From the IMG/VR virus record IMGVR_UViG_3300047157_000114, positions 1 through 60,405 of that record: a DNA stretch of 60,405 nt; one strand, written 5' to 3'. The notes below the pieces were generated by a model. The model worked only from the letters and a program-made list of their open reading frames with translations, was not told the DNA's origin and did no database searches. Source of the stretch: a virus. Below are positions 1-60,405 of the stretch, piece after piece (within the stretch, counting starts at the first letter, position 1; each line of letters opens with the position of its first letter). The position numbers were made by a program, and so were the translations under genes.

Positions 1-185
1 CAGCCCACTTGCCGCCGACAAAAGTGATTAATTTTTTTAGCGGGGGGCTATTGATTCTCCAGAGCTTTGGAGATTTTTTAGGCTTTTTCCTGCGCTCTGC
101 TGCACTATCTCCAACCCTCCGACCTCTACCCCTTGCAACTCGTTTTGACGAGCTTAAAGGAGGAAGAGGTGTTCACACCTTCCCT
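1..185. repeat. Terminal direct repeat, left copy
   Basis: This block recurs almost base for base at 60219-60405. The copies differ only by one or two bases near the left edge and by the lengths of T, G and T runs. It therefore marks either a circular assembly closing on itself or true direct terminal repeats. It is GC-richer than the rest and holds inverted repeats: CTCCA/TGGAG around 56-71 followed by a T run, CTCG/CGAG around 138-153, and AGGTGT/ACACCT around 168-182. These could be part of an origin, a packaging site or a terminator; nothing decides between them. Confidence 0.93.
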
Positions 186-458
186 TTTATACCTCCACCA
201 CTTCCAGAGTGAACAAATTAAACGGAGATTTTTTGAATCTCAAACCTTTGAAAATTAAAAACTTGCTCTCCAGAGAAGCAAAAAAAAGCACCTGGGGATC
301 TAGACGGATTATATTATATTATTATTTTATTTGTTTTTTAAGTTTATTTGAGTAATTTTATATCTCAAATGGGCGTTACCAGATTTCCGCCACTAGCCAG
401 ACGCTGCGCAATAGTAAAAAATCCGTCTTTGAAATACTGAAATTTAAAACCTAAAAAA
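186..458. other. Non-coding AT-rich leader of the early arm
   Basis: No convincing gene lies here. It contains a second CTCCAGAG block near 270, a T-rich tract at 310-360 and a relatively GC-rich patch at 368-412. It leads into the first small + strand gene and probably holds the early promoter, but I could not identify a clear TAnnTTTG box. Confidence 0.4.
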
Positions 459-683
459 ATGTATAATACAATGCAAGAGAATGGCATTTTGTCTATTCTC
501 AAAAATAAAATTGACAATCTGGAAATTAATTTCCAGACCGCACTCGAGGACATTATTTTATATAATATCGAGGACGAGATAAAAGATTTATCCTTTGAAG
601 ATAAAAGAGAAATTTGGGGCGAAGTTCTGGAGCTTTCCAACCGCCTTCAAGATGACATTGAAAATAATATTTTAGAGCTATGA
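459..683 (+). CDS. Small acidic protein of unknown function (74 aa)
   Basis: The ORF starts at ATG after the A-rich leader CCTAAAAAA, the usual Bacteroidota style without a Shine-Dalgarno site. The product is acidic and mostly helical by composition, with repeated Asp/Glu/Leu patches such as EDIILYNIEDEIKDLSFEDK. I recognise no family. Its TGA stop overlaps the ATG of the next gene (680), suggesting translational coupling. A minus-strand frame across the same bases (365-640) looks like a shadow. Confidence 0.65.
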   Translation: MYNTMQENGILSILKNKIDNLEINFQTALEDIILYNIEDEIKDLSFEDKREIWGEVLELSNRLQDDIENNILEL

Positions 684-969
684 CAAAAATTAATTATAAT
701 GGCTGGGCAAATAGAGATACTTGGCTAACTAATCTAAATATTATGAACACTAGCGAAATTTATACTGCGGTTCTGGACGTCATTCAAAAAAAAATGTGCC
801 TGGCAAGAAATAGAGCCAGAGAATAAAGGGCGAAGAGCTTTGATTTTATTATTTACTATCAAGCAATTCAAGGGATTTATTTATAGATGATATTGACTTT
901 GACAAAGTTGATTATTATGAAATTCTTGGAAGCTCTGGAAGAATAAAACTAATTAATTGCGGGGCTTAA
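680..969 (+). CDS. Small phage protein with NGWANRDTWLTNL motif, frameshifted
   Basis: Starts at ATG 680, overlapping the previous stop. The first frame gives MTKINYNGWANRDTWLTNL, which resembles the widespread small phage family with an N-Y/W-ETWLVNL motif of unknown function. The frame breaks in the A9 run near 785-793. Removing one A gives KKCAWQEIEPENKGRRALILLF, and a further shift gives DIDFDKVDYYEILGSSGR ending in TAA at 967-969. I read this as one gene of about 95 residues with two indels. A strong terminator hairpin follows at its stop. Confidence 0.5.
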
Positions 970-985
970 TTGCTCCGCTTTTTTT
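959..985 (+). terminator. Rho-independent terminator
   Basis: Stem GCGGGGC, loop TTAATT, stem GCTCCGC (one G-T pair), then seven T residues. It closes the first two small genes. Confidence 0.8.
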
Positions 986-1045
986 GACTAATTAAAAAAA
1001 TTACTAACATGAAAAATATTTTAATTTATCTAGTTGCAATTACTT

Positions 1046-1228
1046 ATGAATTACAAGATTATAATTGATTACCACACTTTCACAGATAGAGAGAGAGCGG
1101 AAGAATTCACAAAACATCAAATTGCAAAAGCTAAAGCAGAAGATGAAATTTTTGAAATTTATACAGATACAGAATTTGAATTTTATTTCAATTCATCTGA
1201 GGGAAATCAAAAAATATATCTCACATGA
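1046..1228 (+). CDS. Hypothetical protein (60 aa)
   Basis: The chosen start is ATG 1046, giving MNYKIIIDYHTFTDRERAEEF. A TTG at 1034 is in frame, and a separate short frame from ATG 1009 reads MKNILIYLVAITYEL before stopping. That short frame resembles the start of the next gene (MKQFKF...ITYEYDF), so the true gene may begin at 1009 with a frameshift near 1060. The product is acidic, with a helix DRERAEEFTKHQIAKAKAEDE followed by likely beta strands. No family recognised. A terminator follows. Confidence 0.5.
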   Translation: MNYKIIIDYHTFTDRERAEEFTKHQIAKAKAEDEIFEIYTDTEFEFYFNSSEGNQKIYLT

Positions 1229-1251
1229 AAAAAAATATCTCACATGAAGAT

Positions 1252-1282
1252 TGGGGGAATTAAAAACCCCCCATTCTTTTTC
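1252..1282 (+). terminator. Rho-independent terminator
   Basis: TGGGGG pairs with CCCCCA across an A-rich loop, followed by a T-rich tract. Downstream is a leader like that of the preceding unit (AATAAATACTGAACATG compared with AAAATTACTAACATG). Confidence 0.65.
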
Positions 1283-1308
1283 TAACTAAAAATTAATAAA
1301 TACTGAAC

Positions 1309-1601
1309 ATGAAACAATTTAAATTTAGAATGGCTTGATAACTTATGAATATGACTTTAAGATAGAAGACTCCAGGAAAAAAACGGCTCTGGAGCTTTGC
1401 GATGAATTTCAAAACATTGACGCATTTATTTGTGATACAGATGACCGAGCTGCATGAAATTTTGACGATTGTTCCCGAGATTATGATGTTTCATGCAAAG
1501 AAGATAAAAACCCGTCAACAATACGCAGATGTATTGCTACACTACTGATGCTATTAAATGAATACGCTATCAAACATCTTCCAAATTATATAAAAAAATA
1601 A
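1309..1601 (+). pseudogene. Broken small protein, possible paralogue of the preceding gene
   Basis: ATG 1309 gives MKQFKFRMA then TGA. A second frame from about 1337 reads ITYEYDFKIEDSRKKTALEL, continues for some 85 codons and ends in TAA at 1599-1601. It is interrupted only by an in-frame TGA at 1455 (AA*NFDD). TGA is a normal stop elsewhere in this genome, so recoding is unlikely; I infer one indel near 1335 and one substitution or a real nonsense mutation. The ITYE-x-D/Y pattern resembles the upstream unit. Confidence 0.4.
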
Positions 1602-1605
1602 AATT

Positions 1606-1971
1606 ATGGCTTATAAATACCCAGATATAAAATTTTACGATTACGATTTTTACTTGAGCGGAATTCCGATAGGAGTTTTAATGCGACCCGAAGAAACAGA
1701 TTTAAAAGAAGTCCAGGAAGCATGGAAAGAAGTTTTTTTCAGAGGTGCGGAAAAATCTACAAGAGAAACTATAAAGGCAAAAAATGTCGGTTTAGTTTTA
1801 AATAGAATCTTTCTATATATAGAGGATTATAGACAATCTCAAAAAAGAAGACGAACAAAAGCAGATATGGGCTGATAAAGGTAAAAGTAAAGAGATAAAA
1901 GAACTTAAGGAGAAAATAAAACAACTCCAGGAGGAAGTAAAAAATGCTAAACAATTTCAACTTAAATTTTA
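1606..1971 (+). CDS. Hypothetical protein with C-terminal coiled coil, frameshifted
   Basis: Starts ATG after TAAAATT. The first frame (1606-1875) begins MAYKYPDIKFYDYDFYLSG. Around 1833 the reading continues better in another frame as NLKKEDEQKQIWADKGKSK and then KEIKELKEKIKQLQEEVKNA, a clear heptad coiled coil ending in TAA at 1970-1972, five bases before the next ATG. I infer a single-base indel near 1833 and a real length of about 121 residues. Function unknown. Confidence 0.5.
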
Positions 1972-1976
1972 AAATT

Positions 1977-2363
1977 ATGATAAACACAATTGAATCGAGT
2001 ATAATTGAACACGCAATCGACAGACTCGAAGACGGATCCCTAGAGGATAAATATTCTGATGATCTGCACCATTATTTATTTAATGAAGATTATTTTATAA
2101 CTTATTACTCCAGAGCTAACCAATGGCTTAAAGATAACGATTTATCAGTTTGGGAAGTGATGAGTTACTGCAACGAGCAAGAAAAGGACAATTTCGGGGA
2201 AATTCAGACGACTTTTGATAATCCCGAAACCCTAGTTAATCACTACGCATATTGGAGAGGGCAAGAGCTTTTAAATTCATTAGAGTTGGAGCTTTCCGAC
2301 CGATTAACCGAAGATGATATAAAGAATTTGATTTCAGAAATGGAATCAATGTTAGTCAATTAA
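1977..2363 (+). CDS. Hypothetical acidic phage protein (128 aa)
   Basis: I choose ATG 1977 (MINTIESSIIEHAIDRLEDG) because it follows the previous stop with the usual TAAAATT leader; an upstream in-frame ATG at 1944 would overlap the coiled-coil gene. The protein is acidic and Trp-containing, with segments RANQWLKDNDLSVWEVMSYC and NHYAYWRGQELLNSLELELS. It suggests a small helical protein of the type common in phage early regions. No enzymatic motif is visible. A terminator-like structure follows. Confidence 0.6.
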   Translation: MINTIESSIIEHAIDRLEDGSLEDKYSDDLHHYLFNEDYFITYYSRANQWLKDNDLSVWEVMSYCNEQEKDNFGEIQTTFDNPETLVNHYAYWRGQELLNSLELELSDRLTEDDIKNLISEMESMLVN

Positions 2364-2375
2364 TTAGTTTAACAT

Positions 2376-2425
2376 GGGAGCTGATGAGCTAGGCGATTTA
2401 TCGACTAAAGCTGAGGCTCCCTTTT
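2376..2425 (+). terminator. Terminator-like long hairpin
   Basis: GGGAGC (2376-2381) pairs with GCTCCC (2416-2421), followed by TTTT. The 34-base interior can fold further (AGCT/AGCT and CGAT/ATCG). It contains CTGATGAG but no partner GAAA, so a hammerhead ribozyme is not supported. Confidence 0.55.
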
Positions 2426-2436
2426 AAAATCAAAAA

Positions 2437-2793
2437 ATGGAAAAATCAAATACAGAAATATTAAAAGATTTAATAAAATATAGTATTATTGACGAAGTAA
2501 AGAATGTTGAAGACATTAGTTATTTCGAGGAACTAATATTCAAAGTAGGAATGTTAGGAGAAAAAAAGGCAAAATACACCTTTGAAAACGGCTTCACACT
2601 TTCAGTTGTAGCGGGAGAAAATCAGGGATATTACGGCAACGGAGAAACAAGTTTTGAAGTAGCGGTATTAGACCAAGAAAATAAATTCATTACAAAGGAG
2701 TTTGAAGATTCTTTTGATGATGTTTTAGGTTGGCAAACGACCGACCAAATTACTAATATGATAACTAAAATTAAAAATTATGAGGAAAAATAA
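2437..2793 (+). CDS. Hypothetical protein (118 aa)
   Basis: Starts at ATG after CAAAAA. It has an N-terminal helical part (residues 1-50) and then a likely beta-rich part with TFENGFTLSVVAGENQGYYG and ETSFEVAVLDQENKF, typical of small phage proteins of unknown role. No family recognised. Its stop lies 14 bases inside the next gene, so the two are probably translationally coupled. Confidence 0.65.
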   Translation: MEKSNTEILKDLIKYSIIDEVKNVEDISYFEELIFKVGMLGEKKAKYTFENGFTLSVVAGENQGYYGNGETSFEVAVLDQENKFITKEFEDSFDDVLGWQTTDQITNMITKIKNYEEK

Positions 2794-3376
2794 AATTAAA
2801 GATGATTTAGATTTCATTAATAATGCTTTTAGCGGTAAGAAGCCAAGCGTTATAAATTGGGATAAAATAAATAAAATGTCTAACGCAGAGCTTAACGCTC
2901 TTCATAAAAATTTTGAAATAATGGGATTAGATATGTATTTAACCAGGAAAAAGTATGTTAAGAACTGGGAGCATACTCCAGAGGAACAAAAACATAATGT
3001 CAAAATTTCCAGAAATGGAAGAAGCATTGACTCCTCAAAAGTAATGACAATAGAATTTGAGGAAATTTATTGGCGTAAAGCTAATCAAATTCATCAATGG
3101 TTTGTTAAAAATATTCAAAACGGAATTGATAATTGCGCTGAATATTATGTAAGCAGCGAACAATTAGCAAACCTCCTGGACGATATATTATATTCATTAA
3201 AAAATAAAGACCATGCGGAGTCGGTACTGCCGACTTCAAAAGGTTTTTTCTTTGGCTCTGATGAATATGACGAAGATTATTGGCAAGATCTCCAGGTAAC
3301 TGCTGATGAGTTAGAGGAATTATTAAGTAGTAGCGAAGCTTTGGAAGATGATTTTTCTTATAGAGCTTCCTGGTAA
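2780..3376 (+). CDS. Conserved phage protein of the MGLDMYL family
   Basis: 198 residues starting MRKNKIKDDLDF. From residue ~48 it carries MGLDMYLTRKKYVKNWEHT, then IYWRKANQIHQWFVKNIQNG, a conserved Cys/Tyr segment (NCAEYYVSSEQL) and SVLPTSKGFFFGSDEYDEDY. These motifs mark a protein family found in many phages of diverse hosts. Its function is not established and it is sometimes mislabelled as a kinase. The N-terminal ~47 residues look like an extra extension. It overlaps the preceding gene by 14 bases. Confidence 0.75.
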   Translation: MRKNKIKDDLDFINNAFSGKKPSVINWDKINKMSNAELNALHKNFEIMGLDMYLTRKKYVKNWEHTPEEQKHNVKISRNGRSIDSSKVMTIEFEEIYWRKANQIHQWFVKNIQNGIDNCAEYYVSSEQLANLLDDILYSLKNKDHAESVLPTSKGFFFGSDEYDEDYWQDLQVTADELEELLSSSEALEDDFSYRASW

Positions 3377-3382
3377 CAATCA

Positions 3383-3538
3383 AATGGGGTAATTCAGTAG
3401 GTAGAAGCTATACTTGAAATTAATTTAAAGCCGTAATTAAGCTAGTAATTAATTCTAACAACACCAGGAACTCAATTCTAGAACAAGAGGAAATGGTGGG
3501 TATAGAAGTCGGAGGTTCGAGTCCTCCCCCCTATTACT
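3383..3538 (+). tRNA. tRNA-like gene, possible tRNA-Phe(GAA), interrupted by ~80 nt
   Basis: The 5' half has a D arm of tRNA type (TAATTCAGTAGGTAGAAG, 3390-3407), then CTATAC and loop TTGAAA with GAA at 3416-3418. The 3' half, about 80 bases later, has GTATAG (3500-3505) able to pair with CTATAC, a variable loop, and a canonical T arm GGAGG-TTCGAGT-CCTCC (3511-3527). The acceptor AATGGGG can pair with CCCTATT if one C of the C6 run is an error. No CCA is encoded. The insert (about 3420-3498) is too short for a normal group I intron and shows no recognisable core. It may be a true intron, an assembly artefact or a decayed tRNA. Confidence 0.4.
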
Positions 3539-3605
3539 AACTGGCGGATATTCAACATAAACCGTAATATCTGAATCAATGGAAGTTATGACTCCATAGC
3601 CAAAA

Positions 3606-3636
3606 AAACCTGGATTGATTCTCCAGGTTTATTTTA
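3606..3636 (+). terminator. Rho-independent terminator
   Basis: AAACCTGG (3606-3613) and CCAGGTTT (3623-3630) form a perfect 8-bp stem followed by ATTTTAA. It separates the tRNA-like element from the next small genes. Confidence 0.75.
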
Positions 3637-3651
3637 ACTAAAATTAAAATT

Positions 3652-3780
3652 ATGAACAACAAGAATAAACCAAATAGAGAAAGAACCAACAAAGGAGAAA
3701 AGGTATTCCAGATGAAAGGAACATTCCAGGAAGTTTGGAAAGAGTACATGAAGTTTAATGAGGAATTCAAAAAAATCTAA
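3652..3780 (+). CDS. Small basic protein (42 aa)
   Basis: ATG follows TAAAATT. The product begins MNNKNKPNRERTNKGEKVFQ and ends KEYMKFNEEFKKI. It is Lys/Asn-rich at the N-terminus and helical at the C-terminus. Too short to classify. It ends four bases before the next start. Confidence 0.5.
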   Translation: MNNKNKPNRERTNKGEKVFQMKGTFQEVWKEYMKFNEEFKKI

Positions 3781-3784
3781 AACT

Positions 3785-3997
3785 ATGGAAGATTTAATAT
3801 ATGGTAAAAAAACCACTGAGCTTTCAAAAGCTGAATGGAAATTTTATGATGAAGATTTACACGATTTAAATAATTGTGATAAATGTAACACCATCATGCA
3901 CACATCAGAGGATTTATACTGGCAAATAGATTGGGATACTTTTTTTCAAGGATATGACGCTTTATGCTATAAATGCTATAACAATTTAAACCATTAA
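3785..3997 (+). CDS. Small zinc-ribbon-like protein (70 aa)
   Basis: I choose ATG 3785 with leader TAAAACT; an in-frame ATG at 3758 lies inside the preceding gene. The protein has a CDKC pair near residue 37 and a CYKC pair near residue 63, consistent with a four-cysteine zinc site. The rest is acidic and aromatic (DLYWQIDWDTFFQGYDALCY). Probably a small regulatory or scaffold protein; the function is unknown. Confidence 0.6.
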   Translation: MEDLIYGKKTTELSKAEWKFYDEDLHDLNNCDKCNTIMHTSEDLYWQIDWDTFFQGYDALCYKCYNNLNH

Positions 3998-4001
3998 AAC
4001 T

Positions 4002-4295
4002 ATGGAACGACACGACTACGAACTAAAACAACGAGAAGATCAGATCATTCATGTAACAAATGAGTCAGCAATTGTAAATTCATTTGAATTGAGAATTGAT
4101 TTTGAATATAAAAACCAAAGATACGGAGCATATTGCACTTATGAGGTAGAGGGTAGGGGTATTTGTGATATAGGAATATATCATGCAACTTCAGCCAGGG
4201 GAATTGAACAACCTATTTATGATGAGCTTTACGAACAAGTAAGAGAATATTATAAAGAGGAGTTTCACATAGATGAAAAAAGTTTGGATTGGTAA
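4002..4295 (+). CDS. Hypothetical protein, paralogue of next gene (97 aa)
   Basis: Starts ATG after TTAAAACT. The central strands NSFELRIDFEYKNQRYGAYC and a C-terminal helix IYDELYEQVREYYKEE parallel the next gene (FLVDVKFQYNENIYRVSCDY and IYKEATEIIYEM). The two look like tandem paralogues of a small alpha/beta protein. Its TAA overlaps the ATG of the next gene by one base. Function unknown. Confidence 0.6.
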   Translation: MERHDYELKQREDQIIHVTNESAIVNSFELRIDFEYKNQRYGAYCTYEVEGRGICDIGIYHATSARGIEQPIYDELYEQVREYYKEEFHIDEKSLDW

Positions 4296-4528
4296 TGAGA
4301 AAAATATTAAACCAAAAAGTCCAGGCTCACATCTTCCTGGTAGATGTTAAATTTCAGTACAATGAAAATATTTATAGAGTCAGCTGTGATTATTATTCTG
4401 ATTCTGGAGTAGAAAACATTGATGTATATAAAGAGGACGTTTACTTAACACCTAATTCAAAAAACAATAAAGAAATATATAAAGAAGCGACTGAAATTAT
4501 ATATGAAATGAATATAAAAAATAAATAA
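4295..4528 (+). CDS. Hypothetical protein, paralogue of preceding gene (77 aa)
   Basis: I choose ATG 4295 (MRKILNQKVQAHIF) overlapping the previous TAA; the longer TTG start at 4289 is less likely. It shares the strand pattern and C-terminal helix of its neighbour, with weak identity. No functional motif is seen. Confidence 0.55.
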   Translation: MRKILNQKVQAHIFLVDVKFQYNENIYRVSCDYYSDSGVENIDVYKEDVYLTPNSKNNKEIYKEATEIIYEMNIKNK

Positions 4529-4579
4529 AATGATATGATTATTATTATTAAAATTTATTTAAATTATTATTAAAATTAA

Positions 4580-4587
4580 TATATTTG
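4580..4587 (+). promoter_or_regulatory. Bacteroidota-type promoter -7 box
   Basis: TATATTTG fits the Bacteroidota -7 consensus TAnnTTTG and lies four bases before the ATG of the next gene, after an AT-only stretch. The transcript may be nearly leaderless. Confidence 0.55.
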
Positions 4588-4591
4588 CAAA

Positions 4592-4798
4592 ATGGACAAT
4601 CAGTTTTGTAAAAAGTGTGAGAGTAAAAACATAGTGCTAGAAACTTTTGAATATTTAGGCGATTATGCTTCACATGATTACATTTGTCTGGACTGCAAAC
4701 ATCAAGGAACATTATTTTATGATGTCAAATACACTATAACTAACAACTATTTTATTAAAAATGAAACTAAAAAAACTAATCAGAAAGAAAAAACATAG
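4592..4798 (+). CDS. Small zinc-ribbon protein (68 aa)
   Basis: MDNQFCKKCESKNIVLETFE carries the CxxC pair at residues 6-9, and CLDC lies near residues 31-34. The spacing is that of a classic zinc ribbon. The C-terminus is Lys-rich and low complexity. It follows a good TAnnTTTG box. The next gene overlaps its end by 38 bases. Likely a small nucleic-acid or protein-binding factor; the precise role is unknown. Confidence 0.6.
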   Translation: MDNQFCKKCESKNIVLETFEYLGDYASHDYICLDCKHQGTLFYDVKYTITNNYFIKNETKKTNQKEKT

Positions 4799-4958
4799 AC
4801 AATATATTGCTGAGTATATATTATGTTTAGATTTTGAATGCGATAATTTGAGAAAGAGGTTAAGATCCGTCAATGATAAAACTCTTATTCGTAAAATAAT
4901 ATTCAAAACAAAACTTCAAAAAAAATATAGCAAAAGATTACAACTCTTAAACTTTTAA
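4761..4958 (+). CDS. Small very basic protein (65 aa)
   Basis: Begins MKLKKLIRKKKHRQYIAEYI and remains Lys/Arg-rich throughout (RKIIFKTKLQKKYSKRLQ), suggesting nucleic-acid binding. The start lies inside the preceding gene with leader ATTAAAA. It ends four bases before the next ATG. No family recognised. Confidence 0.45.
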   Translation: MKLKKLIRKKKHRQYIAEYILCLDFECDNLRKRLRSVNDKTLIRKIIFKTKLQKKYSKRLQLLNF

Positions 4959-4961
4959 TTT

Positions 4962-5129
4962 ATGGAAGAACAAATAAAATTGTATGAGTATAGAATAGAG
5001 GCTATCATAAATAGAGTCTCTGAGTCCATTGACAAGCTAGAGAAACTGCAAGATACCTCTGGAAACCTATCATACGTACAAGGCAATCAACTTGAAGAAA
5101 TTATAACCGACTTAAAAGAAATACAATGA
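4962..5129 (+). CDS. Small coiled-coil protein (55 aa)
   Basis: MEEQIKLYEYRIEAIINRVS followed by ESIDKLEKLQDTSGN and QLEEIITDLKEIQ: a short helical hairpin. Its TGA overlaps the ATG of the DnaA-like gene (ATGA), so the two are likely coupled. Confidence 0.5.
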   Translation: MEEQIKLYEYRIEAIINRVSESIDKLEKLQDTSGNLSYVQGNQLEEIITDLKEIQ

Positions 5130-5437
5130 AAGAACACATATTCAAACAATACCTGGAGAACATACTTAACTATTTAGATATTTCTGTTGAAGAATTATTT
5201 GAAAAAACGAAGAAAGATGAAATAGTAAAGCCAAGACAAATGCTGTTTTATTTATGTAGTGTTAAATCAAACATGGGACAAAAAGAAATAAGCGGTTATC
5301 TTAAAAAGATTAACCAAGATGTACCGCAAGAAATCATACACTATGGTATAACTGCATTTAAAAAACTAATTGAGGAAGATAAAGATTATGTTTATATTAT
5401 AGATAAATTAAGTAAGATAAACCATGATGTTGAGTAG
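5126..5437 (+). CDS. Stand-alone DnaA domain IV-like DNA-binding protein
   Basis: 103 residues. Residues ~35-85 follow the helix-turn-helix of the DnaA C-terminal domain: KPRQMLFYLCSVKSNMGQKE then ISGYLKKIN and IIHYGITAFKKL, compared with KPRQIAMYL...LPEIGRAFG-RDHSTVLHA in DnaA. There is no AAA+ domain. The DHSTV signature is replaced by VPQEIIHYG, so the DNA specificity is probably different. It sits just upstream of the recombination and replication genes and may mark the origin or act as a regulator. A second such protein lies at 11982-12404. Confidence 0.6.
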   Translation: MKEHIFKQYLENILNYLDISVEELFEKTKKDEIVKPRQMLFYLCSVKSNMGQKEISGYLKKINQDVPQEIIHYGITAFKKLIEEDKDYVYIIDKLSKINHDVE

Positions 5438-5444
5438 TATTTTT

Positions 5445-5834
5445 ATGGAGGCAGTAAATGATCCAGGAACAACTTCAATGGACGGAAAAGGTTACAAAGC
5501 CAGAATGAAATTAGGAATAAAAATAGCTCAAGATATAGAAACAAAGAGGGTAAAGATATATGACTTATCCTCTGCGGGTAATTATTATGTAGAAATGCAA
5601 GGAGAAAATTTAGAAATTATTTTAAATCAGGGGTGGAGTGTAGGAGTATATAAAATTACATTAGAAAAATATAAAAAAAAACTTGATAGAATTAAATTAG
5701 GAATATCAAGCGAACTTAATGGGAACAAGAGTAACAAAAGGCTTTTATATTTAAAAGAAGCCAGACAGCAAATCCTAAATAAGTATTATAAGGTTACTCA
5801 AAAACTAACTAAAATTAAAACAAATGCCAAGTAA
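5445..5834 (+). CDS. Hypothetical protein (129-136 aa)
   Basis: I choose ATG 5445 (MEAVNDPGTTSMDGKGYKAR), which avoids overlap; ATG 5424 is also in frame. The N-terminal two thirds looks beta-rich with GNYYVEMQGENLEIILNQGW, and the C-terminus is a basic helix (LKEARQQILNKYYKVTQKLT). No family recognised. It overlaps the annealing-protein gene by 11 bases, suggesting a place in the recombination operon. Confidence 0.55.
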   Translation: MEAVNDPGTTSMDGKGYKARMKLGIKIAQDIETKRVKIYDLSSAGNYYVEMQGENLEIILNQGWSVGVYKITLEKYKKKLDRIKLGISSELNGNKSNKRLLYLKEARQQILNKYYKVTQKLTKIKTNAK

Positions 5835-6441
5835 AACTATTAATAAAAAATCCACATTTGATGTGCTGAATGCGGTCAATGTGAACGATAGGACAGAAAA
5901 AAAAGGTCAACTTACTTATCTGTCTTGGTCGTGGGCGTGGCAAGAGGTAAAGAAAACTTTTCCTGATGCTACCTATACATATTACAGAGACTCAGAAACC
6001 AATCTACCATTCTCCTACAAGGAGGGGGTGGGTGCTTTTTGTCATACTTCTGTAACGATTAAAGAGGAAACACTAGAGATGTGGCTTCCTGTTATGGACA
6101 ATAGAAACCAATCGGTTTTGAAACCAAATTCAACTCAGATCAATAGTACACTTATGAGATGTTTAACTAAAAATCTAGCGATGCATGGAATGGGATTGTA
6201 TATATACGCAGGGGAGGATATACCTCAAATAACTGCTGAGGAAATTAGCAAGTCAAACCAAGAGAGTTCGGCTAAAAAAGTCAAGGTAACAGACGACAAT
6301 TGGTCTAAGATAGTAGAGACATCAAAGAGGCTTCAGTCTCAGAAAGTAAAGTGGGATACTATCTTATCAAGACTTATGGATAAGTACATAGTGGACGAGA
6401 CTCAGATAGAAAAACTTAACAAAGAACTCTATGGAAAATAA
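5824..6441 (+). CDS. DUF1071/Sak-type single-strand annealing protein
   Basis: 205 residues. Residues ~15-140 carry the DUF1071 pattern: VNVNDRTEKKGQLTYLSWSW, AWQEVKKTFPDATY, then CHTSVTIKEETLEMWLPVMD and NSTLMRCLTKNLAMHGMGLY. This family is related to phage single-strand annealing proteins (Sak group) that pair complementary ssDNA during phage recombination. The exonuclease gene follows with an 11-base overlap, giving a Red/RecET-like pair. Confidence 0.82.
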   Translation: MPSKTINKKSTFDVLNAVNVNDRTEKKGQLTYLSWSWAWQEVKKTFPDATYTYYRDSETNLPFSYKEGVGAFCHTSVTIKEETLEMWLPVMDNRNQSVLKPNSTQINSTLMRCLTKNLAMHGMGLYIYAGEDIPQITAEEISKSNQESSAKKVKVTDDNWSKIVETSKRLQSQKVKWDTILSRLMDKYIVDETQIEKLNKELYGK

Positions 6442-7213
6442 AAAGATTATTGAGAAGCTAAGAGACGACAAGCATTACTACGGGAAATTTGGAAAACAAT
6501 GGCTATCTAACTCAGACATCAAGGTATTGAGGGATAATCCAGAGGCGTTTCATTTGCCAGTAAAATCTAACGAGAACTTAGAGAAGGGAAGATTATTTCA
6601 CCAACTTATTCTTGAGCCAGATAAGGCGAAAGACTTTTTAATTGCAGATGTATCCAGGAGAGATGCTACTTATAAAAAGTTTTTGGAAGACAACAAGGTA
6701 GACTTCGCTTTAAAGACATCAGAGGCAGATGAGATTAAAGAGCTAGTCGAGTGGTTTATGAATGAGAACAACAACAAGGTTAAGTTTATGAAGGATTACC
6801 TTTTAGATTTTGATGCTAAATATGAGGAGCCACTTATTGGTGAAATCATGGGACATGGTTTTAAGGGGAAGTGTGATTGTATAAGCAAGGGAATGGTAAT
6901 AGATCTAAAGACTTCTGGGGATGTCGCTAAGTTTACCAGAAATGCACCTTACTACTATTACGATACACAATCGTATATATATCAAACCTTGTCAGGTATG
7001 CCTATGGTATTTTTTGTAATAGGAAAAACCAAAAAGCCTATCGGAACAAAACCAGGCACAATGACTTATGATGTCGGTATATTTAATCCAACTCCTGAAA
7101 CAATTGCGAGAGCAAAGGAGAAGGTGGAACAAGCATTGTATCACTACGATAAATATTTTGCAAAAGGTGCAGAGGAAAGTATCGAGGATATAATTTTTAA
7201 AGGAGAATTTTAA
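6431..7213 (+). CDS. RecE/Cas4-like PD-(D/E)XK exonuclease
   Basis: 260 residues. Motifs in order are GRLFH (residues 53-57), the metal-binding KCDC (148-150), DLK (158-160) and QSYIYQ (180-185), the arrangement of the PDDEXK-like exodeoxyribonuclease VIII family. It probably degrades one strand of dsDNA ends to feed the annealing protein encoded just upstream. All core residues are present, so it looks active. Confidence 0.85.
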   Translation: MENKKIIEKLRDDKHYYGKFGKQWLSNSDIKVLRDNPEAFHLPVKSNENLEKGRLFHQLILEPDKAKDFLIADVSRRDATYKKFLEDNKVDFALKTSEADEIKELVEWFMNENNNKVKFMKDYLLDFDAKYEEPLIGEIMGHGFKGKCDCISKGMVIDLKTSGDVAKFTRNAPYYYYDTQSYIYQTLSGMPMVFFVIGKTKKPIGTKPGTMTYDVGIFNPTPETIARAKEKVEQALYHYDKYFAKGAEESIEDIIFKGEF

Positions 7214-7228
7214 TTTAATATATAATCT

Positions 7229-7480
7229 ATGAGTACAACTAAATACAAACACAAAGAAGGAAGAGGTTCACTTTTCAAAAATAGTTACAAAGAAAAGGAT
7301 ACCCAACCGGATTTAAAGGGAACAATGACTGACCTAGATGGTAAAGAGTTTGAGATTTCTGCATGGGAGGGAACTACCCAAGCAGGAGACTACAAGCTAT
7401 CCATTCAAGTTAGTACACCCTATGTAAAAACAGGAGATAAAGCAGATAAGTCTGAGGAAAAGGACAATCTGCCTTTCTAG
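7229..7480 (+). CDS. SSB-like protein with acidic DNLPF tail
   Basis: 83 residues. KGTMTDLDGKEFEISAWEG and GDYKLSIQVSTPYV are short beta strands of an OB-fold type. The Lys/Asp-rich linker ends in KDNLPF, like the DDIPF tip by which bacterial SSB recruits replication proteins. Its position between the exonuclease and the primase-helicase supports a role in coating ssDNA. It is shorter than canonical SSB, so it belongs to a small phage family or is a partial OB protein. Confidence 0.6.
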   Translation: MSTTKYKHKEGRGSLFKNSYKEKDTQPDLKGTMTDLDGKEFEISAWEGTTQAGDYKLSIQVSTPYVKTGDKADKSEEKDNLPF

Positions 7481-7504
7481 TTTTAAAATTAATTTTAATG
7501 TTAA

Positions 7505-7557
7505 GGTGGGAGGAATCGTTTTTTTTCATATTATTAGTCATCCTCCCATCTTTTTTT
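7505..7557 (+). terminator. Rho-independent terminator
   Basis: GGTGGGAGGA (7505-7514) pairs with TCCTCCCATC (7541-7550), then seven T residues. It separates the recombination operon from the primase-helicase gene. Confidence 0.8.
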
Positions 7558-7576
7558 AATCAAATAAAATCAAATC

Positions 7577-10000
7577 ATGCCTCACATAGTAACAATATTT
7601 CAGAACATAAGAGAAACAGAAACGCCATTTATAAAAGATGTAACATACATCTTACAAAGAATTAAGAATGGAAAGAACCAGGACTTAGTAAAAAAAATTA
7701 GAGCTGAAAAGGATAAGAGTAAAAGAAATGATCTAAAGAAAAACCTACCAGCTATATGCTTCTCGGGTGAATTTAAAAAGAGAGCAGACTCATCAATAGA
7801 AAACCATAGTGGACTTATATGCCTAGACTTTGATGGCTACAAAAAGAAAAAGGATATGTTGGAAGACAAGGAGAACTTCCAAAACAATAAGTTTGTTTAT
7901 TCTGTATTTGTCTCTCCATCAGGTAATGGTTTAAAGGTTTTAATTAAGATACCAGCAGAGCCAGAGAACCACACCAAGTATTTCAACTCACTTAAAAAAG
8001 AGTTCAACTCTTCTTATTTTGACGCCACATCTAAAAATATATCCAGGGTATGTTACGAGTCGTATGATCGTTTACTATTTATAAACGAGACATCATCTGT
8101 TTGGGAGAAGATTGAGGAGGAGGAGTATGAAGAGAGAAGTGTTATTAAAGATGTACCTGTTCTAAAGATTACAAGCGAGAATAAGATTATAGAGATACTA
8201 ACTAAGTGGCACCAGAACAAATACCCAATGGTTGAGGGACAGCGCAACCACAACTTATACATACTTGCTATGGCGTTGAATGAGTTTGGTGTTAGTAAAA
8301 ACATAGCCTCGTTTGTGTGTTCGCAGTATGAGTCATCAGGCTTTAGTAAAGTAGAGATACAAACCACGATTGATTCAGCATACAGAAACACCGCAGATTT
8401 TAACACTAAGTTCTATGAAGATACTGAAACCATCAATGATATAAAGCAAAGAATCAAAAGGGGAGATTCAAAAAAAGACATACGAAGAGATTTACAAGAA
8501 ACTAATTTAAAAATCGATGACATTGAGGCCGTTATCGACAAAGCAGAGGAGCAGGAAGATGAGCATTTCTGGACTAAAAACGAGAAGGGTACCATTAAGA
8601 TTGTTCCTTTGCTTTTTAAAAGATTCTTAGAGGACAATGGCTTTTATAAGTATTGTCCAGAGGGTGGGAAGAACTATGTGTTTGTAAAGGTTACCAATAA
8701 TCTTATAGACCATACAAGCGAGAAGGAGATAAAAGATTTTATACTTGACAAGCTATACCATTTCGAGGATGTATCGATATACAATTACTTTGCAGAACAA
8801 ACCAGGTTTTTTCGTGAAGAGTTTTTAACTCTGCTTGGTACTATTGATATATATTTTATAGCGGATACTAAGGATTCATCCTATTTATATTACAGGAACT
8901 GCGCAGTACAAGTTAAGAAGGACGAGGTAATAGACATTGACTATGTAGATTTAGGAGGGTATGTATGGAAAGATCATGTCATAGATAGAGTTTATAAAAG
9001 ATGTGAGCAAGTTGATTGTGATTACAAGAAGTTTATTGAAAACATAAGCGCTAACAATCCTGTCAGAACAGAGTCAATGCAGTCAACGATAGGATTTCTA
9101 ATGCATGGTCACAAGAACTTATCGTATTGTCCTGCGGTAATACTTAATGATGAGGTTATCTCTGACAATCCAGAGGGAGGAACAGGTAAGGGAATCTTTA
9201 TGAATGCTCTGAGTCACATGAAAAAGCTAGTGACTATCGATGGCAAGGCTTTTGATTTCTCTAAATCATTTGCTTATCAATTAGTATCAGCAGATACTCA
9301 GATACTTTGCTTTGATGATGTAAAGAAATACTTTGACTTTGAAAGATTGTTTAGTGTAGTGACTGAAGGATTAACTCTTGAGAAAAAGAATAAAGATGCA
9401 ATAAAAATTCCATTCAGCAAGAGTCCTAAGATTTCCATCACGACAAATTATGCAATTAAAGGGGCGGGTAATTCATTTCAAAGAAGGAAGTGGGAGCTAG
9501 AGCTTCACCAACATTACAACAAAAACTATACACCACAAGATGAGTTTGGTAGATTGTTCTTTGGAGATTGGGATGATGATGAGTGGTGTGTGTTTGATAA
9601 CTATATGATACAATGCATTCAACTTTACCTAAATAAAGGCTTAATACAGAGTGAGTTTGTTAATTTAAAGATTAGACAACTCTCTGCCGAGACGAGTCAT
9701 GATTTTATAGAGTGGTGTGGATTGCTTGAGGGTGCAGAGCCAAACCTAAAAATAGCACCAGATATAACTATACATTTAAACGAGGTGTATTTTGATTTTA
9801 TAAATGAGTATCCTGACTACGGGCCAAAGTCTAAGATGACTATAAGCAGACAGAGGTTTTACAAATGGATTAATGCTTATTGTGTTTACAAAACCGGAGA
9901 GAAACCACAAGAGGGTAGAGACCTTGTAGGAAAGTGGATAGTTATTAGCGATAAAGAGGAAGAAAAAGACGAGGATGAATCAAATTATATACCATTTTGA
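7577..10000 (+). CDS. Primase-helicase (BT4734-like primase, SF3-type ATPase)
   Basis: 807 residues. Residues ~55-180 match the BT4734/VirE-type N-terminal primase domain (AICFSGEFKKRADSSIENHS, LICLDFDGYKKK, VFVSPSGNGLKVLIKIP). Residues ~215-275 form a primase C-terminal helical region. Residues ~500-690 form a phage SF3/DUF5906-like helicase: Walker A EGGTGKG near 533-540, Walker B ILCFDDV near 576-582, then ISITTNYAIKG and a QRRKWELELH arginine motif. It would prime and unwind DNA at the fork. No phage polymerase is seen, so host polymerase is presumably used. The leader repeats ATCAAAT, a motif shared with several late genes. Confidence 0.87.
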   Translation: MPHIVTIFQNIRETETPFIKDVTYILQRIKNGKNQDLVKKIRAEKDKSKRNDLKKNLPAICFSGEFKKRADSSIENHSGLICLDFDGYKKKKDMLEDKENFQNNKFVYSVFVSPSGNGLKVLIKIPAEPENHTKYFNSLKKEFNSSYFDATSKNISRVCYESYDRLLFINETSSVWEKIEEEEYEERSVIKDVPVLKITSENKIIEILTKWHQNKYPMVEGQRNHNLYILAMALNEFGVSKNIASFVCSQYESSGFSKVEIQTTIDSAYRNTADFNTKFYEDTETINDIKQRIKRGDSKKDIRRDLQETNLKIDDIEAVIDKAEEQEDEHFWTKNEKGTIKIVPLLFKRFLEDNGFYKYCPEGGKNYVFVKVTNNLIDHTSEKEIKDFILDKLYHFEDVSIYNYFAEQTRFFREEFLTLLGTIDIYFIADTKDSSYLYYRNCAVQVKKDEVIDIDYVDLGGYVWKDHVIDRVYKRCEQVDCDYKKFIENISANNPVRTESMQSTIGFLMHGHKNLSYCPAVILNDEVISDNPEGGTGKGIFMNALSHMKKLVTIDGKAFDFSKSFAYQLVSADTQILCFDDVKKYFDFERLFSVVTEGLTLEKKNKDAIKIPFSKSPKISITTNYAIKGAGNSFQRRKWELELHQHYNKNYTPQDEFGRLFFGDWDDDEWCVFDNYMIQCIQLYLNKGLIQSEFVNLKIRQLSAETSHDFIEWCGLLEGAEPNLKIAPDITIHLNEVYFDFINEYPDYGPKSKMTISRQRFYKWINAYCVYKTGEKPQEGRDLVGKWIVISDKEEEKDEDESNYIPF

Positions 10001-11223
10001 AATTTAGAAAATACCAATCGGAAATTATAGACAAGGCTTTTGATGTGCTTGTTAAGTATAGGTTTGTTTATCTGTCTATGCAGGTGCGAACAGGAAAGAC
10101 TTTGACCGCTATGGGTACAGCCCAGAAGCTAGGCGTTGACAATATGTTATTCGTAACCAAGAAAAAAGCCATCTCCTCCATAGAGGATGACTATAAATTA
10201 CTTAGTCCTAAGTTTCATCTTACTGTTATTAACTACGAGAGTCTACATAAGGTTAAAGGTGAATATGAATGCATAGTTCTGGATGAAGCTCATGGTATGG
10301 GTGCATATCCCAAGCCGAGCAAGAGAACTAAGATGATAAAGCAGATAATTAAAAAGCAGAACCCGTTTGTTATCTTAATGTCTGGAACTCCAACTCCAGA
10401 ATCTTTTAGTCAGATGTATCACCAGGTATTTGCCTGCCCACAAAATCCTTTTAGAAACTATACCAACTTTTATAAGTTTGCTAAACATTATGTGGATGTG
10501 GTGCAAATTAGAATAGGGGCTATGCCTCACAATAACTACACAAAAGGCAAGCAGTCTATATTAGATCAGATGAAACCATATATGATTAGCTATACTCAAA
10601 AGGAAGCAGGGTTTAAAGTAGAAACCATTGAAAAGGTATTGAAGGTTAAGATGTCTGACCTTACCTATAACATAGTCAAGCAACTGAAAAAGAATTTAGT
10701 TATCGAGGGAACTGATGAGGTGGTGCTGGCAGATACCGGTGTGAAGCTGATGTCTAAATTACACCAACTCTTCTCTGGAACAGTAAAGTTTGAGAGCGGA
10801 AAAGCAACCGTTATAGACCTATCGAAAGCTGAGTTTATACGCACTCAATTTAAGAATCAGAAGATAGGTATATTCTATAAGTTTAAAGCCGAGTATGATG
10901 CTTTAAAAGAGGTCTACGGGGATGACTTGACTAATGAATTAAAAGAATTTAAAACCACTAATAAAAACATAGCGCTCCAAGTGGTGAGTGGACGTGAAGG
11001 AATTAGTTTAAAGGAAGCGGATTGTCTTGTGAATTACAACATAGATTTCTCTGCCCTTAGCTATTGGCAGTCACGTGACAGAATGACAACCAAAGACTCT
11101 ATCCAGAATGATGTGTACTGGATATTCTCAGAGGATGGTATTGAGGAAAAGATATACCGAGCGGTCACTAAGAAAAAAGATTACACGCTAAAACATTTTG
11201 AAAAAGATTTACTAAGTTTATAA
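9997..11223 (+). CDS. SF2 DEAH-box helicase (SNF2-like)
   Basis: 408 residues, starting at TTG that overlaps the primase-helicase TGA. Motif I is QVRTGKT (29-35), motif II DEAH (96-99) and motif III SGTP near 127; the C-terminal domain carries FYKFKAEYDAL, ISLKEADCLVNYNID and the motif VI arginines QSRDRMTT. This is the compact SF2 helicase often found beside phage primases and VRR-NUC nucleases. It probably remodels forks or recombination intermediates. Confidence 0.85.
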   Translation: MKFRKYQSEIIDKAFDVLVKYRFVYLSMQVRTGKTLTAMGTAQKLGVDNMLFVTKKKAISSIEDDYKLLSPKFHLTVINYESLHKVKGEYECIVLDEAHGMGAYPKPSKRTKMIKQIIKKQNPFVILMSGTPTPESFSQMYHQVFACPQNPFRNYTNFYKFAKHYVDVVQIRIGAMPHNNYTKGKQSILDQMKPYMISYTQKEAGFKVETIEKVLKVKMSDLTYNIVKQLKKNLVIEGTDEVVLADTGVKLMSKLHQLFSGTVKFESGKATVIDLSKAEFIRTQFKNQKIGIFYKFKAEYDALKEVYGDDLTNELKEFKTTNKNIALQVVSGREGISLKEADCLVNYNIDFSALSYWQSRDRMTTKDSIQNDVYWIFSEDGIEEKIYRAVTKKKDYTLKHFEKDLLSL

Positions 11224-11225
11224 AT

Positions 11226-11429
11226 ATGAAAGAACAAAAATTAATTGAGATGATGAATAAAGTCAACAAACTTGACGAAATTATGCAACAGGTAATACAG
11301 GAAATGTATAACCTAAAAAACCTATCGGTGGGTACCCTGGAAACCATCAAGAGAATGAAGGGGTATGACAAAGCTCTGAAAGAATTAAAAGCAGATGCTG
11401 AAAAAGAAAAAAAGCAATCAAAAGATTAA
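11226..11429 (+). CDS. Small coiled-coil protein (67 aa)
   Basis: MKEQKLIEMMNKVNKLDEIM begins a heptad-like helix that runs to residue ~30. The C-terminus is Lys-rich (KADAEKEKKQSKD). It lies two bases after the helicase stop and 13 before the nuclease gene, so it is part of the replication operon. Function unknown. Confidence 0.6.
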   Translation: MKEQKLIEMMNKVNKLDEIMQQVIQEMYNLKNLSVGTLETIKRMKGYDKALKELKADAEKEKKQSKD

Positions 11430-11442
11430 CTAAATTTATAAT

Positions 11443-11682
11443 ATGACAGAGCAACAGATTCAAACAAAGAAGATTAAAGAGTTGGAAGCTGATGGTTACT
11501 TTGTTTTAAAATTAATAAAGACTAATAAGAATGGTATACCAGATGTTCTTGCATTGCACCCTGAGTATGGGATTGAGTTCTACGAAATCAAAACCAAAAA
11601 GGGTAAAGTGTCTAAGCTTCAGGAGTACCGATTAAAAGAATTGAGACAATATGGATTTACCGCAGAGATTTACAGGGGATGA
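11443..11682 (+). CDS. VRR-NUC domain nuclease
   Basis: 79 residues, nearly all one VRR-NUC domain. GIPDVLAL supplies Asp34, and FYEIKTKKGKVSKLQ supplies Glu48-x-Lys50 and the following basic patch. These stand-alone domains are Holliday-junction-resolvase-like PDDEXK nucleases common in phages next to SF2 helicases. It probably resolves branched DNA before packaging. Confidence 0.85.
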   Translation: MTEQQIQTKKIKELEADGYFVLKLIKTNKNGIPDVLALHPEYGIEFYEIKTKKGKVSKLQEYRLKELRQYGFTAEIYRG

Positions 11683-11695
11683 GCACTACTACGAA

Positions 11696-11995
11696 ATGGA
11701 AGAAACTTTCTTAGAGGAGCTGGAAAACTTGCCTTCTATTTATAGCGCAGGAATTATTATGCAGTTAGATCGTTTAGCTGAAGAGATGTATGAACAAAAT
11801 AAACTATCTAAACCAAGTAAAAGGTTTGGCTTAATAGCTGGAGTTGTTCAGCTAAAAAGTCCTTTGTTTTTTAGCGTTGAATATTTAAACAGTAAATCAA
11901 TGCATCCTCTTTTTTTTAAATTTAACGTCATAGATAGTGATGCTTACTTAGATTACATTAACCTAAACAAAACCATAAAGAATGAACAGGACTAG
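11696..11995 (+). CDS. Hypothetical acidic protein (99-114 aa)
   Basis: I choose ATG 11696 (MEETFLEELENLPSIYSAG); an in-frame ATG at 11651 lies inside the nuclease gene. There is an N-terminal acidic helix, then strands RFGLIAGVVQLKSPLFFSVE and HPLFFKFNVIDSDAY. No family recognised. The end overlaps the next gene by 14 bases. Confidence 0.55.
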   Translation: MEETFLEELENLPSIYSAGIIMQLDRLAEEMYEQNKLSKPSKRFGLIAGVVQLKSPLFFSVEYLNSKSMHPLFFKFNVIDSDAYLDYINLNKTIKNEQD

Positions 11996-12404
11996 ACAAG
12001 TCAACGAATTAGAAACAATAAAAGAATATGTGAACTCTTCACTTAAAATAGATATATCAGATGGTAGGCGACAACGTTCTTATGTATATGGTAGAGCTTT
12101 ATACTATCAGTTATGTAAAGATTTCACTACACATTCATTAACCGATATAGGTTCGGTGGTAAATAAAGACCACGCTAGTGTGCTTCATGGTTTAAAAATA
12201 TTTAAAAACTTTAGGGCTTGGGAGGAGACTTATCTTTTACAATTGTATCACGAAATCAGACTAATTCTTAAAAGTAAATTCAAGTTTGCAAACAATTTAT
12301 TAGCCAAGTCAGAGGAGGATAAGTTTCAATTTCTATTAAACCATTACATAAACTTGAAACAAAAATATTATAATTTAAAAAGAAGTAAAGAAAAAATTTC
12401 CTAA
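11982..12404 (+). CDS. DnaA domain IV-like DNA-binding protein
   Basis: 140 residues. Residues ~25-70 are GRRQRSYVYGRALYYQLCKD followed by FTTHSLTDIGSVVNKDHASV and LHGLKIFKNF, close to the DnaA box-binding motif (RQIAMYL...LPEIG...RDHSTVLHA). KDHASVLHG keeps the Asp-His-x-x-Val core. No ATPase domain. A basic helix ends the protein. It may bind a DnaA-box-like site in the phage or host origin. The pattern is stronger than in the 5126 gene. Confidence 0.72.
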   Translation: MNRTRQVNELETIKEYVNSSLKIDISDGRRQRSYVYGRALYYQLCKDFTTHSLTDIGSVVNKDHASVLHGLKIFKNFRAWEETYLLQLYHEIRLILKSKFKFANNLLAKSEEDKFQFLLNHYINLKQKYYNLKRSKEKIS

Positions 12405-12425
12405 CTTTAAGTATCAGGTATACTT
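12402..12425. promoter_or_regulatory. Inverted repeat with promoter-like box before 12426 gene
   Basis: AAGTAT-CAGGT-ATACTT (12409-12425) is a perfect 6-bp inverted repeat directly abutting the ATG. TAACTTTA (12402-12409) is one base off a TAnnTTTG box. This arrangement would suit an operator over a promoter. Confidence 0.35.
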
Positions 12426-12656
12426 ATGTCTTACAATATAGATGATATAGATAAAATTTTAAGCTTTACTAGTTGGAGTAATAAAAGAAAAATCGACGCC
12501 TTATTTGAGATTGACGCTGACCTGTATTGCAATCAAGGAAAGGACTCCACTAAGACAGAGCTTGATACCACACACAAACAATCACGTAAAATTTACAAAG
12601 CAGTTAAATCACTCGATGAGTATTGGGGCGGAATGATGCTAAGAGAAATAAAGTAG
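12426..12656 (+). CDS. Hypothetical protein (76 aa)
   Basis: MSYNIDDIDKILSFTSWSNK then a helical acidic segment (KRKIDALFEIDADLYCNQG) and a Lys-rich helix. No family recognised. It is preceded directly by an inverted repeat that may regulate it. Confidence 0.55.
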   Translation: MSYNIDDIDKILSFTSWSNKRKIDALFEIDADLYCNQGKDSTKTELDTTHKQSRKIYKAVKSLDEYWGGMMLREIK

Positions 12657-12658
12657 TT

Positions 12659-12847
12659 ATGAATATCTCTCCACTAGAAAAGAAACGCATACGTAATATA
12701 AATTATATTATGAATGATCTTCATGAGTCTGTAAATAATATATATGAACTGCTTATTGACCATGAGTATGGAGCTTTAAAGGGTGAGGTTTCCAAGATTA
12801 ACGCCCAACTTAAAACCATTACTGATTCTTTAGAGAATGAAATATAA
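12659..12847 (+). CDS. Small coiled-coil protein (62 aa)
   Basis: ATG 12659 lies two bases after the previous stop and is preferred over the in-frame ATG at 12623. Almost entirely helical: NYIMNDLHESVNNIYELLID and EVSKINAQLKTITDSLENEI. Function unknown. Confidence 0.55.
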   Translation: MNISPLEKKRIRNINYIMNDLHESVNNIYELLIDHEYGALKGEVSKINAQLKTITDSLENEI

Positions 12848-12935
12848 ATTCTCAAAGCCTCAACTAAACTTTATAATTGTATTTATAATAAACGCAGTGA
12901 TACTTTACGTTATCTTCTGGAACTTATTTAATTAG
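12837..12935 (+). CDS. Single-span membrane peptide (32 aa)
   Basis: ATG 12837 overlaps the previous gene. The peptide begins MKYKFSKPQLNF and continues with a hydrophobic span IIVFIINAVILYVIFW, ending NLFN. That is a basic N-terminus plus one membrane helix. It is the last + strand gene; its stop overlaps by eight bases the end of the convergent 1,968-residue gene. It could be a small inhibitor, a holin-like or a superinfection-exclusion peptide. Too short to assign. Confidence 0.5.
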   Translation: MKYKFSKPQLNFIIVFIINAVILYVIFWNLFN

Positions 12936-15900
12936 AATCTAGCTTTCTTTTTAAAGCTCTTAGTCTAGCCTCTGCACTACCAGGCCCATATAATTTTTTG
13001 TAAAGCTTTGGATTTAATTTTCTAAGCTCAGACTTAGACAACTCACTTTGTTTTTGTTTATATTCTTTATTACGTTTAGCATTAATAATCCTTCTTACAT
13101 CTTTATAGAATGGAAGAAGACCGGCGTTACCAGAAATATCTAAAAGCATATTAGCAGTCAACTCATCTTCAGCTCTTTGTTTTGCTGATTCTGTTTTTCT
13201 AGTTTGAGTTCTTTGAGCTAGTTCAAAATTTCTTTCAGCTCTTCTTAAAATTGTACCATAAGGACCAGCAAAAAGTGTCGCTAAATTAGTCATTAAGTTT
13301 TCTGATTCTAAATCTTTTTTACCAAGTTGAGAATAAACAATAGAATGCTTGAACGAATCATACTCTTCATCGCTTCTTAATCCTCCTAAATTGTTTTCAT
13401 TAAATCTTTCAAGACCATAAGCTATTGCAGCGAAAGGAACATTACCCATAGTCTGCCTCGTTAAGAGTGTAAGTATTGACCCAGTTAAAGATCTTTTAGT
13501 TTCATCAACAAGTTCTTGCACTTCATCAATATCATCATCATCTTTTTCTCTAAATGCCTGGTCCACATTATCACTCAATACTTTATATATTATTTGATAC
13601 ATTGACATTCTAAGGGTTATCCCCAGCAACAAGCCTAGTGCTTGTTTTTCACTTATAGCTCCTTCATTAAACAAAGCGTTTACAGCAGTTCTAGCTGTTG
13701 TGTATTCAAATGCAAAAAAGTTAGACATAAAAGCATTTGCTTCCCTATATATTTCCTGAAATGCTCCAGCATCTTTTTTTCTTTTAAATTTTTCTATGGC
13801 TAATATTGGATTACGTGAAGTTGTAGACATAATAGCTTGCTTGTCAGCAGCAATTGCAGCTTTATTTATAGCCTCTGCATACTCTTGGCTTAAATATTTA
13901 GACTCTCCAGGACCTTTAGCCATATCTCTTATATCATCCTCAGTCAATCTTATCTCTGTTTCCTGTTCAAACACCCTCACAAACTCACCTAAGTATAAAG
14001 GTCTTCCTATCATTTGGTCTGGATAAGAAAGTATTTTATTAGATAACTCAGCTGTAAAATTCCTTAATTGTTTTGGACCGTAATTATTTATTTGTAATAA
14101 TATGCTTTTTAATTGTGGAGCAGCCTTCCCTGATTTACTAACGTATTTATCTACACCTAAATCATCTGTTAATTTACCTGTAATCTCATCTACATTAGCT
14201 AATTTAGTTGCCTCTGTTGAGCCTATGTTGCTTAGAAAATTCAACATAGTTCCATTTTCTTTTACTACACCTCCGTAGTTTTTAATACCATCCAATGTAG
14301 CGTCAGGGTTTGCAGATATAGCAAACAAAAAGTTTGATGATAATTCCGCCACTGCTCTTGGAGCAGAAACTAATGCAGCCTCGTAACCAATTCTTCTTAT
14401 TTCATTTATAAGAGTAGTAGTTGCTGATGGGTCAGAGTTTATAGAATCAAAAGTTGACGCCAATGCTTTCTCCATTGATCTTTCTAAAGCTATAACTGCT
14501 TGTTGTTGTAAAGGAGTTAATCCTTCTGTTTTCTTTAAAGAATTTATTTTCATTCTAAATTTTCTTATTTCATTAGTCATATTGAAATCTAATAAAATAT
14601 CATCCGTAGCTTTCATAAGAGCATAAGAAGGGTCAAAGCTTAATGCTTTTGCTCCAGGAATTCTTTCTTCTATTGACCCTGATTTAGCAGAAGCTTTTTG
14701 TGTAAACTTATCTCTTTGCGCATTGTATACAGCTTCTTTATCACTTGGGTTATATAATACCACGTGTTTCACGTAGTTATTAAAAAGGTTTACTTTGTTT
14801 CTTCTAAGAACTGCAGAAACAAAATCTGTTTTATCAGCTAGATTATCAAAAGCCTTACGGTATTCATCTACTGCTTTATTTATATTAGTTGAAAAAGAAT
14901 TTTTAAGTTTACCTAAATCAATCTTTCCGTTAACAGTAAATTCTTTTTTTATTTCCTGTAACATTTCTACTGTAACATCAGCTTCAGCTGGTGAATTTTC
15001 TATATAATAATTAATTGTTTCTTCAATAAAAGCAAGCGCAGGTGGTGTTAAGTTCTGTTCTTGATTGCTTTCAATAGGGTTTGATTCATGCTCTAACTGT
15101 AAAAGATAGGTCATGATTTTCATTTTATCTTTTATAATTTCATTTTGAGATCTTTCAATTCTTTTATTACCATCAAATGCAATTAATTTTTCAATTTTTT
15201 CAATTGACTCTTTTAGCACATTACTTCTCTGTACATCATACTGTGAAAACGCAGCAGCTAAAGGTCTAATTAACTTCTCAAATATTGTTGTGTCATTTGC
15301 ATTTCCCATCAAATCATCAAACACTGTTTTGGGATTTGATTTAAACACAGCTTCAAAAAAGTTTCCTGTTTTTATTAAACCAAGGGCTCTTCCAATATTA
15401 AAAAAGGATTTTCTTAAACCTCCTTGCAAACCTTTAGTTGAAATTTTTTCAACTTTAGGCACTACTGATTTAGTATCTTTTCTTGTTTCTATTGTATTTA
15501 TTATATCGTTAGCAGCTGCAGGAACAAACCCTGCGTTTATATTTTTTTTAATTAACTCTAGTTGATTTAATTTTCTTACATCTTGCGTGCCATCTTCAGT
15601 TTCTTCTATAAGTAAATCTAAATCTGCATCAGACAATCTTTTTATTTTAGTAGCTAAATCACGTGAAGCTTTATCAAGTGTAGGGTTTATTTTTACCGGC
15701 ATAGAAAGTATATCAGTCTTTAGTTTATCAACATCCACTTGTTCAACTTCAGTATCTCCCGCCTCCTCTATCTCTTTATTTATACCATCTATTAATTCAT
15801 TATATAAAGCGTCGGCTTTTTTCTTTATCTCTCTGACCTCTGGAAGATCCAAAAGAACAGCCTTTCTTTGCCCTATCAGTTTTGCTAGCTCATTATACCT

Positions 15901-18834
15901 AGTTAATATTTCCGCAGGCAACACACCTTCTTTAATAGCCGCTCTAATGTCTTTTGGGTTTATTGTAAATATATTTTTAAGCACAACAGTTGTACCTTCT
16001 GTACCCAGCTTACCTTTTTTAATATTACCTAACGCATTTTTTCTATTTCTGTTATCAATAGTCTTCTTTCTTTCTTTTTCAACCGCTTCTTTTTTAGCCT
16101 CACTTATTTCTTCTTTAGTTTGTTTTTTCTGCGCTTGTTCTTTTTGTTTTTCTTCTTTTACTTTTACATCCACCGCCTCCTCTTCAGCAATTCTTTGAGT
16201 TGTCTCTGGTGATGCTTCAATAACTCTTTGAATGTTTGTTGGAGAAGCGTTTAGTCCTGTTAATTCTTCAAATCTATTTTTTAAATCTGTTAGTAGGTTA
16301 GGCGTAAAAACCTCTAACGATCTATTAAATTGAGCTTTTGTTTGAAATTCATTTATAAAATCTGTAACTTCGACTAAGTCCGGAATAGGTAAATTATTAT
16401 CAATAAAAGTTTCTGCCCATCCGTCTTCTAAACTGACTCCGCCTTTATCTTTTTTTGCAATCCAAGTTTTTCTAAACTCAGGAGAAGAATTTATTAATTT
16501 TTTACCTGTTACAAATTCATAAGATTCGGGAGTAAATTTTATTGAAAATAATACACCTAAAGGATTTAATGATATATCGGAGCTTGTTTGCTTTTGTTCT
16601 TTTATTTTTTCCTGAACTCTTTCAAATTGCTGAGCTACCTCTTTAGGATTATTACTTTTAATAGAAACTTCAGTTGAAAAATCTACTTCCTCACCTCCTT
16701 CAAAAACTACTGATTCTCCCTCTTCTACATTAATTAACCCTTGGTCTAATATTTTTTTCTGTACTCGAGATAAAGATCTTGCAGATGGTTTCTTTCCATC
16801 CTTAGTAATACTAACAATCTTATTGTCTTTTATTACTACATCAAAGTTTCCTATTTTATTTGTAGCTGGAGCTACTTCCTCAACAACCTCTTCTTTTACC
16901 TGAGTTCTAAACTCTTCAAGTACAGGTTCACCTTCTCCGTAATCCATAGTCATTCCCTCCCTGTTTACTGTATTATTTAAAAATTGTTGAGCCTCAGTTT
17001 TAGTAGTAGAAGTTCCTATAAAATCTGTTTTAATATTTCTGATAATCCACTTATTACTTCCATCTTCATCTAATTCTATTATAGAGCCATCTCTGTTGTC
17101 TATAATTTGAAAATCTTTCTTGGCTTTTCTCGGATCTTCTGGTAGTGTATAGGTTTCCTCTACTACCTCGCTCTCCTCAACCTCAACCTCAGTCTCGACC
17201 TCTTCGGCTGGTTGCGCTGGGGTTTCGGCTTGCTCGGATGGAGCCTCTGTGGCAGGCTGCTGTTGTTGGGCGTCTCCCTCTCCCACTGTTTCGCTATCTG
17301 CGGCAGGTTCTTGTACATCCACTTTCTCTGTGCTTGGCTCTTGAAGGGCATTTAATTTATTTATTATTTGAGCTTTAACTTTGGCAGCATTATCTTTTCC
17401 TGCTTCATTACCACTGTCGTTATACTCTGTTAATTTATTTTGTAAAGATACTAATTCTAATATATCCTCTTCAGTAGCATTAGCCAACTGCTCTGGAGTC
17501 ATGCCTTTTTTGTAGCTTTCTATATCCAATAACTCCTTTTTTCTTTTTTGTAACTCTGCTTCTAATACAGGATTGTCTTCTATTTTTATTTTAATGTTAT
17601 CTAATTCTGTATAATCCTTAGTAGTTTTTATTATTTCTTTTACAGCCTCTTCAGAAACTTCTTCAGTGTTTACTTTGTATTTAGGAACTTTAGCTACAGC
17701 TGTTACAGTACCTATTAAAGATGGACTTGCTATTTCTCCAATGGCTTCAAAACCAATCTCTGCTACATCCATTTCTTGGCCTGCCGCTGCTCTACCTATA
17801 GCTTCTCCTGCACCCCCTCCTACTGCCTGCACTCCAAGCCCTGCTGCTGCTGATGCAGCTCTTCCTGCTTGCGTTCCTAATTTTAGGGCTACATTTCTAC
17901 CTACATTAGCTCCAACTCCAGCTGCTAAACCACCTGTGAGTGCGCTTATTGTTGATATAGTAGCACCTCTTGCTAATGATCTTCTGGTAATATTACCCAT
18001 AGCCTCGTCATCTTCTAGTATGGTTCTAATATTGTCGTCTGTAAAATCTAAACTTTTTTCATTTAATTCTTCTTTTAAAAACTCAGTAAAAGATAAGCCT
18101 GTTTCAAGAGCTCCCGTCATTCCAAGTATTGCTCCTGCTCCTGCTCCGGCTGGGCCAGCTAATGCTCCCGCTCCTGCTCCTGCCGCTCCCGCTCCAATCG
18201 AGGCTGGGTTTAGCATAGCTCTGAGGGATGAGGTAGCTACCTGTATTGCTGCTGTTGGATTTTTAGCAATACCTTTTATAAAACCTTTAATTCCTTTTCC
18301 TTCCGCTTCGTATATTCTACTAAAATCTTGCATCTCTTCTGAGGGTGCAAAGGACTCCATGTTTTCAACTGCGTTTATATATTGTTGTAGGTTTTTATCT
18401 GAGACATTTGAACCTGAAGCAAATACTTTTATAGCATCATCAACAGTTGCCCCTTGTCCAGCTCCTGTTTTCCAAGCTCTATATATATCTCCAAAAAAAT
18501 CTGTGACTTCGTTTTTACCAAAAGCTCTTTCTATTGCTGTATCTTTTTCAGGTCCAGCTCCTACGTTAAGACGTTGGTTTCGTGATAATGCGCTGGGCTG
18601 AGAAGTGCCAGTTTCCAATGGTGAAACCATATCGGGTTCGACTTTTTTTTTTACACCCATCAATCCTGAAAAATCATCGAGTGAACCAGCGTAACCTTCT
18701 TCTGTAAACAAAGTATAAGAATCTCCAAGAGCATCAGGATTGCTGTATATTAACTCAACAAACTCATCAAAGCTACCATTGTATCCTTTCTGACTAAATA
18801 AAGTGTAAGCGTCTTGGAGTGCCTGCTCATTCAT
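12928..18834 (-). CDS. Giant internal virion (ejection) protein, 1968 aa
   Basis: The first ~57 residues hold two copies of a small repeat, AYTLFSQKGYNGSFDEF (10-25) and SYTLFTEEGYAGSLDDF (40-55), found at the start of some large marine-phage virion proteins. Residues ~195-260 and ~295-350 are Ala/Gly-rich and hydrophobic, suitable for membrane insertion. Residues ~480-570 are Glu/Pro/Ala-rich linkers. The rest is long helices with basic and acidic stretches. The C-terminal third (LSYPDQMIGRPLYLGEFVRV and NAFMSNFFAFEYTTARTAVN) recalls the helical domain of large polyvalent phage proteins. By position after two smaller virion proteins it matches T7 gp16-type ejection proteins. No lytic transglycosylase motif is seen. 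Confidence 0.62.
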   Translation of the reverse strand: MNEQALQDAYTLFSQKGYNGSFDEFVELIYSNPDALGDSYTLFTEEGYAGSLDDFSGLMGVKKKVEPDMVSPLETGTSQPSALSRNQRLNVGAGPEKDTAIERAFGKNEVTDFFGDIYRAWKTGAGQGATVDDAIKVFASGSNVSDKNLQQYINAVENMESFAPSEEMQDFSRIYEAEGKGIKGFIKGIAKNPTAAIQVATSSLRAMLNPASIGAGAAGAGAGALAGPAGAGAGAILGMTGALETGLSFTEFLKEELNEKSLDFTDDNIRTILEDDEAMGNITRRSLARGATISTISALTGGLAAGVGANVGRNVALKLGTQAGRAASAAAGLGVQAVGGGAGEAIGRAAAGQEMDVAEIGFEAIGEIASPSLIGTVTAVAKVPKYKVNTEEVSEEAVKEIIKTTKDYTELDNIKIKIEDNPVLEAELQKRKKELLDIESYKKGMTPEQLANATEEDILELVSLQNKLTEYNDSGNEAGKDNAAKVKAQIINKLNALQEPSTEKVDVQEPAADSETVGEGDAQQQQPATEAPSEQAETPAQPAEEVETEVEVEESEVVEETYTLPEDPRKAKKDFQIIDNRDGSIIELDEDGSNKWIIRNIKTDFIGTSTTKTEAQQFLNNTVNREGMTMDYGEGEPVLEEFRTQVKEEVVEEVAPATNKIGNFDVVIKDNKIVSITKDGKKPSARSLSRVQKKILDQGLINVEEGESVVFEGGEEVDFSTEVSIKSNNPKEVAQQFERVQEKIKEQKQTSSDISLNPLGVLFSIKFTPESYEFVTGKKLINSSPEFRKTWIAKKDKGGVSLEDGWAETFIDNNLPIPDLVEVTDFINEFQTKAQFNRSLEVFTPNLLTDLKNRFEELTGLNASPTNIQRVIEASPETTQRIAEEEAVDVKVKEEKQKEQAQKKQTKEEISEAKKEAVEKERKKTIDNRNRKNALGNIKKGKLGTEGTTVVLKNIFTINPKDIRAAIKEGVLPAEILTRYNELAKLIGQRKAVLLDLPEVREIKKKADALYNELIDGINKEIEEAGDTEVEQVDVDKLKTDILSMPVKINPTLDKASRDLATKIKRLSDADLDLLIEETEDGTQDVRKLNQLELIKKNINAGFVPAAANDIINTIETRKDTKSVVPKVEKISTKGLQGGLRKSFFNIGRALGLIKTGNFFEAVFKSNPKTVFDDLMGNANDTTIFEKLIRPLAAAFSQYDVQRSNVLKESIEKIEKLIAFDGNKRIERSQNEIIKDKMKIMTYLLQLEHESNPIESNQEQNLTPPALAFIEETINYYIENSPAEADVTVEMLQEIKKEFTVNGKIDLGKLKNSFSTNINKAVDEYRKAFDNLADKTDFVSAVLRRNKVNLFNNYVKHVVLYNPSDKEAVYNAQRDKFTQKASAKSGSIEERIPGAKALSFDPSYALMKATDDILLDFNMTNEIRKFRMKINSLKKTEGLTPLQQQAVIALERSMEKALASTFDSINSDPSATTTLINEIRRIGYEAALVSAPRAVAELSSNFLFAISANPDATLDGIKNYGGVVKENGTMLNFLSNIGSTEATKLANVDEITGKLTDDLGVDKYVSKSGKAAPQLKSILLQINNYGPKQLRNFTAELSNKILSYPDQMIGRPLYLGEFVRVFEQETEIRLTEDDIRDMAKGPGESKYLSQEYAEAINKAAIAADKQAIMSTTSRNPILAIEKFKRKKDAGAFQEIYREANAFMSNFFAFEYTTARTAVNALFNEGAISEKQALGLLLGITLRMSMYQIIYKVLSDNVDQAFREKDDDDIDEVQELVDETKRSLTGSILTLLTRQTMGNVPFAAIAYGLERFNENNLGGLRSDEEYDSFKHSIVYSQLGKKDLESENLMTNLATLFAGPYGTILRRAERNFELAQRTQTRKTESAKQRAEDELTANMLLDISGNAGLLPFYKDVRRIINAKRNKEYKQKQSELSKSELRKLNPKLYKKLYGPGSAEARLRALKRKLDSN

Positions 18835-18839
18835 AACTT

Positions 18840-20451
18840 TTAATTATTATATTTTGTAGGGTCTACCACTACTTCCTCATCCTCTACAACAACTTCTTCT
18901 TCTTGAGGCGCTCCAGGATTATAGAAATCATTATTAATAATAAATTCAAAATCAGAACCTTTTATAGTTGTGTTTGTTTTTTTAGCATTTCCAATAGCGT
19001 TCATAATCTTTTCAAGATAGTCTGAAATTTTATAATCAACAGGCACTACTATATCACCCTCAGTTACACCAGGTATATTAATTACAATTGAAGGTTTAGT
19101 TTGAGCGCCACCCCCATATTTACGATATTGTTCAAATGAAATTGGTTCTTTACTCTGGTCTTCGTATGCAATTTTTTCACCACCTTTATTAATAGTTAAA
19201 ACCGCATCTTTAACACCAACTGTATTTAATACCTCATTTAAATTTATAGCAACATCTCTTTGTTTTTGCTCTGTATCTATAGAATCTTCGTTTATTGACC
19301 TTATGTAATTATTAGCAGTCACATCACTACCAGAAGTGGATCTAAAGAAATTAGTAGGCGAGCTTACATTAGAAGCAGTTGAATTTGTTTCAGCTAACAA
19401 TTCATCTTGTTTTAATTTTAAAGTTTCATCGAACTGTCTTACCCCTTCCTCAAATGCTCTATCAGCTCTATCAAGCTGCTCTTGTTGATACGCGCTAATT
19501 TCATCTTTTACTTCTACAGATATGGAATTATTAATTTCATCTGTAACTAAAGCTAACGCAGCATCTCTATCAAAAGAATACTCATTTGTATTCATATCAT
19601 AATATATTGTCTTCTCGTCATCTTTTTTACTTGGGTCTTTAGTAAACGTATAACCATTTTGTGCCAGTATACTAATCATTTGCGATTGGTCTCCTACAAT
19701 AGATTCTGCTAGTCCATTCAAAGCTCCTTCAGCAGTCTCAGTGTCAACTTCTACACCTTGGATGGTTGTAATTACTTTTCCGTTTTCATCAGTATACTTT
19801 TTTACCCCTCTGTTTTTTAAATTTTCAGATATAAGATTTTTTGTAATTATAGGATAGTTTTTCATCGGAAGATAAATACCCAAGCTGACTTACATTAACT
19901 ATTTCATTAGTCGGATTGCCATCTTCATCTGTTTTTACTAGTATTAACTCATTGGTTCCCGGGTCAACAATAGCAGTTGTGTTTTTAAAATCTAACATAT
20001 CGGAGGCAATCTGAAGCTGAAATATTGACTCAGCAGATAGTTTTTTATTTGGATCATTAGACCTAGCAAGCTCCATTAACCTTCCATAGTTATCATTAAA
20101 GTTTTTAGAATAAAGAAAAAAGTTCTCAGTGCTACTCTTAAGGTTAGCTCTTTTAGTATAATATTCTTGCTCAGTAATTTGACCTGACTTTAATTTATTT
20201 AATAAATCTAAAGATGCAGAAGATGCTTGTCCAGAAAACGAACCAACAACTTTGTTTAGGTCTGTATTATACCCTTGAGGTTTATTTATTAAGTCTTTCT
20301 GTAAGTCATTATATTTTTCCTGAATGTCATCCTTACGTTTCTGACGATCAACTTGGTCAGCCTTAATTCTGTCAGTAAAGTTCTTGCTTATCTCAGCCCA
20401 GTTAACCTGTACTGGGTCATCATCTCTTACATATCCGTATCCTAAAGCCAT
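18840..20451 (-). CDS. Virion protein, gp15-like position, one frameshift (~536 aa)
   Basis: Two frames form one protein. 20451-19825 begins MALGYGYVRDDDPVQVNWAE and 19883-18840 ends EEVVVDPTKYNN. Removing one base from the T6 run at 19837-19842 joins them as DEKLSYNYKNLISENLKNRG. The product is rich in helices with a coiled coil (QLDRADRAFEEGVRQFDETL) and an acidic C-terminus. It lies between the gp14-like and giant ejection genes with gaps of only a few bases. Programmed +1 shifting is possible but a homopolymer error is simpler. Confidence 0.6.
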
Positions 20452-20453
20452 AA

Positions 20454-21299
20454 TTAATTATTAGTATAAATATCAAATGGGTTTTTCCCATACTTAATTA
20501 GGTTTAGTTGAGGCGTTATACCCATATCCCTATTCATTATTTGGTCAAAGGTAACATTACTTTTGTTAAAATTACCTGATAATATATCATTAGTGCTAGC
20601 GTTTAAAGCTGATGGTGAAGTAAACCGCAGCTACATCCGCTCCTCCTTTTGCGCCTTTAAATAAAGCTCCTGACTCCACACCTGCTGCAGCTATATTAAA
20701 TAACCCTCCGATACCAGCGTTCATTGCTGAAGCTCTTGATTGTTGTGCTTGCTGAGCTCTTTGTTGTTGTCCTATCGCTTTTCCTAAATCTAATTCAACT
20801 CTTGCGCCTTGTAGCCTTGACTCTTCTTGTGCGGCTAACTGCTGTAGTTGTTGCATTTCTCTGTGACATTGCCGCTCTTTGTCCTGCTGCCCCTGCTTGC
20901 TGAGCCATCAAGGACTTGCCCTGCTACTGCAGCCGCCCCTCTAGTTTCTCCTTCTACTCCAGCTTGTAAGGCTGAAGCTCCAGCTTGAAGTAAGGCTTCT
21001 CTTTCTAATTCATAAGGTTCTTTAGCTATTGAGAGACCTTCTAAATAATTAACTTCTAATTTTGTCTTGAGCTTCTTTAAATGCTTTATCAGCTTCACGT
21101 TGAGCTTCTTGTCTGCATTTCTCTTTGTTTTTTTGCTTGACTAAAACTCATTATTGAACCAGCAATACCTGTAACCAACCCTAATGGCCCAGCTATTTTA
21201 CCTAAAGCTCCACCTAAACTACCTAAGAATCCACCAGCTCCCGCTGCGCCAGTGGCTTTAGTTGCTGCTATCTGCTATGTTTCCGAATCCTGCTCCCAT
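20454..21299 (-). CDS. Virion protein, gp14-like position, frameshifted (~280 aa)
   Basis: Pieces of one protein lie in several frames: MGAGFGN, AGAGGFLGSLG, LGKIAGPLGLVTGIAGSIM (a hydrophobic Gly-rich span), KQREMQ..AQREADKAFKEA, EPYELEREALLQAGASALQA, QQLQQLAAQEESRLQGARVE and a C-terminus LNLIKYGKNPFDIYTNN ending at 20454. An N-terminal membrane-like span followed by Ala/Gln-rich coiled coil is the layout of T7 gp14-like internal core proteins. At least three indels occur, several next to short homopolymers. Confidence 0.52.
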
Positions 21300-21300
21300 A

Positions 21301-21708
21301 TTATATTTTTTTAATCATTTCGTGTGTATAACTATCTCCCTTTACATATCCAAGGTCTTCGTAAGTTTGAATTAAACCATCGTGTCTTAGCAAGGCGTAG
21401 ATATATCCACCGTTTTTAGAACATATATTTGTTAATGTACTTACTAAAAATTTAACTGCCTCGTGTCTCAATGCTTTATCTTCTATTTTATTATCCGATA
21501 TAATCCAATCTACCCAACTAACCTTTGAGTTTGTAACATAAGTAAATCCTGCGCAAACAGGCTTACCATCTAACATTACCATTAATCCGCCTTCTCCATT
21601 CTCTGGTAAAAAATCTTTAGCTGGCGCTTGCCAACCCCAATCTTTCCACCACCCTACCAATACATCTTCATAATCAGATGGATTTAATTTCCTTATACTA
21701 AACTCCAT
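21301..21708 (-). CDS. GNAT-like acetyltransferase
   Basis: 135 residues beginning MEFSIRKLNPSDYEDVLVGW. It has the GNAT layout: N-terminal RKLNPSDYEDV, a central GLMVMLDGKPVCAGFTYVTN beta hairpin, KVSWVDWIISD, a helix and a C-terminal DGLIQTYEDLGYVKGDSYTH. Proteins of this type are common beside structural genes of marine phages. The substrate is unknown and the acetyl-CoA loop is weak. Confidence 0.6.
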   Translation of the reverse strand: MEFSIRKLNPSDYEDVLVGWWKDWGWQAPAKDFLPENGEGGLMVMLDGKPVCAGFTYVTNSKVSWVDWIISDNKIEDKALRHEAVKFLVSTLTNICSKNGGYIYALLRHDGLIQTYEDLGYVKGDSYTHEMIKKI

Positions 21709-21730
21709 ACTAGTGTAAAGATACTAATTT

Positions 21731-23487
21731 TTACGGATAGCTTTTCATTACTTCGGATTCAACTGCAAAGAGTTCAGTGGATTTAGTGCTTTCATTTATT
21801 AAAGTAAATATACAATAGTGACCAAGTAAACCGTGAGATTCTGCAACTGAACTTTTAATATAAAGTATATAAGCATCTTGAATTGTTATCGGTCGATAGT
21901 TCCAGTATACTTGTATCAATTGATTCTGATTTATTCCAGCTGGTATATCTACGTTTAATGTTTGTTATTTGTCCAGCTAAACTAATTGTTGTATAGCTTG
22001 GTAAAGAAAAATATAAATAATCACCAATACTTACAATGCTTCCTATATCTACCAGTGGGTTAGTAGAGAAATTAATTGTTGTGGTATTTCCTATTGCTGA
22101 TACACTTGTAGATTTTCCTATACCATTTGCTGACCTCATTGCGTATTGTCCCGGTAAAGCTGGAACTTCTCCGTTTTGTCTTAAGAATGCAAAGTAAGCA
22201 CCTTCTTTTTCTTTAAACCAAGCACTTTCAATAAATCCGTTTTGTTGTATATCGGTTTCTAAATTTGCTTGCCATGCCTGATCTGATTCTAAATTAATAG
22301 TTTTAAATATTTTATTCTCAAGAGGATTCTGATTAAACACTGTTGTTATTTGAGAATTATATTGCTCTCCATAAAAATTATTTCTATTTCCATTTGCATT
22401 ATGTTGGTAATAGATTACCTCCATTAAATGAATAAAAGTATTGATTCATACCAAGCATATAATCAGGTATGTATGAATAAAAAGATGGCCACCCTTTAGA
22501 GGTTTGGCTATATGTTAAAGTATATTCCGTTTCTACAGGTGAAGGTATTGGAGGAACAACACTAGTCGGAATAGGTGCTGTAGGAGTCGGCGTTGGAGTT
22601 GGAGTAGCTGTAGGAGTCGGCGTTGGAGTTGGTGTAGGAGGCCCTGGCGTTGGGCTAGGTGTTGGAGTTGGTGTTGTTGGAATACAAGGCCCAATAAAAA
22701 CAACATTACCGTTACCGCTTGTTAAAATAGGAACACTTAAACCACAAACTGGTATTGAATCACCATCTGGAACAAACTCTGTTTGGGGGTTACTACTACA
22801 GTCTGTGTAACTAAAGTTACCACCACCAGCACCACCTTCGAGTTCATATTGATTACAACCACTTGGTGTGGGAGTTGGTGTGGGAGGTGGGGTAGGAGTA
22901 GGTGTTGGATTAGCTATTAAACAAGTATCACAGTCTGCATACACGTTAAGATAATCGTTATTATTTGCCGGTGATGCTGTTTCATCTATTTCATAACATC
23001 TACCATCTGGCATTTCTATTATATCTCCTGGAAATACACCACTTGCAAATGTTGTTCTAACACTACTATATAATGTGCCTCCTCCTCCTGGACAGGCAGT
23101 AAGCGTAAAATAATTGTAACCCGCTGGAACTGGAGTTGGGGTCGGCGTTAACGTCGGAACAGGAGTAGAACTAGGTGTGGGTGTAGGGGCTCCAGGAGTT
23201 GGGCTAGGTGTTGGCGTCGGAGTAGCTGTCGGAGTAGCTGTTGGAGTTGAAGTGGGCACTGCAGGGATATCGCCACAATCAGAAGAACATTCTTCAAATG
23301 CGCTTGAGGCTGAACCAGATAAAGATGTTACAGTGACTGTCCCTTGATTGTCTACACAAGCATCAACAATACTGTCAGGCTGCATAGTGTAACTAACTGT
23401 TTGTCCTCCACAACAATCGATTTCAAATGTACACTCATCTCCTATTGCTCCTATAGGACAAGATAATATATAAATTTCACAAGCCAT
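21731..23487 (-). CDS. C-terminal half of split crAss-like stabilization protein with PT-linked modules
   Basis: ATG 23487 starts a Cys-rich module (CEIYILSCPIGAIGDECTF), then Thr-Pro linkers, a second module (YNYFTLTACPGGGG...[11 protein letters not shown]...CDTC), a linker, a third ([20 protein letters not shown]) and a long (TP)n tract. The chain continues as TLTYSQTSKGWPSFYSYIPD, which is the C-terminal region of crAss-like stabilization proteins. A frameshift near 22415 leads into RNNFYGEQYNSQITTVFNQN and KIFKTINLESDQAWQANLET; another near 21905 leads to the end, VESEVMKSYP. The N-terminal half of this protein family is encoded 4 kb upstream. The half has its own -7 box. Confidence 0.72.
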
Positions 23488-23503
23488 CCGCTAAATATTT
23501 TTA

Positions 23504-23511
23504 CAAATTTA
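23504..23511 (-). promoter_or_regulatory. -7 box for the C-terminal half ORF
   Basis: Read on the minus strand this is TAAATTTG, matching TAnnTTTG, 16 bases before the ATG at 23487. It suggests the C-terminal half is transcribed on its own. Confidence 0.5.
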
Positions 23512-23546
23512 CGAATTTAAATGCAATGTCTTTTATCTCGCTTTTT

Positions 23547-25835
23547 TCAATTAAAAGAATTAAAAATTTTTGATTTAGGTATTTCCCAAATCCAATTTTT
23601 ATTATCTTCTAACCCTCCGCTCATTACTACATTATCACCTTTAGTAAACCATCTTGTGATAAAAAACAGAGCATATCCTATTTTCGCTGGTATTAATGGT
23701 TTATAGCTTACATCTATTATGTTTAGTTCTTTATCTAATTTTACAGCGTAATGATTGTATGTTCTATCATTATATATTTTTGTATGAACTAAATAGATAT
23801 AACATTGTTGTTCTTCAAACCAAATTGGTTGCGTTGAACCACCTACTTTTACTTTGGCACTAAAATATAATTCATCTTCAGGAAATTTATTATTGAATTT
23901 ATTTTCAACATCAATTATTTTTTCAAATTCAAAATTACCTTTATCTATATAAACAACAAAATTAGGAGATGTATTATATATAAAATGTAAAACATTATTA
24001 TGAATAAAGAATAACCAATTTTTCTCCCACATTACTTCATCACCAACACCAAAACGCATTCTATTAGGCTCTTCTACATCTATATCTTTTATAAAACGAT
24101 AATGTTTATCTAATAATCCTATTCTTGTATTCCAATTTTCATCAATGTATGCTACTGAGTGATACATTTTCTTTTTATATATGAATGATCTATAGTCTTC
24201 AAATTTAGCTATTTGATTGTATGTAATTTCTTTTTCACTATAATCAATTAATTTTAAATTTTTATCAAATTTAAATTCATATAGTGTTCTACAATCACCT
24301 AATTTTTTCATAAATTCAGTTCTTGCTGTATCTCTATCTACACGTGCTACACCTTTATAGCCTTTAGATATTGGTATTAAAGATAAATTGTGTGAACAAT
24401 ATTCAGTTTCTATAATTTGTAAATCATTTTGTTTACTTGTTCTCCAAGTTCCTTCAAACATGTGCGTTATATATATATCATCATCATTTATTTCAAATGG
24501 ATTATTAAATTTTTTAGCATTAGAATGCGATTGATTACTGCCAAATCTATTTATTGATAATAGTTGTGATTTATTTTTATTTATATCGTTCTCGAAATTA
24601 TGTTCTCTACCAAAATAATCTAAGATATGTTTTGTAAATCTACCTGGTCCTGTATTTTGTAATACACCATTTTTTGGATTTGCAATTATATCATTTATTA
24701 ATTTTGATAATGCTGGATGTTTAGGTTTAGTTGCTATAAACCAATTACACACACTTACGTAGTTATCATTTATTTTATCTACTATATCATCAAATATTCC
24801 TAATGATGTATTTGCTTCTAAACCAACAACTAAATCCTGATGTTCAATAAAGTTGTCTAAGGGTTGGTTACAATAAACATCAGTGTCAGCATATACACCT
24901 CCATTTTCATACAAATAACAATACCTAAAGAAATCACTTTTTTCACCTCGTTCAGTTAATGTTTTATAAGCATCATTGTATATAGAATTAGTAAACCAAT
25001 TATCGACTGCGTTTTGATTAAAATAAAGAAAGTTATAATAGGGGTTTTTTTCTTTAAATGAATCAATCATGTAATCATTAACATCTAAAATATCATAAGA
25101 TGTATAAATAAAATTATGAGGTATCAAACGAAATATTTTATCTTCTTGCACATAATCCCAAAACTTTTTATTACCAATAGATTCCATTTCTTGTAATTTA
25201 CCTGGATACTCTACGTGCAATATATCCTTGCCTTCATGACTAACATATTTTGTTCTGCCAAAATCATGCTTTAAAACATATAAATTACCTAATTGTCCTA
25301 TTTCATAATCTGTCTCTTCTTCTCTATTATATGCTTTGTTTACACATTTACCTAATAATGCTGGCCCTGTATAATCTAAATAAAACATTTCTTGTTTGTC
25401 TTTACAGTGCTTTACAATTCTATCAATACATTCTTTTAATAAAGGATTTTGAGGTACAGTACCTATAAAAGCATTACCTAACCATTTATAAGCCATAGGA
25501 TCATCTCGTGTAGCTATAAAATAATTATCACTCAATATCCAATTATTTAATGGTAGCTCACATATTGTGTCAGCGTCTATATATACACCACCTTCAATAT
25601 ACAATACACAATATCGCCACAAGTCCGCTTTAAAAGCACCAGGTATTAAAGTAAGGTATGCTTGTAATACATCTTTACTAAAATGTTTTTTAATAAATTG
25701 TACTCTATCATTTTTATCAAAAAAATAATATTCCCAATCAGGATTTTTTATTTTCCAACTTAAACAAGCTTTACTCATACCCTCAGGTAATTGAGTGGTT
25801 TCAAATGTTTGAAATATTTTTTTAGGTATCAACAT
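23547..25835 (-). CDS. GT32-GT32-beta-propeller fusion glycosyltransferase
   Basis: 762 residues in three parts. Residues ~1-215 form a GT32 (OCH1/capsular type) transferase: IPKKIFQTFETTQLPEG, DLWRYCVLYIEGGVYIDADT with DAD at 87-89. Residues ~235-455 form a second GT32 unit: IPHNFIYTSYDILDVNDY, SDFFRYCYLYENGGVYADTD with DTD at 317-319, then NTGPGRFTKHIL. The last ~290 residues have repeated Trp/Tyr blades (YHSVAYIDENWNTRIGLLDK, NVVMSGGLEDNKNWIW) like the five-bladed propellers of glycoside-phosphorylase relatives. Both DxD motifs are intact. It lies between the two halves of the PT-rich virion protein and overlaps the GT60 gene end, so it probably extends a glycan started by GT60. Confidence 0.82.
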   Translation of the reverse strand: MLIPKKIFQTFETTQLPEGMSKACLSWKIKNPDWEYYFFDKNDRVQFIKKHFSKDVLQAYLTLIPGAFKADLWRYCVLYIEGGVYIDADTICELPLNNWILSDNYFIATRDDPMAYKWLGNAFIGTVPQNPLLKECIDRIVKHCKDKQEMFYLDYTGPALLGKCVNKAYNREEETDYEIGQLGNLYVLKHDFGRTKYVSHEGKDILHVEYPGKLQEMESIGNKKFWDYVQEDKIFRLIPHNFIYTSYDILDVNDYMIDSFKEKNPYYNFLYFNQNAVDNWFTNSIYNDAYKTLTERGEKSDFFRYCYLYENGGVYADTDVYCNQPLDNFIEHQDLVVGLEANTSLGIFDDIVDKINDNYVSVCNWFIATKPKHPALSKLINDIIANPKNGVLQNTGPGRFTKHILDYFGREHNFENDINKNKSQLLSINRFGSNQSHSNAKKFNNPFEINDDDIYITHMFEGTWRTSKQNDLQIIETEYCSHNLSLIPISKGYKGVARVDRDTARTEFMKKLGDCRTLYEFKFDKNLKLIDYSEKEITYNQIAKFEDYRSFIYKKKMYHSVAYIDENWNTRIGLLDKHYRFIKDIDVEEPNRMRFGVGDEVMWEKNWLFFIHNNVLHFIYNTSPNFVVYIDKGNFEFEKIIDVENKFNNKFPEDELYFSAKVKVGGSTQPIWFEEQQCYIYLVHTKIYNDRTYNHYAVKLDKELNIIDVSYKPLIPAKIGYALFFITRWFTKGDNVVMSGGLEDNKNWIWEIPKSKIFNSFN

Positions 25836-27061
25836 TAAACAGGAATGTCTAATCGTTCAGCCCACCCATTAGATGCTGAATGTGCCCAAACAATTATATT
25901 GGTTGGTTTTTTAGTATTTGATTCTACTGGAATATTAAAATTATTTTTATTTTTTATTAATTGATTTAAATGGGTTATGTCTTTTCTCCATAATTCTTTT
26001 TTCTGTTCATCTTCAAATATTATAGCGCAAAAAGTATAATCATTATATTGGAATTGATTACCATGTAAATTTAATATGTGATTGAATTTGAGATGATACT
26101 GTTCATTCTTTATACCTAATGTTGGTATTTCATTATTTAAACATGATTGTCTAATAGCCCTATCCCTAAACCTAATTCCGCTATATTCTTCGTAATCCTG
26201 AAGCGTTCTTTCTTTACCAAGACCATAGACTCCAAAATGTTTTTCATTACAAGGAGAACAAACTTCACCATCTACTCCTAAGAGCTGTCTTACTCTGTTA
26301 TGTGTGTGTGTATTTTTTTTTACCCAAGTTGTATCGTCGTCCCAATGTTTTGTTCTACCTGTTCTGGTGTACTCGTGATAAGCAATTATTTCATTTGGAT
26401 GAAATAAATCATACCCATGTGTAAAAGACCTAACAGCAAGAGTTATTTCTTCACCGTGAAAGTAAAAAGAAGGATCATGCTGAACTTCTTCTGCGTGCTT
26501 ACCTGTTGTAAAAGCAAAATGTGCTGAAAAAAATCTTGCTGGTAAAGGTTTGCTTGTGTCTTCAATTGTATAAGGAAGGAAAAACACTACACCTTCAGGC
26601 GTAAATCTATCAAATTTCATTCCCCAAACATCAGCGTTATTTTTAATGTTAAAATTATTTGGGTCGTATGCTGTTGCGTAAGTAGTAAGCAATGGCTTTT
26701 TATGCCCTGCTTCTTGCAGATTCTCATACATTTTAATCAACTTAACATCCCAATGTTTTACAAATCTGTGATGACTATCAAGTTGTAATGTATATTTTTC
26801 ATTATTATATTCTTGCTGTATTAAATTACGCGCCCAACAAGCACCATTTGTTTCAGTATAAGGTATGTCTAATATTTTTACCCTTTTGTCTTTTTTATAT
26901 TTACCTAAATCATCCCACTTATCTTCTGTTGAATGTTGCCAAGCAACACATACTATTATATTATTAGGAAATTTTGCGTTGTCAAATAATGAATTTAAGG
27001 TAGGTACTAATTCTGGGTCACGGTAAGATGCAATTTGGATGAATATACTATTTTCCGACAT
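25835..27061 (-). CDS. GT60 polypeptide GlcNAc-transferase (PF11397-type)
   Basis: 408 residues. It follows the GlcNAc-transferase (GT60) pattern almost throughout: IFIQIASYRDPELVPTLNSL, YTETNGACWARNLIQQEY, TLQLDSHHRFVKHWDVKL with the DSH metal motif at 95-97, LLTTYATAYDP, FYFHGEEITLAVRSFTHGYD, IAYHEYTRTGR, and GLGKERTLQDYEEYSG. In eukaryotes GT60 enzymes attach alpha-GlcNAc to Thr in Thr/Pro-rich mucin-like proteins or to hydroxyproline of Skp1. Here the gene is flanked by two ORFs with (TP)n linkers, the expected kind of acceptor. Nucleotide sugar would come from the host. The ORF is intact. Confidence 0.88.
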   Translation of the reverse strand: MSENSIFIQIASYRDPELVPTLNSLFDNAKFPNNIIVCVAWQHSTEDKWDDLGKYKKDKRVKILDIPYTETNGACWARNLIQQEYNNEKYTLQLDSHHRFVKHWDVKLIKMYENLQEAGHKKPLLTTYATAYDPNNFNIKNNADVWGMKFDRFTPEGVVFFLPYTIEDTSKPLPARFFSAHFAFTTGKHAEEVQHDPSFYFHGEEITLAVRSFTHGYDLFHPNEIIAYHEYTRTGRTKHWDDDTTWVKKNTHTHNRVRQLLGVDGEVCSPCNEKHFGVYGLGKERTLQDYEEYSGIRFRDRAIRQSCLNNEIPTLGIKNEQYHLKFNHILNLHGNQFQYNDYTFCAIIFEDEQKKELWRKDITHLNQLIKNKNNFNIPVESNTKKPTNIIVWAHSASNGWAERLDIPV

Positions 27062-27126
27062 GAGTAATCTATTGGATTAAATTAAATTTAATTAAAGTTA
27101 TTAATTATAAACCAATTAAAAAAATA

Positions 27127-27570
27127 TTAAATATTGTAAAGGTTTTTTAGATTGGCAATTTTTTCTGATAACCATTCATATTGCAGCATATCATAAGCTT
27201 CTTGATGCCACTTTATGTTTGCTTGAGGTGTTAATATTTTTAAATTATTTATTTCTTTATACCCCTTTAATTTATTTGACACAAAAACATCTAGAAAATA
27301 TCGGTTTGGTTTAATACCACACATGACAGTAAATTGATTTATTATATGACCTCCCCATGAATGACCTCCATTTATATCTAATTTAAATCCTAACTCACAA
27401 ACCAAATCTACAGATTCAGGAGTAATACTTATATCTATCCAGTGTTTGTCATAATGTTCTATGTAACCATTATAATGTTTAGACCAGCCGCCTAAAACAA
27501 TTACATTGCCATTTAAATGTTTATTGACTTTATGTATAAACTCTTTTGTTTTTACGGACATGATGGACAA
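27127..27570 (-). CDS. Possible nucleotidyltransferase-fold protein (147 aa)
   Basis: Begins [40 protein letters not shown] followed by [20 protein letters not shown] recalls the GG...DxD opening of minimal nucleotidyltransferases, and [12 protein letters not shown] could give the third carboxylate. Its start overlaps the end of the N-terminal stabilization ORF by about 19 bases, so it is translated with it. A role in activating a sugar or modifying a glycan is a guess from the context. Confidence 0.45.
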
Positions 27571-30500
27571 GATGTTGGTCCTGCTGTTTTTACACCATTG
27601 AAAAATTCATAATAAGTAGAACCATCCTCTGACACGAAGATTGTACCTCTATCAAGCTCTGTACAACCTAAACCTGAATACAGTCTGGTTGCTGAAGCTA
27701 CACTGTTAGCGTTAAAGTATTTAATACCGCTGCTGTCTGGAGGCGCACAACAACCATTATAAAGGCCTGCGGAGAAACCTACTTCAATTGCAATACAAGC
27801 ACCAGGCGTAGGCGTAGGCGTTGGACTAGGCGTTGGACTAGGAGTCGGAGTCGGTGTTGGGCCTAGCGTTGGACTCGGTGTCGGTGTCGGAGTAGGAGTC
27901 GGAGTAGGGCCCTCAGGCGTCGGTGTCGGAGTAGGAGTCGGTGCTCCAGGAGTTGGAGTAGGAGTCGGTGCTCCAGGAGTTGGAGTTGGACTCGGTGTCG
28001 GACTCGGTGTAGGTGTAGGTGTTCGTGTAGGCAATACAGGTGGAGTTGGAGTTGGTGTAGGTGGTGGAGTAGTACATGAATTACAATCTGTATATTCTGC
28101 ATTTGCAAGCGTACCTAACGTTCCGGTAGGGTCAACAATTTCATAACAATTTCCATCAGGCATTAATAATACAGTATAAGTTGGGAATGTGTTTGCAAGT
28201 GCTCTACCCACAGTATAATTATTAAACCCACCATCACATCTTGTTATTGTATAGTTATCATAAGATATACCTGGTGTTGGTGTTGGTGTTGGTGCTCCAG
28301 GAGTCGGTGTTGGTGCTCCAGGAGTAGGGCTCGGTGTAGGTGTTGGTGTAACACAAGGTCCTACAAGCGTAACAGTACCACCACCACTTGTTACAGTAGG
28401 CACCCCTAATGCACATACTGATGCTGAATCACCAGCATCTACACTTTCTGTTTGTGATGCACCACTACAATCAGTATAACTAAAGTTACCAACTAAACCT
28501 GACGCTGCTTCTAAATCCCATTCATTACAACCTCCAGGCGTCGGGGTTGGTGTTGGAGTTGGCGTTGGTGTTGGAGTAGGGTTAGTAGCTATACAAGTAT
28601 CACAATCTGGGTAAACATTAGTATAGTCATTAGCGTTTACAGTTGAACTAGTTTCATCTATCTCGTAACATCTACCGTCAGCCATTAATACTATATCGCC
28701 CGGAGCGTTTCCACTAGCGTCTGCTACTCTAACATTAATATAGTTAGCACTACCTTGTCCTGGACACATTGTAACAGTATAATAATTAAATGCAAAGGTT
28801 GGTGTTGGTGTTGGCGGAGGTGTAGGCGTTGGGCCAACCGGAGTAACTGTTGGTGTCGGAGTTACAGTCGGACTACAACTTACTCCTGTGTCACTTGCAC
28901 TACCACCGTTTACTGAAGGTGTTGTTCCGTTTAAAACACATACGTCAATATCATAATCTGCAGGCAATATTCCTGTCTGAGTGTTTCCATCACAATCAGT
29001 ATATGAGTAATTGCAACCACCAGTTCCACTTGGACAAGCCAATATCCACTCAGTACAAGATGGTGTCGGTGTCGGTGTGGGAGTCGCAGTAGGAACTGGA
29101 GTCTGAGTCGGCGTCGGACCGGGTGTAGGCGTTGGACTCGGTGTAGGTGTAGGTGTTGGGGTAGCAGATGCACATAAAGCACAATCTGTATAAGTTTCTA
29201 CTATATCTACTGTACTAGTTGAACCTGTTACTGAAGGACTTTCATAACAAACGCCACTATGCTTTACGACAGGATCAAATGTACCTCCTGAAACCAGCCT
29301 AAATACTTGAGTGCTTCCGCCTCCACACTGAGTATACTCTCTATAATCATACACAATAGGTGTCGGAGTTGGGGTCGGTGTTGGTGTTACAGTTGGAGTC
29401 GGTGTTACAGTTGGACTCGGTGTTACAGTTGGAACTGGAGTTGGTGTAGGCGTTGGTGTACCAGTAGACCTATAATCCCATACTAAATATAAAATACTTC
29501 CGCTTGCTGGCATTATGAAATCTGCCGAATAAATTGTAGGAGCGCCAACACTAGATATTGGTGCTGCATCTATTGCTAAAGAAAGTAAACTTGTAATATC
29601 TGTTACATTATTTTGATAAAATGTGTTTGTTCTTAAATATTTAAATTTATCCACTGAAGGGTTAAATACAAAATCATCAAAATTAATTTTGTTTGAATTT
29701 ATAGTAACCGTAGAACCGTCAACTGGGAAAACTCCACTACCCTGCGACCCTGAAAATAACTGGTATTGAGAGATAGCAAAAGAAGCAGATGTGCTTGTAA
29801 ATTCCACTAAATTAGATTCATTAGGTGAAACCGTAACTCCGTCAGTCCAACTAAATTCGTTGTGTATAAATTCTCCAGCTTCAAGTGGATCAGTTACACA
29901 AATGTTATATATGTTTAAAGCATCTGCTCTTGGACAACTTACACTTATTTGAATAGTATCATTTTGATTTGAATCAGAACTTACAACTATGGTAACCTCT
30001 TGTATATTTGGAACATTTTTATCAAATGTAAAACTGCCAGATTTTTTAACAGAACCAGATGTATATGTTACACCTTTATAGATTGCTTTAATTGTATAAC
30101 TGACTTGAGAAATAGAACCCTCTGTAATTAATTGAACTCCAGACTCGTCTGTCATTAGAACATTAGTTTCGCTTTCAATATCTTGTTCTCCTTCTTTTGG
30201 AATTACATAACTAACAGTCACCAATCCTGTTTGTTCTGTTACATCTACGCAATACACAAAGTCTTGATTAGCTATTACTGTTATATCTTGTGTAACACCA
30301 CACGCTAAACAAACTGGTATTTCAGGTTTTAATATTGTATTTGAAGTTAAAACATACTCATCCATGTAAGGGTCGTATCCTCCTAATTTTTGAGTGGTAA
30401 ATGCTCCGGTAAATAAATCTCTAAACCAGCTTCTCATACCAGTATCCGATATAACAATAAGTCTTTCATCTGAAAAAGATCCTCCCAACAATTGAATCAC

Positions 30501-30830
30501 AGCTCCTCTTTTAACATCAGTAAAATATTTGTTTTCACCCCAAGCCACAAAACTTTCTGGGTTATTACTAATACCATAGTTTTCTATACGAGCAATTTGA
30601 TTACCTAATACTTCTGGAACAGAAGCTACTAAACCACCGCCAGTAGAATCAGATATAATATTTTTAGATGCTAATACGTATGACACTTTGTCTTCTTGTA
30701 AAACAAGTATATCAGTTCTTCTACCATATAATATTTCAACATCTCCATAACTTTCTTCTAGCGGTTTGAAATTCGCTAAACCTAAATTAAATTCATTTAA
30801 TTTATTAACATTACTTTCATCATTAAACAC
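27552..30830 (-). CDS. N-terminal half of split stabilization protein: hub part plus PT-linked Cys modules
   Basis: Largest open part (1,092 aa) of the gene that begins at 34092. Its first ~190 residues match crAss-like stabilization proteins: [86 protein letters not shown] and [13 protein letters not shown]. Ig-like strands follow (~200-470). From about residue 480 come (TP)n linkers alternating with at least six small Cys-containing modules (such as [20 protein letters not shown] and [20 protein letters not shown]). It ends with CSC-type residues TSCPSCP and lacks the family's normal C-terminus, which is found in the 23487 ORF instead. Confidence 0.78.
27790..29475 (-). repeat. Thr-Pro codon repeat tracts joining Cys-rich modules
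   Basis: Long tracts of ACN-CCN codons (seen on the + strand as GGNGTN) encode (TP)n linkers, often with SPTP or GAPTP variants, separated by modules of 50-80 residues. Related tracts lie at 22560-22680, 22860-22915 and 23130-23260 in the second half ORF. Their similarity makes the region prone to recombination or slippage and to assembly collapse. Confidence 0.85.
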
Positions 30831-33800
30831 CCCACTATAAGTTAAATCAGCAAACCTGTGAGCTTCTTTATATTCTACGTTAGAAGTTGTGAATACTCTA
30901 TTACCTAAATTAAATGATTTACCAGTTAAAGAGTCTCTTATTTTATAACTTTCTACACCATTACCAAAAGCAAAACAATTAAAAAAATTCTGTATTAACT
31001 ACTCCAGCAATACCTGAAGATATATCTTGATTTGTAATATTTCCACTATGGTTTCCTAATGAATCAATAGAAAATGATTTATTATTTTCATACCAAACGT
31101 CTGGTAAAGCTTCTTGTGGTTCAGTTTCAAAAACAATCACAGAGTCTCTTCTATAAACTGTAAAATTTATTGAAGACGTAGAAGCTCCATCGAAGTTATT
31201 ATTTCTACACGCTCTTGTTCCGCTAACTAAAATTGAATATGTATTATCGTTTGTATTTTGATAAAATCTATAATAGTTATTTAATAATAAATCACCACTA
31301 GTTGTTGGGCTGTTTGATTGTCCTCCAAAAACTGTCAGTAAATGCGCTTCAGTACCATTACTTACAGCAGCTCCTGTGGTTAACGCATCACCAACTCCTG
31401 TATATAAGCCAGATATAACTATATTATTAACCGGGTCTGCCGGATTTCCTGAAAAGGTAATTGCTTGGTTTTCAATTACATTTGCAATGTTTTCGCCAAC
31501 AAACCAAGCATACATATCTGTATAAGTATTGTCTGATATAAATGTTTTTTCTAAAACACTAGTTCTTTCTTCACACTTCCCACCTATTCCTCTTCTTACT
31601 TGCTCTATTTTCATTTCAATCCTAGACCCTATAGGAACATTATAATTAGTATTTGTTGTTACAGGAGGAGTTGCTGTGTCTGTTTCTGAAGTATAAAATT
31701 TATAATAAGCTACTGGATAGCGGTCTCTTTTAATAGCAGCGGCTCTAACTAAACCAAAATTTATAATATCTAATGCACTTTCCGCAGCTGAAAAATCAGA
31801 TGTAGACATTTTCATATAAGTTCCACCGGGCACAGGATTTCCGCTAGTAGGTTTTATAAAGTCTGCAGACTCTGTGGTTTTCTCTAAAACAGTAGCATAT
31901 ATACAAGCTTGTCATAGGATTCCATCAAGAATCTCTTTTTACAATTAATCTATCGCCTGTCTTCTACTTTACGCTATATTATCTCCTTCTAATAATAAGA
32001 TAAGAATTTGTTAGAATTTGGGTCTTCAAAGTAAATATGATGAGTATATAGTTTCATAATCTCCTCTATCTGGTTTTAAACACAAACTTATATCTTGTTG
32101 CCCAAGCTAGGTGCTCTTTGACTCACTGGTATAGTTGCTATGATTTCGTTCTTAGTTGCTAGACCTTGAGCAAGGTACATTTACTGTGTTGTTATGTACT
32201 AACTAAAGCAGTAGTTGCTCTATTATATTCATCCATGTAAACTACTCCTAGCTCATATCCTCTGTTACTATGCAAGCTTTCTGTGATTTGCTGATTGTTC
32301 TAATTGTAACACTTACTGATGTAATGTCAATTATAAGAGACAATTAGGTTCGTTGCTACTGGAGCGGTTTCTGATATATTGAGCAGCATGGAAATATTAA
32401 ACCCAATTGTCTGTTCCGCTAACTAAAGAACGCTTATTGGTTCTCCTTTATGCTGGAGGGTTTGTGCTTGAGCAGTTAATACCAGTTTGATTTATATGCA
32501 TAGTCATGATAGGTACCGGTACCTAATGCTCCCTAATAATGTAAAATTAAAATACATCAGTTCAGTGTAGATCCATAACCCATTTTGTGCGTCTGCTACA
32601 GTTTGTATTGACGTCAATTGTTAACCCTATTTTTGCTTGAAAATCTGAGCTGTTAAATAAATCAGCTACACGTTGCATAATTGTCTAGTTAAAGTGTATA
32701 TTAAAACTTAATTATTGTGCTCTCCCTGCTGTTGCGTCAGGTAGAATTTGTCACCGTAAAATTACAAAGCATGTTGATAAGTAATAAAATCAAGATTCAT
32801 ATTAGCATATCCTGAAACTAATGAACTTATCTAGGTTATCCGCCTAAAATCAAATTTAATATCCCGCAGTTTGCATTAAGTTGAAATAACACCAAATGCT
32901 TCGTAAGAAATAGGATACTAAATTTGATGTGGTCAGCGCCTCACCTCCAAGATTTTGAGCATTTGAATTCAAGTTGTATAATTTAAATTTAAGAGGCGAC
33001 TCCATTTATATCTATTAAGTTATAACCTTCCGTATAATTTCCGTATATTAAGTCTATTACCCATTAATGTTTGAGACTTTAGCTTTTCTCGGTACATTAT
33101 CATATAATCTTAGATATTTCGTACTTTCAGGAAGAACAGTAAATATTTTACTGTTTGTAAAAACATAAGTTGCATTAGTGTTATGTGGTCCTAATGGTGA
33201 TTTTTTTATTCTTTCAATTATTTTTATAGTAGGATCGTTTGCTTCTTTAAATAATAAATCTATTCCAACTACTAATGAACTTCCTGTGTTGTATGTAAGT
33301 TGTACTCCATTTCTTGGAGTTAACCATACCTTCATTTAAAAAACTATTTGAAGAAAAAGAGAAAATTTTTGGGTCAAAAGCAGGTTCACTAAACTGCGAA
33401 ATAGCTGAATATTCTGCGTTAGAATATTTATATCTGTATGCAAAACAAATAAAATTATCCTCTAAAAAAGAATCTTGTAAAGTAGTGCTTAATAAGTTTA
33501 AGTGTTGGAGCAGCAAGTGGCGGTTTTTTAATTACTAAAATTTCTTCATTGGTAAACTGATCTACATTATTGAATGGAACAGAATAATTAGAATCTAATA
33601 TTTAATTACTCTAGGAGCATTTAAATTATCAGTAAAAAACAATTAAATTATCTATTTTATCTACACCTATGTTATTAAAAAGTTTGGATTAAAATTTAAA
33701 GTAGTATTATACCATTTCCATCATTTATACTAATTACGTGATAAATAAGCTCTCCTGTTATTACATTATAAGAAACAATTAAATCTAATTTTCCAGTTGC

Positions 33801-34092
33801 TCCTACAGTAAATGCAGGGTCGTGAACAAACCAATAAATGGTTTCATTTGCACCATCTTCAAAAGCTCCTATACATCTAGCTGAGTTGCTTAGTGCAGTA
33901 CCGTCTATATATTGAAGTGAGTGTTAACCTGTGCGTATTACCCTTAGCATTTTCAACAGCCCCTATTTCTGATTCTTCAGTAGAACCAAGTCTAACATTC
34001 AAAGCATCTATATACTCTCCGTTTGGTATAAGCCTTTCGTCAAGGCTCTTATTCATACGCCCAGCTACAAAATTTCTTTGAATGTTTGCCAT
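30831..34092 (-). CDS. N-terminal part of stabilization protein, heavily frameshifted
   Basis: ATG 34092 starts [20 protein letters not shown] and [20 protein letters not shown], the hallmark N-terminus of crAss-like stabilization proteins. It continues in other frames: [16 protein letters not shown] and [17 protein letters not shown] (33890-33740), [30 protein letters not shown] (33470), [20 protein letters not shown] (33290), [13 protein letters not shown] (about 33020), then an open stretch 31833-30979 ([30 protein letters not shown]) and [19 protein letters not shown]. The 31.9-33.1 kb part is the most damaged of the genome. The frames run on into the ORF ending at 27552, giving a gene of roughly 2,180 codons. 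Confidence 0.7.
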
Positions 34093-34093
34093 T

Positions 34094-35013
34094 TTATTTT
34101 ATCCACTTATCTTCACCTCTAAGATTCATAAGCAATCTACTTGGGTGAATGTTACTTAATCTGATTTTAGCATTTCTTAATAAAGCTTGTTTGTTTTTTC
34201 TTGCTCTATTAATAATATACTCTTGCACTCCAAATTTACTATTTAATATAGCATATTGTATATAAGCATAAATATAATCTTCAAATAATTTATTTACACT
34301 TATTTGTGAGTCATCACCATTTTCCATTCCATCAGATATGTATTGTAACACACATTGTCTATTGGCCATAGTTGAATCAAAATTAATAACACCAGCTTTT
34401 TTATCAATAGTAAAAGTAGGATTAATGTTGGCTGTTTCTGTATTTAAACCATATCTAGCTCCAATACGAGAATTGTATATGTCGCCATCACAATCAATAC
34501 AGTTACCGTTCTCATCCGCTTCATTATTTTGATTTAAATAAATACTATTTAAAGACCCATCTTTTCTTGCAGTATCTAAATTTGACTCTACAGTTGATAC
34601 ATTATTATTTCCATCATACCCAAAAACAGCAGTAGAGTTTTGTAGGTATTGAATGGAAGATTGTACTTGAATATTTTCAGTTAATTCTCTTAAGGTGTTA
34701 CCTTGAAACAAGTAAAGCTTTACCCAGTTTACATAATCCGATGGTAAAACAAAACGCAAGTCATCATATACTGTTAACTCTAATGCTTTTATTTCTTTAA
34801 AAGCATCGTAGTTTAATTCTTGAATGGCTCTCTTTGCGTGAAATAATATCTTATATCTATTTTCATTATTAACTAACGAATGATTTCCATCATACATTAA
34901 TTCAAAATTAGTCATTATGTTATCCAAACTTACGTATTGATAAGACCCCCAATTACTATCTGTGGGTGCAACCCATCATTAGTATAATATTTTCGTTGAT
35001 TTATATATGCCAT
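34094..35013 (-). CDS. crAss-like tail tube protein
   Basis: ATG 35013 gives MAYINQRKYYTNDG; after a frameshift near 34965 the chain continues PTDSNWGSYQYVSLDNIMTN and then an open 277 residues: NRYKILFHAKRAIQELNYDA, YDDLRFVLPSDYVNWVKLYL, and the C-terminal YIQYAILNSKFGVQEYIINR. This matches the tail tubular protein of crAss-like phages, which forms the short tail's nozzle with the stabilization protein encoded two bases downstream. Length about 306 aa. Confidence 0.78.
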
Positions 35014-35015
35014 AA

Positions 35016-35744
35016 TTATGTATTAGTTTGATTTTGCTGTTGCTCTTCTATTTGTCCAAACTGAAATACATCAGCTTCTCTTATTGATATACCAGCATAT
35101 TGTAATATTCTTGCTACTAAATTATTAGAGTCATCAATCGGTAATTCAAAATCTTGGTAATCACTTTGCGTTTGGTCAAACAATGGTTCACCGTTTCCAT
35201 AAAGTAACATAAGTCCATTTTGGGTCTAAGGGATATCGAACATAAGTTCCTTGTATATCTAAAGCTCCATTGAATGTAGCAGGAAAAATAGTTATAGAAT
35301 CTCCCTTTTGGGTATATGCTGGATATTGAGATGAGGGAGCGGTTAAAAGAGATTTATTTAACAAGTCTATTTTATTAATACTAACTTTTTCAGCTTGACC
35401 CTTTAGAACACCCCCCTCATAACACAGAACTTTATTTAATAAATAATAATCAACCAGTGTCGTTTGACTAGGAAGATAATATATGTTATTGAGTTTTGTA
35501 CTAAAGTTTTTGTAACAGAAAAAGTATCAATCACTTCTTCATAACCAAGTTTTATATCAGCATATCCCGTTCCTGAAACCCTTGCATTTTCCTCGTTAAT
35601 TTGCTGATTATAATTTATAAAATATTCGTCAAACAAATCTAACTGTGCTTGTTTAGCAAACAAATTAAAATCACTAGGAGATATATACCCATAGTTATTT
35701 TTGTTGATAATAGCAAGCACAGTATTTCTTACAGAATTTATCAT
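35016..35744 (-). CDS. crAss-like ring/head-tail adaptor protein, frameshifted
   Basis: Starts MINSVRNTVLAIINKNNYGY with ISPSDFNLFAKQAQLDLFDE and SGTGYADI. After a frameshift near 35470 it continues DYYLLNKVL, KVSINKIDLLNKSLLTAPSS, YPAYTQKGDSITIFPATF and YVRYPLDPK, then after another near 35215 NGEPLFDQTQSDYQDFELPI and ILQYAGISIREADVFQFGQ. This is the crAss-like ring (head-tail connector) protein. The stop and the next ATG are three bases apart. Confidence 0.75.
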
Positions 35745-35759
35745 TTGAAAATCTTTTTA

Positions 35760-35767
35760 CAAAGATA
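35760..35767 (-). promoter_or_regulatory. -7 box for ring protein operon
   Basis: Minus-strand TATCTTTG, a perfect TAnnTTTG box, 15 bases before ATG 35744 and just after a terminator, so it starts a new transcript through the tail genes. Confidence 0.65.
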
Positions 35768-35775
35768 CACAAAAT

Positions 35776-35801
35776 AAAAAAGCACCCTTATTTGGGTGCT
35801 T
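35776..35801 (-). terminator. Rho-independent terminator after the decoration protein
   Basis: On the minus strand AAGCACCC, loop AAATAA, GGGTGCTT, then a T-rich run. It separates the head operon from the tail operon. Confidence 0.8.
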
Positions 35802-35831
35802 CTTCTTAATTTAGTACAATACTTAAACTAG

Positions 35832-36110
35832 TTAAGCATTTACAATACTTGTTACAGCTTTAGGTAAAGCTAAAGAAAACATTGGGTTTGTCCAGCTTGT
35901 AACTAAAGCGCCTTCAGTAGCATTTAGGATAGCTGTATAAACATCATGACCAACTTGTGCTGCAGTTGTTACTGTAGTTGCTGTTCCGTCTGCATACTTA
36001 ATTACCACAGTTGTTGCAGTTGCTGTTGCAGTACCTATTGACTTTATTCCGTTAACACTAATTAGTGCATTAGTAATAGGAGCGTTTGTAATTTTGATAA
36101 ATTTTTCCAT
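35832..36110 (-). CDS. Small head decoration-like protein (92 aa)
   Basis: I choose ATG 36110 (MEKFIKITNAPITNALISVN); an in-frame ATG at 36140 would add ten residues. The product is Ala/Thr/Val-rich and beta-rich (GTATATATTVVIKYADGTAT, TTAAQVGHDVYTAI), like small capsid decoration proteins found between capsid and tail genes. It ends next to a terminator. Confidence 0.55.
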   Translation of the reverse strand: MEKFIKITNAPITNALISVNGIKSIGTATATATTVVIKYADGTATTVTTAAQVGHDVYTAILNATEGALVTSWTNPMFSLALPKAVTSIVNA

Positions 36111-36149
36111 TTTATAAAAAGTTTTTAATGGGTTAAACAAGTCGTAAAG

Positions 36150-36974
36150 TTACGAATTTTTAGCTAATGCTTTTAAGTGTTTAAATACTTCTAGTCCATC
36201 ATCACTTTGAAAAAAAGATGTCATAATATACATTGGGTCTTCACCAAATGGTATATTACACATTTTCTTTTTATTAGATGGTGTATTAAACCACACTTCT
36301 TTTTTGCTATTTCTTAACTGTATTAAGTTTTTATCTAAAAACTCTTGTACCGTTGCATTAAGTTTTAGCATAGGGTCGCTCAATAGCTGCATAAAACCAC
36401 CTGGGTTTTGTTTAGCAAATATTAATATATCACGTCTAAGCTCAGCAGTTGTTACCTTAGTAACGTCTTGTTGAAATAAAACTCTAGCAACATTCTCCAC
36501 TTGCGCAACATCTAACTGTCTAGCCTCTATAAGAGCATCAACTTCTAAGTTTAAATCTTCTACAAGGTCAGCAGCTTCTTTTGCTTTGTTAACTTCAACA
36601 AATATTCTTCCATTACCAGGATGATAATGTAAAAACTTTTGTAGTATTTGATTGTTTTTTGGAACAAACAAAAATCCATCTTCAAATATTACAGGCTCTA
36701 AAATAGCATTGTCATCTTGTTCGTCTTGAAATGGACTGTTCTGATTTCTTGCATATCTTAAAGGTCTGTTAATTCCTGTCTCTTCATCAAAATGCAATAA
36801 GGGAAACCTATTAGTATGCCTTGATGCTAAGATTAAAGATAAAGGTGCAACCTCTCTTGTAAGCTTATAAGATTTGTCAACAAATTTAGGTGATTGTTTT
36901 TTTGGTTTTGGTTGAGCAACTGTTTTAGTTTCAGCTTTCTCAACTACTTCTGGGGTAGTATTTTCTTTTTTCAT
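36150..36974 (-). CDS. Head-associated protein (crAss-like, 274 aa)
   Basis: Lys/Pro-rich N-terminus (residues 1-35), then YKLTREVAPLSLILASRHTN, FPLLHFDEETGINRPLRYAR and a helical middle, ending EVWFNTPSNKKKMCNIPFGE and EVFKHLKALAKNS. It sits directly downstream of the capsid gene as in crAss-like phages, where a head auxiliary protein of this kind is found. The leader contains the repeated ATCAAAT element. Confidence 0.6.
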   Translation of the reverse strand: MKKENTTPEVVEKAETKTVAQPKPKKQSPKFVDKSYKLTREVAPLSLILASRHTNRFPLLHFDEETGINRPLRYARNQNSPFQDEQDDNAILEPVIFEDGFLFVPKNNQILQKFLHYHPGNGRIFVEVNKAKEAADLVEDLNLEVDALIEARQLDVAQVENVARVLFQQDVTKVTTAELRRDILIFAKQNPGGFMQLLSDPMLKLNATVQEFLDKNLIQLRNSKKEVWFNTPSNKKKMCNIPFGEDPMYIMTSFFQSDDGLEVFKHLKALAKNS

Positions 36975-36998
36975 TTGATTTAATTTAATTTGATTATT

Positions 36999-37026
36999 TA
37001 AAAAAGGGGCGCATTGCTACGCCCCT
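36999..37026 (-). terminator. Rho-independent terminator after the capsid gene
   Basis: On the minus strand AGGGGCG, 8-base loop, CGCCCCT, then TTTTT. A perfect 7-bp GC-rich stem immediately after the major capsid stop; it would set capsid mRNA above downstream genes. Confidence 0.85.
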
Positions 37027-37038
37027 AATATTTAATTA

Positions 37039-38505
37039 CTAGTCTTGAAATAAGAAGAAGTTGTTTGCACCTAAAGTACATACAGCTCTCTCAGACAAGA
37101 AGTTTACTTGCATGTTATCGATATCTGACGTTGCAGCACCACCAGCAGAACCAGTAATCCAAGTCTTATATCTTCTGTCTTCAGTTTCTGAAGCTCTATA
37201 TCTAACATGTAAGAAAGGTCTCTTAGCGTTTTTACCAAGAATTTGGTCATAAACACTTGTTGAACCAGCTGGAACTAGAAGACCATTGATCTTCCCTGAT
37301 GTTGCTCCTGATGGTAATCCACCTCTCATTGTAGGGTCATTTAGGTATTTCCAGTCAGTCTTATAGAAGTCGTAACCTCTTCTGAATCCTGTGAATCCTA
37401 AGTTTAAAGCCATTTCTTCGTCATTGTCAAATAGACCATAAGAAGTACCACCTGCTCCGTAAGAGTTTTGTGCTGCTAACATATCGTCAATGTCAAATCC
37501 AAATTGTCTGTTAAGGAAAATAACGTTTTCCTCAATAGAACCTTGCTTATCTAATCTACTGATTATAGAATCGAAGTCTGCTAGGGCTACTGGATTTCCA
37601 CCATCCCAAACATTTCCTCTTAATCCTACTACGTAGAATATACCATCTGAACCAGCTCCTGGGTCAGCAGCACCACCGGCACTACCTAAGATAGCAGCAG
37701 CTCCAGAGTTTTGCTCTGCAGGTACAGCTTCAATCATTGCTGTTTCTAAATAGTCATCGAATCTTAATCTTGTTTCGTGCTCAGACTTTAAGTACCATAG
37801 GTAACCAGTTGCGCCATCTTCAGTAGTGATTTCAACCCAACCAATTTGAGCCATATCAGAACCAGATACTGTGTAAGTATCTTTAATGATAATAGGCTTG
37901 TTGTCGAAGATGAAGTCATTAGCTTCTAATGAACCAACCATTCCTGCTGTTCCTTTTCTAAATTCTGAACCGTAAATGAATACTGTAACGTCTGCGTTAC
38001 CGACTCCAGTACCTGTAGTTACTAAACCACCTGCTTCGTAAAAGTCAGCTGTGAACTGTCCTCTACCACCACCGGCATTATTAACTGCACTTACAACCGC
38101 TTTGTTAACTCCCGAACCATCGTTTTGAACAACTACAATAGTTTGTCCTACTCTGATTACTTGTTGAGCTGCTGCTGGGTCTAGCGCATCATTTACTTGA
38201 AATACAACTTGGTCATTACCACCTGTCGCAGCGGCACAACCTACTTGTGTATATTTCGTGTGTAACCTACCTTGCTCTGCCCATTTAATAAGGTCTGAGT
38301 TTGTAGGCATTTCTGCTCCTACCATTCTAAGGAATGAGGAGATTGTTCTATTACCATATCTTTCGAATTCTTTTTCGTAAGTATCTGGTAAGTACTGATT
38401 CAACCAATTGAAATCTGCATTAGTTAAATAGTTTTCCGGTGTTGGAGTTCTTTCTGAACTCGGTGTCAAAGCAAACCCTGGGGTTGCTAATACTTGTCCT
38501 GCCAT
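37039..38505 (-). CDS. Major capsid protein (crAss-like HK97 fold)
   Basis: 488 residues starting MAGQVLATPGFALTPSSERT. NADFNWLNQYLPDTYEKEFE, GNRTISSFLRMVGAEMPTNS, IKWAEQGRLHTKY, a C-terminal SGKINGLLVPAGSTSVYDQI and RPFLHVRYRASETEDRRYKT match major capsid proteins of crAss-like phages. The frame is intact. The scaffold gene lies just upstream, and a terminator just downstream. Confidence 0.85.
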   Translation of the reverse strand: MAGQVLATPGFALTPSSERTPTPENYLTNADFNWLNQYLPDTYEKEFERYGNRTISSFLRMVGAEMPTNSDLIKWAEQGRLHTKYTQVGCAAATGGNDQVVFQVNDALDPAAAQQVIRVGQTIVVVQNDGSGVNKAVVSAVNNAGGGRGQFTADFYEAGGLVTTGTGVGNADVTVFIYGSEFRKGTAGMVGSLEANDFIFDNKPIIIKDTYTVSGSDMAQIGWVEITTEDGATGYLWYLKSEHETRLRFDDYLETAMIEAVPAEQNSGAAAILGSAGGAADPGAGSDGIFYVVGLRGNVWDGGNPVALADFDSIISRLDKQGSIEENVIFLNRQFGFDIDDMLAAQNSYGAGGTSYGLFDNDEEMALNLGFTGFRRGYDFYKTDWKYLNDPTMRGGLPSGATSGKINGLLVPAGSTSVYDQILGKNAKRPFLHVRYRASETEDRRYKTWITGSAGGAATSDIDNMQVNFLSERAVCTLGANNFFLFQD

Positions 38506-38524
38506 AATATTATTATTTATTTAT

Positions 38525-39697
38525 TTAAATTATTAACTTCTTTTTAATACTCTTAATTTTTAGTCCACGACTCGAAGGTTGTGAAACTGATTTTACTTGA
38601 AGTCCTGATTTTGTAGTAACCTCTGGTGCAGTACGCTCACTCATGTTTATGTTTTTCGTTTTACGTATTACATCATCTGTTGCCTGCGATTTGCCTTGTT
38701 CATAAAAGAACTGAGCAAACTTCTCAGGATTCATTGCACAGCTAAAGACTTGTGGTATCCTTCTGCATCTTTTAAATACCCATTAGAATCCAAAAATTTA
38801 TTTACAAAATTAAGTGGAGTCTCTTGAGCTTTTTTAAGTTCAGAAGCACTGCCAGGAGTATAATACTACATCATTTTCACCTACATTGAATTTAAAACCT
38901 TTAAATTCGGAGCTGAATACTTCGTCGCTTTTTTTGACAAACCATTCTCTTTTATGATTAGCATCATCCTGTTGAGTTTTAGCTGACTCTAAATATTGCC
39001 TATACTCTATAAGTTCATCGTTACTTTCAGATTGGCAGAACGTTCCCTTGACTCAAGGGGCTGTTTGTATTGTTCCTGTTGTTGACGTAAAAACTTTTTA
39101 GCTTTAGCAATCTCTTTTTTCTTTGCTAGTTTTATTTTCTTAATATCAGTTTGGTTCATGAATTTCTTCATCTATTGTAAATTCATCCATCATATCATCT
39201 ATATCTTCAGAATCTAAACCTTCTTCTGTTATTGTATAATATTCTTTTAGCAAAGCATCTGGACTTAAATCAGAATAATCTTTTTGCAATTTTGCAAAAT
39301 CATTAAAACCACGTCCAGTTTCTTTTTTATACTTTAGGTAAGCAGCAACGTCTTCAGGAAGCGGTTCGCTTTCCTCACGCTTGCTAACTAATTCATCAAT
39401 AGAATTAATTTCCTTACCGTATCTTTTTCCAATATATGAAAGAACTTCGTCTTCATTTAATTCAGGTTGAGCTTCCAGCTGTGGAGGTTGTTCTTCAACT
39501 ACCTCTTCAACAGGAGTTTCTTCCTGTGTATTATCTTCTTTAACCTCAACTTCTGCTTCGGGCTCTACAGCCTTTACCTCTATTGATTCCTGTTCAGTCT
39601 CTGACTGTTGTTTCTCCTCATGCTTATCAAGGAGTTCTTGCTCTATTTGCTGAGTTGATTTTTCATCAGCCGTTACTTCTCTTACTTTAATATCCAT
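38525..39697 (-). CDS. Scaffolding-type protein, crAss-like, frameshifted
   Basis: ATG 39697 starts an acidic Glu-rich region (open to 39146). After frameshifts the chain continues KIKLAKKKEIAKAKKFLRQQ, IEYRQYLESAKTQQDDANHK, FSSEFKGFKFNVGENDVVLY, LNFVNKFLDSNGYLKDAEGY and then MNPEKFAQFFYEQGKSQATD, NINMSERTAPEVTTKSGLQV and RGLKIKSIKKK, ending at 38525. Position between portal and capsid and high Glu content suggest an assembly scaffold. The C-terminal motifs match the protein encoded before the capsid gene in crAss-like phages. Indels cluster at 38.8-39.15 kb. Confidence 0.7.
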
Positions 39698-39719
39698 TTG
39701 ATTTGATTTAATTTATATG

Positions 39720-39727
39720 CAAAGTTA
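39720..39727 (-). promoter_or_regulatory. -7 box for scaffold/capsid genes
   Basis: Minus-strand TAACTTTG, 22 bases before ATG 39697, followed by a leader containing AAATCAAATCAAATG. Confidence 0.6.
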
Positions 39728-39744
39728 CGCAAAATTTAAACACA

Positions 39745-42186
39745 TTATCTTGGTTCAAATTCAGCATAAGTCAAAACCATCTAAAGAATCTTCATTAGAT
39801 TCAAAGTTTTAGGAGGTAAATTATTTTTCTTTGAGTTTAATTAATTCAGATTGCTCAGTATTTTGCTGACTTATTCTGTCGCTTTTGCTTGCTCTTTGTC
39901 GCTCTTCTCTTTGAGATAATTGAGCTTGAGTCATACCCTTGCAATTGCATTATAATTAAACTCTTGCTGCATTAACTGAGCTTTTAATTGAGCTTCCGCT
40001 TTTTGTTTTTCTATTTCAAAAGCAACGTCTGCTTGTCTATACTGCATCTTAGCTTGTGTCTCCAATTGTATTTTTTGCATTGCACTTGTGCTGCCATTTC
40101 TTGAGATTTCAATTGTTGCTGAGAAATCATTGCTTGCTTTTGCATTTCTCTTTGCTGATCTTGCTTCTTGTTTAGCTTTACGTTTTACTTTAAGTAATTG
40201 ATTTGCAAGCTTTAAGATTTTTAATTTCACGTATATCAATAGCGTCTTCTAGGTTTATATCTCCTTTTGATAATGCCATTTGAATATTTTGCTCAAGCAT
40301 AGCTTTTTGTTCTTCATCTGGAGACAAGTTCTATAAAACATTCCAAAGTCATATATATATAAATCAGATATATCTCCAAGTATACTAACATTGTATTTAC
40401 CAATTTTATTTATAAAGTCATCTTTAAAATCTGCGTATTCTAAAATATCCGCTACCCTGTAAGTTAGCGCTTCAGCTAACGTTCTATATATGTAAAGACT
40501 TCCATCTAATATATGACGAGTAGCGGTATTAGAACTTAATGCTGCTAATTTTTGTACACCAACTAAAGCATCAGAGTTAGCAATCCACTACCATCTCTCG
40601 CTTCATTTAAGCCTGTTACAGCTCGAATCATATCTAAATAGTGATTTAGGTTCCCTATTAGCATTTGTGTTTTAGAAGCTCCTGAATTGCTTGTTAGTTG
40701 CTGTATAGGAATTTTACCTTGATTGTAATCTCCTTCTTGCGTATAACTTCTACCAATCACACTACCTGTTTGGAAATATAAACGTAATGCATCTTCTGGA
40801 TTATATGCTGCTCCTGTACCCAAGTCAACCTCATTTAAACCATCTGCATCAATATATACACCATCTGGTACTGTACGAGCATATAACTTGTTGTAGCTTT
40901 AAATGTGTCATCTGAATCAAATCAGCATACGGAATCATTCTTCTAACTAGAGACTCAATAACCCCTTTATACATTCTAGGAGCTACAGCTACATAATTAG
41001 GTATTGCATGTTGAGATGCAGACTTAGGTCTTACCATGTTTTTAGCAAGCTCCCATTTTAAAATTATGTTTGTACCCATAACCATTACTCCATCATACCA
41101 AACATCAATTGTCTTTTCTACCTTTTCAAAATTGTTTTCTTCCATCATTTCATCAGGTGGATTAAAACCATCATCTTTTTCTATCATACTCATATTACCG
41201 TTCTCTTTAACTTTTTTCTTATAAACCATCTTCTTAGTGGTTTTATAATTAAAGTACATCAACGTACAAGTATCACGATAGAATATATCGTTTTCGTAAA
41301 ACTGAGCTGTATTAAAATAATTATACCAGCTTTGAGAATATTTAGATATTTTATCTAAATCATCATTTGTAAGGGTAGGGTCAATCTTCATTAACTCAGC
41401 AATAGGAACCGTTTTAATTTCACCCCAGTAAAAACAATCTTTAAAGTGAGGGTCTTCAGTATAACTATAAACTACATTAGCTGGGTCTACATAAGCTACT
41501 TTAACTCCAGAGCCAGGAAGAAATTCATGTTTTGCCACAGCCATACCAGTTACCATCATATCATAATCTAATCGTTTACGAATATCTCATAATGGTTCTC
41601 AGCAAACATTGTATCAATTGCTTCTTCTTCAGCAATCTCTATAGCTGGTTTATAATTTAAATTCATATAAAGAGATAACTCTTCATCACTTGCAGGCAAC
41701 TCATCTGGATTCATTATAAATGGATCAAATCCCTGTATTTTTTTGAACTATTTCAAGAACATCTTTAGCAGCCATTTGACCTTCTATCATTTCTTGATAC
41801 TTACTTCTTTTAGATTGTGACAATGCATCTTGAGCATACGCTTTTACTTTAAACAACCTATCTGACATTCCGTTCACAACTATATCCACAAACTTTGGAA
41901 TAATTGGAACTGGAGTCCAGTCAAGATTTAAGTAAGACAAATCTCCGTCTACTGCTAATTCATTTTTATATTTTGCAATTGATTGTTCGCCTCTTGCATA
42001 TAGACGTAGTCTGTTAAAGTCCCTCCACTGACTATAGTATCGGCATCCGTTAGAATCTTTACGAAACCATTCATATTGAATAGCTTGTCCTATTTGTAAC
42101 CCAAACTCATCGGTCGCTTTCTCAGCATCAGATACAAATTGACTAGGGAATCCTACTGATGAAATGTTTATGTTTACCTCTTTCAT
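39745..42186 (-). CDS. Portal protein (crAss-like), frameshifted
   Basis: ATG 42186 overlaps the terminase TGA. Open pieces in order: 42186-41725 (YEWFRKDSNGCRYYSQWRDF, RLRLYARGEQSIAKYKNEL, PIIPKFVDIVVNGMSDRLFK), 41559-40849 (MMVTGMAVAKHEFLPGSGVK, VAYVDPANVVYSYTEDPHFK, RRMIPYADLIQMTHLKLQQV), 40823-40563 (LRLYFQTGSVIGRSYTQEGD, IRAVTGLNEARDG), and a Gln/Ala-rich coiled-coil tail (40239-39931) ending DSLDGFDL...EFEPR at 39745. This is the crAss-like portal with its long C-terminal coiled coil. At least five indels interrupt it. Confidence 0.78.
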
Positions 42187-44402
42187 CTAATTAATTCACT
42201 TAATGTTCCTTTGTTATTATATGTTGCAAAGTTAAGACTTATTTTTGACTCTTTTTTCTGCGGTAGATATACATGCTTTTGATTTGCCATAATAGCTAAA
42301 CCTGAGCTAATACTAGCATCGAACTTAGTTCTAGCGCTTATATCAAACCTAGCCCAATCTTCTAATGTTCTAGTAAAATACATACTACCCATTTGGTCTC
42401 CAGCTCTATAACCACCATCTAAATCTAAACCTACATATTTTTCGATATGTGACTCTATAGCTGCAGCATGTGACTGCTTTAATATCCTCAGAAGTATTCG
42501 GTATACCTCCTAGTTCTTTTTCTGTCTTAGATAGTTTAGTGTAATGTTTGTCAGGCCTGTTCATACTAAACCCTCTGTACCCTCTGTTTTTAAAGTGATA
42601 GAGTAGCCTAGGCTTGTTATTCTCAACCAGTATAGGCATCCCATAAAACACACAAGCCATAATACTTCTTCAAAAAATATCTCTGCCGTTTGTGGTCTAG
42701 CAACATATTCTAAAAAAAACTCATTGCTTGGAGCTTCATCCATACTATATTTAGTTAAACCATGTAGCGCTCCATTAGAACCTCCACCTCCAACAGTTCC
42801 AGATATATCATACGAGTCACAACCAAATGCTCCTATATGTTCATTTGATGGAAAGAACACTCCGTGTTTAGAAAACTTAGCATTGTTTAATCCTTTCTTA
42901 GGAGTCCAGGACACTTTGAATCGTCCTCTTGAATCTGGCGTCCATATAACCTCTGAGTCTTTGATTCCATCTTTCCAGTAAAACCTACCTCTTGTTACAT
43001 GATGCTCCATGATTAGTGAATCATTATAATCTATCTGCTGATATATCTTAGTTAAATTAAATAGCGATGACTTACTCTCATCTCTAAATGCGTGCGACTC
43101 GGTTCGAGGGAACTGTCTGTAAAATTCATTTAGCGCATCTGCATCTTTTTTAATGACTCTACCTCTGCTTCCCAATAATCTATTGCTCCGTTTGTAATCC
43201 ACTCATCATCTACCCCTCTAATTTTTTTCTCAGGCTTTCTAAATACAGGCATACCGTACCTATCTATAAAACCTTCCATGTTCCACTCCATAGGAATAAA
43301 TAGATTATACAGTCCTGATTTAGTCTGACCATTCGCATTACGAGTCTTTAAATCTGAATCCTCAAACAAACGCTTAAAGTTCTCACCACCTTTACTAAGC
43401 GCATTTGAAGTAGACCCCATCATACACTTACCTATTATCTTACTACCTAACCTTAAACAAGTTTTAGTAACACGCCAGTTGTTTGAATGTTGTTTGGCTT
43501 AAGCCACTTACCTGATTCATCATGAACTAAAAGCAAAAGTTTCTCACCATCATACGAGTTGTCGTCCGTATTCTTCCAGTCAATTGTTGTGTCTAAACCT
43601 GTCAGCTCATCATCCATCACCTCATGCATATTTTTCTTTGTAATCTTAGAAGCAGGAATCCTAAAAGCTAATTCTGTTTTAGGTTTATCCATACCATCCT
43701 GAATAGGTTTAAAAAAGAATGGAAGTCTATTAGCTATTGGAACCACCTTATCTGTAAACATTTTTTTAGCATCAGAACCAGTCTTAGATAATATACCAAC
43801 TCTTGAATCTCTAGCCAGAGTTCCTGTATTGACACACTCAGATGACCCCATAAAAGAAAACCCTGAACGTCTTATTTAAGATAATCCATACCAAAACACC
43901 TCTTGTCTGCCTTACAAGCTTCCCAGTATATAAAAAAGATTCTATTAGCTTCTCTAAAATCTGGATAGCCTACATCTATACTTGTCCACTGTAAATACAT
44001 ATAATGAGAACCTGTCATATATGTAGGCTTTCCATTATTATAAAACCAGTATCCCAGCTCTCTTCTATCAAACTCTTCCTCTATATAATCAACCCATTTG
44101 TTTTTAAAACGCAGAAGGTCTTTCGTTCCACTGGAATATAGAATTTATACTAGATAAATCTTTAGGCAAGCTCTTCTCGCTCCCAGTATTGATCTTTTTT
44201 TTCAGACCGTTTTTACTTACTTCTTTCTGGCTCTGGTGGAATACCGATAACTAAACCATTAATGCTAATATCTTTCCTATTGTTCCTGTTTTAGATATAA
44301 TAACTAAATCATATTTTTCACTATACCCATATAAGCCATGTCTTGCTTGTATTCTTTTTTTTAAAAACAGACTTAGGAATATAATTTTATTCTTGATATA
44401 GT
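42183..44402 (-). CDS. Terminase large subunit (crAss-like), frameshifted
   Basis: Pieces from N to C: YIPKSVFKK, YSEKYDLVIISKTGTIGK, VIGIPPEPE, RPSAF..KWVDYIEEEFDRR, GKPTYMTGSHYMYLQWTSID, FFIYWEACKADKRCFGMDYL and RRSGFSFMGSSECVNTGTLA; then open 43851-43453 (ILSKTGSDAKKMFTDKVVP, EKLLLLVHDESGKW with the Walker B-like LLLVHDE), 43423-43130, 43202-42561 (nuclease part with FGCDSYDISG) and 42392-42183 (KFDASISSGLAIMA). It drives packaging. The exact start is unclear because the N-terminus is broken; the small terminase-like gene lies immediately upstream. Confidence 0.8.
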
Positions 44403-44681
44403 TTATTTTGACCTTCGTTCTGCAAACCCTTGTTTTGTATTTGTTTTATCTACGTGTCCTCCAGAGTTTATTACTTCTTCCTCTGAATCTATTTTATTTA
44501 GTATCTCAAACGCATCAAATATAGCAAGCTTCTTAGTTGCTGCTGCGTTCTTTAATCTATCTGCCGCCAACTCATCGTCTGGGTCAGGCTTTATAATATC
44601 TTCTTTCGCTACCTTTATTAGTTGCTCTACAGCTCTACGCCCTGCGTGTATAATTTCTTTTTTTAATTCCTCTGAGTTCAT
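44403..44681 (-). CDS. Probable terminase small-subunit-like protein (92 aa)
   Basis: MNSEELKKEIIHAGRRAVEQ, then DDELAADRLKNAAATKKLAI and a C-terminal FAERRSK. Proteins with an ADRLKNAAATKKL core stand directly before the large terminase in many Bacteroidota phages and may be the small subunit. This is context plus pattern; no DNA-binding motif is clear. Confidence 0.5.
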   Translation of the reverse strand: MNSEELKKEIIHAGRRAVEQLIKVAKEDIIKPDPDDELAADRLKNAAATKKLAIFDAFEILNKIDSEEEVINSGGHVDKTNTKQGFAERRSK

Positions 44682-45239
44682 AATACCATGTTATTTGGTG
44701 GTCATACATTCTATATAACTTTTCATCATCTACCATAAACTCATATTCACTCTCTGGTTTAAATGATATCTTGTCTCCTTTGTTAACTCCTTTAGATAAT
44801 AAATATTTATTTGGATATTTCATATAACCAATCAAAGGCTCTTCTCTCCTCGCTTCATTATAATTGAATCTTCTTTTGCCGCAGGCTTTACAAAACAATA
44901 CCTGTCATGACAATGCCACTGTCCATCTTGTTTGTACATAAAGAACTGGTCGTTCTCTATAAAGAACAGGTTGTCTTTAAAATAACTTTTACCACTCTGC
45001 CTTCTCCCCTTCATGTCATTGTAAAACTTAAATACGTTGTGATGTACTAGCAGTGTATCACCTACCCTTATATCGCCAGTGTACCCTAGCGGGGTAGCCT
45101 CAACTATTCCTTCTCGGTTAGAAGCTTTATGATTCTCCTCTGATGTACTTGTGATGAGTTCAATACCACTTACATTTTTTGTATTGTTATATCGCTTATC
45201 ATCTACTGGCTTAACGATAAAATAAAAAGGTGACCTCAT
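44682..45239 (-). CDS. GroES-like fold protein, frameshifted (~185 aa)
   Basis: First frame 45239-44832: MRSPFYFIVKPVDDKRYNNT, GIVEATPLGYTGDIRVGDTL, LVHHNVFKFYNDMKGRRQSG, WHCHDRYCFVKPAA. The second continues from about 44870: NEARREEPLIGYMKYPNKYL, KGDKISFKPESEYEFMVDDE and KLYRMYDHQITW. VGDTLLVHHN and GDKISFKPESEYEFMVDDEKLYRM recall the beta-barrel strands of co-chaperonin GroES, possibly two barrels in tandem. A separate conventional GroES is encoded at 57092. The role is uncertain. Confidence 0.5.
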
Positions 45240-45463
45240 TAAAAGTTTATATTATATTCGATTGATACAGGCATGTTGACATTGAACTCCTTCCATAAAA
45301 GTATTTCATCTTTATGTTGAATCCAAATTTTAAAACCTTTAGATTCTTGGTCGAACTGTATTAAGTGTATAATGTAATTCTTTCCTAATACTTCCTGCCC
45401 TACTATATAGTGCATCGCTCCTGATTTATAATCAGCGCCTATTGATACTTTTCTTATATCCAT
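45239..45463 (-). CDS. Conserved small phage protein (74 aa)
   Basis: MDIRKVSIGADYKSGAMHYI, VGQEVLGKNYIIHLIQFDQE and KDEILLWKEFNVNMPVSIEY. This pattern recurs as a small protein between terminase and lysis genes in Bacteroidota phages. Function unknown. Preceded by the ATCAAAT-type leader and a -7 box. Confidence 0.65.
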   Translation of the reverse strand: MDIRKVSIGADYKSGAMHYIVGQEVLGKNYIIHLIQFDQESKGFKIWIQHKDEILLWKEFNVNMPVSIEYNINF

Positions 45464-45483
45464 TTGATTAAATTTGATTAATA

Positions 45484-45491
45484 CAAAGATA
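45484..45491 (-). promoter_or_regulatory. -7 box upstream of 45463 gene
   Basis: Minus-strand TATCTTTG, 20 bases before the ATG, matching TAnnTTTG. Confidence 0.65.
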
Positions 45492-45499
45492 TAAATTAT

Positions 45500-45634
45500 T
45501 TACCTGCCTTGACCTCTGTATTTTTTTTGGTAATACTTAGATGATTTTACCTTAGAAGATTTTGTTTTTGCGTGTACCCCTGGCCTACGAGTCTTTGGTT
45601 TTTCGTAGCGCAGACCGGACATTGATTGTGCCAT
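45500..45634 (-). CDS. Small Lys/Arg-rich phage protein (44 aa)
   Basis: Begins MAQSMSGLRYEKPKTRRPGV and ends SSKYYQKKYRGQGR. The C-terminal S-K-x-Y-x-K-x-YRGQGR motif is a recurring signature of tiny basic proteins in Bacteroidota phages. It may bind DNA in the virion. It sits one base from the holin gene stop. Confidence 0.6.
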   Translation of the reverse strand: MAQSMSGLRYEKPKTRRPGVHAKTKSSKVKSSKYYQKKYRGQGR

Positions 45635-46006
45635 TTAATTAGATTTATTATTTATTTTTTCAAACGTTCTCATACCACCTAGTCCTAACATACCGATAAG
45701 CACGGTCATAAGATGTTCCATCTGAAGAGCAGGTGGCGCTGTTTCTACGCCCATATACCACACTAGCATATCTCTTATTATAAAATTATATGCAAGGGCT
45801 ATCCCGCACACCCAGCCTATGAAGGGACGCCATCCGGCCACAAAGATTGTTCTGTGCTTTGCCTCCATCTCATTGATAGCAGTTTGCATCTCTATAAGTT
45901 TTTGTGGGTCTATTTCTTTTCCCTTAATAAGCTGTCTTATCTCTAAACCTAAGCCATCAACGCCTGAGTCACTAAATCCTAATAATTTTTTTAAAAGCTT
46001 AAGCAT
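45635..46006 (-). CDS. Holin, 3TM superfamily type
   Basis: 123 residues. A basic amphipathic start (MLKLLKKLLGF) and a helix with EMEAKHRTIF are followed by VAGWRPFIGWVCGIALAYNF, LVWYMGVETAPP and LMTVLIGMLGLGGMRTFEKI. GWRPFIGW...LGLGGMRTFEK is the signature of the phage/GTA 3TM holin family. It lies just downstream of the endolysin gene. Confidence 0.8.
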   Translation of the reverse strand: MLKLLKKLLGFSDSGVDGLGLEIRQLIKGKEIDPQKLIEMQTAINEMEAKHRTIFVAGWRPFIGWVCGIALAYNFIIRDMLVWYMGVETAPPALQMEHLMTVLIGMLGLGGMRTFEKINNKSN

Positions 46007-46355
46007 ACGTCCAAATTACGTTTTTTGTTTTTATTGGGTCAGCATCTACATGAATAAATGTATCTGCTATTCCTATTCTATTAAAGCCTACATTAAGCAA
46101 AGCTTCTAGTATTACATATCTTGTGCTGTTTGACGCTACATGTATGTCAGCTGCAAACCCTCTAAGGTGTGATGAGTTCTCTGAGCCACCCACTTTCTTG
46201 TTATGCTTAGGTGTTCTAAATCCTGAATTAATTCTGAATGGTGTTCCAGCAGCCTCACGTGCGCTGTCTAACATACGTAAAAAAGATTCATCCATATTAC
46301 TACCACTATCAGTAGAGTCAGGAGAATCAAATTCTGCATGTGTAAAGTATTTCAC
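45999..46355 (-). CDS. Endolysin, M15-type peptidase
   Basis: 118 residues, start GTG 46355 overlapping the previous stop. FRINSGFRTPKHNKKVGGSE, SSHLRGFAADIHV and FIHVDAD give the zinc ligands His63, Asp70 and His102 of peptidase family M15 (D-Ala-D-Ala carboxypeptidase / L-Ala-D-Glu endopeptidase). No signal peptide, so it depends on the holin. Confidence 0.87.
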   Translation of the reverse strand: MKYFTHAEFDSPDSTDSGSNMDESFLRMLDSAREAAGTPFRINSGFRTPKHNKKVGGSENSSHLRGFAADIHVASNSTRYVILEALLNVGFNRIGIADTFIHVDADPIKTKNVIWTYA

Positions 46356-46501
46356 TTTTTCTTTATTAGTTGAACAATTTTAATGATTGTATACACTAAG
46401 GTAGCAAGAAACAATAAACTTTGCAACCCTTCATTAATTTGAGCTATACTAACTACTAAAACAGTAATACCAAGTATCGTAGGTTCAAAATCTAAATTCA
46501 T
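46352..46501 (-). CDS. Small two-span membrane protein, holin-like (49 aa)
   Basis: MNLDFEPTILGITVLVVSIA then QINEG and LQSLLFLATLVYTIIKIVQL ending IKKK. Two hydrophobic helices with a short turn and a basic tail, stop overlapping the endolysin start. It may be a second holin or antiholin. Not in the larger ORF set because of its size. Confidence 0.6.
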   Translation of the reverse strand: MNLDFEPTILGITVLVVSIAQINEGLQSLLFLATLVYTIIKIVQLIKKK

Positions 46502-46502
46502 G

Positions 46503-46882
46503 TTATTCTGTGTCATCATTATTAAGTTCAACTAAATCCCAATTTTGAGTTTCCTCATTCCAGAGTATATAGGTTATCATCCTCTGGCATTGGCGTTGGG
46601 GGTTGCCAATCAAAGTTATCGTCTAAAGACCAACTTGGGTATGGCTGAGGCGCAACAAAGACATCACTGTCTGAGTCGTAGGTATAGCCTGTTCCAGCAA
46701 ACTGTTTTCTAATGTTATTATTGTAAGATGTTTGCACCCAGTTCGTATGACCAAAGAGCGTAGAACAAAACTCCTACTCCTTTAGCTTCGCTTTCTGTTT
46801 CACCATCAAGCAGTTCATTGTTGTGTACAACAATTACTTGTAGTACTGTGTTGTTTTCGTCAAGTTCTGCAAAATGTGCCAT
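46503..46882 (-). CDS. Trp-rich virion protein with MAHFAELDENN start, frameshifted
   Basis: ATG 46882: MAHFAELDENNTVLQVIVVH, NNELLDGE, then W.QTSYNNNIRKQFAGTGYTYD, VAPQPYPSWSLDDNFDWQPP, TPMPEDDNLYTL and (after an indel) WNEETQNWDLVELN. This MAHFA...PYPSW...WNEETQ family is common in marine phages next to tail fibers. It may cap or attach fibers. A longer relative is at 51127-52107. Confidence 0.65.
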
Positions 46883-46884
46883 AT

Positions 46885-46892
46885 CAAAGTTA
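46885..46892 (-). promoter_or_regulatory. -7 box for the lysis region
   Basis: Minus-strand TAACTTTG only two bases before ATG 46882, implying a nearly leaderless transcript that would include the membrane protein, endolysin and holin genes. Confidence 0.5.
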
Positions 46893-46904
46893 ATTAAATT
46901 TTAT

Positions 46905-49900
46905 TTATGAGTGAACGTATGTTCCACTCCCTGTATATGTTAGTATTGTATAAGTACCATCTGTTGTTACGGTTGGGCTACCCGTTGTAGAGCTTGAATA
47001 TTCAGATGTAAGTAATCTTAATATAACCACTCCAGAACCACCTGCTCCTGAAAAACCTCCATCATAAGTAGTTCCTCCACCACCACCACCGAGGTTAGCA
47101 GTTCCACTTTGTCCTGTTAGTGGAGTTCCAGCACCATTTCCACCACCACCATCTCCTCCAATACCTCCAACTGCAGTAGCAAATGATGAACCACCACCAC
47201 CACCAGCATAAGATACAGAGCTACCTGTTATAGAAACAGCTAATCCATTTCCACCATTTCCTCCACCAGTTCCAGCACCATTGTTACCGATAAGAGTAGC
47301 TCCACCTCCACCACCACCACCATAATCTGGTGCGGTTTGCCCTGTTCCTTGCCCTCCATCTTTACCTTGATTTGCAGTTGCAGAACCTCCAGTACTCGTT
47401 GAACCTCCACCTCCACCAGAACCTCCTGCTGAACCGGCAATGTTAGGGTTAATAGAAATTCCACCACCACCACCACCATCACTAGTAATGGTTGTCATGC
47501 CTGTTCCAGAAAGAACGCTATTTGTACCATTTACTCCTGCTGTTGTATTGTAAGCAACTCCTGCTCCACCACCACCTACTGTTATTGTATATGTTCCTGC
47601 TGCTAAAGTTATGTCTGATTCTGAAGAAGAGCCACCACCCGATGAACCACCGTAAGATGTTCTTAATCCACCAGCTCCACCTCCACCTCCGTGTCTGTTA
47701 CCTCCACCTCCACCACCAGCAATAGTCAAGAACGACATATTACCCGCTAAAGGCATAGGTGTTGGGTTTTCTTTAAAGGCCATGTAGATGTAAGTTTTTC
47801 CGCTTTCATTTGCTGAAGTAGCGCTTCCTAAAGTAAATCCATCAGAATCAAAAGATGTAAGACCTGAATTCACCCCCTCAGCATTAGCACCGTTAGGATA
47901 TAGAACCTTTGTTGCTCCTCTAGCAGTATCATATAATTCCCAACTATCTACTCCGTCAGTTTCTTTTAATAGTACCCAGTTTGGAGAAAATCCTAATCCC
48001 GTGATTGCTTGAGTGCTGCTATTTCCTGTATAACTGGACATCTTGCTAAATCCTGCTGTTGATTTAAAACAATAAGCTACGTAAGTTCTTCCACTTGTAT
48101 TGGCGTTTCCAAAAGTGTTATTTAAAGTAAAGGTTGTGGCGTTGGAAGCAAACCAATTTGAAAAGGTGTCTTGGGCGTTTGATAGGTTTAAAGTAAGATA
48201 ATTGTTAACACCTATTGTTTCATAATAATTTATCCAGTTTGTCGAGCCTGTATTCATACATTTAATAATTATAGCGTCCGGCGCAACAGTCAATCCATGA
48301 CCCACAGTTGCTCCTGCTGTAGAATTTCCTGTGTATTTAACTATGCTAAACCCTGCTGCTTGATTTGCAGCCACTATAGATTGTATGTCTCCATCATTGT
48401 TTATAGCCGGAATAGGATTTGCTTTCCAAGTCCACGCTACCATATTACTTCCATTTTCATTTGTGTACGGGTCTTGCCCTATTGTAAATCCATCAGTATC
48501 AAAACTATTAAAGTCATTAGCGGTTGTGTTAAAATCAGCTGCGTCTAAGTTCGTGTAGTTTCCAGGCACAAGCTCTGAGCCTAATAATCTAACATTATCA
48601 AATTCCATGTGGTCTCTTGCAGAACTTCTGTTTTTTATCCAAACCCAGCTTGGGCTAAACCCTAAACCGGTGATTGCTCTATTACTAGTAGCGTTACCTG
48701 TGTATAATGTATTTGCAAAGCTATCAGCTAAATTTGGCGCAGCTGTTGGGTCTGAAGCAAATGCTATATATAGAAATTGGTCGGCATTAGCGTTCCAAGA
48801 AGAGTCATCATTAGAAATTTTAAATCCTGTGCTTAAAAAATCAACAGCATCGTCTGTAGTGTTTGACTCAGCATTATTTAAATTTGGAAATAAAGTTCTT
48901 TGCCTGTGATTTAATGGGTTTCTTTTATTATCAACCATTCTCCAGTTTGATGTACCAGAAGTATTTTTTACAATTAAAAGCGCTGGTTCAAATCCTGTTA
49001 CTACTAGTGGGCCATCCGAAATACCATTCCCTTGGTATTTTCCAATTTTTGAATACCCTGCTATAGAAGCAAAACAATAAGCTATAAAAGTACCTCCACT
49101 AGCATTTACATCACCATAAGTACCTAATGAAAAAACAGAAGAGGATGGTAGTGTAGAGTTGAAAGGGTTGGTTGGGGTTTGAGTGCCACTTGGGTCGCTT
49201 AATTCCATTACCTGATTAGCAGGGTCTGTAGTTTGGTTCGTAAACATTTTCCAGCCGGATATAGCTAGATAATTATTAAATATAATTATTTCAGGGGCTA
49301 CTCCTAATCCATGTCCCACAGTGCCATTAGCTCCTGTTCCCGTAAACTTAACCAATGAAAAACCTGCTTTTGTGTTTGCTTGTACATCACTTGTAATTGT
49401 TCCTTCTGTATTACTGCTTGTAGTTCCTCCTCCTGCTTTCCAACACCAAGCTACATAAGTAGCCTCCATTGCTGAATCATTAACAACACCACTCCATCTG
49501 TACCTAATTGTAAATCCATCACTATCAAAAGAAGTAAAATTTGGCCTATTTGCTTGAGCGTTTACTGTATTTGATGATAATTCGATTACCTGCACCTCTT
49601 GTTGAATCAACCATATATGGTCATTCAGCATTAGCACTCTGTCTTTTATCCATACTAAATCTGGTTGAAACCTACTCCTGTAATGGATGCTGTAGCCATG
49701 TACCTGTCATATAAAACCGTATTAAAATGCTCGCTGGTATTGGGGGTATATCCTCTGATTGTAGATCTCTCCATTCTCCTCCATCCCAAAACTCTACTAA
49801 GTTAGTAGTCGTGTTATATCTCCACTCACCTGTACTTGGACTTGTCGGTCTCTCAGCAGTTGTACCACTAGGCAACTTTAAAGCAGTGTTTAAACTTTCT

Positions 49901-49941
49901 AAGTTAAATAAATCCGGGTTTGTAATTTTTGTTGTTGCCAT
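46905..49941 (-). CDS. Tail fiber with repeated LamG-like/DUF7483 modules and Gly-rich tip
   Basis: ATG 49941 begins MATTKITNPDLFNLESLNTA, LKLPSGTTAERPTSPSTGEW and RYNTTTNLVEFWDGGEWRDL, an N-terminal anchor shared with two other fibers. A frameshift near 49660 leads into a 910-residue ORF with at least three repeats of the type ATSNRAITGLGFSPSWVWIK, FNSFDSDGFTIGQDPY and MVAWTWKAN, resembling DUF7483-type repeats. The last ~250 residues are Gly-rich (FLTIAGGGGGGNRHGGGGGA) ending TYTGSGTYVHS, a polyglycine-type receptor-binding tip. About 1,010 residues in all. Confidence 0.78.
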
Positions 49942-49943
49942 AA

Positions 49944-51125
49944 TTATGATGAAAATGTAAAATATAAATATGTTGAACCTGACGCATTAATTTCAGCATC
50001 TGAAACTTGTGGCTCGAAACTAGTTGCATCAAAATCCACAAATTTATTATTACTGTTAAGTTGTTCAGCTTGAGTGCTGTTTGCTTCTAATCTATTATTT
50101 CTTGGGTTTGATGTATTTCTTTTATTATCAAACATTAACCAGCCCCCAGTGCTGTTTGTTCTTTTAATCATAACCCAAGCAGGTTGAAATCCTACTGTTA
50201 CCGTATTACCGGCAGCTCCTGTTCCTGTATATACGCCAAACTTTGAGTACCCTTCGACTGAATGGAAACAATATGCGTTCATTGTTTGCCCTCCTGAACC
50301 TGATTCTGCAAATATTGTTGTTGAATCAAAACCTGCGCCAGATGAATCACCTTTTGCATCTCCTGCGTTAAGTTTAATATAATCAAAACTTCCATCTATA
50401 AGACTAGTGTACCACCACCAACTTGCAATTTGACTCGATTGTTTATATAAAACCACGTCGGGTGTTTGTGATAATCCGTGACCGACACGATTAGCTGCGT
50501 TTCCATTAGTAGTAAATTGAACAATTGAAAATCCTGCATCTTGATTTGCTTGTACTGTACTTGTAATATCGCCATCTGTATTGCTGCTTGTCGTTCCACC
50601 ATTTGCTTTCCAACACCAAGCTACGTAAGTAGAAGCAGAGTCATTAATCTCATTATCACTACCTAAAGTAAATCCATCACTGTCAAAAGATTGTAGTCTT
50701 TGCGGGCCTGCTGCTTCTGCATTGGTATTATTTGTTGACATAAACTTTAGTACTCCTCTGGTTGAATCATATACGTTGTGATTTTCAGCATTTGGCCCTC
50801 TTTCTTTTATCCACACCCAATCTGGTTTAAAACCTACTCCTGTAATTGCTTGTGTGCTACTGTTTCCAGAATATAAAACAGTATTAAAATTTTCTGTTGC
50901 AACTGGAGGAACAGATACATTATTTATTTTTTTCCAAGCTGCTCCATTGTAATATTCTTCACAAGAAGCTGAACCTTCTGAAGTTTCATTGGTATTGTTT
51001 CTAATCATACCAGCCACATCGGTAGCAGGTCTATTCAGCTCCGTTCCGCTAGGTATTTTTAGGCCGCTTTCTGAAGTCGACTCATTTAAATCTAGTACGT
51101 CAGGTATTACTTTTGTTGTTGCCAT
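49944..51125 (-). CDS. Tail fiber paralogue without Gly-rich tip (393 aa)
   Basis: MATTKVIPDVLDLNESTSES, GLKIPSGTELNRPATDVAGM then EEYYNGAAWKKINNVSVPP is the shared anchor. Two repeats follow: STQAITGVGFKPDWVWIKER, LQSFDSDGFTLGSDNEINDS and TYVAWCWKANGG, and VTVGFQPAWVMIKRTNSTGG, ending STYLYFTFSS. It is a shorter sibling of the following fiber and lies two bases upstream of it. Confidence 0.75.
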   Translation of the reverse strand: MATTKVIPDVLDLNESTSESGLKIPSGTELNRPATDVAGMIRNNTNETSEGSASCEEYYNGAAWKKINNVSVPPVATENFNTVLYSGNSSTQAITGVGFKPDWVWIKERGPNAENHNVYDSTRGVLKFMSTNNTNAEAAGPQRLQSFDSDGFTLGSDNEINDSASTYVAWCWKANGGTTSSNTDGDITSTVQANQDAGFSIVQFTTNGNAANRVGHGLSQTPDVVLYKQSSQIASWWWYTSLIDGSFDYIKLNAGDAKGDSSGAGFDSTTIFAESGSGGQTMNAYCFHSVEGYSKFGVYTGTGAAGNTVTVGFQPAWVMIKRTNSTGGWLMFDNKRNTSNPRNNRLEANSTQAEQLNSNNKFVDFDATSFEPQVSDAEINASGSTYLYFTFSS

Positions 51126-51126
51126 A

Positions 51127-52107
51127 TTATTCTTTTTCTATCCAAGTTTACAGTTTCTTCATCCCAAAGATACGATTTTCCATCATTTGGTATATCTACA
51201 GGAGCTGCCCAATTACGGAATAAATGACATCCCTGTCTTGTAACAAAATTCGGACTATATCTATATCTTTAATAATCCAACTAGGATAAGGTTTAGGGCC
51301 TACATCATTCAACAACCACTTTGCTCTTCTTCATTCCAACAATTTTTACCTTCTACTTTTTCTACTGGAGCTGTCCATCCTGTCTCTGTGCTCCACGACC
51401 AGCTAGGGTAAGGAGCAACTGAGTTATAAGGCTGAGATAAATACAAATAATCTACCCACTCTGTAGTATCTTCTTTCCACCAGTATTCACCCTCTGGTTT
51501 TTCTACTGGACATTCCCATAAACAAGACTCTTCATTTAAAGTCCAAGACTCAAATGGCTGTGGCGCATAAAACGCATCTCTTACAGGGTCGTAAGTATAC
51601 CCTACCCCTGCATAATTTTTTCTAAAAGGTGTGCCTCCGTTTTGGTGAACACCACCTATTGTATTGTAAGAAGTTCTTTTGCATAGTCCGCCTTTTCCAT
51701 AATACCCTTCCCAGTAAATCGTATTGTCTATAACCTCTGGTGGAAGCGCATGAAGTTCTTCAAGCTTTACTTGTATCTCTGCCTCAATCGCTGTAATTTC
51801 TTCTTTTGTTTTATCTGCAGTTCTGCTGTCTTCTAAATCTTTTATCTCCTGCTCAATCGTTTCGTCTCTAGCAGATTTCTCATACGTCTCAAGCACTCCA
51901 GTAATTACTCCAGTAACTACACAAAGACAATTGTCTATTTCTTCTTGCTTGCATCTATCTCTCTTGCTTTGCTTCAATCGCAGCTGTATCTTCTTCAGTA
52001 GGCTCTTCGATAGAAGTAAGCGTACTCATCTCACTCCATAATACTGAAAGCTCTTCTCTTAGAGTTTCTGTTGTGTGGTCGTTATTTAAAAATGCGTAAT
52101 GTGCCAT
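51127..52107 (-). CDS. Trp-rich virion protein with MAHYAFLN start, frameshifted (~325 aa)
   Basis: ATG 52107: MAHYAFLNNDHTTETLREEL; after a frameshift near 51975 CVVTGVITGVLETYEKSARD, CKRTSYNTIGGVHQNGGTPF, RKNYAGVGYTYDPVRDAFYA, PQPFESWTLNEESCLWECPV, then PYPSWSWSTETGWTAPVEKV; the last part is in other frames and ends YLWDEET...TWIEKE at 51127. The repeated PYPSW/WNEE units match the 46503 gene, with more repeats. It may be an assembly partner of the adjacent fibers. Confidence 0.65.
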
Positions 52108-52108
52108 A

Positions 52109-53162
52109 TTAACTAAAACTTATTGTATCTGTTCCTGCTGTAAACGTTGTTACTTTATCACTACCATCCGTAGCTGTTGAACTTGTTAGACCTGCTCCTA
52201 CTGTTATTGTATATGTGTTTGGATATCTAACAATTACTATTCCCTGAACCTCCAGCTCCTCCCATTGCAGGAGTACCTGTTTGTAACCTAGCTCCTCCTC
52301 CACCTCCTCCAGTGTTTGCTGTACCAGTATTTCCACCTAGCCGTTATAATTTGACCACCTTACCTCCACCTCCTGTTCCACCAGCTCCCCCTGGTTTAGC
52401 ATTCCAGAAGCTCCTCCACCTCCACCTCCTCCCGTATGTTACAGATGCTCCTGTTATAGAAACAGATAAACCAGCGCCTCCAATTCCTGAGTTGGTTGCT
52501 GAAGACGTTAGCTCCCACAGCGCTTGCACCTCCACCACCACCACCTCCATATGGATTATTGTTAATACCATTCCTCCTGCAAATCCTTGATTAGCTGTAC
52601 CTGCTCCCCCAGTGAGGGCCGTTATGTTTAGCTCCACCACCTGAACCACCGAAGGTGCAGCCTCTGGTACTACTCGGTTTGCTCCTCCTCCTCCTCCAAG
52701 AGAAGTTATAGTTGCAAAAACTGAATCATTTCCATTATTACCATTACCATTATTCCTGCATTGTATACTCCCGCTCCACCTGCTCCAACTGTAACAGTGT
52801 ATTTGTGCTTAAAGCAACACCTAATTTACTTTCATTTGACGCACCACCTCCCGATGTTGACCAAAAGAAGTACGAAGTCCACCTGCTCCTCCTCCACCTC
52901 CATAATTTAACTCCACCTGCTCCTCCACCTCCAGCTACTACTAAAAAGTCTGCTTCAAAATCTACGCTAGGTCCTGCGGCTCCTTCAGAGAATCTCTTCC
53001 AGTCTGCGTTGTCTTTGTATTCGAGTCTGCTATCTGTTGTATTTAAACGTAGGTCTCCAGCAACTCCCGTTGGTCTTTGAGCGTAGTTCCCTTTGCCCAC
53101 ACTAGACCTCCAGTGTTACCACTCATGTCAATTACGTTTGTAGTTACTTTGTTTGTTGCCAT
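52109..53162 (-). CDS. Gly-rich tail fiber, heavily frameshifted (~350 aa)
   Basis: ATG 53162: MATNKVTTNVIDMSGNTGGL, then in another frame QRPTGVAGDLRLNTTDSRLE and YKDNADWKRFSEGAAGPSVD, the same anchor as the two other fibers. Next come Gly-rich pieces (EADFLVVAGGGGAGG, TSGGGASNESKLGVALS, TGGAGTANQGFAGG) and the end ITVGAGLTSSTATDGSDKVT. The Gly codon runs are damaged by many indels. Probably a receptor-binding fiber. Confidence 0.6.
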
Positions 53163-53172
53163 GAGCTAAACG

Positions 53173-53838
53173 TTATTGTGTTATTACTACTTCTATTCCA
53201 TTTGCTGCGGTTGTCGGTGGCGCTGTTGCGAAAGTTAATGTCGTTCCTGCAACTGTATAGTTTGCCGTTCCCCCAGAATCTTTGGAGTTTTGATATACAC
53301 CGCTAATAAATATATTTAGATTAGCAGCTGCCGTTGGCGTTACTGATAATGTAAATGCTGTTGTTGAGTTGTTTCCTGTAAACTGGTCTTTAACAACTGA
53401 TGTTCCTGTGGCAGTAGCAGCAATTGTAATTTCAGTAGCAGAAGTTTGAGTTAGCGTTATACCAGCTCCTTGAGTTAAATTCACAGCTGAATCAGTTCCA
53501 GCAGCTGCATCTAATTGTAAAGGAACACTACTTCCAGCTTTTGCACCCGCTTTTATAGTATATGTGTCTCCTAAAGTCGTAGTGAGCTATATTTATTTCA
53601 TTAGCACTACGTTCTTGTTAAAGTAATGTTTTCCACCTGTCAGAGTAATCGCATCATTCGTAGAATCACTACCTGCTAGGTTAATACTTTGTAGTTGCCG
53701 CTGGAACATCTATGTATAAGTAGTTCCAGATAACAAGGACTTTGCTACTTGTATATTGTCAGTTCCTTTATACCCAACGAAATAATCTATATCTGCTAGG
53801 GAAGAACCTGTTGTAAATTGTGAAAATTTTACTGCCAT
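53173..53838 (-). CDS. Putative fiber or baseplate structural protein, frameshifted (222 codons)
   Basis: MAVKFSQFTTGSSLADIDYF, VGYKGTDNIQVAKSLLSGTT, then after indels near 53710-53580 TLGDTYTIKAGAKAGSSVPL, QLDAAAGTDSAVNLTQGAGI, TLTQTSATEITIAATATGTS and IFISGVYQNSKDSGGTANYT, ending GIEVVITQ. This beta-rich pattern with LxQGAGITLT is typical of phage tail fiber shafts and adaptors. Confidence 0.55.
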
Positions 53839-53849
53839 TTTATTTTAAT

Positions 53850-53990
53850 TTATTCTGTTATTAAGTCATTACTATTTAATTCTGAAACCATTTGGATTGA
53901 AAGTTCAGTTATAATATCTTCACTTCCGAACGGAGCTTGCCCCGCTTCTCTTTGTCCAATCCAATTCCCTATGGCAATAAATGACGGCAT
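53850..53990 (-). CDS. Small virion-region protein (46 aa)
   Basis: MPSFIAIGNWIGQREAGQAP, FGSEDIITELSIQMVSELNS, ending NDLITE. Its start overlaps the end of the upstream structural gene. No family assigned. Confidence 0.5.
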   Translation of the reverse strand: MPSFIAIGNWIGQREAGQAPFGSEDIITELSIQMVSELNSNDLITE

Positions 53991-53991
53991 A

Positions 53992-54460
53992 TTACCAAAG
54001 AGCTATTATGTTATCAGCACTTGTTCCTGTCGCAAAAACCTTAACTACATTCACTGGGAAAAAAGTTCCTGTGTTTACTCCTTGAAAAGTAACCTCATCA
54101 CCACCTACTGTTGTTACTTTTAAATTTCCTGCTGTACCTATATACAACACAGCACCTTCTTGATTACCATCGTATAACTGATAAGCCTTTGCATTTGCCA
54201 TAATATCATCAGTCAAGTTTAACGTGGTTGTATTCTCTATACTCAGGACTGTTGTCTGAGTACCATCTGTAGTATTTACTACAATCATACCAGTTTGAAC
54301 TGTTTCCGCTGTAAAGTTTGCATTGCTATCAATTAGTTGCTTGGTTGCAGCAGATGTTGTTGTTCCACTTGGACCTACTATTCCTATGTTTGGAATGTCT
54401 GTATAAGTCAGACTTGTTAACAGGCCATGCTCTATATCCTTGTAATTTTTGGTATGCCAT
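53992..54460 (-). CDS. Small structural protein, frameshifted (~155 aa)
   Basis: ATG 54460: MAYQKLQGYRAW; after an indel near 54405 DIPNIGIVGPSGTTTSAATK, QLIDSNANFTAETVQTGMIV, VNTTDGTQTTVLSIENTTTL, then TFQGVNTGTFFPVNVVKVFA ending SADNIIALW. It resembles small beta-rich virion proteins (MAYQKLQ...PN...SGT) common in marine phages. Confidence 0.6.
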
Positions 54461-54462
54461 TT

Positions 54463-54636
54463 TTAATTATTTTTTTTACTATACGGAAACAAACGATTAA
54501 GACCATCTCGTCTTTCGCTGCACCCGCAATCTTTATTAAGTTTTTGTGATACTACATCTACAGCTTTTTTAATGCCTGTAAACTTAGTAAACTTTTCTAT
54601 ATCATCTCCCAGACCCCTGGACTTCATTTTATACAT
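54463..54636 (-). CDS. Conserved small phage protein with CGC..R motif (57 aa)
   Basis: MYKMKSRGLGDDIEKFTKFT, GIKKAVDVVSQKLNKDCGCS and ERRDGLNRLFPYSKK. RGLGDxIExxTxxTGIKxxV...DCGCxxRxxxLNxxFPY is a recurring family of Bacteroidota phages with unknown role; the two Cys may bind metal. ATG 54627 is an alternative start. Confidence 0.65.
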   Translation of the reverse strand: MYKMKSRGLGDDIEKFTKFTGIKKAVDVVSQKLNKDCGCSERRDGLNRLFPYSKKNN

Positions 54637-54661
54637 ATACACTTTTCTTTTTTACAATCTT

Positions 54662-54784
54662 TCATCTTAAATGATATTGCAAATATAATCTTATTCCAGT
54701 TACATTTAAAATTATGTGTAAGCCACCCCACCATCTTGCGATTGCGTGCGATGTTTTAATAAGCCATGCTCCTAGTTTTTTCAT
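54662..54784 (-). CDS. Small protein (40 aa)
   Basis: MKKLGAWLIKTSHAIARWWG then GLHIILNVTGIRLYLQYHLR. Amphipathic and Trp-rich, with a possible membrane-associated helix. A TATATTTG box (54680-54687 on the minus strand) inside it could start transcription of the next gene. Confidence 0.45.
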   Translation of the reverse strand: MKKLGAWLIKTSHAIARWWGGLHIILNVTGIRLYLQYHLR

Positions 54785-54789
54785 AATAT

Positions 54790-54996
54790 TTATTTTTTAC
54801 AACCAAAATTGTTTGCGTAGTTAGCCATGGCTACTACCGCTTTAGAATACTTGTCTGTATTCTTCATAACTGCAGAAGCAGCAGAACAAGTAGACTTACC
54901 AGGCATATTTTTATTTACCCAGTTAGTAAACTTTCCTTCATTCTTTTTTTTAATTTCAGGAAACGCATTTTTTTTAGTTCTACCTTTTGTAGCCAT
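54790..54996 (-). CDS. Small Lys-rich protein (68 aa)
   Basis: MATKGRTKKNAFPEIKKKNE, GKFTNWVNKNMPGKSTCSAA, SAVMKNTDKYSKAVVAMANY ending ANNFGCKK. A basic tail followed by a compact helical unit with two Cys, like other tiny conserved proteins around it. Likely virion-associated and DNA-binding; its start overlaps the upstream stop (TAATG). Confidence 0.6.
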   Translation of the reverse strand: MATKGRTKKNAFPEIKKKNEGKFTNWVNKNMPGKSTCSAASAVMKNTDKYSKAVVAMANYANNFGCKK

Positions 54997-55151
54997 TACT
55001 TCATGTTTGAATCAGCTGAGTATGGGTGTTCTCCGTAATACTTGTACATTCCTTTAGACTCGTTTCTTCTGTCTTTTAAAGATTGTTTTTTCTTACCGTT
55101 ACGAGCTGCGATTGCTTCGTCGTCTCTTGAATTGTATCCTTGTTTTTTCAT
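54996..55151 (-). CDS. Small basic protein (51 aa)
   Basis: MKKQGYNSRDDEAIAARNGK, KKQSLKDRRNESKGMYKYYG ending HPYSADSNMK. Lys/Arg-rich. It resembles the tiny RDDE-IAARNGK-type proteins of Bacteroidota phages; no function known. Confidence 0.6.
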   Translation of the reverse strand: MKKQGYNSRDDEAIAARNGKKKQSLKDRRNESKGMYKYYGEHPYSADSNMK

Positions 55152-55172
55152 AATATAAAATTTTTATTAATA

Positions 55173-55180
55173 CAAAGATA
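55173..55180 (-). promoter_or_regulatory. -7 box for small basic genes
   Basis: Minus-strand TATCTTTG, 21 bases before ATG 55151. Confidence 0.65.
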
Positions 55181-55199
55181 GTAATATTTTTTTTATAGT

Positions 55200-55555
55200 C
55201 TATTTTTTGCAGGACTTAGCGCCTACCGTCGTCTTTTAAAAGCGGTAAATATACATTTCCAGCGCTTTCTGGATAAGTTATTTGGAGTGTTTGGATCGTT
55301 TTGTTTCTTTTTACATTTTTAAGACGTCTTTTTATACCTAGACTTCTTGCGCAGTAGCTATCCCCTTTAGTACATTAATGGTACCATTTGGCCTTACTCT
55401 AGGACGTCTTTTAATACCTAGACCGCAGTAGCTGTTCCCCTTTAGTAGTACCCTTTAGGACCCCCTCCTTTAGCTTTGCCTGCCTGACCATAGCTTATTC
55501 TTCTACCGTCAGATGTTACTTTTACTTTTGCTTTACCTTGTCTTGGTCTTGCCAT
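55200..55555 (-). CDS. Small basic protein with NDPNTPNNLSRKRWKC motif, frameshifted
   Basis: ATG 55555: MARPRQGKAKVKVTSDGRRI, SYGQAGKAKGGGPKG. In shifted frames come SYCARSLGIKRR, RVRPNG, a second SYCARSLGIK unit, KKQNDPNTPNNLSRKRWKC and GAKSCKK ending at 55200. The family is known from Bacteroidota phages as a small Cys/Lys-rich protein. The segment encoding the YCARSLGIK unit appears twice in tandem (about 55331-55378 and 55409-55449), either a real duplication or an assembly artefact. Confidence 0.5.
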
Positions 55556-55797
55556 TATGCGTTTCTTACTTTTGCTGCTTTAGTATTTGCTACTACTGTT
55601 CTACCTTTTGCTCCTTCTCTTTTTTTCTTACGAGCTGTTTGGGCTAATTGTCTTTTAGAAAGTCTTAATGCTTTTTTTCTTGGAAGACATCTGTCTGGAT
55701 TCTTTTTATCTTTACTCGTGCCGCATTTGCCTTTTATTTTACCATCAGTTCCAATGCGAACCCAATCTTGATTTACCCAATCTTTTAAAGCACCCAT
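55555..55797 (-). CDS. Small Lys/Arg-rich protein, DUF5872-like (80 aa)
   Basis: MGALKDWVNQDWVRIGTDGK, IKGKCGTSKDKKNPDRCLPR, KKALRLSKRQLAQTARKKKR ending KAAKVRNA. The W-V-N-Q-x-WV-x-IG...CG.S...CLP..KA..L family is widespread in large and marine phages, and may be packaged with DNA. Stop overlaps the next ATG. Confidence 0.65.
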   Translation of the reverse strand: MGALKDWVNQDWVRIGTDGKIKGKCGTSKDKKNPDRCLPRKKALRLSKRQLAQTARKKKREGAKGRTVVANTKAAKVRNA

Positions 55798-55804
55798 TAC
55801 TTTT

Positions 55805-55982
55805 TCAGGTTTTTTTAGGTTTTTTTGGCACCCGCAATCTTATCTGCGTAAGTAAACTTTCGTTAGGTTGTAACGGGTTCTTTTGATAGCCATAACCAGC
55901 TTTTACACTTAGCATGAGCTTGCTTTTTTCTTCCAAACCTCTTGTTTTTTTACCCTTTACTGTCTCTGGACTTTTTATTCAT
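55805..55982 (-). pseudogene. Broken Lys-rich small gene
   Basis: Frames give MNKKSRDSKG, then KRFGRKKQAHAKCK, and KAGYGYQKNPLQPNESLLTQ ending with Pro/Lys-rich VPKKPKKT. At least two indels. Same style as the neighbouring basic proteins, so probably a real gene damaged by errors. Confidence 0.35.
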
Positions 55983-55986
55983 TTAC

Positions 55987-56142
55987 TCATTTCTTACTTT
56001 TTTTTGCGTAGTTAGGATCTTTACAATATTTACTTGCTGCCATATTAGCGTAGGCAGACGGGTACGTATCAAACGTTCTCTTTGCCCAAGCAATACCTGC
56101 TGAACAGATTTTGTTCTTACGTCCTGTTTTTTTCTTAGCCAT
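55987..56142 (-). CDS. Small basic Cys-containing protein (51 aa)
   Basis: MAKKKTGRKNKICSAGIAWA, KRTFDTYPSAYANMAASKYC, KDPNYAKKSKK. Intact and clearly related in style to the 54790 protein (Cys near the middle, Ala-rich helix, Cys near the end). Stop and start overlap with neighbours. Confidence 0.6.
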   Translation of the reverse strand: MAKKKTGRKNKICSAGIAWAKRTFDTYPSAYANMAASKYCKDPNYAKKSKK

Positions 56143-56302
56143 TAATAACCTGAAACCGTTTTTTTCTCCATACCGTAGTTTGGATTGTTTTTTATTTTAC
56201 CCTTCATCATTTTTGCAAATGAGTGAGCGTTTGTGCTTTACCTACTGTTGGCGTTGTAGGGAAATGTTTTTTTACCGCCTTTGGAAATTTTACTGTTGGC
56301 AT
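56142..56302 (-). CDS. Small Lys-rich protein, frameshifted (~53 aa)
   Basis: MPTVKFPK, then in shifted frames GGKKTFPYNANS and KAQTLTHSFAKMMKGKIKNN, ending PNYGMEKKTVSGY. Similar to tiny MPTVNGKKFPYT-type phage proteins. One-base indels near 56275 and 56240. Confidence 0.45.
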
Positions 56303-56590
56303 AATTTATTTTTTTTTATAAAGAATCTTGATCTTTCATTATCTTTTATCCATGTGGATTTTTTAGTTTTCATAGTAGCGTGAAGAATTTTTTCTTCTCT
56401 CGAACCCTTTGGTGCGTATACCAATTTAGATATACCTGTCGAAGGGTTATAAATCTCTACATCCCCTGGCGTGGAATTAATTCTTCTAATTGCTGAATTA
56501 CGAAATCCCACAGAGTCGTAATTATCCATTTTACGGATTCCTACTGACTTGGAATTATTTTTTTTACTAGGTCTTGTTCCTCTATGGCAT
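56290..56590 (-). CDS. Small phage protein (79 aa, probably with 20 more N-terminal residues)
   Basis: The open part starts at ATG 56529: MDNYDSVGFRNSAIRRINST, PGDVEIYNPSTGISKLVYAP, SREEKILHATMKTKKSTWIK. Upstream in the same frame RGTRPSKKNNSKSVGIRKMDN is open, and ATG 56590 would join it after a one-base shift in ATGCCATAGAGG. A -7 box (56607-56614, TATCTTTG) precedes it. Role unknown; it heads the small basic gene cluster. Confidence 0.55.
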
Positions 56591-56606
56591 AATATTCTTA
56601 TTTTTA

Positions 56607-56614
56607 CAAAGATA
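56607..56614 (-). promoter_or_regulatory. -7 box for the small-gene cluster
   Basis: Minus-strand TATCTTTG 16 bases before ATG 56590. Confidence 0.6.
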
Positions 56615-56706
56615 ATAAATCTAATCTTGTAATGAAATTAAAAGTATAATGATTGCCTAAAATACTGGAGAGTTATCATTGTTTTTAAAGTTTAATACTT
56701 TATCAA

Positions 56707-57126
56707 ATGCCATAAAGTACGGACTCTAAACGACAACCAGATACTTTATCAAAGCTAAGTGATCTTGATCTTGACATGCTACTGTTTCTATACAGCGAAG
56801 AGATATTTTCTAAAAAAAAGTTTGAAGAGTTTGACAACCTGCTTATATGGGATGGTGAAAGATTCAATCGCCTGTACAAGGAAGGATGGATAGAGGTGTT
56901 TCGTAATCGTAAGAAAACCACAAAGTCTTTGTATACCCTAAGTTATAAAACTGAAAGAGTTATCAGTGGTATTTATAAAAAGCTTTCTGGGGAAGAAATA
57001 CCAACCTCTTTATCAGGCAATCCTATGTTTGCAAAGAATGTAAAGTATACAGACAAAGTATATCGCAATATGATTCTACAGATGAATGAAGTTATACGAC
57101 AACAACGACGTCTTTCTCCTGAATAA
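56707..57126 (+). CDS. Winged-helix-like protein, crAss-like type, with in-frame TAA at codon 3
   Basis: The only + strand gene of the right arm. The clean ORF starts at ATG 56776 (MLLFLYSEEIFSKKKFEEFD), but the same frame is open upstream from 56716 as STDSKRQPDTLSKLSDLDLD, and ATG-CCA-TAA at 56707 sits in frame. LSDLDLDMLLFLY...F...FDNLLIWDGERFNRLYKEGWI and LYTLSYKTERVISGIYKKLS resemble the small winged-helix-like regulator of crAss-like phages. The TAA is probably a one-base error or a nonsense mutation. It converges on groES. Confidence 0.6.
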
Positions 57127-57349
57127 TAGTGAAAGGTTTATTGTTAATTAGCATGGTAAACCCAGCCCTTTTGTCATAGTAGATGGTATCGTGAGATTTA
57201 ATTACACTCACGTCTGTTCCCTCTATAACCACAATTCCTTTTTTGTATCTTAGTTGGTTGGTGTCTTCAGAGCTAAGTAGTAATCCTGATTGTGTTTTGA
57301 TTTCCTCTTCTATAGGTTGGATGATTATGTTTTTTCCGATTGGTTTCAT
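57092..57349 (-). CDS. groES: GroES co-chaperonin
   Basis: 85 residues: MKPIGKNIIIQPIEEEIKTQ, SGLLLSSEDTNQLRYKKGIV, VVIEGTDVSVIKSHDTIYYD, ending IIQEKDVVVVV. It has the GroES order: N-terminal strand, mobile loop with a hydrophobic tripeptide (GLLL in place of GGIVL), G-x-V strand and C-terminal strand. It is about 10 residues shorter than E. coli GroES. Its partner GroEL is encoded 0.5 kb upstream in the same operon. The end overlaps the + strand gene by 35 bases. Confidence 0.82.
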   Translation of the reverse strand: MKPIGKNIIIQPIEEEIKTQSGLLLSSEDTNQLRYKKGIVVIEGTDVSVIKSHDTIYYDKRAGFTMLINNKPFTIIQEKDVVVVV

Positions 57350-57359
57350 ATTGTTTATT

Positions 57360-57440
57360 TTAAGATGCTGCTAATACAAAAAGAATTAACAGAAAGAAAA
57401 GTATTAGGTAGTCTAGTATTTCTTCTAAAAAGTTTTTCAT
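57360..57440 (-). CDS. Single-span membrane micropeptide (26 aa)
   Basis: MKNFLEEILDYLILFFLLIL ending FVLAAS. ATG overlaps the TGA of the upstream gene (ATGA), and groES starts 11 bases downstream. Pure membrane helix with an acidic N-terminus. Role unknown. Confidence 0.5.
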   Translation of the reverse strand: MKNFLEEILDYLILFFLLILFVLAAS

Positions 57441-57619
57441 TTACTGCTTTTATAATCTATTACAAACCCAATAGCCACAAGTAGATTCATACCAATTGAG
57501 GACGCTACCTCTACTAGGTCATGAAACGAATGTATCGATAAATGCACATGCCCTACAATCCAAAACGGTATGGCTAGGTTTTGACTTATCCAGATAAGTG
57601 TAAACTTAAAAAGCCGCAT
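57437..57619 (-). CDS. Small membrane protein (60 aa)
   Basis: MRLFKFTLIWISQNLAIPFW, IVGHVHLSIHSFHDLVEVAS, SIGMNLLVAIGFVIDYKSSK. Two hydrophobic stretches around a His-rich loop. It overlaps both neighbours, so it is translated with the chaperonin operon. Confidence 0.55.
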   Translation of the reverse strand: MRLFKFTLIWISQNLAIPFWIVGHVHLSIHSFHDLVEVASSIGMNLLVAIGFVIDYKSSK

Positions 57620-57881
57620 TAGGATCTTTTATTTTTTTCATCCTGTCCGACTTTAAAAATCTTTTAAAATCTCGAGCTCCCACTTTATATCCAGCGTCCA
57701 AAAGGTCTAGCTTTAAATCAGCATCATTTATTTTTTTAGAAAAATCAACGCTTCCATCTGAATTAATAAAACAAAACCTATAGGTGTTATTTATCATAAC
57801 CATCTTTTCTGAAAGAAACTGTTTGTAGTCTTCATAATTTTCTAAAATATGATTATAATTTGTTAGTGATATATATTTCAT
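57606..57881 (-). CDS. Hypothetical protein between groEL and groES (91 aa)
   Basis: MKYISLTNYNHILENYEDYK, QFLSEKMVMINNTYRFCFIN then VDFSKKINDADLKLDLLDAG and RDFKRFLKSDRMKKI. Basic at the C-terminus. Overlaps the groEL stop by four bases (ATGA). No family recognised. Confidence 0.6.
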   Translation of the reverse strand: MKYISLTNYNHILENYEDYKQFLSEKMVMINNTYRFCFINSDGSVDFSKKINDADLKLDLLDAGYKVGARDFKRFLKSDRMKKIKDPNAAF

Positions 57882-59473
57882 TGTGTTTCTATTGTTCTTG
57901 CCATAGTAACTATAGCGTTAGTAGATAGTATAGTCACCGCTACCGACACTGCATTTTGAAGTGCCTGCTTGGTAACCTTCAGTGGGTCTATGATCCCCAT
58001 CTCAATTAAATCCCCTTCCTGACCTGTCTTAACGTCAAGCCCTATGTTCTTCTCGTTATACACTCGGTGGTTTTCTATCCCTGCGTTTTGTTGTATTTGC
58101 TTTAGGGGCTCTAACAGTGCTCCCCCCAAAATCGCCTTGGCGATTTTTTTATTGGAATTTTTCTCCCCTTGCATTAACAGCCCCTCTTGATACAGAGCCA
58201 GTCCAGCCCCAGGGAGTATGCCTTCCTCTAGGGCACTACGGACTGCGCATACTGCGTCATCAACCCTATCGAATAGTTCTTTCTGTTCTAGGTCTGTGTT
58301 CCCACCCACGTAGATAACACCAACGCCTCCTGTGAGCGAAGCGATACGTGATAGTATAAATTCCTTATCTACTTTTGCCTGTGTAATTTTGTGTGCGTCC
58401 CATAGCTGGTCCACTCTTTCTTTGATTGCCGTCTGGTCCACATGGTCATTGTCTTTCAATATGATCGTTGAGTCCTTGCCCACTATTATCCTTTGTGCGT
58501 GACCTAGGTCCTCAAAGTTTATAATGCTCAGGTCATCACCGGTCTTCTCTGAAAAATATGTAGCACCCACTGACAGTGCGATATCGCCCATCAGTTCATG
58601 TTGCTTATAGCCAAAGGAGGGTGGAATTATGGCGCAAAGCTTCAAGCTGTTCTTCATGACATTCGCCGCTAGGGTGTTTATCACGTTTTGTGAACATGGG
58701 GCTACAATTAATAATTTCTTCCCCTCGTTTATTATTGGTTTTAATATATTCTCTATGGACAGTATGTTGCTAATCTCTGCATCAGATACTAGCACATAGA
58801 CATCCTCGAGTATACACTCATCTTTTTTATGGTTGTTTATAAACAGCGGTGATGAATATCCCCTGTCTACCTTTAGACCATTGGTAGTCTCGAAGCTTGT
58901 CTCAGCTCCCTGGGATTTCTCCACCGTTACTATCCCATTTTTACCCACACTATTATAAGTGTCGGCTATTATTTTCCCTACCCCCCTGTCATTGTTCGAG
59001 GAGATGGTCGCCACATCTAGCAGTTTTTGTTTGCTCACCTTACGAGTCTTCTTCTTTAGATTGTCCACTACCTCATTGGTTAGCGTGACCATATCACGAA
59101 GGACCTGAGTTTTATTATCCTCCTCCTTTATAAGCTCCATACCCTTAGTCACTATCGCTTCTGTCAGAACAATAGCCGTAGTTGTCCCATCCCCTGCATT
59201 GGCTGCAGTCTTCGATGCCGCTTCACGCAGCATTTGAACAGCTAGGTTCTCCACAGGATCTAATAGTTGTATGGACTTGGCAACCGTCACCCCATCCTTG
59301 GTCACGGTTATACCGTGGGTATGACTAGGCGACTCTATAAGAACTGTGTTCCCCATAGGCCCAAGCGTAGACTTGACGGCCATAGCCATCTTTGATATTC
59401 CGCTGATAAGTTTCTTCTGTGCTTTGTGACTAAAATGTAAGTCTTTCGGTGAGTACCCCCCTGATGTATTCAT
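57878..59473 (-). CDS. groEL: GroEL chaperonin (60 kDa type)
   Basis: 531 residues, complete group I chaperonin: MAVKSTLGPMGNTVLIESP, VTKDGVTVAKSI, NAGDGTTTAIVL (ATP loop, GDGTTT at 94-99), intermediate and apical regions (NGIVTVEKSQGAETSFETTN, LKVDRGYSSPLFI), and RVDDAVCAVRSALEEGILPG, keeping the hydrolysis Asp. It ends VTMARTIETQ, lacking the Gly-Gly-Met tail of bacterial GroEL. It probably folds phage virion proteins. A leader with AAATCAAATCTAATG and a TATCTTCG box precede it, downstream of an ATGTTGAAA repeat cluster. Confidence 0.93.
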   Translation of the reverse strand: MNTSGGYSPKDLHFSHKAQKKLISGISKMAMAVKSTLGPMGNTVLIESPSHTHGITVTKDGVTVAKSIQLLDPVENLAVQMLREAASKTAANAGDGTTTAIVLTEAIVTKGMELIKEEDNKTQVLRDMVTLTNEVVDNLKKKTRKVSKQKLLDVATISSNNDRGVGKIIADTYNSVGKNGIVTVEKSQGAETSFETTNGLKVDRGYSSPLFINNHKKDECILEDVYVLVSDAEISNILSIENILKPIINEGKKLLIVAPCSQNVINTLAANVMKNSLKLCAIIPPSFGYKQHELMGDIALSVGATYFSEKTGDDLSIINFEDLGHAQRIIVGKDSTIILKDNDHVDQTAIKERVDQLWDAHKITQAKVDKEFILSRIASLTGGVGVIYVGGNTDLEQKELFDRVDDAVCAVRSALEEGILPGAGLALYQEGLLMQGEKNSNKKIAKAILGGALLEPLKQIQQNAGIENHRVYNEKNIGLDVKTGQEGDLIEMGIIDPLKVTKQALQNAVSVAVTILSTNAIVTMARTIETQ

Positions 59474-59494
59474 TAGATTTGATTTAATTTAAAA

Positions 59495-59502
59495 CGAAGA
59501 TA
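59495..59502 (-). promoter_or_regulatory. -7-like box upstream of groEL
   Basis: Minus-strand TATCTTCG, one base from TAnnTTTG, 21 bases before ATG 59473. Confidence 0.4.
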
Positions 59503-59522
59503 TAAAATAATTTTAAACCTAC

Positions 59523-59723
59523 ATGTTGAAATGTTGAAAATAGCTCTCCAACTTACAATATATATTTTTTTTATTTTTCTTTTTTTTATATAAGGAAAAC
59601 CTGACTCCTTTTTAACATTTCAACATAAATCAATAAAAGTAGTAGTTAAGTAATTAAGAATAAGTAAGTTAAGTCCATGTTGAAAAAAAATATTTTTAAC
59701 ATAGAAATGTTGACTTTCAACAT
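59523..59723. repeat. Cluster of ATGTTGAAA boxes (iteron- or operator-like)
   Basis: At least five full or near copies lie in 200 bases: an overlapping pair at 59523-59539, an inverted overlapping pair at 59611-59626, one at 59677-59685, and a palindrome ATGTTGA-C-TTTCAACAT at 59707-59723. The surrounding sequence is nearly all A/T. Such spacing and mixed orientation suit binding sites of an initiator or repressor. Confidence 0.6.
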
Positions 59724-59751
59724 AAATGAAGTTTTTTGGCTAGTTTTTTAA

Positions 59752-59785
59752 AATAAAAAAAAAGGCTACCCCTTAGAGGTAACCT
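59752..59785 (-). terminator. Terminator of the 59819 gene
   Basis: On the minus strand AGGTTACC, loop TCTAAGG, GGTAGCCT (one mismatch), then a run of nine or more T residues. Ends the transcript from the right-end small genes before the repeat cluster. Confidence 0.7.
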
Positions 59786-59818
59786 CTTTTACACATTAAA
59801 ACTAACTAATATGGGTAA

Positions 59819-60019
59819 CTAATCCATAAACCTTTCGAGCATTTTTGCTCTCTGAATTCCTTCAGCGATCTGCTCAATGTTGTCTTGACGTTTTACAGCC
59901 TTACGCATCTTGGCTGCTTTCTCAATTCCCATCATGCTGTTTGGTCTTCCGTTTATAAGTCTTCCATCCTTAACGTATAGTCCGTCAACGAAGTCACTTA
60001 TTTTACTGTAATCTTTCAT
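59819..60019 (-). CDS. Small basic protein (66 aa)
   Basis: MKDYSKISDFVDGLYVKDGR, LINGRPNSMMGIEKAAKMRK, AVKRQDNIEQIAEGIQRAKM ending LERFMD. The second half is a basic helix. It follows the 60162 gene by two bases. No family recognised. Confidence 0.6.
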   Translation of the reverse strand: MKDYSKISDFVDGLYVKDGRLINGRPNSMMGIEKAAKMRKAVKRQDNIEQIAEGIQRAKMLERFMD

Positions 60020-60021
60020 AT

Positions 60022-60162
60022 CTAATATTTTATTGTTAATCCGATAAGTCCTAGATAAATATTTAACTCACTGTAGTTATGCTCATTGTCTTTAGCAAAG
60101 TATGACCATCCTAAAGCAAAACCTAACTGTATGCGGTTATGTATTTCTAAGTCCCACGGCAT
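60022..60162 (-). CDS. Conserved small phage protein (46 aa)
   Basis: MPWDLEIHNRIQLGFALGWS, YFAKDNEHNYSELNIYLGLI, ending GLTIKY. The pattern I-x-N-R-x-x-L-G-F-x-x-G-W-S-Y...E-x-N-x-Y-L is seen in tiny proteins of many phages. A -7 box lies just before it. Confidence 0.6.
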   Translation of the reverse strand: MPWDLEIHNRIQLGFALGWSYFAKDNEHNYSELNIYLGLIGLTIKY

Positions 60163-60165
60163 GCA

Positions 60166-60173
60166 CAAAGGTA
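60166..60173 (-). promoter_or_regulatory. -7 box before the right-end genes
   Basis: Minus-strand TACCTTTG, three bases before ATG 60162, so the message would be nearly leaderless. Confidence 0.5.
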
Positions 60174-60218
60174 CAAAATTTTATTAGACGATTAGAGGTG
60201 TTGGATAATATATGTGTA

Positions 60219-60405
60219 CAGCCGCCACTTGCCGCCGACAAAAGTGATTAATTTTTTAGCGGGGGGGCTATTGATTCTCCAGAGCTTTGGAGATTTTTTA
60301 GGCTTTTTCCTGCGCTCTGCTGCACTATCTCCAACCCTCCGACCTCTACCCCTTGCAACTCGTTTGACGAGCTTAAAGGAGGAAGAGGTGTTCACACCTT
60401 CCCTT
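60219..60405. repeat. Terminal direct repeat, right copy
   Basis: Second copy of the block at 1-185. The match includes the same three inverted repeats and differs only near its left edge and in homopolymer length. It shows the window is a whole genome of about 60.2 kb. Confidence 0.93.

Follow-up and report, generated by a model that had tools for sequence, protein, structure and literature searches.

Gene content of the locus

The window (the whole 60-kb stretch of DNA analyzed here, from a marine phage, in a record of unknown completeness) carries a crAss-like tail muzzle gene in two halves, with three inner ORFs between them. The ORFs listed in a preliminary description of this DNA were confirmed, all of them on the minus strand, and the locus reads as follows.

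30831–34092, minus strand: muzzle N-half gene, 5′ part, frame-broken (pieces 33877–34092, 33247–33516, 33057–33335, and 30979–31833)
27552–30830, minus strand: muzzle N-half gene, 3′ part; phrog_14478 virion structural protein (E 7e-47, aa 2–456)
27127–27570, minus strand: 147-aa ORF, kept in close relatives only
25835–27061, minus strand: GT60 glycosyltransferase (PF11397, E 1.2e-75)
23547–25835, minus strand: GT32-GT32-GH130-like propeller fusion (PF04488, twice)
22399–23487, minus strand: muzzle C-half gene, 5′ part; Cys-rich modules and (TP)n linkers, presumed acceptor
21855–22424, minus strand: crAss_MUZ_C domain, 3′ part of the muzzle C-half gene (PF25729, E 3.8e-21)

The order of tail genes matches that of elemo and Cellulophaga phages, in agreement with a crAss-like muzzle. 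The ORF at 27552–30830 is the 3′ part of the muzzle N-half gene, which has its start at 34092 and forms a single ORF of 2047–2222 aa in the related loci L002–L007; the upstream piece at 30979–31833 also matches phrog_14478 virion structural protein. The ORFs at 22399–23487 and 21855–22424 are likewise one gene, split by a frame break near 22409, where the window has an extra base compared to L002 and L003. In L002, the two parts join without a break in one ORF (13575–15497), and phrog_38031 spans the position of the frame break in the window.

Long (TP)n linkers had been described in the two ORFs flanking the inner genes, and this description held. Such linkers and small Cys-rich modules make up the C-terminal end of 27552–30830, a presumed acceptor like 22399–23487, and the Pro-rich stretches of these two ORFs contain about 150 prolines, 70% of which are preceded by Thr. 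The window encodes a presumed Thr/Ser-Pro-rich acceptor region of the kind expected for mucin-type O-glycosylation. Given that none of 120 random viral loci had five consecutive T/S-P in an ORF, the TP runs of the window are not due to chance.

The assignment of 25835–27061 to GT60 was borne out by PF11397, with 255.7 bits against a Pfam cut-off of 21, and by the LDSHHRF motif, which includes the expected DSH and is invariant across nine phage GT60 homologues; a sequence search of the PDB gave no meaningful relative of solved structure. The sugar and acceptor of this enzyme are predictions from family annotation. The neighboring gene (23547–25835) was also correctly recognized as a GT32-GT32-propeller fusion. 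Its two PF04488/GT32 stretches carry the DXD-type motifs YIDADT and YADTDV, the fusion matches the Och1 structure 9n3s (E 8e-18), and its C-terminal part has fold matches to GH130 mannoside phosphorylases, which are five-bladed propellers (E 4e-10), with a PF04041 match below the cut-off (E 9e-4). By Pfam, the transferases of the window belong to GT60 and GT32 and not to GT27, the polypeptide GalNAc-transferases of strict animal mucin-type O-glycosylation. The 147-aa ORF, with 58–97% identity in L002–L006, had been suggested as a possible nucleotidyltransferase, a role that we dropped as unsupported: neither Pfam (at the cut-off) nor NCBIfam assigned it to a family, the PDB had no meaningful match to it, and its predicted model was poor (pLDDT 47).

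The inner ORFs had also been described as intact amid indel-rich neighbors. This contrast is real, with zero frame-breaking indels in the three inner ORFs compared to L002 and about 81 in the muzzle N-half; compared to L003, there is one, at the extreme 3′ end of the double GT32 gene. However, given that the neighboring ring gene and GNAT are likewise free of such indels, the contrast alone says little, and intactness is a weak sign of function. Constraint on the two transferases is better shown by dN/dS values of 0.07–0.36 (0.10–0.36 for GT60), which indicate purifying selection.

Slot genes and linkers in related and unrelated phages

We surveyed the slot between the muzzle halves in 80 muzzle loci of crAss-like relatives. 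Pro-rich linkers and slot genes for hydroxylation or glycosylation were both present in 22 and both missing in 57, with one borderline case, so that the two traits agreed in 79 of 80 loci (Fisher 8e-19). In linker-less relatives the muzzle is still split, yet slot enzymes were found in 0/57. The preliminary description had proposed a survey of co-occurrence in relatives as a check. The link between transferases and linkers passed it, along with two further tests, the exchange of enzymes of similar function in one slot and a linker composition that tracks the transferase. On the muzzle tree, presence or absence of the trait is a single event in one clade. Given that this yields one contrast, we dropped it as replicated evolutionary evidence and instead relied on phages of other types and on the exchange of enzymes inside the clade.

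The genes in the slot vary greatly. Sister phages encode a prolyl 4-hydroxylase (P4H) with GT60, a hydroxyproline-arabinosyltransferase-like (HPAT-like) enzyme, or GT32, as well as O-FucT-like, carbamoyltransferase, methyltransferase, and nucleotide-sugar epimerase genes. The P4H, present in 48 of 69 enzyme-bearing Pro-rich loci, is the first half of a dual 2OG oxygenase; it matches PDB 5iax (E 1.8e-22) and the Chlamydomonas structures 2jig/3gze, and its HxD-H-K residues are invariant. The HPAT-like genes match PF23452 with E values of 5e-8 and 4e-8, a modest similarity, with some members below threshold. No meaningful PDB relatives were found by sequence for the muzzle, MUZ_C, or HPAT. Transferases of Hyp-acting families (GT60 or HPAT PF23452) are encoded together with a presumed Pro-rich acceptor.

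On a muzzle tree of 119 tips, GT60 changed at least 14 times, HPAT 12 times, and P4H 5 times, with linkers Pro-rich throughout, and GT60 and HPAT never occurred together (0/64; p 2.7e-5 within P4H phages). The S/T-P fraction of linkers was higher with GT60 than with HPAT in 10/10 path-independent pairs (p 0.002), and transferase class and linkers were correlated in a partial Mantel test (r 0.28, p 0.0005), both tests having been designed after the compositions had been seen. Phages with P4H and GT32 have TPP repeats in their linkers.

Beyond crAss-like phages, GT60 was found in 13 of 114 (TP)n loci and in none of 120 random loci, and a (TP)4 run in 20 of 48 GT60 records and in none of 50 random control records. 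The preliminary description had named GT genes in related phages without a TP-rich virion protein as the observation that would speak against it. None was seen among the crAss-like relatives surveyed, but among other phages, 28 of the 48 GT60 records, many of which are fragmentary, are without a (TP)4 run. In XacN1, genes for GT60, a carbamoyltransferase, and GT9 lie near a TP-rich ORF that adjoins a baseplate gene. The P4H genes of Erwinia, Salmonella, and Microcystis phages were considered as independent cases and rejected, given that their annotated neighborhoods show no glycosylation cassette; phage P4H is thus not always tied to such a system. Among 50,697 records, no isolated phage had a full-length P4H fusion or HPAT.

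A probable glycosylation of the tail muzzle and alternative explanations

Gene content, enzyme families, nesting, co-occurrence, enzyme exchange, and linker-enzyme covariation together point to slot genes that probably O-glycosylate the Pro-rich linkers of the same phage's muzzle proteins. The earlier idea that the phage glycosylates its own tail-hub extensions is supported by the co-occurrence, the enzyme swaps, and the covariation, with the correction that the carrier is the tail muzzle rather than a tail hub in general. The reactions would proceed as follows. In the window phage, GT60 would add a first sugar, by family GlcNAc, to (Thr-Pro)n hydroxyls, most likely those of Thr, and the GT32-GT32-GH130-like protein would then extend the glycan in an Och1-like manner, perhaps with mannose. 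In sister phages, the P4H half of the dual oxygenase would make hydroxyproline in the linkers, which GT60, the HPAT-like enzyme, or GT32 would glycosylate, while O-FucT-like enzymes, carbamoyl- or methyltransferases, and the epimerase may decorate the glycan or supply sugar. The outcome would be a tail muzzle that bears an extended and glycosylated arm, which might, as suggested in the preliminary description, act in shielding or in tuning receptor binding.

The acceptor may differ between these phages. The window record had no PF13640 or P4H-profile match, and PF13640 likewise had no match in the records, up to 58 kb long, of 20 relatives without P4H, so hydroxyproline chemistry is not directly applicable to the window phage, and Thr appears the likelier acceptor there. 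It is possible, though we think it rather unlikely, that the window phage also uses hydroxyproline, made by a host P4H or by one encoded beyond the 60-kb record. The window nests in a clade rich in P4H phages, the records may be incomplete, and the Hyp-specific enzyme of Skp1 modification belongs to GT60; against this stand the lack of PF13640 across these records and the linkers of the window group, which are among the most Thr-rich. P4H phages, on the other hand, probably glycosylate hydroxyproline, and Thr as a universal acceptor was rejected because some of them have Thr-poor linkers (VPAPSP in L045, poly-Pro in L239). The term mucin-like, used in the preliminary description, therefore suits only Thr-rich, P4H-less phages such as that of the window, while the wider system is centered on Pro, with P4H and HPAT-like enzymes. 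On balance, and less firmly than for linker glycosylation as such, we favor a scenario in which marine crAss-like phages build a hydroxyproline-rich tail glycoprotein. The split gene of the substrate would house their own P4H along with Hyp transferases that can stand in for one another (GT60, HPAT-like, GT32), and the window phage would descend from such phages, having lost the hydroxylase and now glycosylating Thr.

Alternatively, the muzzle gap could be a hot spot for accessory genes whose transferases modify host surface glycans, for superinfection exclusion or receptor change, or phage DNA. The variable slot content would fit, and the GT32/Caps_synth, carbamoyltransferase, and methyltransferase families also serve surface polysaccharide synthesis. 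However, linker-less relatives keep the split muzzle without such genes, and for P4H and HPAT-like genes it is hard to see a role on DNA or capsule. Moreover, linker composition tracks the transferase, and in other types of phages GT60 genes are overrepresented in the vicinity of TP-rich proteins, which makes this explanation improbable. We similarly doubt that linkers and glycosylation genes, although linked, serve separate functions as two adaptations of one phage clade and sit at a common locus through inheritance, as the single event on the muzzle tree would allow, in view of the repeated swaps with linker covariation inside that clade and of the GT60-TP co-occurrence in unrelated phages.

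Comparison with known systems

In the Skp1 pathway of Dictyostelium and Toxoplasma, a cytoplasmic P4H is followed by the GT60 enzyme Gnt1. Linker glycosylation as proposed here would resemble it in the pairing of P4H and GT60, the cytoplasmic setting, and the later transferases that elongate the glycan from its first sugar. However, the Skp1 system modifies one Pro of a regulatory protein and the phages would modify long Pro-rich repeats of a virion protein; moreover, the window has no detected P4H, and sister phages replace GT60 by HPAT-like or GT32 genes. Plant extensins, which are hydroxyproline-rich glycoproteins, are made by P4H and HPAT on Pro-rich repeats, and thus have the type of substrate, the hydroxylase, and the transferase family in common with the phages. 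They belong to the secretory pathway and the cell wall, whereas the phage genes are nested in the locus of their presumed substrate, and the similarity of phage HPAT is modest (E ∼5e-8, some members below threshold). The GlcNAc-transferases of trypanosomatid mucins are Golgi enzymes of a eukaryote that belong to GT60 and act on Thr; sharing this family and a Thr-Pro-rich acceptor, they seem the closest model for the window phage. The algal virus PBCV-1, a chlorovirus, shares with the sister phages a virus-encoded P4H, which is thought to act on viral proteins and whose structure 5c5t matches the slot P4H (1.5e-10); we know of no linked Hyp-transferase cassette in this virus.

In a Baltic Sea virome study, P4H figures among the auxiliary genes that are abundant in viruses, and what viruses use it for "remains cryptic" in the words of that study (PMC9301287). 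The slot loci make the purpose of viral P4H directly testable, and the hydroxyproline-glycoprotein reading, if true, could account for the abundance of these genes in marine viromes. We found no report in the literature of a phage that combines hydroxylase and transferases with their Pro-rich acceptor at a single locus, and to our knowledge no hydroxyproline O-glycosylation pathway was known before in bacteria or their viruses, so this would be the first. The covariation of linkers and transferases also amounts to a natural data set on the specificity of the enzymes, and a P4H and a transferase paired at one locus could be of use for producing defined Hyp- or Thr-Pro-glycoproteins in bacteria.

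Among phages, mycobacteriophages likewise have phage-encoded transferases and glycosylated virion proteins, and in them the subunits of capsid and tail tube are reported to be modified at their C-termini (Freeman et al. 2023, cited in PMC12619734). The glycosylation system of mycobacteriophages is not known to us to include a P4H or TP linkers, or to have its genes nested in that of the substrate. The muzzle protein gp44 of phi-crAss001 is homologous to that of the window and shares its PF25729 C-terminal domain, but is encoded by one unbroken gene and has neither TP linkers nor enzymes (PMC10172136). The split in the window muzzle falls near the crAss_MUZ/MUZ_C boundary, at about residue 1240 of gp44.

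Muzzle gene layout

The 60.4-kb virus record has its kin among the flavobacterial crAss-like phages: the Cellulophaga phi46:3 group (Pachyviridae), the Flavobacterium elemo phages and MW202828. The tail muzzle is a single gene in an elemo phage, with the crAss_MUZ_C domain (PF25729) at its end, and two adjoining genes in phi46:3, each bearing a virion structural protein annotation; the window and six close relatives have an enzyme cassette between the two. Of the window's TP-rich ORFs (minus strand), 27552-30830 is the 3' end of the muzzle N-half, and 22399-23487 is the 5' end of its C-half.

34092-21855, minus strand: tail muzzle region
27127-27570, minus strand: 147-aa cassette ORF
25835-27061, minus strand: GT60 gene
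23547-25835, minus strand: GT32-GT32-propeller gene

Since the N-half is an intact ORF of 2047-2222 aa in relatives L002-L007, the broken muzzle ORFs are specific to the window record. Compared with L002 and L003, ∼90 frame-breaking indels of 1-2 bases lie in 27552-34092 and 21735-23487, those listed being mainly insertions and mainly outside homopolymers. They are limited to the muzzle genes, with the GT cassette, ring gene and GNAT essentially free of them; the probable cause is a consensus artefact where strains vary in sequence. A small acetyltransferase-like gene (21301-21708), whose product may target a virion protein, directly follows the muzzle C gene here, in most close relatives and in MW202828, which is without linkers. 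The phage also encodes a GroEL-like chaperonin (57878-59473; phrog_5725, E 9e-130).

Cassette enzymes

By sequence, the assignments of GT60 (PF11397, E 1.2e-75) and of both GT32 domains (PF04488, in one protein) are solid. The first GT32 domain matches Och1, a mannosyltransferase, and for the C-terminal third, the predicted fold (moderate-confidence model) is similar to that of GH130 mannoside phosphorylases (Foldseek E 4e-10), a likeness that is weak by profile. Pfam, NCBIfam and PDB searches and a predicted model gave no identity for the 147-aa ORF. dN/dS was 0.10-0.36 for GT60 and 0.07-0.33 for the GT32 protein. In relatives L005 and L006, identity to the window is ∼50% for the GT32 protein and 81-93% for GT60, thus cassette genes are swapped singly. 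A 228-230 aa gene is inserted between these two in L005, L006, L007 and L096, an FkbM-type methyltransferase in both loci tested (L005, L096).

Slot enzymes and proline-rich linkers

Among the 80 loci best matching the window's alignment of the muzzle C-terminal domain, maximum Pro per 30 residues of the muzzle region was bimodal (5-7 in 57 loci, at least 14 in 22, 10 in one). Genes for GT60, GT32, prolyl 4-hydroxylase (P4H) or hydroxyproline-arabinosyltransferase-like (HPAT) proteins lay upstream of the C-half in 22/22 Pro-rich and 0/57 linker-less loci (Fisher 8e-19, kinship ignored). The slot mostly holds one structural-type gene in linker-less loci. In Pro-rich loci, protein hydroxylation and O-glycosylation genes dominate it. 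Its 2OG oxygenase is a fusion of two, the first half matching solved prolyl 4-hydroxylases (E 1.8e-22) with HxD...H...K kept; the HPAT matches PF23452 (E 5e-8). Further slot genes include O-FucT-like, carbamoyltransferase, FkbM methyltransferase, GDP-mannose dehydratase/epimerase, radical SAM and YibB genes. P4H- and HPAT-seeded searches added 107 loci, of which 104 have a Pro-rich ORF and three, all contigs <6 kb, do not. In locus L077 (7077-7985), a radical SAM/SPASM protein lies in the slot, flanked by P4H and a short GT60, and L087 (7336-8244) has a homologue there; these proteins could modify a peptide or sugar further.

A tree built from 119 muzzle C domains requires one change of enzyme state, and the presence/absence association therefore amounts to a single evolutionary event. 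Inside the enzyme-bearing clade, P4H changed at least 5 times, GT60 14 and HPAT 12, and linkers stay Pro-rich. GT60 and HPAT never co-occurred (0/64; hypergeometric 6e-9, within P4H phages 3e-5, kinship ignored), which is what interchangeable enzymes for one step should look like.

Linker composition follows the transferase. Ser or Thr precedes Pro in a median 74% of cases in GT60 phages and 46% in HPAT phages, where Val-Pro is more frequent; phages with P4H and GT32 have TPPTPP linkers (median Pro-Pro 38%). The S/T-P fraction was higher in the GT60 phage of 10/10 path-independent sister pairs (p 0.002). Beyond tree distance, transferase class predicted composition (partial Mantel r 0.28, p 0.0005), and P4H presence did not (p 0.09). 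The metric behind these comparisons was picked after the compositions had been seen.

GT60 in other phage types

Among 114 (TP)n loci sampled from IMG/VR, of which only two carry the muzzle domain, 13 had GT60 in the stretch, vs. none of 120 control loci chosen by an arbitrary 15-mer (∼1.1 Mb per set). A (TP)4 DNA run was present in 20/48 non-crAss GT60 records and in 0/50 controls, whose average length was lower. The GT60 gene of Xanthomonas phage XacN1 is grouped with carbamoyltransferase and YibB genes; GT9 and GT2-like genes lie nearby, as does a TP-rich ORF of 9.9 kb adjoining a baseplate gene. YibB/HtrL-family (PF09612) genes adjoin or lie near GT60 in two phage types (L110, 9855-10610; L014, 17312-18952; Pfam), and in a third (L009, 13453-14835) an ORF near GT60 has an N-terminus judged YibB-like by eye; this family may act on the same glycan.

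Proposed function

We take the probable role of the cassette to be O-glycosylation of the muzzle linkers. P4H profile searches found no P4H in the window's 60.4-kb record, so Thr is favored as acceptor there. For P4H phages, we favor hydroxyproline (Hyp); some have low-Thr linkers (L045, L239), which argues for Pro, as Hyp, as the target in these. Viral use of prolyl 4-hydroxylase was termed cryptic in a Baltic Sea virome paper (PMC9301287). The glycan could protect against proteases, stiffen an extended arm or tune receptor contact. Full-text literature searches, which largely did not cover subscription papers and preprints, returned no phage Hyp-glycosylation system; to our knowledge, such a system would be a first for prokaryotes.

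Follow-up and report, generated by a model that had tools for sequence, protein, structure and literature searches.

The virus genome analyzed here, a 60,405-bp IMG/VR record examined over its whole length and referred to below as the window, carries groEL, three small ORFs and groES on its minus strand. The explanation that best fits the locus as a whole, and that we regard as reasonably likely from sequence comparisons, is a functional and vertically maintained phage GroEL/GroES pair, with a GroEL predicted to work as a single ring, a weakened grip on its lid, and passenger genes in the slot between the two genes. That the two genes form a functional phage chaperonin pair is, taken by itself, very probable. 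GroEL genes have been reported in marine Bacteroidetes phages (Nishimura et al. 2017, PMC5332604) and phage-encoded GroEL in Bacteroidetes podoviruses is thus already published; what is new is the eroded inter-ring surface combined with an altered apical groove. A preliminary description of the locus had also recognized a matched phage pair, and that part of its interpretation stands, but its views that the small genes belong to the system, that the pair answers an unusual folding demand and that its presence in a 60-kb phage is out of the ordinary do not.

The chaperonin locus and its lineage

The groEL gene (57878-59473, minus strand) encodes a 531-aa group I chaperonin that matches Pfam Cpn60 (3e-53; PF00118 full-length, residues 30-524) and PHROG 5725 (9e-130) and ends in ...IVTMARTIETQ, without a GGM tail. 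The groES gene (57092-57349, minus strand) encodes an 85-aa co-chaperonin matching Pfam Cpn10 (3e-11) and PHROG 3188 (4e-13). Its AlphaFold model (pLDDT 90.5) has confident Foldseek matches in the PDB exclusively to Cpn10 structures, and both the beta-barrel and the hydrophobic mobile-loop tripeptide (LLL) of a Cpn10 are present. The order, groEL then groES, is the reverse of bacterial groESL. Three minus-strand ORFs of 91 aa (57606-57881), 60 aa (57437-57619) and 26 aa (57360-57440) lie between them, the latter two each with one strong hydrophobic, putatively membrane-spanning, segment. A convergent 116-aa ORF (56776-57126, plus strand) overlaps the groES 3' end but lies outside the operon; it matches phrog_17028 (6e-5, unknown function) and is kept in 16 of 17 compared genomes. 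Neither Rfam families nor tRNA/tmRNA genes were found in the window.

Much of the preliminary description of this layout was borne out: the span 57092-59473 runs correctly from groES stop to groEL start, the complete GroEL lacks the Gly-Gly-Met tail, the short GroES has its GLLL motif (G-LLL, a case of the lineage form GLxL), and a 91-residue protein sits beside two tiny putative membrane proteins. The statement that all the genes overlap by ATGA holds for only two of four junctions: groEL/91-aa and 60-aa/26-aa are 4-bp ATGA overlaps, while the 91-aa/60-aa junction is a 14-bp overlap and a 10-bp gap separates the 26-aa ORF from groES.

Both chaperonin genes are genuine and undamaged, and purifying selection acts on them: dN/dS is 0.05-0.11 in groEL and reaches 0.11 in groES. 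Other parts of the contig are less sound. The window has several breaks in each of two genes, the terminase (748 aa in the relative G019) and the portal (811 aa), yet their fragments remain highly identical to G019, where both are intact. Stop-codon reassignment was considered for these ORFs and rejected: the breaks are frameshifts, and they sit at different places in the window, G017 and G018. They are probably uncorrected assembly indel errors, which makes ORF lists of this contig unreliable at 39748-44425 and 22.4-34.1 kb (both minus strand), regions that hold the split terminase, portal and large virion protein (2,151 aa in G019). No frameshift interrupts groEL, groES or the three small ORFs; G017 has the same GroES and small proteins as the window, and its GroEL differs by only four nonsynonymous changes.

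A scan of viral contigs with the window GroEL recovered 74 loci at 55-99% identity, many on contigs of 57-63 kb. Since groups chosen by GroEL are biased towards having it, a separate search used the terminase alone: groEL was present in all seven terminase-chosen records of at least 54 kb and in 7 of 17 shorter fragments. Wherever both genes could be read (68 loci), groES comes after groEL on the same strand; the sole exception, L041, ends too early for groES to be read. This constant order, together with groEL in every near-complete genome, identifies the pair as a lineage-core, vertically maintained module of ~60-kb podovirus-like phages, and of the gene order proposed as a check in the preliminary description, groEL then groES is kept by related phages. 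A GroEL in a phage of this size is therefore not unusual: it is core to this lineage, occurs in the ~60-kb Elemovirus phages as well, and is on record for Bacteroidetes phages (PMC5332604).

Maximum-likelihood analysis placed the lineage GroELs together, separate from bacterial ones, with 100% bootstrap support; the ancestral Fibrobacteres-Chlorobi-Bacteroidetes (FCB) chaperonin (PDB 9rwr) and PDB 5da8 served as stand-ins for Bacteroidota chromosomal groEL. Identity to the cellular GroELs compared is 36-42%, with the best (~42%) in a plasmid collection, and the best PDB match is the reconstructed FCB ancestor, at 42.9%. A recently acquired host groESL, or host contamination, is accordingly a negligible explanation: we found no point in its support, and the reversed gene order, the separate clade and the low identity all oppose it, as does the only genome-contig match, a phage-sized contig of 61.6 kb binned in a Pseudomonadales MAG. 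The close identity to a host groESL that would have undermined the preliminary reading was not found among the cellular and ancestral GroELs compared (at most ~43%), and with 36-43% identity and a separate clade, contamination or recent transfer is excluded.

The host itself is probably a Bacteroidota bacterium, judging from the terminase. Its named-phage matches are Flavobacterium, Cellulophaga, Tenacibaculum and Maribacter phages plus one uncultured record, and all those with a recorded host infect Flavobacteriia. Identity is 32-46% to phages of Pachyviridae, Pervagoviridae and Elemovirus, and one virion protein is shared with Cellulophaga phage phi13:2.

Inter-ring contacts and the apical groove

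The catalytic machinery of the lineage GroELs is conserved. The ATP/Mg site of the window protein (TLGP, D52, DGTTT at 87-91, D398, D495) is complete, with its residues invariant or nearly so among 58 members; T30, G32, P33, K51, D52, D87-T91, S151, D398 and D495 are the same in 58 of 58. The intra-ring strands are likewise conserved (0.18-0.60 bits). The eight classical inter-ring sites, however, have a mean entropy of 3.06 bits versus 1.09 over all sites, a value reached by none of 20,000 random site sets, nor by sets drawn from the equatorial domain only. At matched diversity (mean identity 65% and 64%), these sites measure 0.91 bits in bacteria and 2.14 bits in lineage subsamples, the minimum being 1.39.

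A double heptameric ring is typical of group I chaperonins but not obligatory, as human mitochondrial Hsp60 illustrates. By the proxy of conserved inter-ring contacts, the lineage does not resemble a double ring: of ten E. coli GroEL contacts (list from PMC7960994), its members keep 0.9 on average, compared with 5-10 in the bacterial set, at an overall identity to Salmonella GroEL of 36%. V464 is charged in 31 of 39 members and the opposite-charge pair R452-E461 is retained in 2 of 39, with the caveat that gaps affect the alignment at 463-467 in some members, although almost every member inspected is free of them at sites 105, 109 and 452; the window GroEL itself still pairs K with E at 452/461. 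V464E is found in ACI, an ancestral chaperonin with a single ring, and the single-ring mutant SR1 is R452E/E461A/S463A/V464A (PMC12696368). Taken together, these losses suggest a single-ring state, which we consider somewhat probable.

Alternatively, the phage proteins may be an ordinary double-ring group I pair in which a new ring-ring interface has evolved; the apical changes would then serve phage-specific clients. The overall fold, the hinges and the GroES partner are conserved, as such a pair would have them, and P. falciparum Cpn60 shows that the contacts are replaceable, having lost those of E. coli and kept its double ring through an insertion (PMC7960994). Inter-ring sites nevertheless vary freely within the lineage (3.06 bits), so no single replacement interface is conserved, and residues 109 and 464 of the interface are frequently D, E or P, which would set like charges against each other if they faced themselves across the two-fold axis. 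These observations leave the double-ring alternative unlikely, although it is the most serious of the rivals.

Substrate and the GroES loop both bind in the apical groove, where the lineage shows consistent changes and is less hydrophobic than bacteria: L234E occurs in 37 of 39 members and V264A in all 39, along with Y203L/M and V263A/S, and the window protein has L234E, V263A and V264A (E. coli numbering). The loss of hydrophobicity from a polypeptide-binding surface could be taken to mean that this GroEL is no longer a folding cage but a decoy or moonlighting protein, for example a hijacker of host GroES. We consider this improbable, since the full ATP site and hinges are conserved, selection is strongly purifying, and a GroES is conserved next to it in each of the 68 loci. 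That GroES, a predicted partner with a Cpn10 fold match, is remote from cellular groESL, as is its GroEL, consistent with a matched phage-encoded pair as the preliminary description held.

The changes on the two sides of the cage-lid contact may instead be linked to the predicted single ring. In 47 of 49 lineage members the GroES mobile loop reads GLxL, which places a leucine at the position of I25. In E. coli, the single-ring variant GroEL-SR holds GroES trapped and becomes active only when its contact with GroES is loosened; its suppressors include GroES I25L (PMC5575113). By analogy, the phage would make its own cage (GroEL) and lid (GroES) during infection, the cage being a single heptameric ring, as the lost inter-ring contacts suggest. 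Without a second ring to eject GroES, a weakened grip would let the lid cycle, and this weakening may come from L234E, V263A and V264A in GroEL together with I25L in GroES. We lean, if only slightly, towards the full form of this proposal: a natural, widespread and obligate single-ring GroEL with a dedicated phage GroES, in which an eroded ring-ring interface is offset by a compensatory weaker cage-lid grip, as in engineered GroEL-SR. L234E might instead reflect client specialization.

Passenger genes and the upstream word array

The space between groEL and groES is hypervariable. Of 68 loci, 28 have at most 5 bp between the two genes or an overlap, 14 have 6-200 bp, and the other 26 exceed 200 bp, the longest gap being 1,268 bp. 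Its contents are unrelated between branches: a PhoH ATPase (Pfam 6e-51), an FkbM-type methyltransferase (5e-8), 242- and 294-aa proteins without a Pfam match, and many orphans of 50-90 aa. The commonest large passenger in part of the lineage (L018, L019, L031, L032, L042) is a 218-aa PhoH-family ATPase.

The window's own small genes follow this pattern. The 91-aa protein has no meaningful family match (Pfam, PHROGs), and its gene recurs in a single near-identical phage, L006 (tblastn against 319 loci). The 60-aa ORF is a real gene, as its dN/dS of 0.05-0.06 shows; it occurs in six groEL-groES slots and in G016, accompanied by the 26-aa gene, and in L058 a 242-aa gene separates the two. The tight packing of the small genes in the operon and purifying selection on the 60-aa gene could indicate cofactors or adaptors acting with the pair, and the preliminary description counted them as part of the system. 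That role is highly improbable, and the slot comparison led us to reject it: hardly any relative has the small genes, the slot holds nothing in 28 of 68 loci and unrelated genes in the others, and the 60-aa relative in G016 lies far from groEL. On this comparison they are interchangeable accessory passengers and not chaperonin parts. Small genes packed between groEL and groES thus need not be chaperonin genes, which matters for operon-based annotation.

Upstream of groEL, at 59523-59723, the window carries six ATGTTGA/TCAACAT words in both orientations, a probable operator or iteron array. The cluster is the only one in the window genome, and its six copies compare with a maximum of three in 60 Markov-3 simulations. 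In G018 (L058, 676-861), whose GroEL protein is 99% identical, the corresponding place holds ATGACGA eight times; the core words of other relatives are ATGTCGA, GTGTCGA, GTGTTGA or ATGCTCA, with five copies of ATGTCGA in MW202828. The simultaneous change of the word in all copies suggests operators or iterons whose sequence co-evolves with a DNA-binding regulator. Word arrays also lie upstream of groEL in L008, L014, L013, L063, L049 and MW202828, and G008 has a second cluster (18932-19109 and 30045-30209).

Folding clients and known chaperonins

The preliminary description attributed the pair to folding demand from large virion proteins, in particular one of 1,968 residues. This protein (12928-18834, minus strand) represents a giant ORF that varies strongly among relatives: their versions run from 1,942 to 3,859 aa and are only partially similar, and the N-terminal 60-90 residues rank with the parts shared most widely. 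Throughout the lineage, groEL coexists with very large ORFs (mostly about 1,900-3,900 aa), so presence tests within it cannot discriminate the folding-need idea. The cavity of GroEL/GroES accommodates about 60-70 kDa, and a 1,968-residue protein is several times too big. Outside the lineage, phi13:2 has a homologous terminase (38.6% identity), a portal gene in the matching place and virion proteins of 1,990 and 1,613 aa, the former close in length to that of the window; it has two GroES, but no GroEL was found in it with 78 queries. The 1,968-aa protein is thus an unlikely reason for the pair. The two GroES annotated in phi13:2 (NC_021803.1) differ from each other (30087-30335 and 40708-41310; 82 and 200 aa), and the 200-aa gene lies just upstream of the terminase.

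The pair may instead fold phage proteins of cavity size, with capsid-type proteins the likeliest by analogy with T4/GroEL and lambda/GroEL. A 488-aa candidate capsid protein gave an AlphaFold pLDDT of only 37, and no relative of it was found in the PDB. Also among the virion genes are a 762-aa protein with capsular-polysaccharide/DXD sugar-transferase domains (23547-25835) and a 408-aa glycosyltransferase (25835-27061), both on the minus strand; most relatives lack them, the exceptions being G019 and, for the 408-aa gene, G012.

The closest named record, Podoviridae sp. ctfjg026 (MW202828; GroEL 62%, terminase 75% identical), differs in an empty slot, where groES overlaps groEL, and in a giant virion ORF of 3,859 rather than 1,968 aa. 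Elemovirus (Flavobacterium phages vB_FspP_elemoA-F, ~60 kb) shares the gene order and a similar genome size, with a terminase 45.6% identical, but its GroEL is 37% identical, L234 is kept, and groES follows groEL immediately without inserted genes. Cellulophaga phi38:1 and Calle (Pervagoviridae) likewise combine a group I GroEL with a homologous terminase in Bacteroidetes podovirus-like phages. In Calle_2, groES is near groEL, but the order is groES-ORF-groEL, unlike groEL-(slot)-groES in the window, and GroEL identity is 36.8%.

Giant phages also encode GroEL-like chaperonins: OBP gp246 and AR9 gp228 form single heptameric rings, while EL gp146 is ring-splitting (PMC9598537, PMC7185714, PMC5934643). 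The EL-type protein is 27% identical to the window GroEL, whose own ring state is a prediction from sequence. These giant-phage types act without a co-chaperonin, whereas the window lineage always has a cognate groES adjacent, a genomic proxy for its use. Another parallel is E. coli GroEL-SR/SR1, in which the R452/E461/S463/V464 ring contacts are lost and weaker GroES binding restores function (PMC5575113); those variants are engineered, while the predicted counterpart here is natural and lineage-wide.

Arguments about the transition from double to single ring, and about the release of the lid, draw on mitochondrial Hsp60 and on E. coli mutants made by engineering. A phage family this diverse, with dozens of sequences in which second-ring contacts appear to be gone and lid contacts altered, would offer a natural, expressible test set for both.
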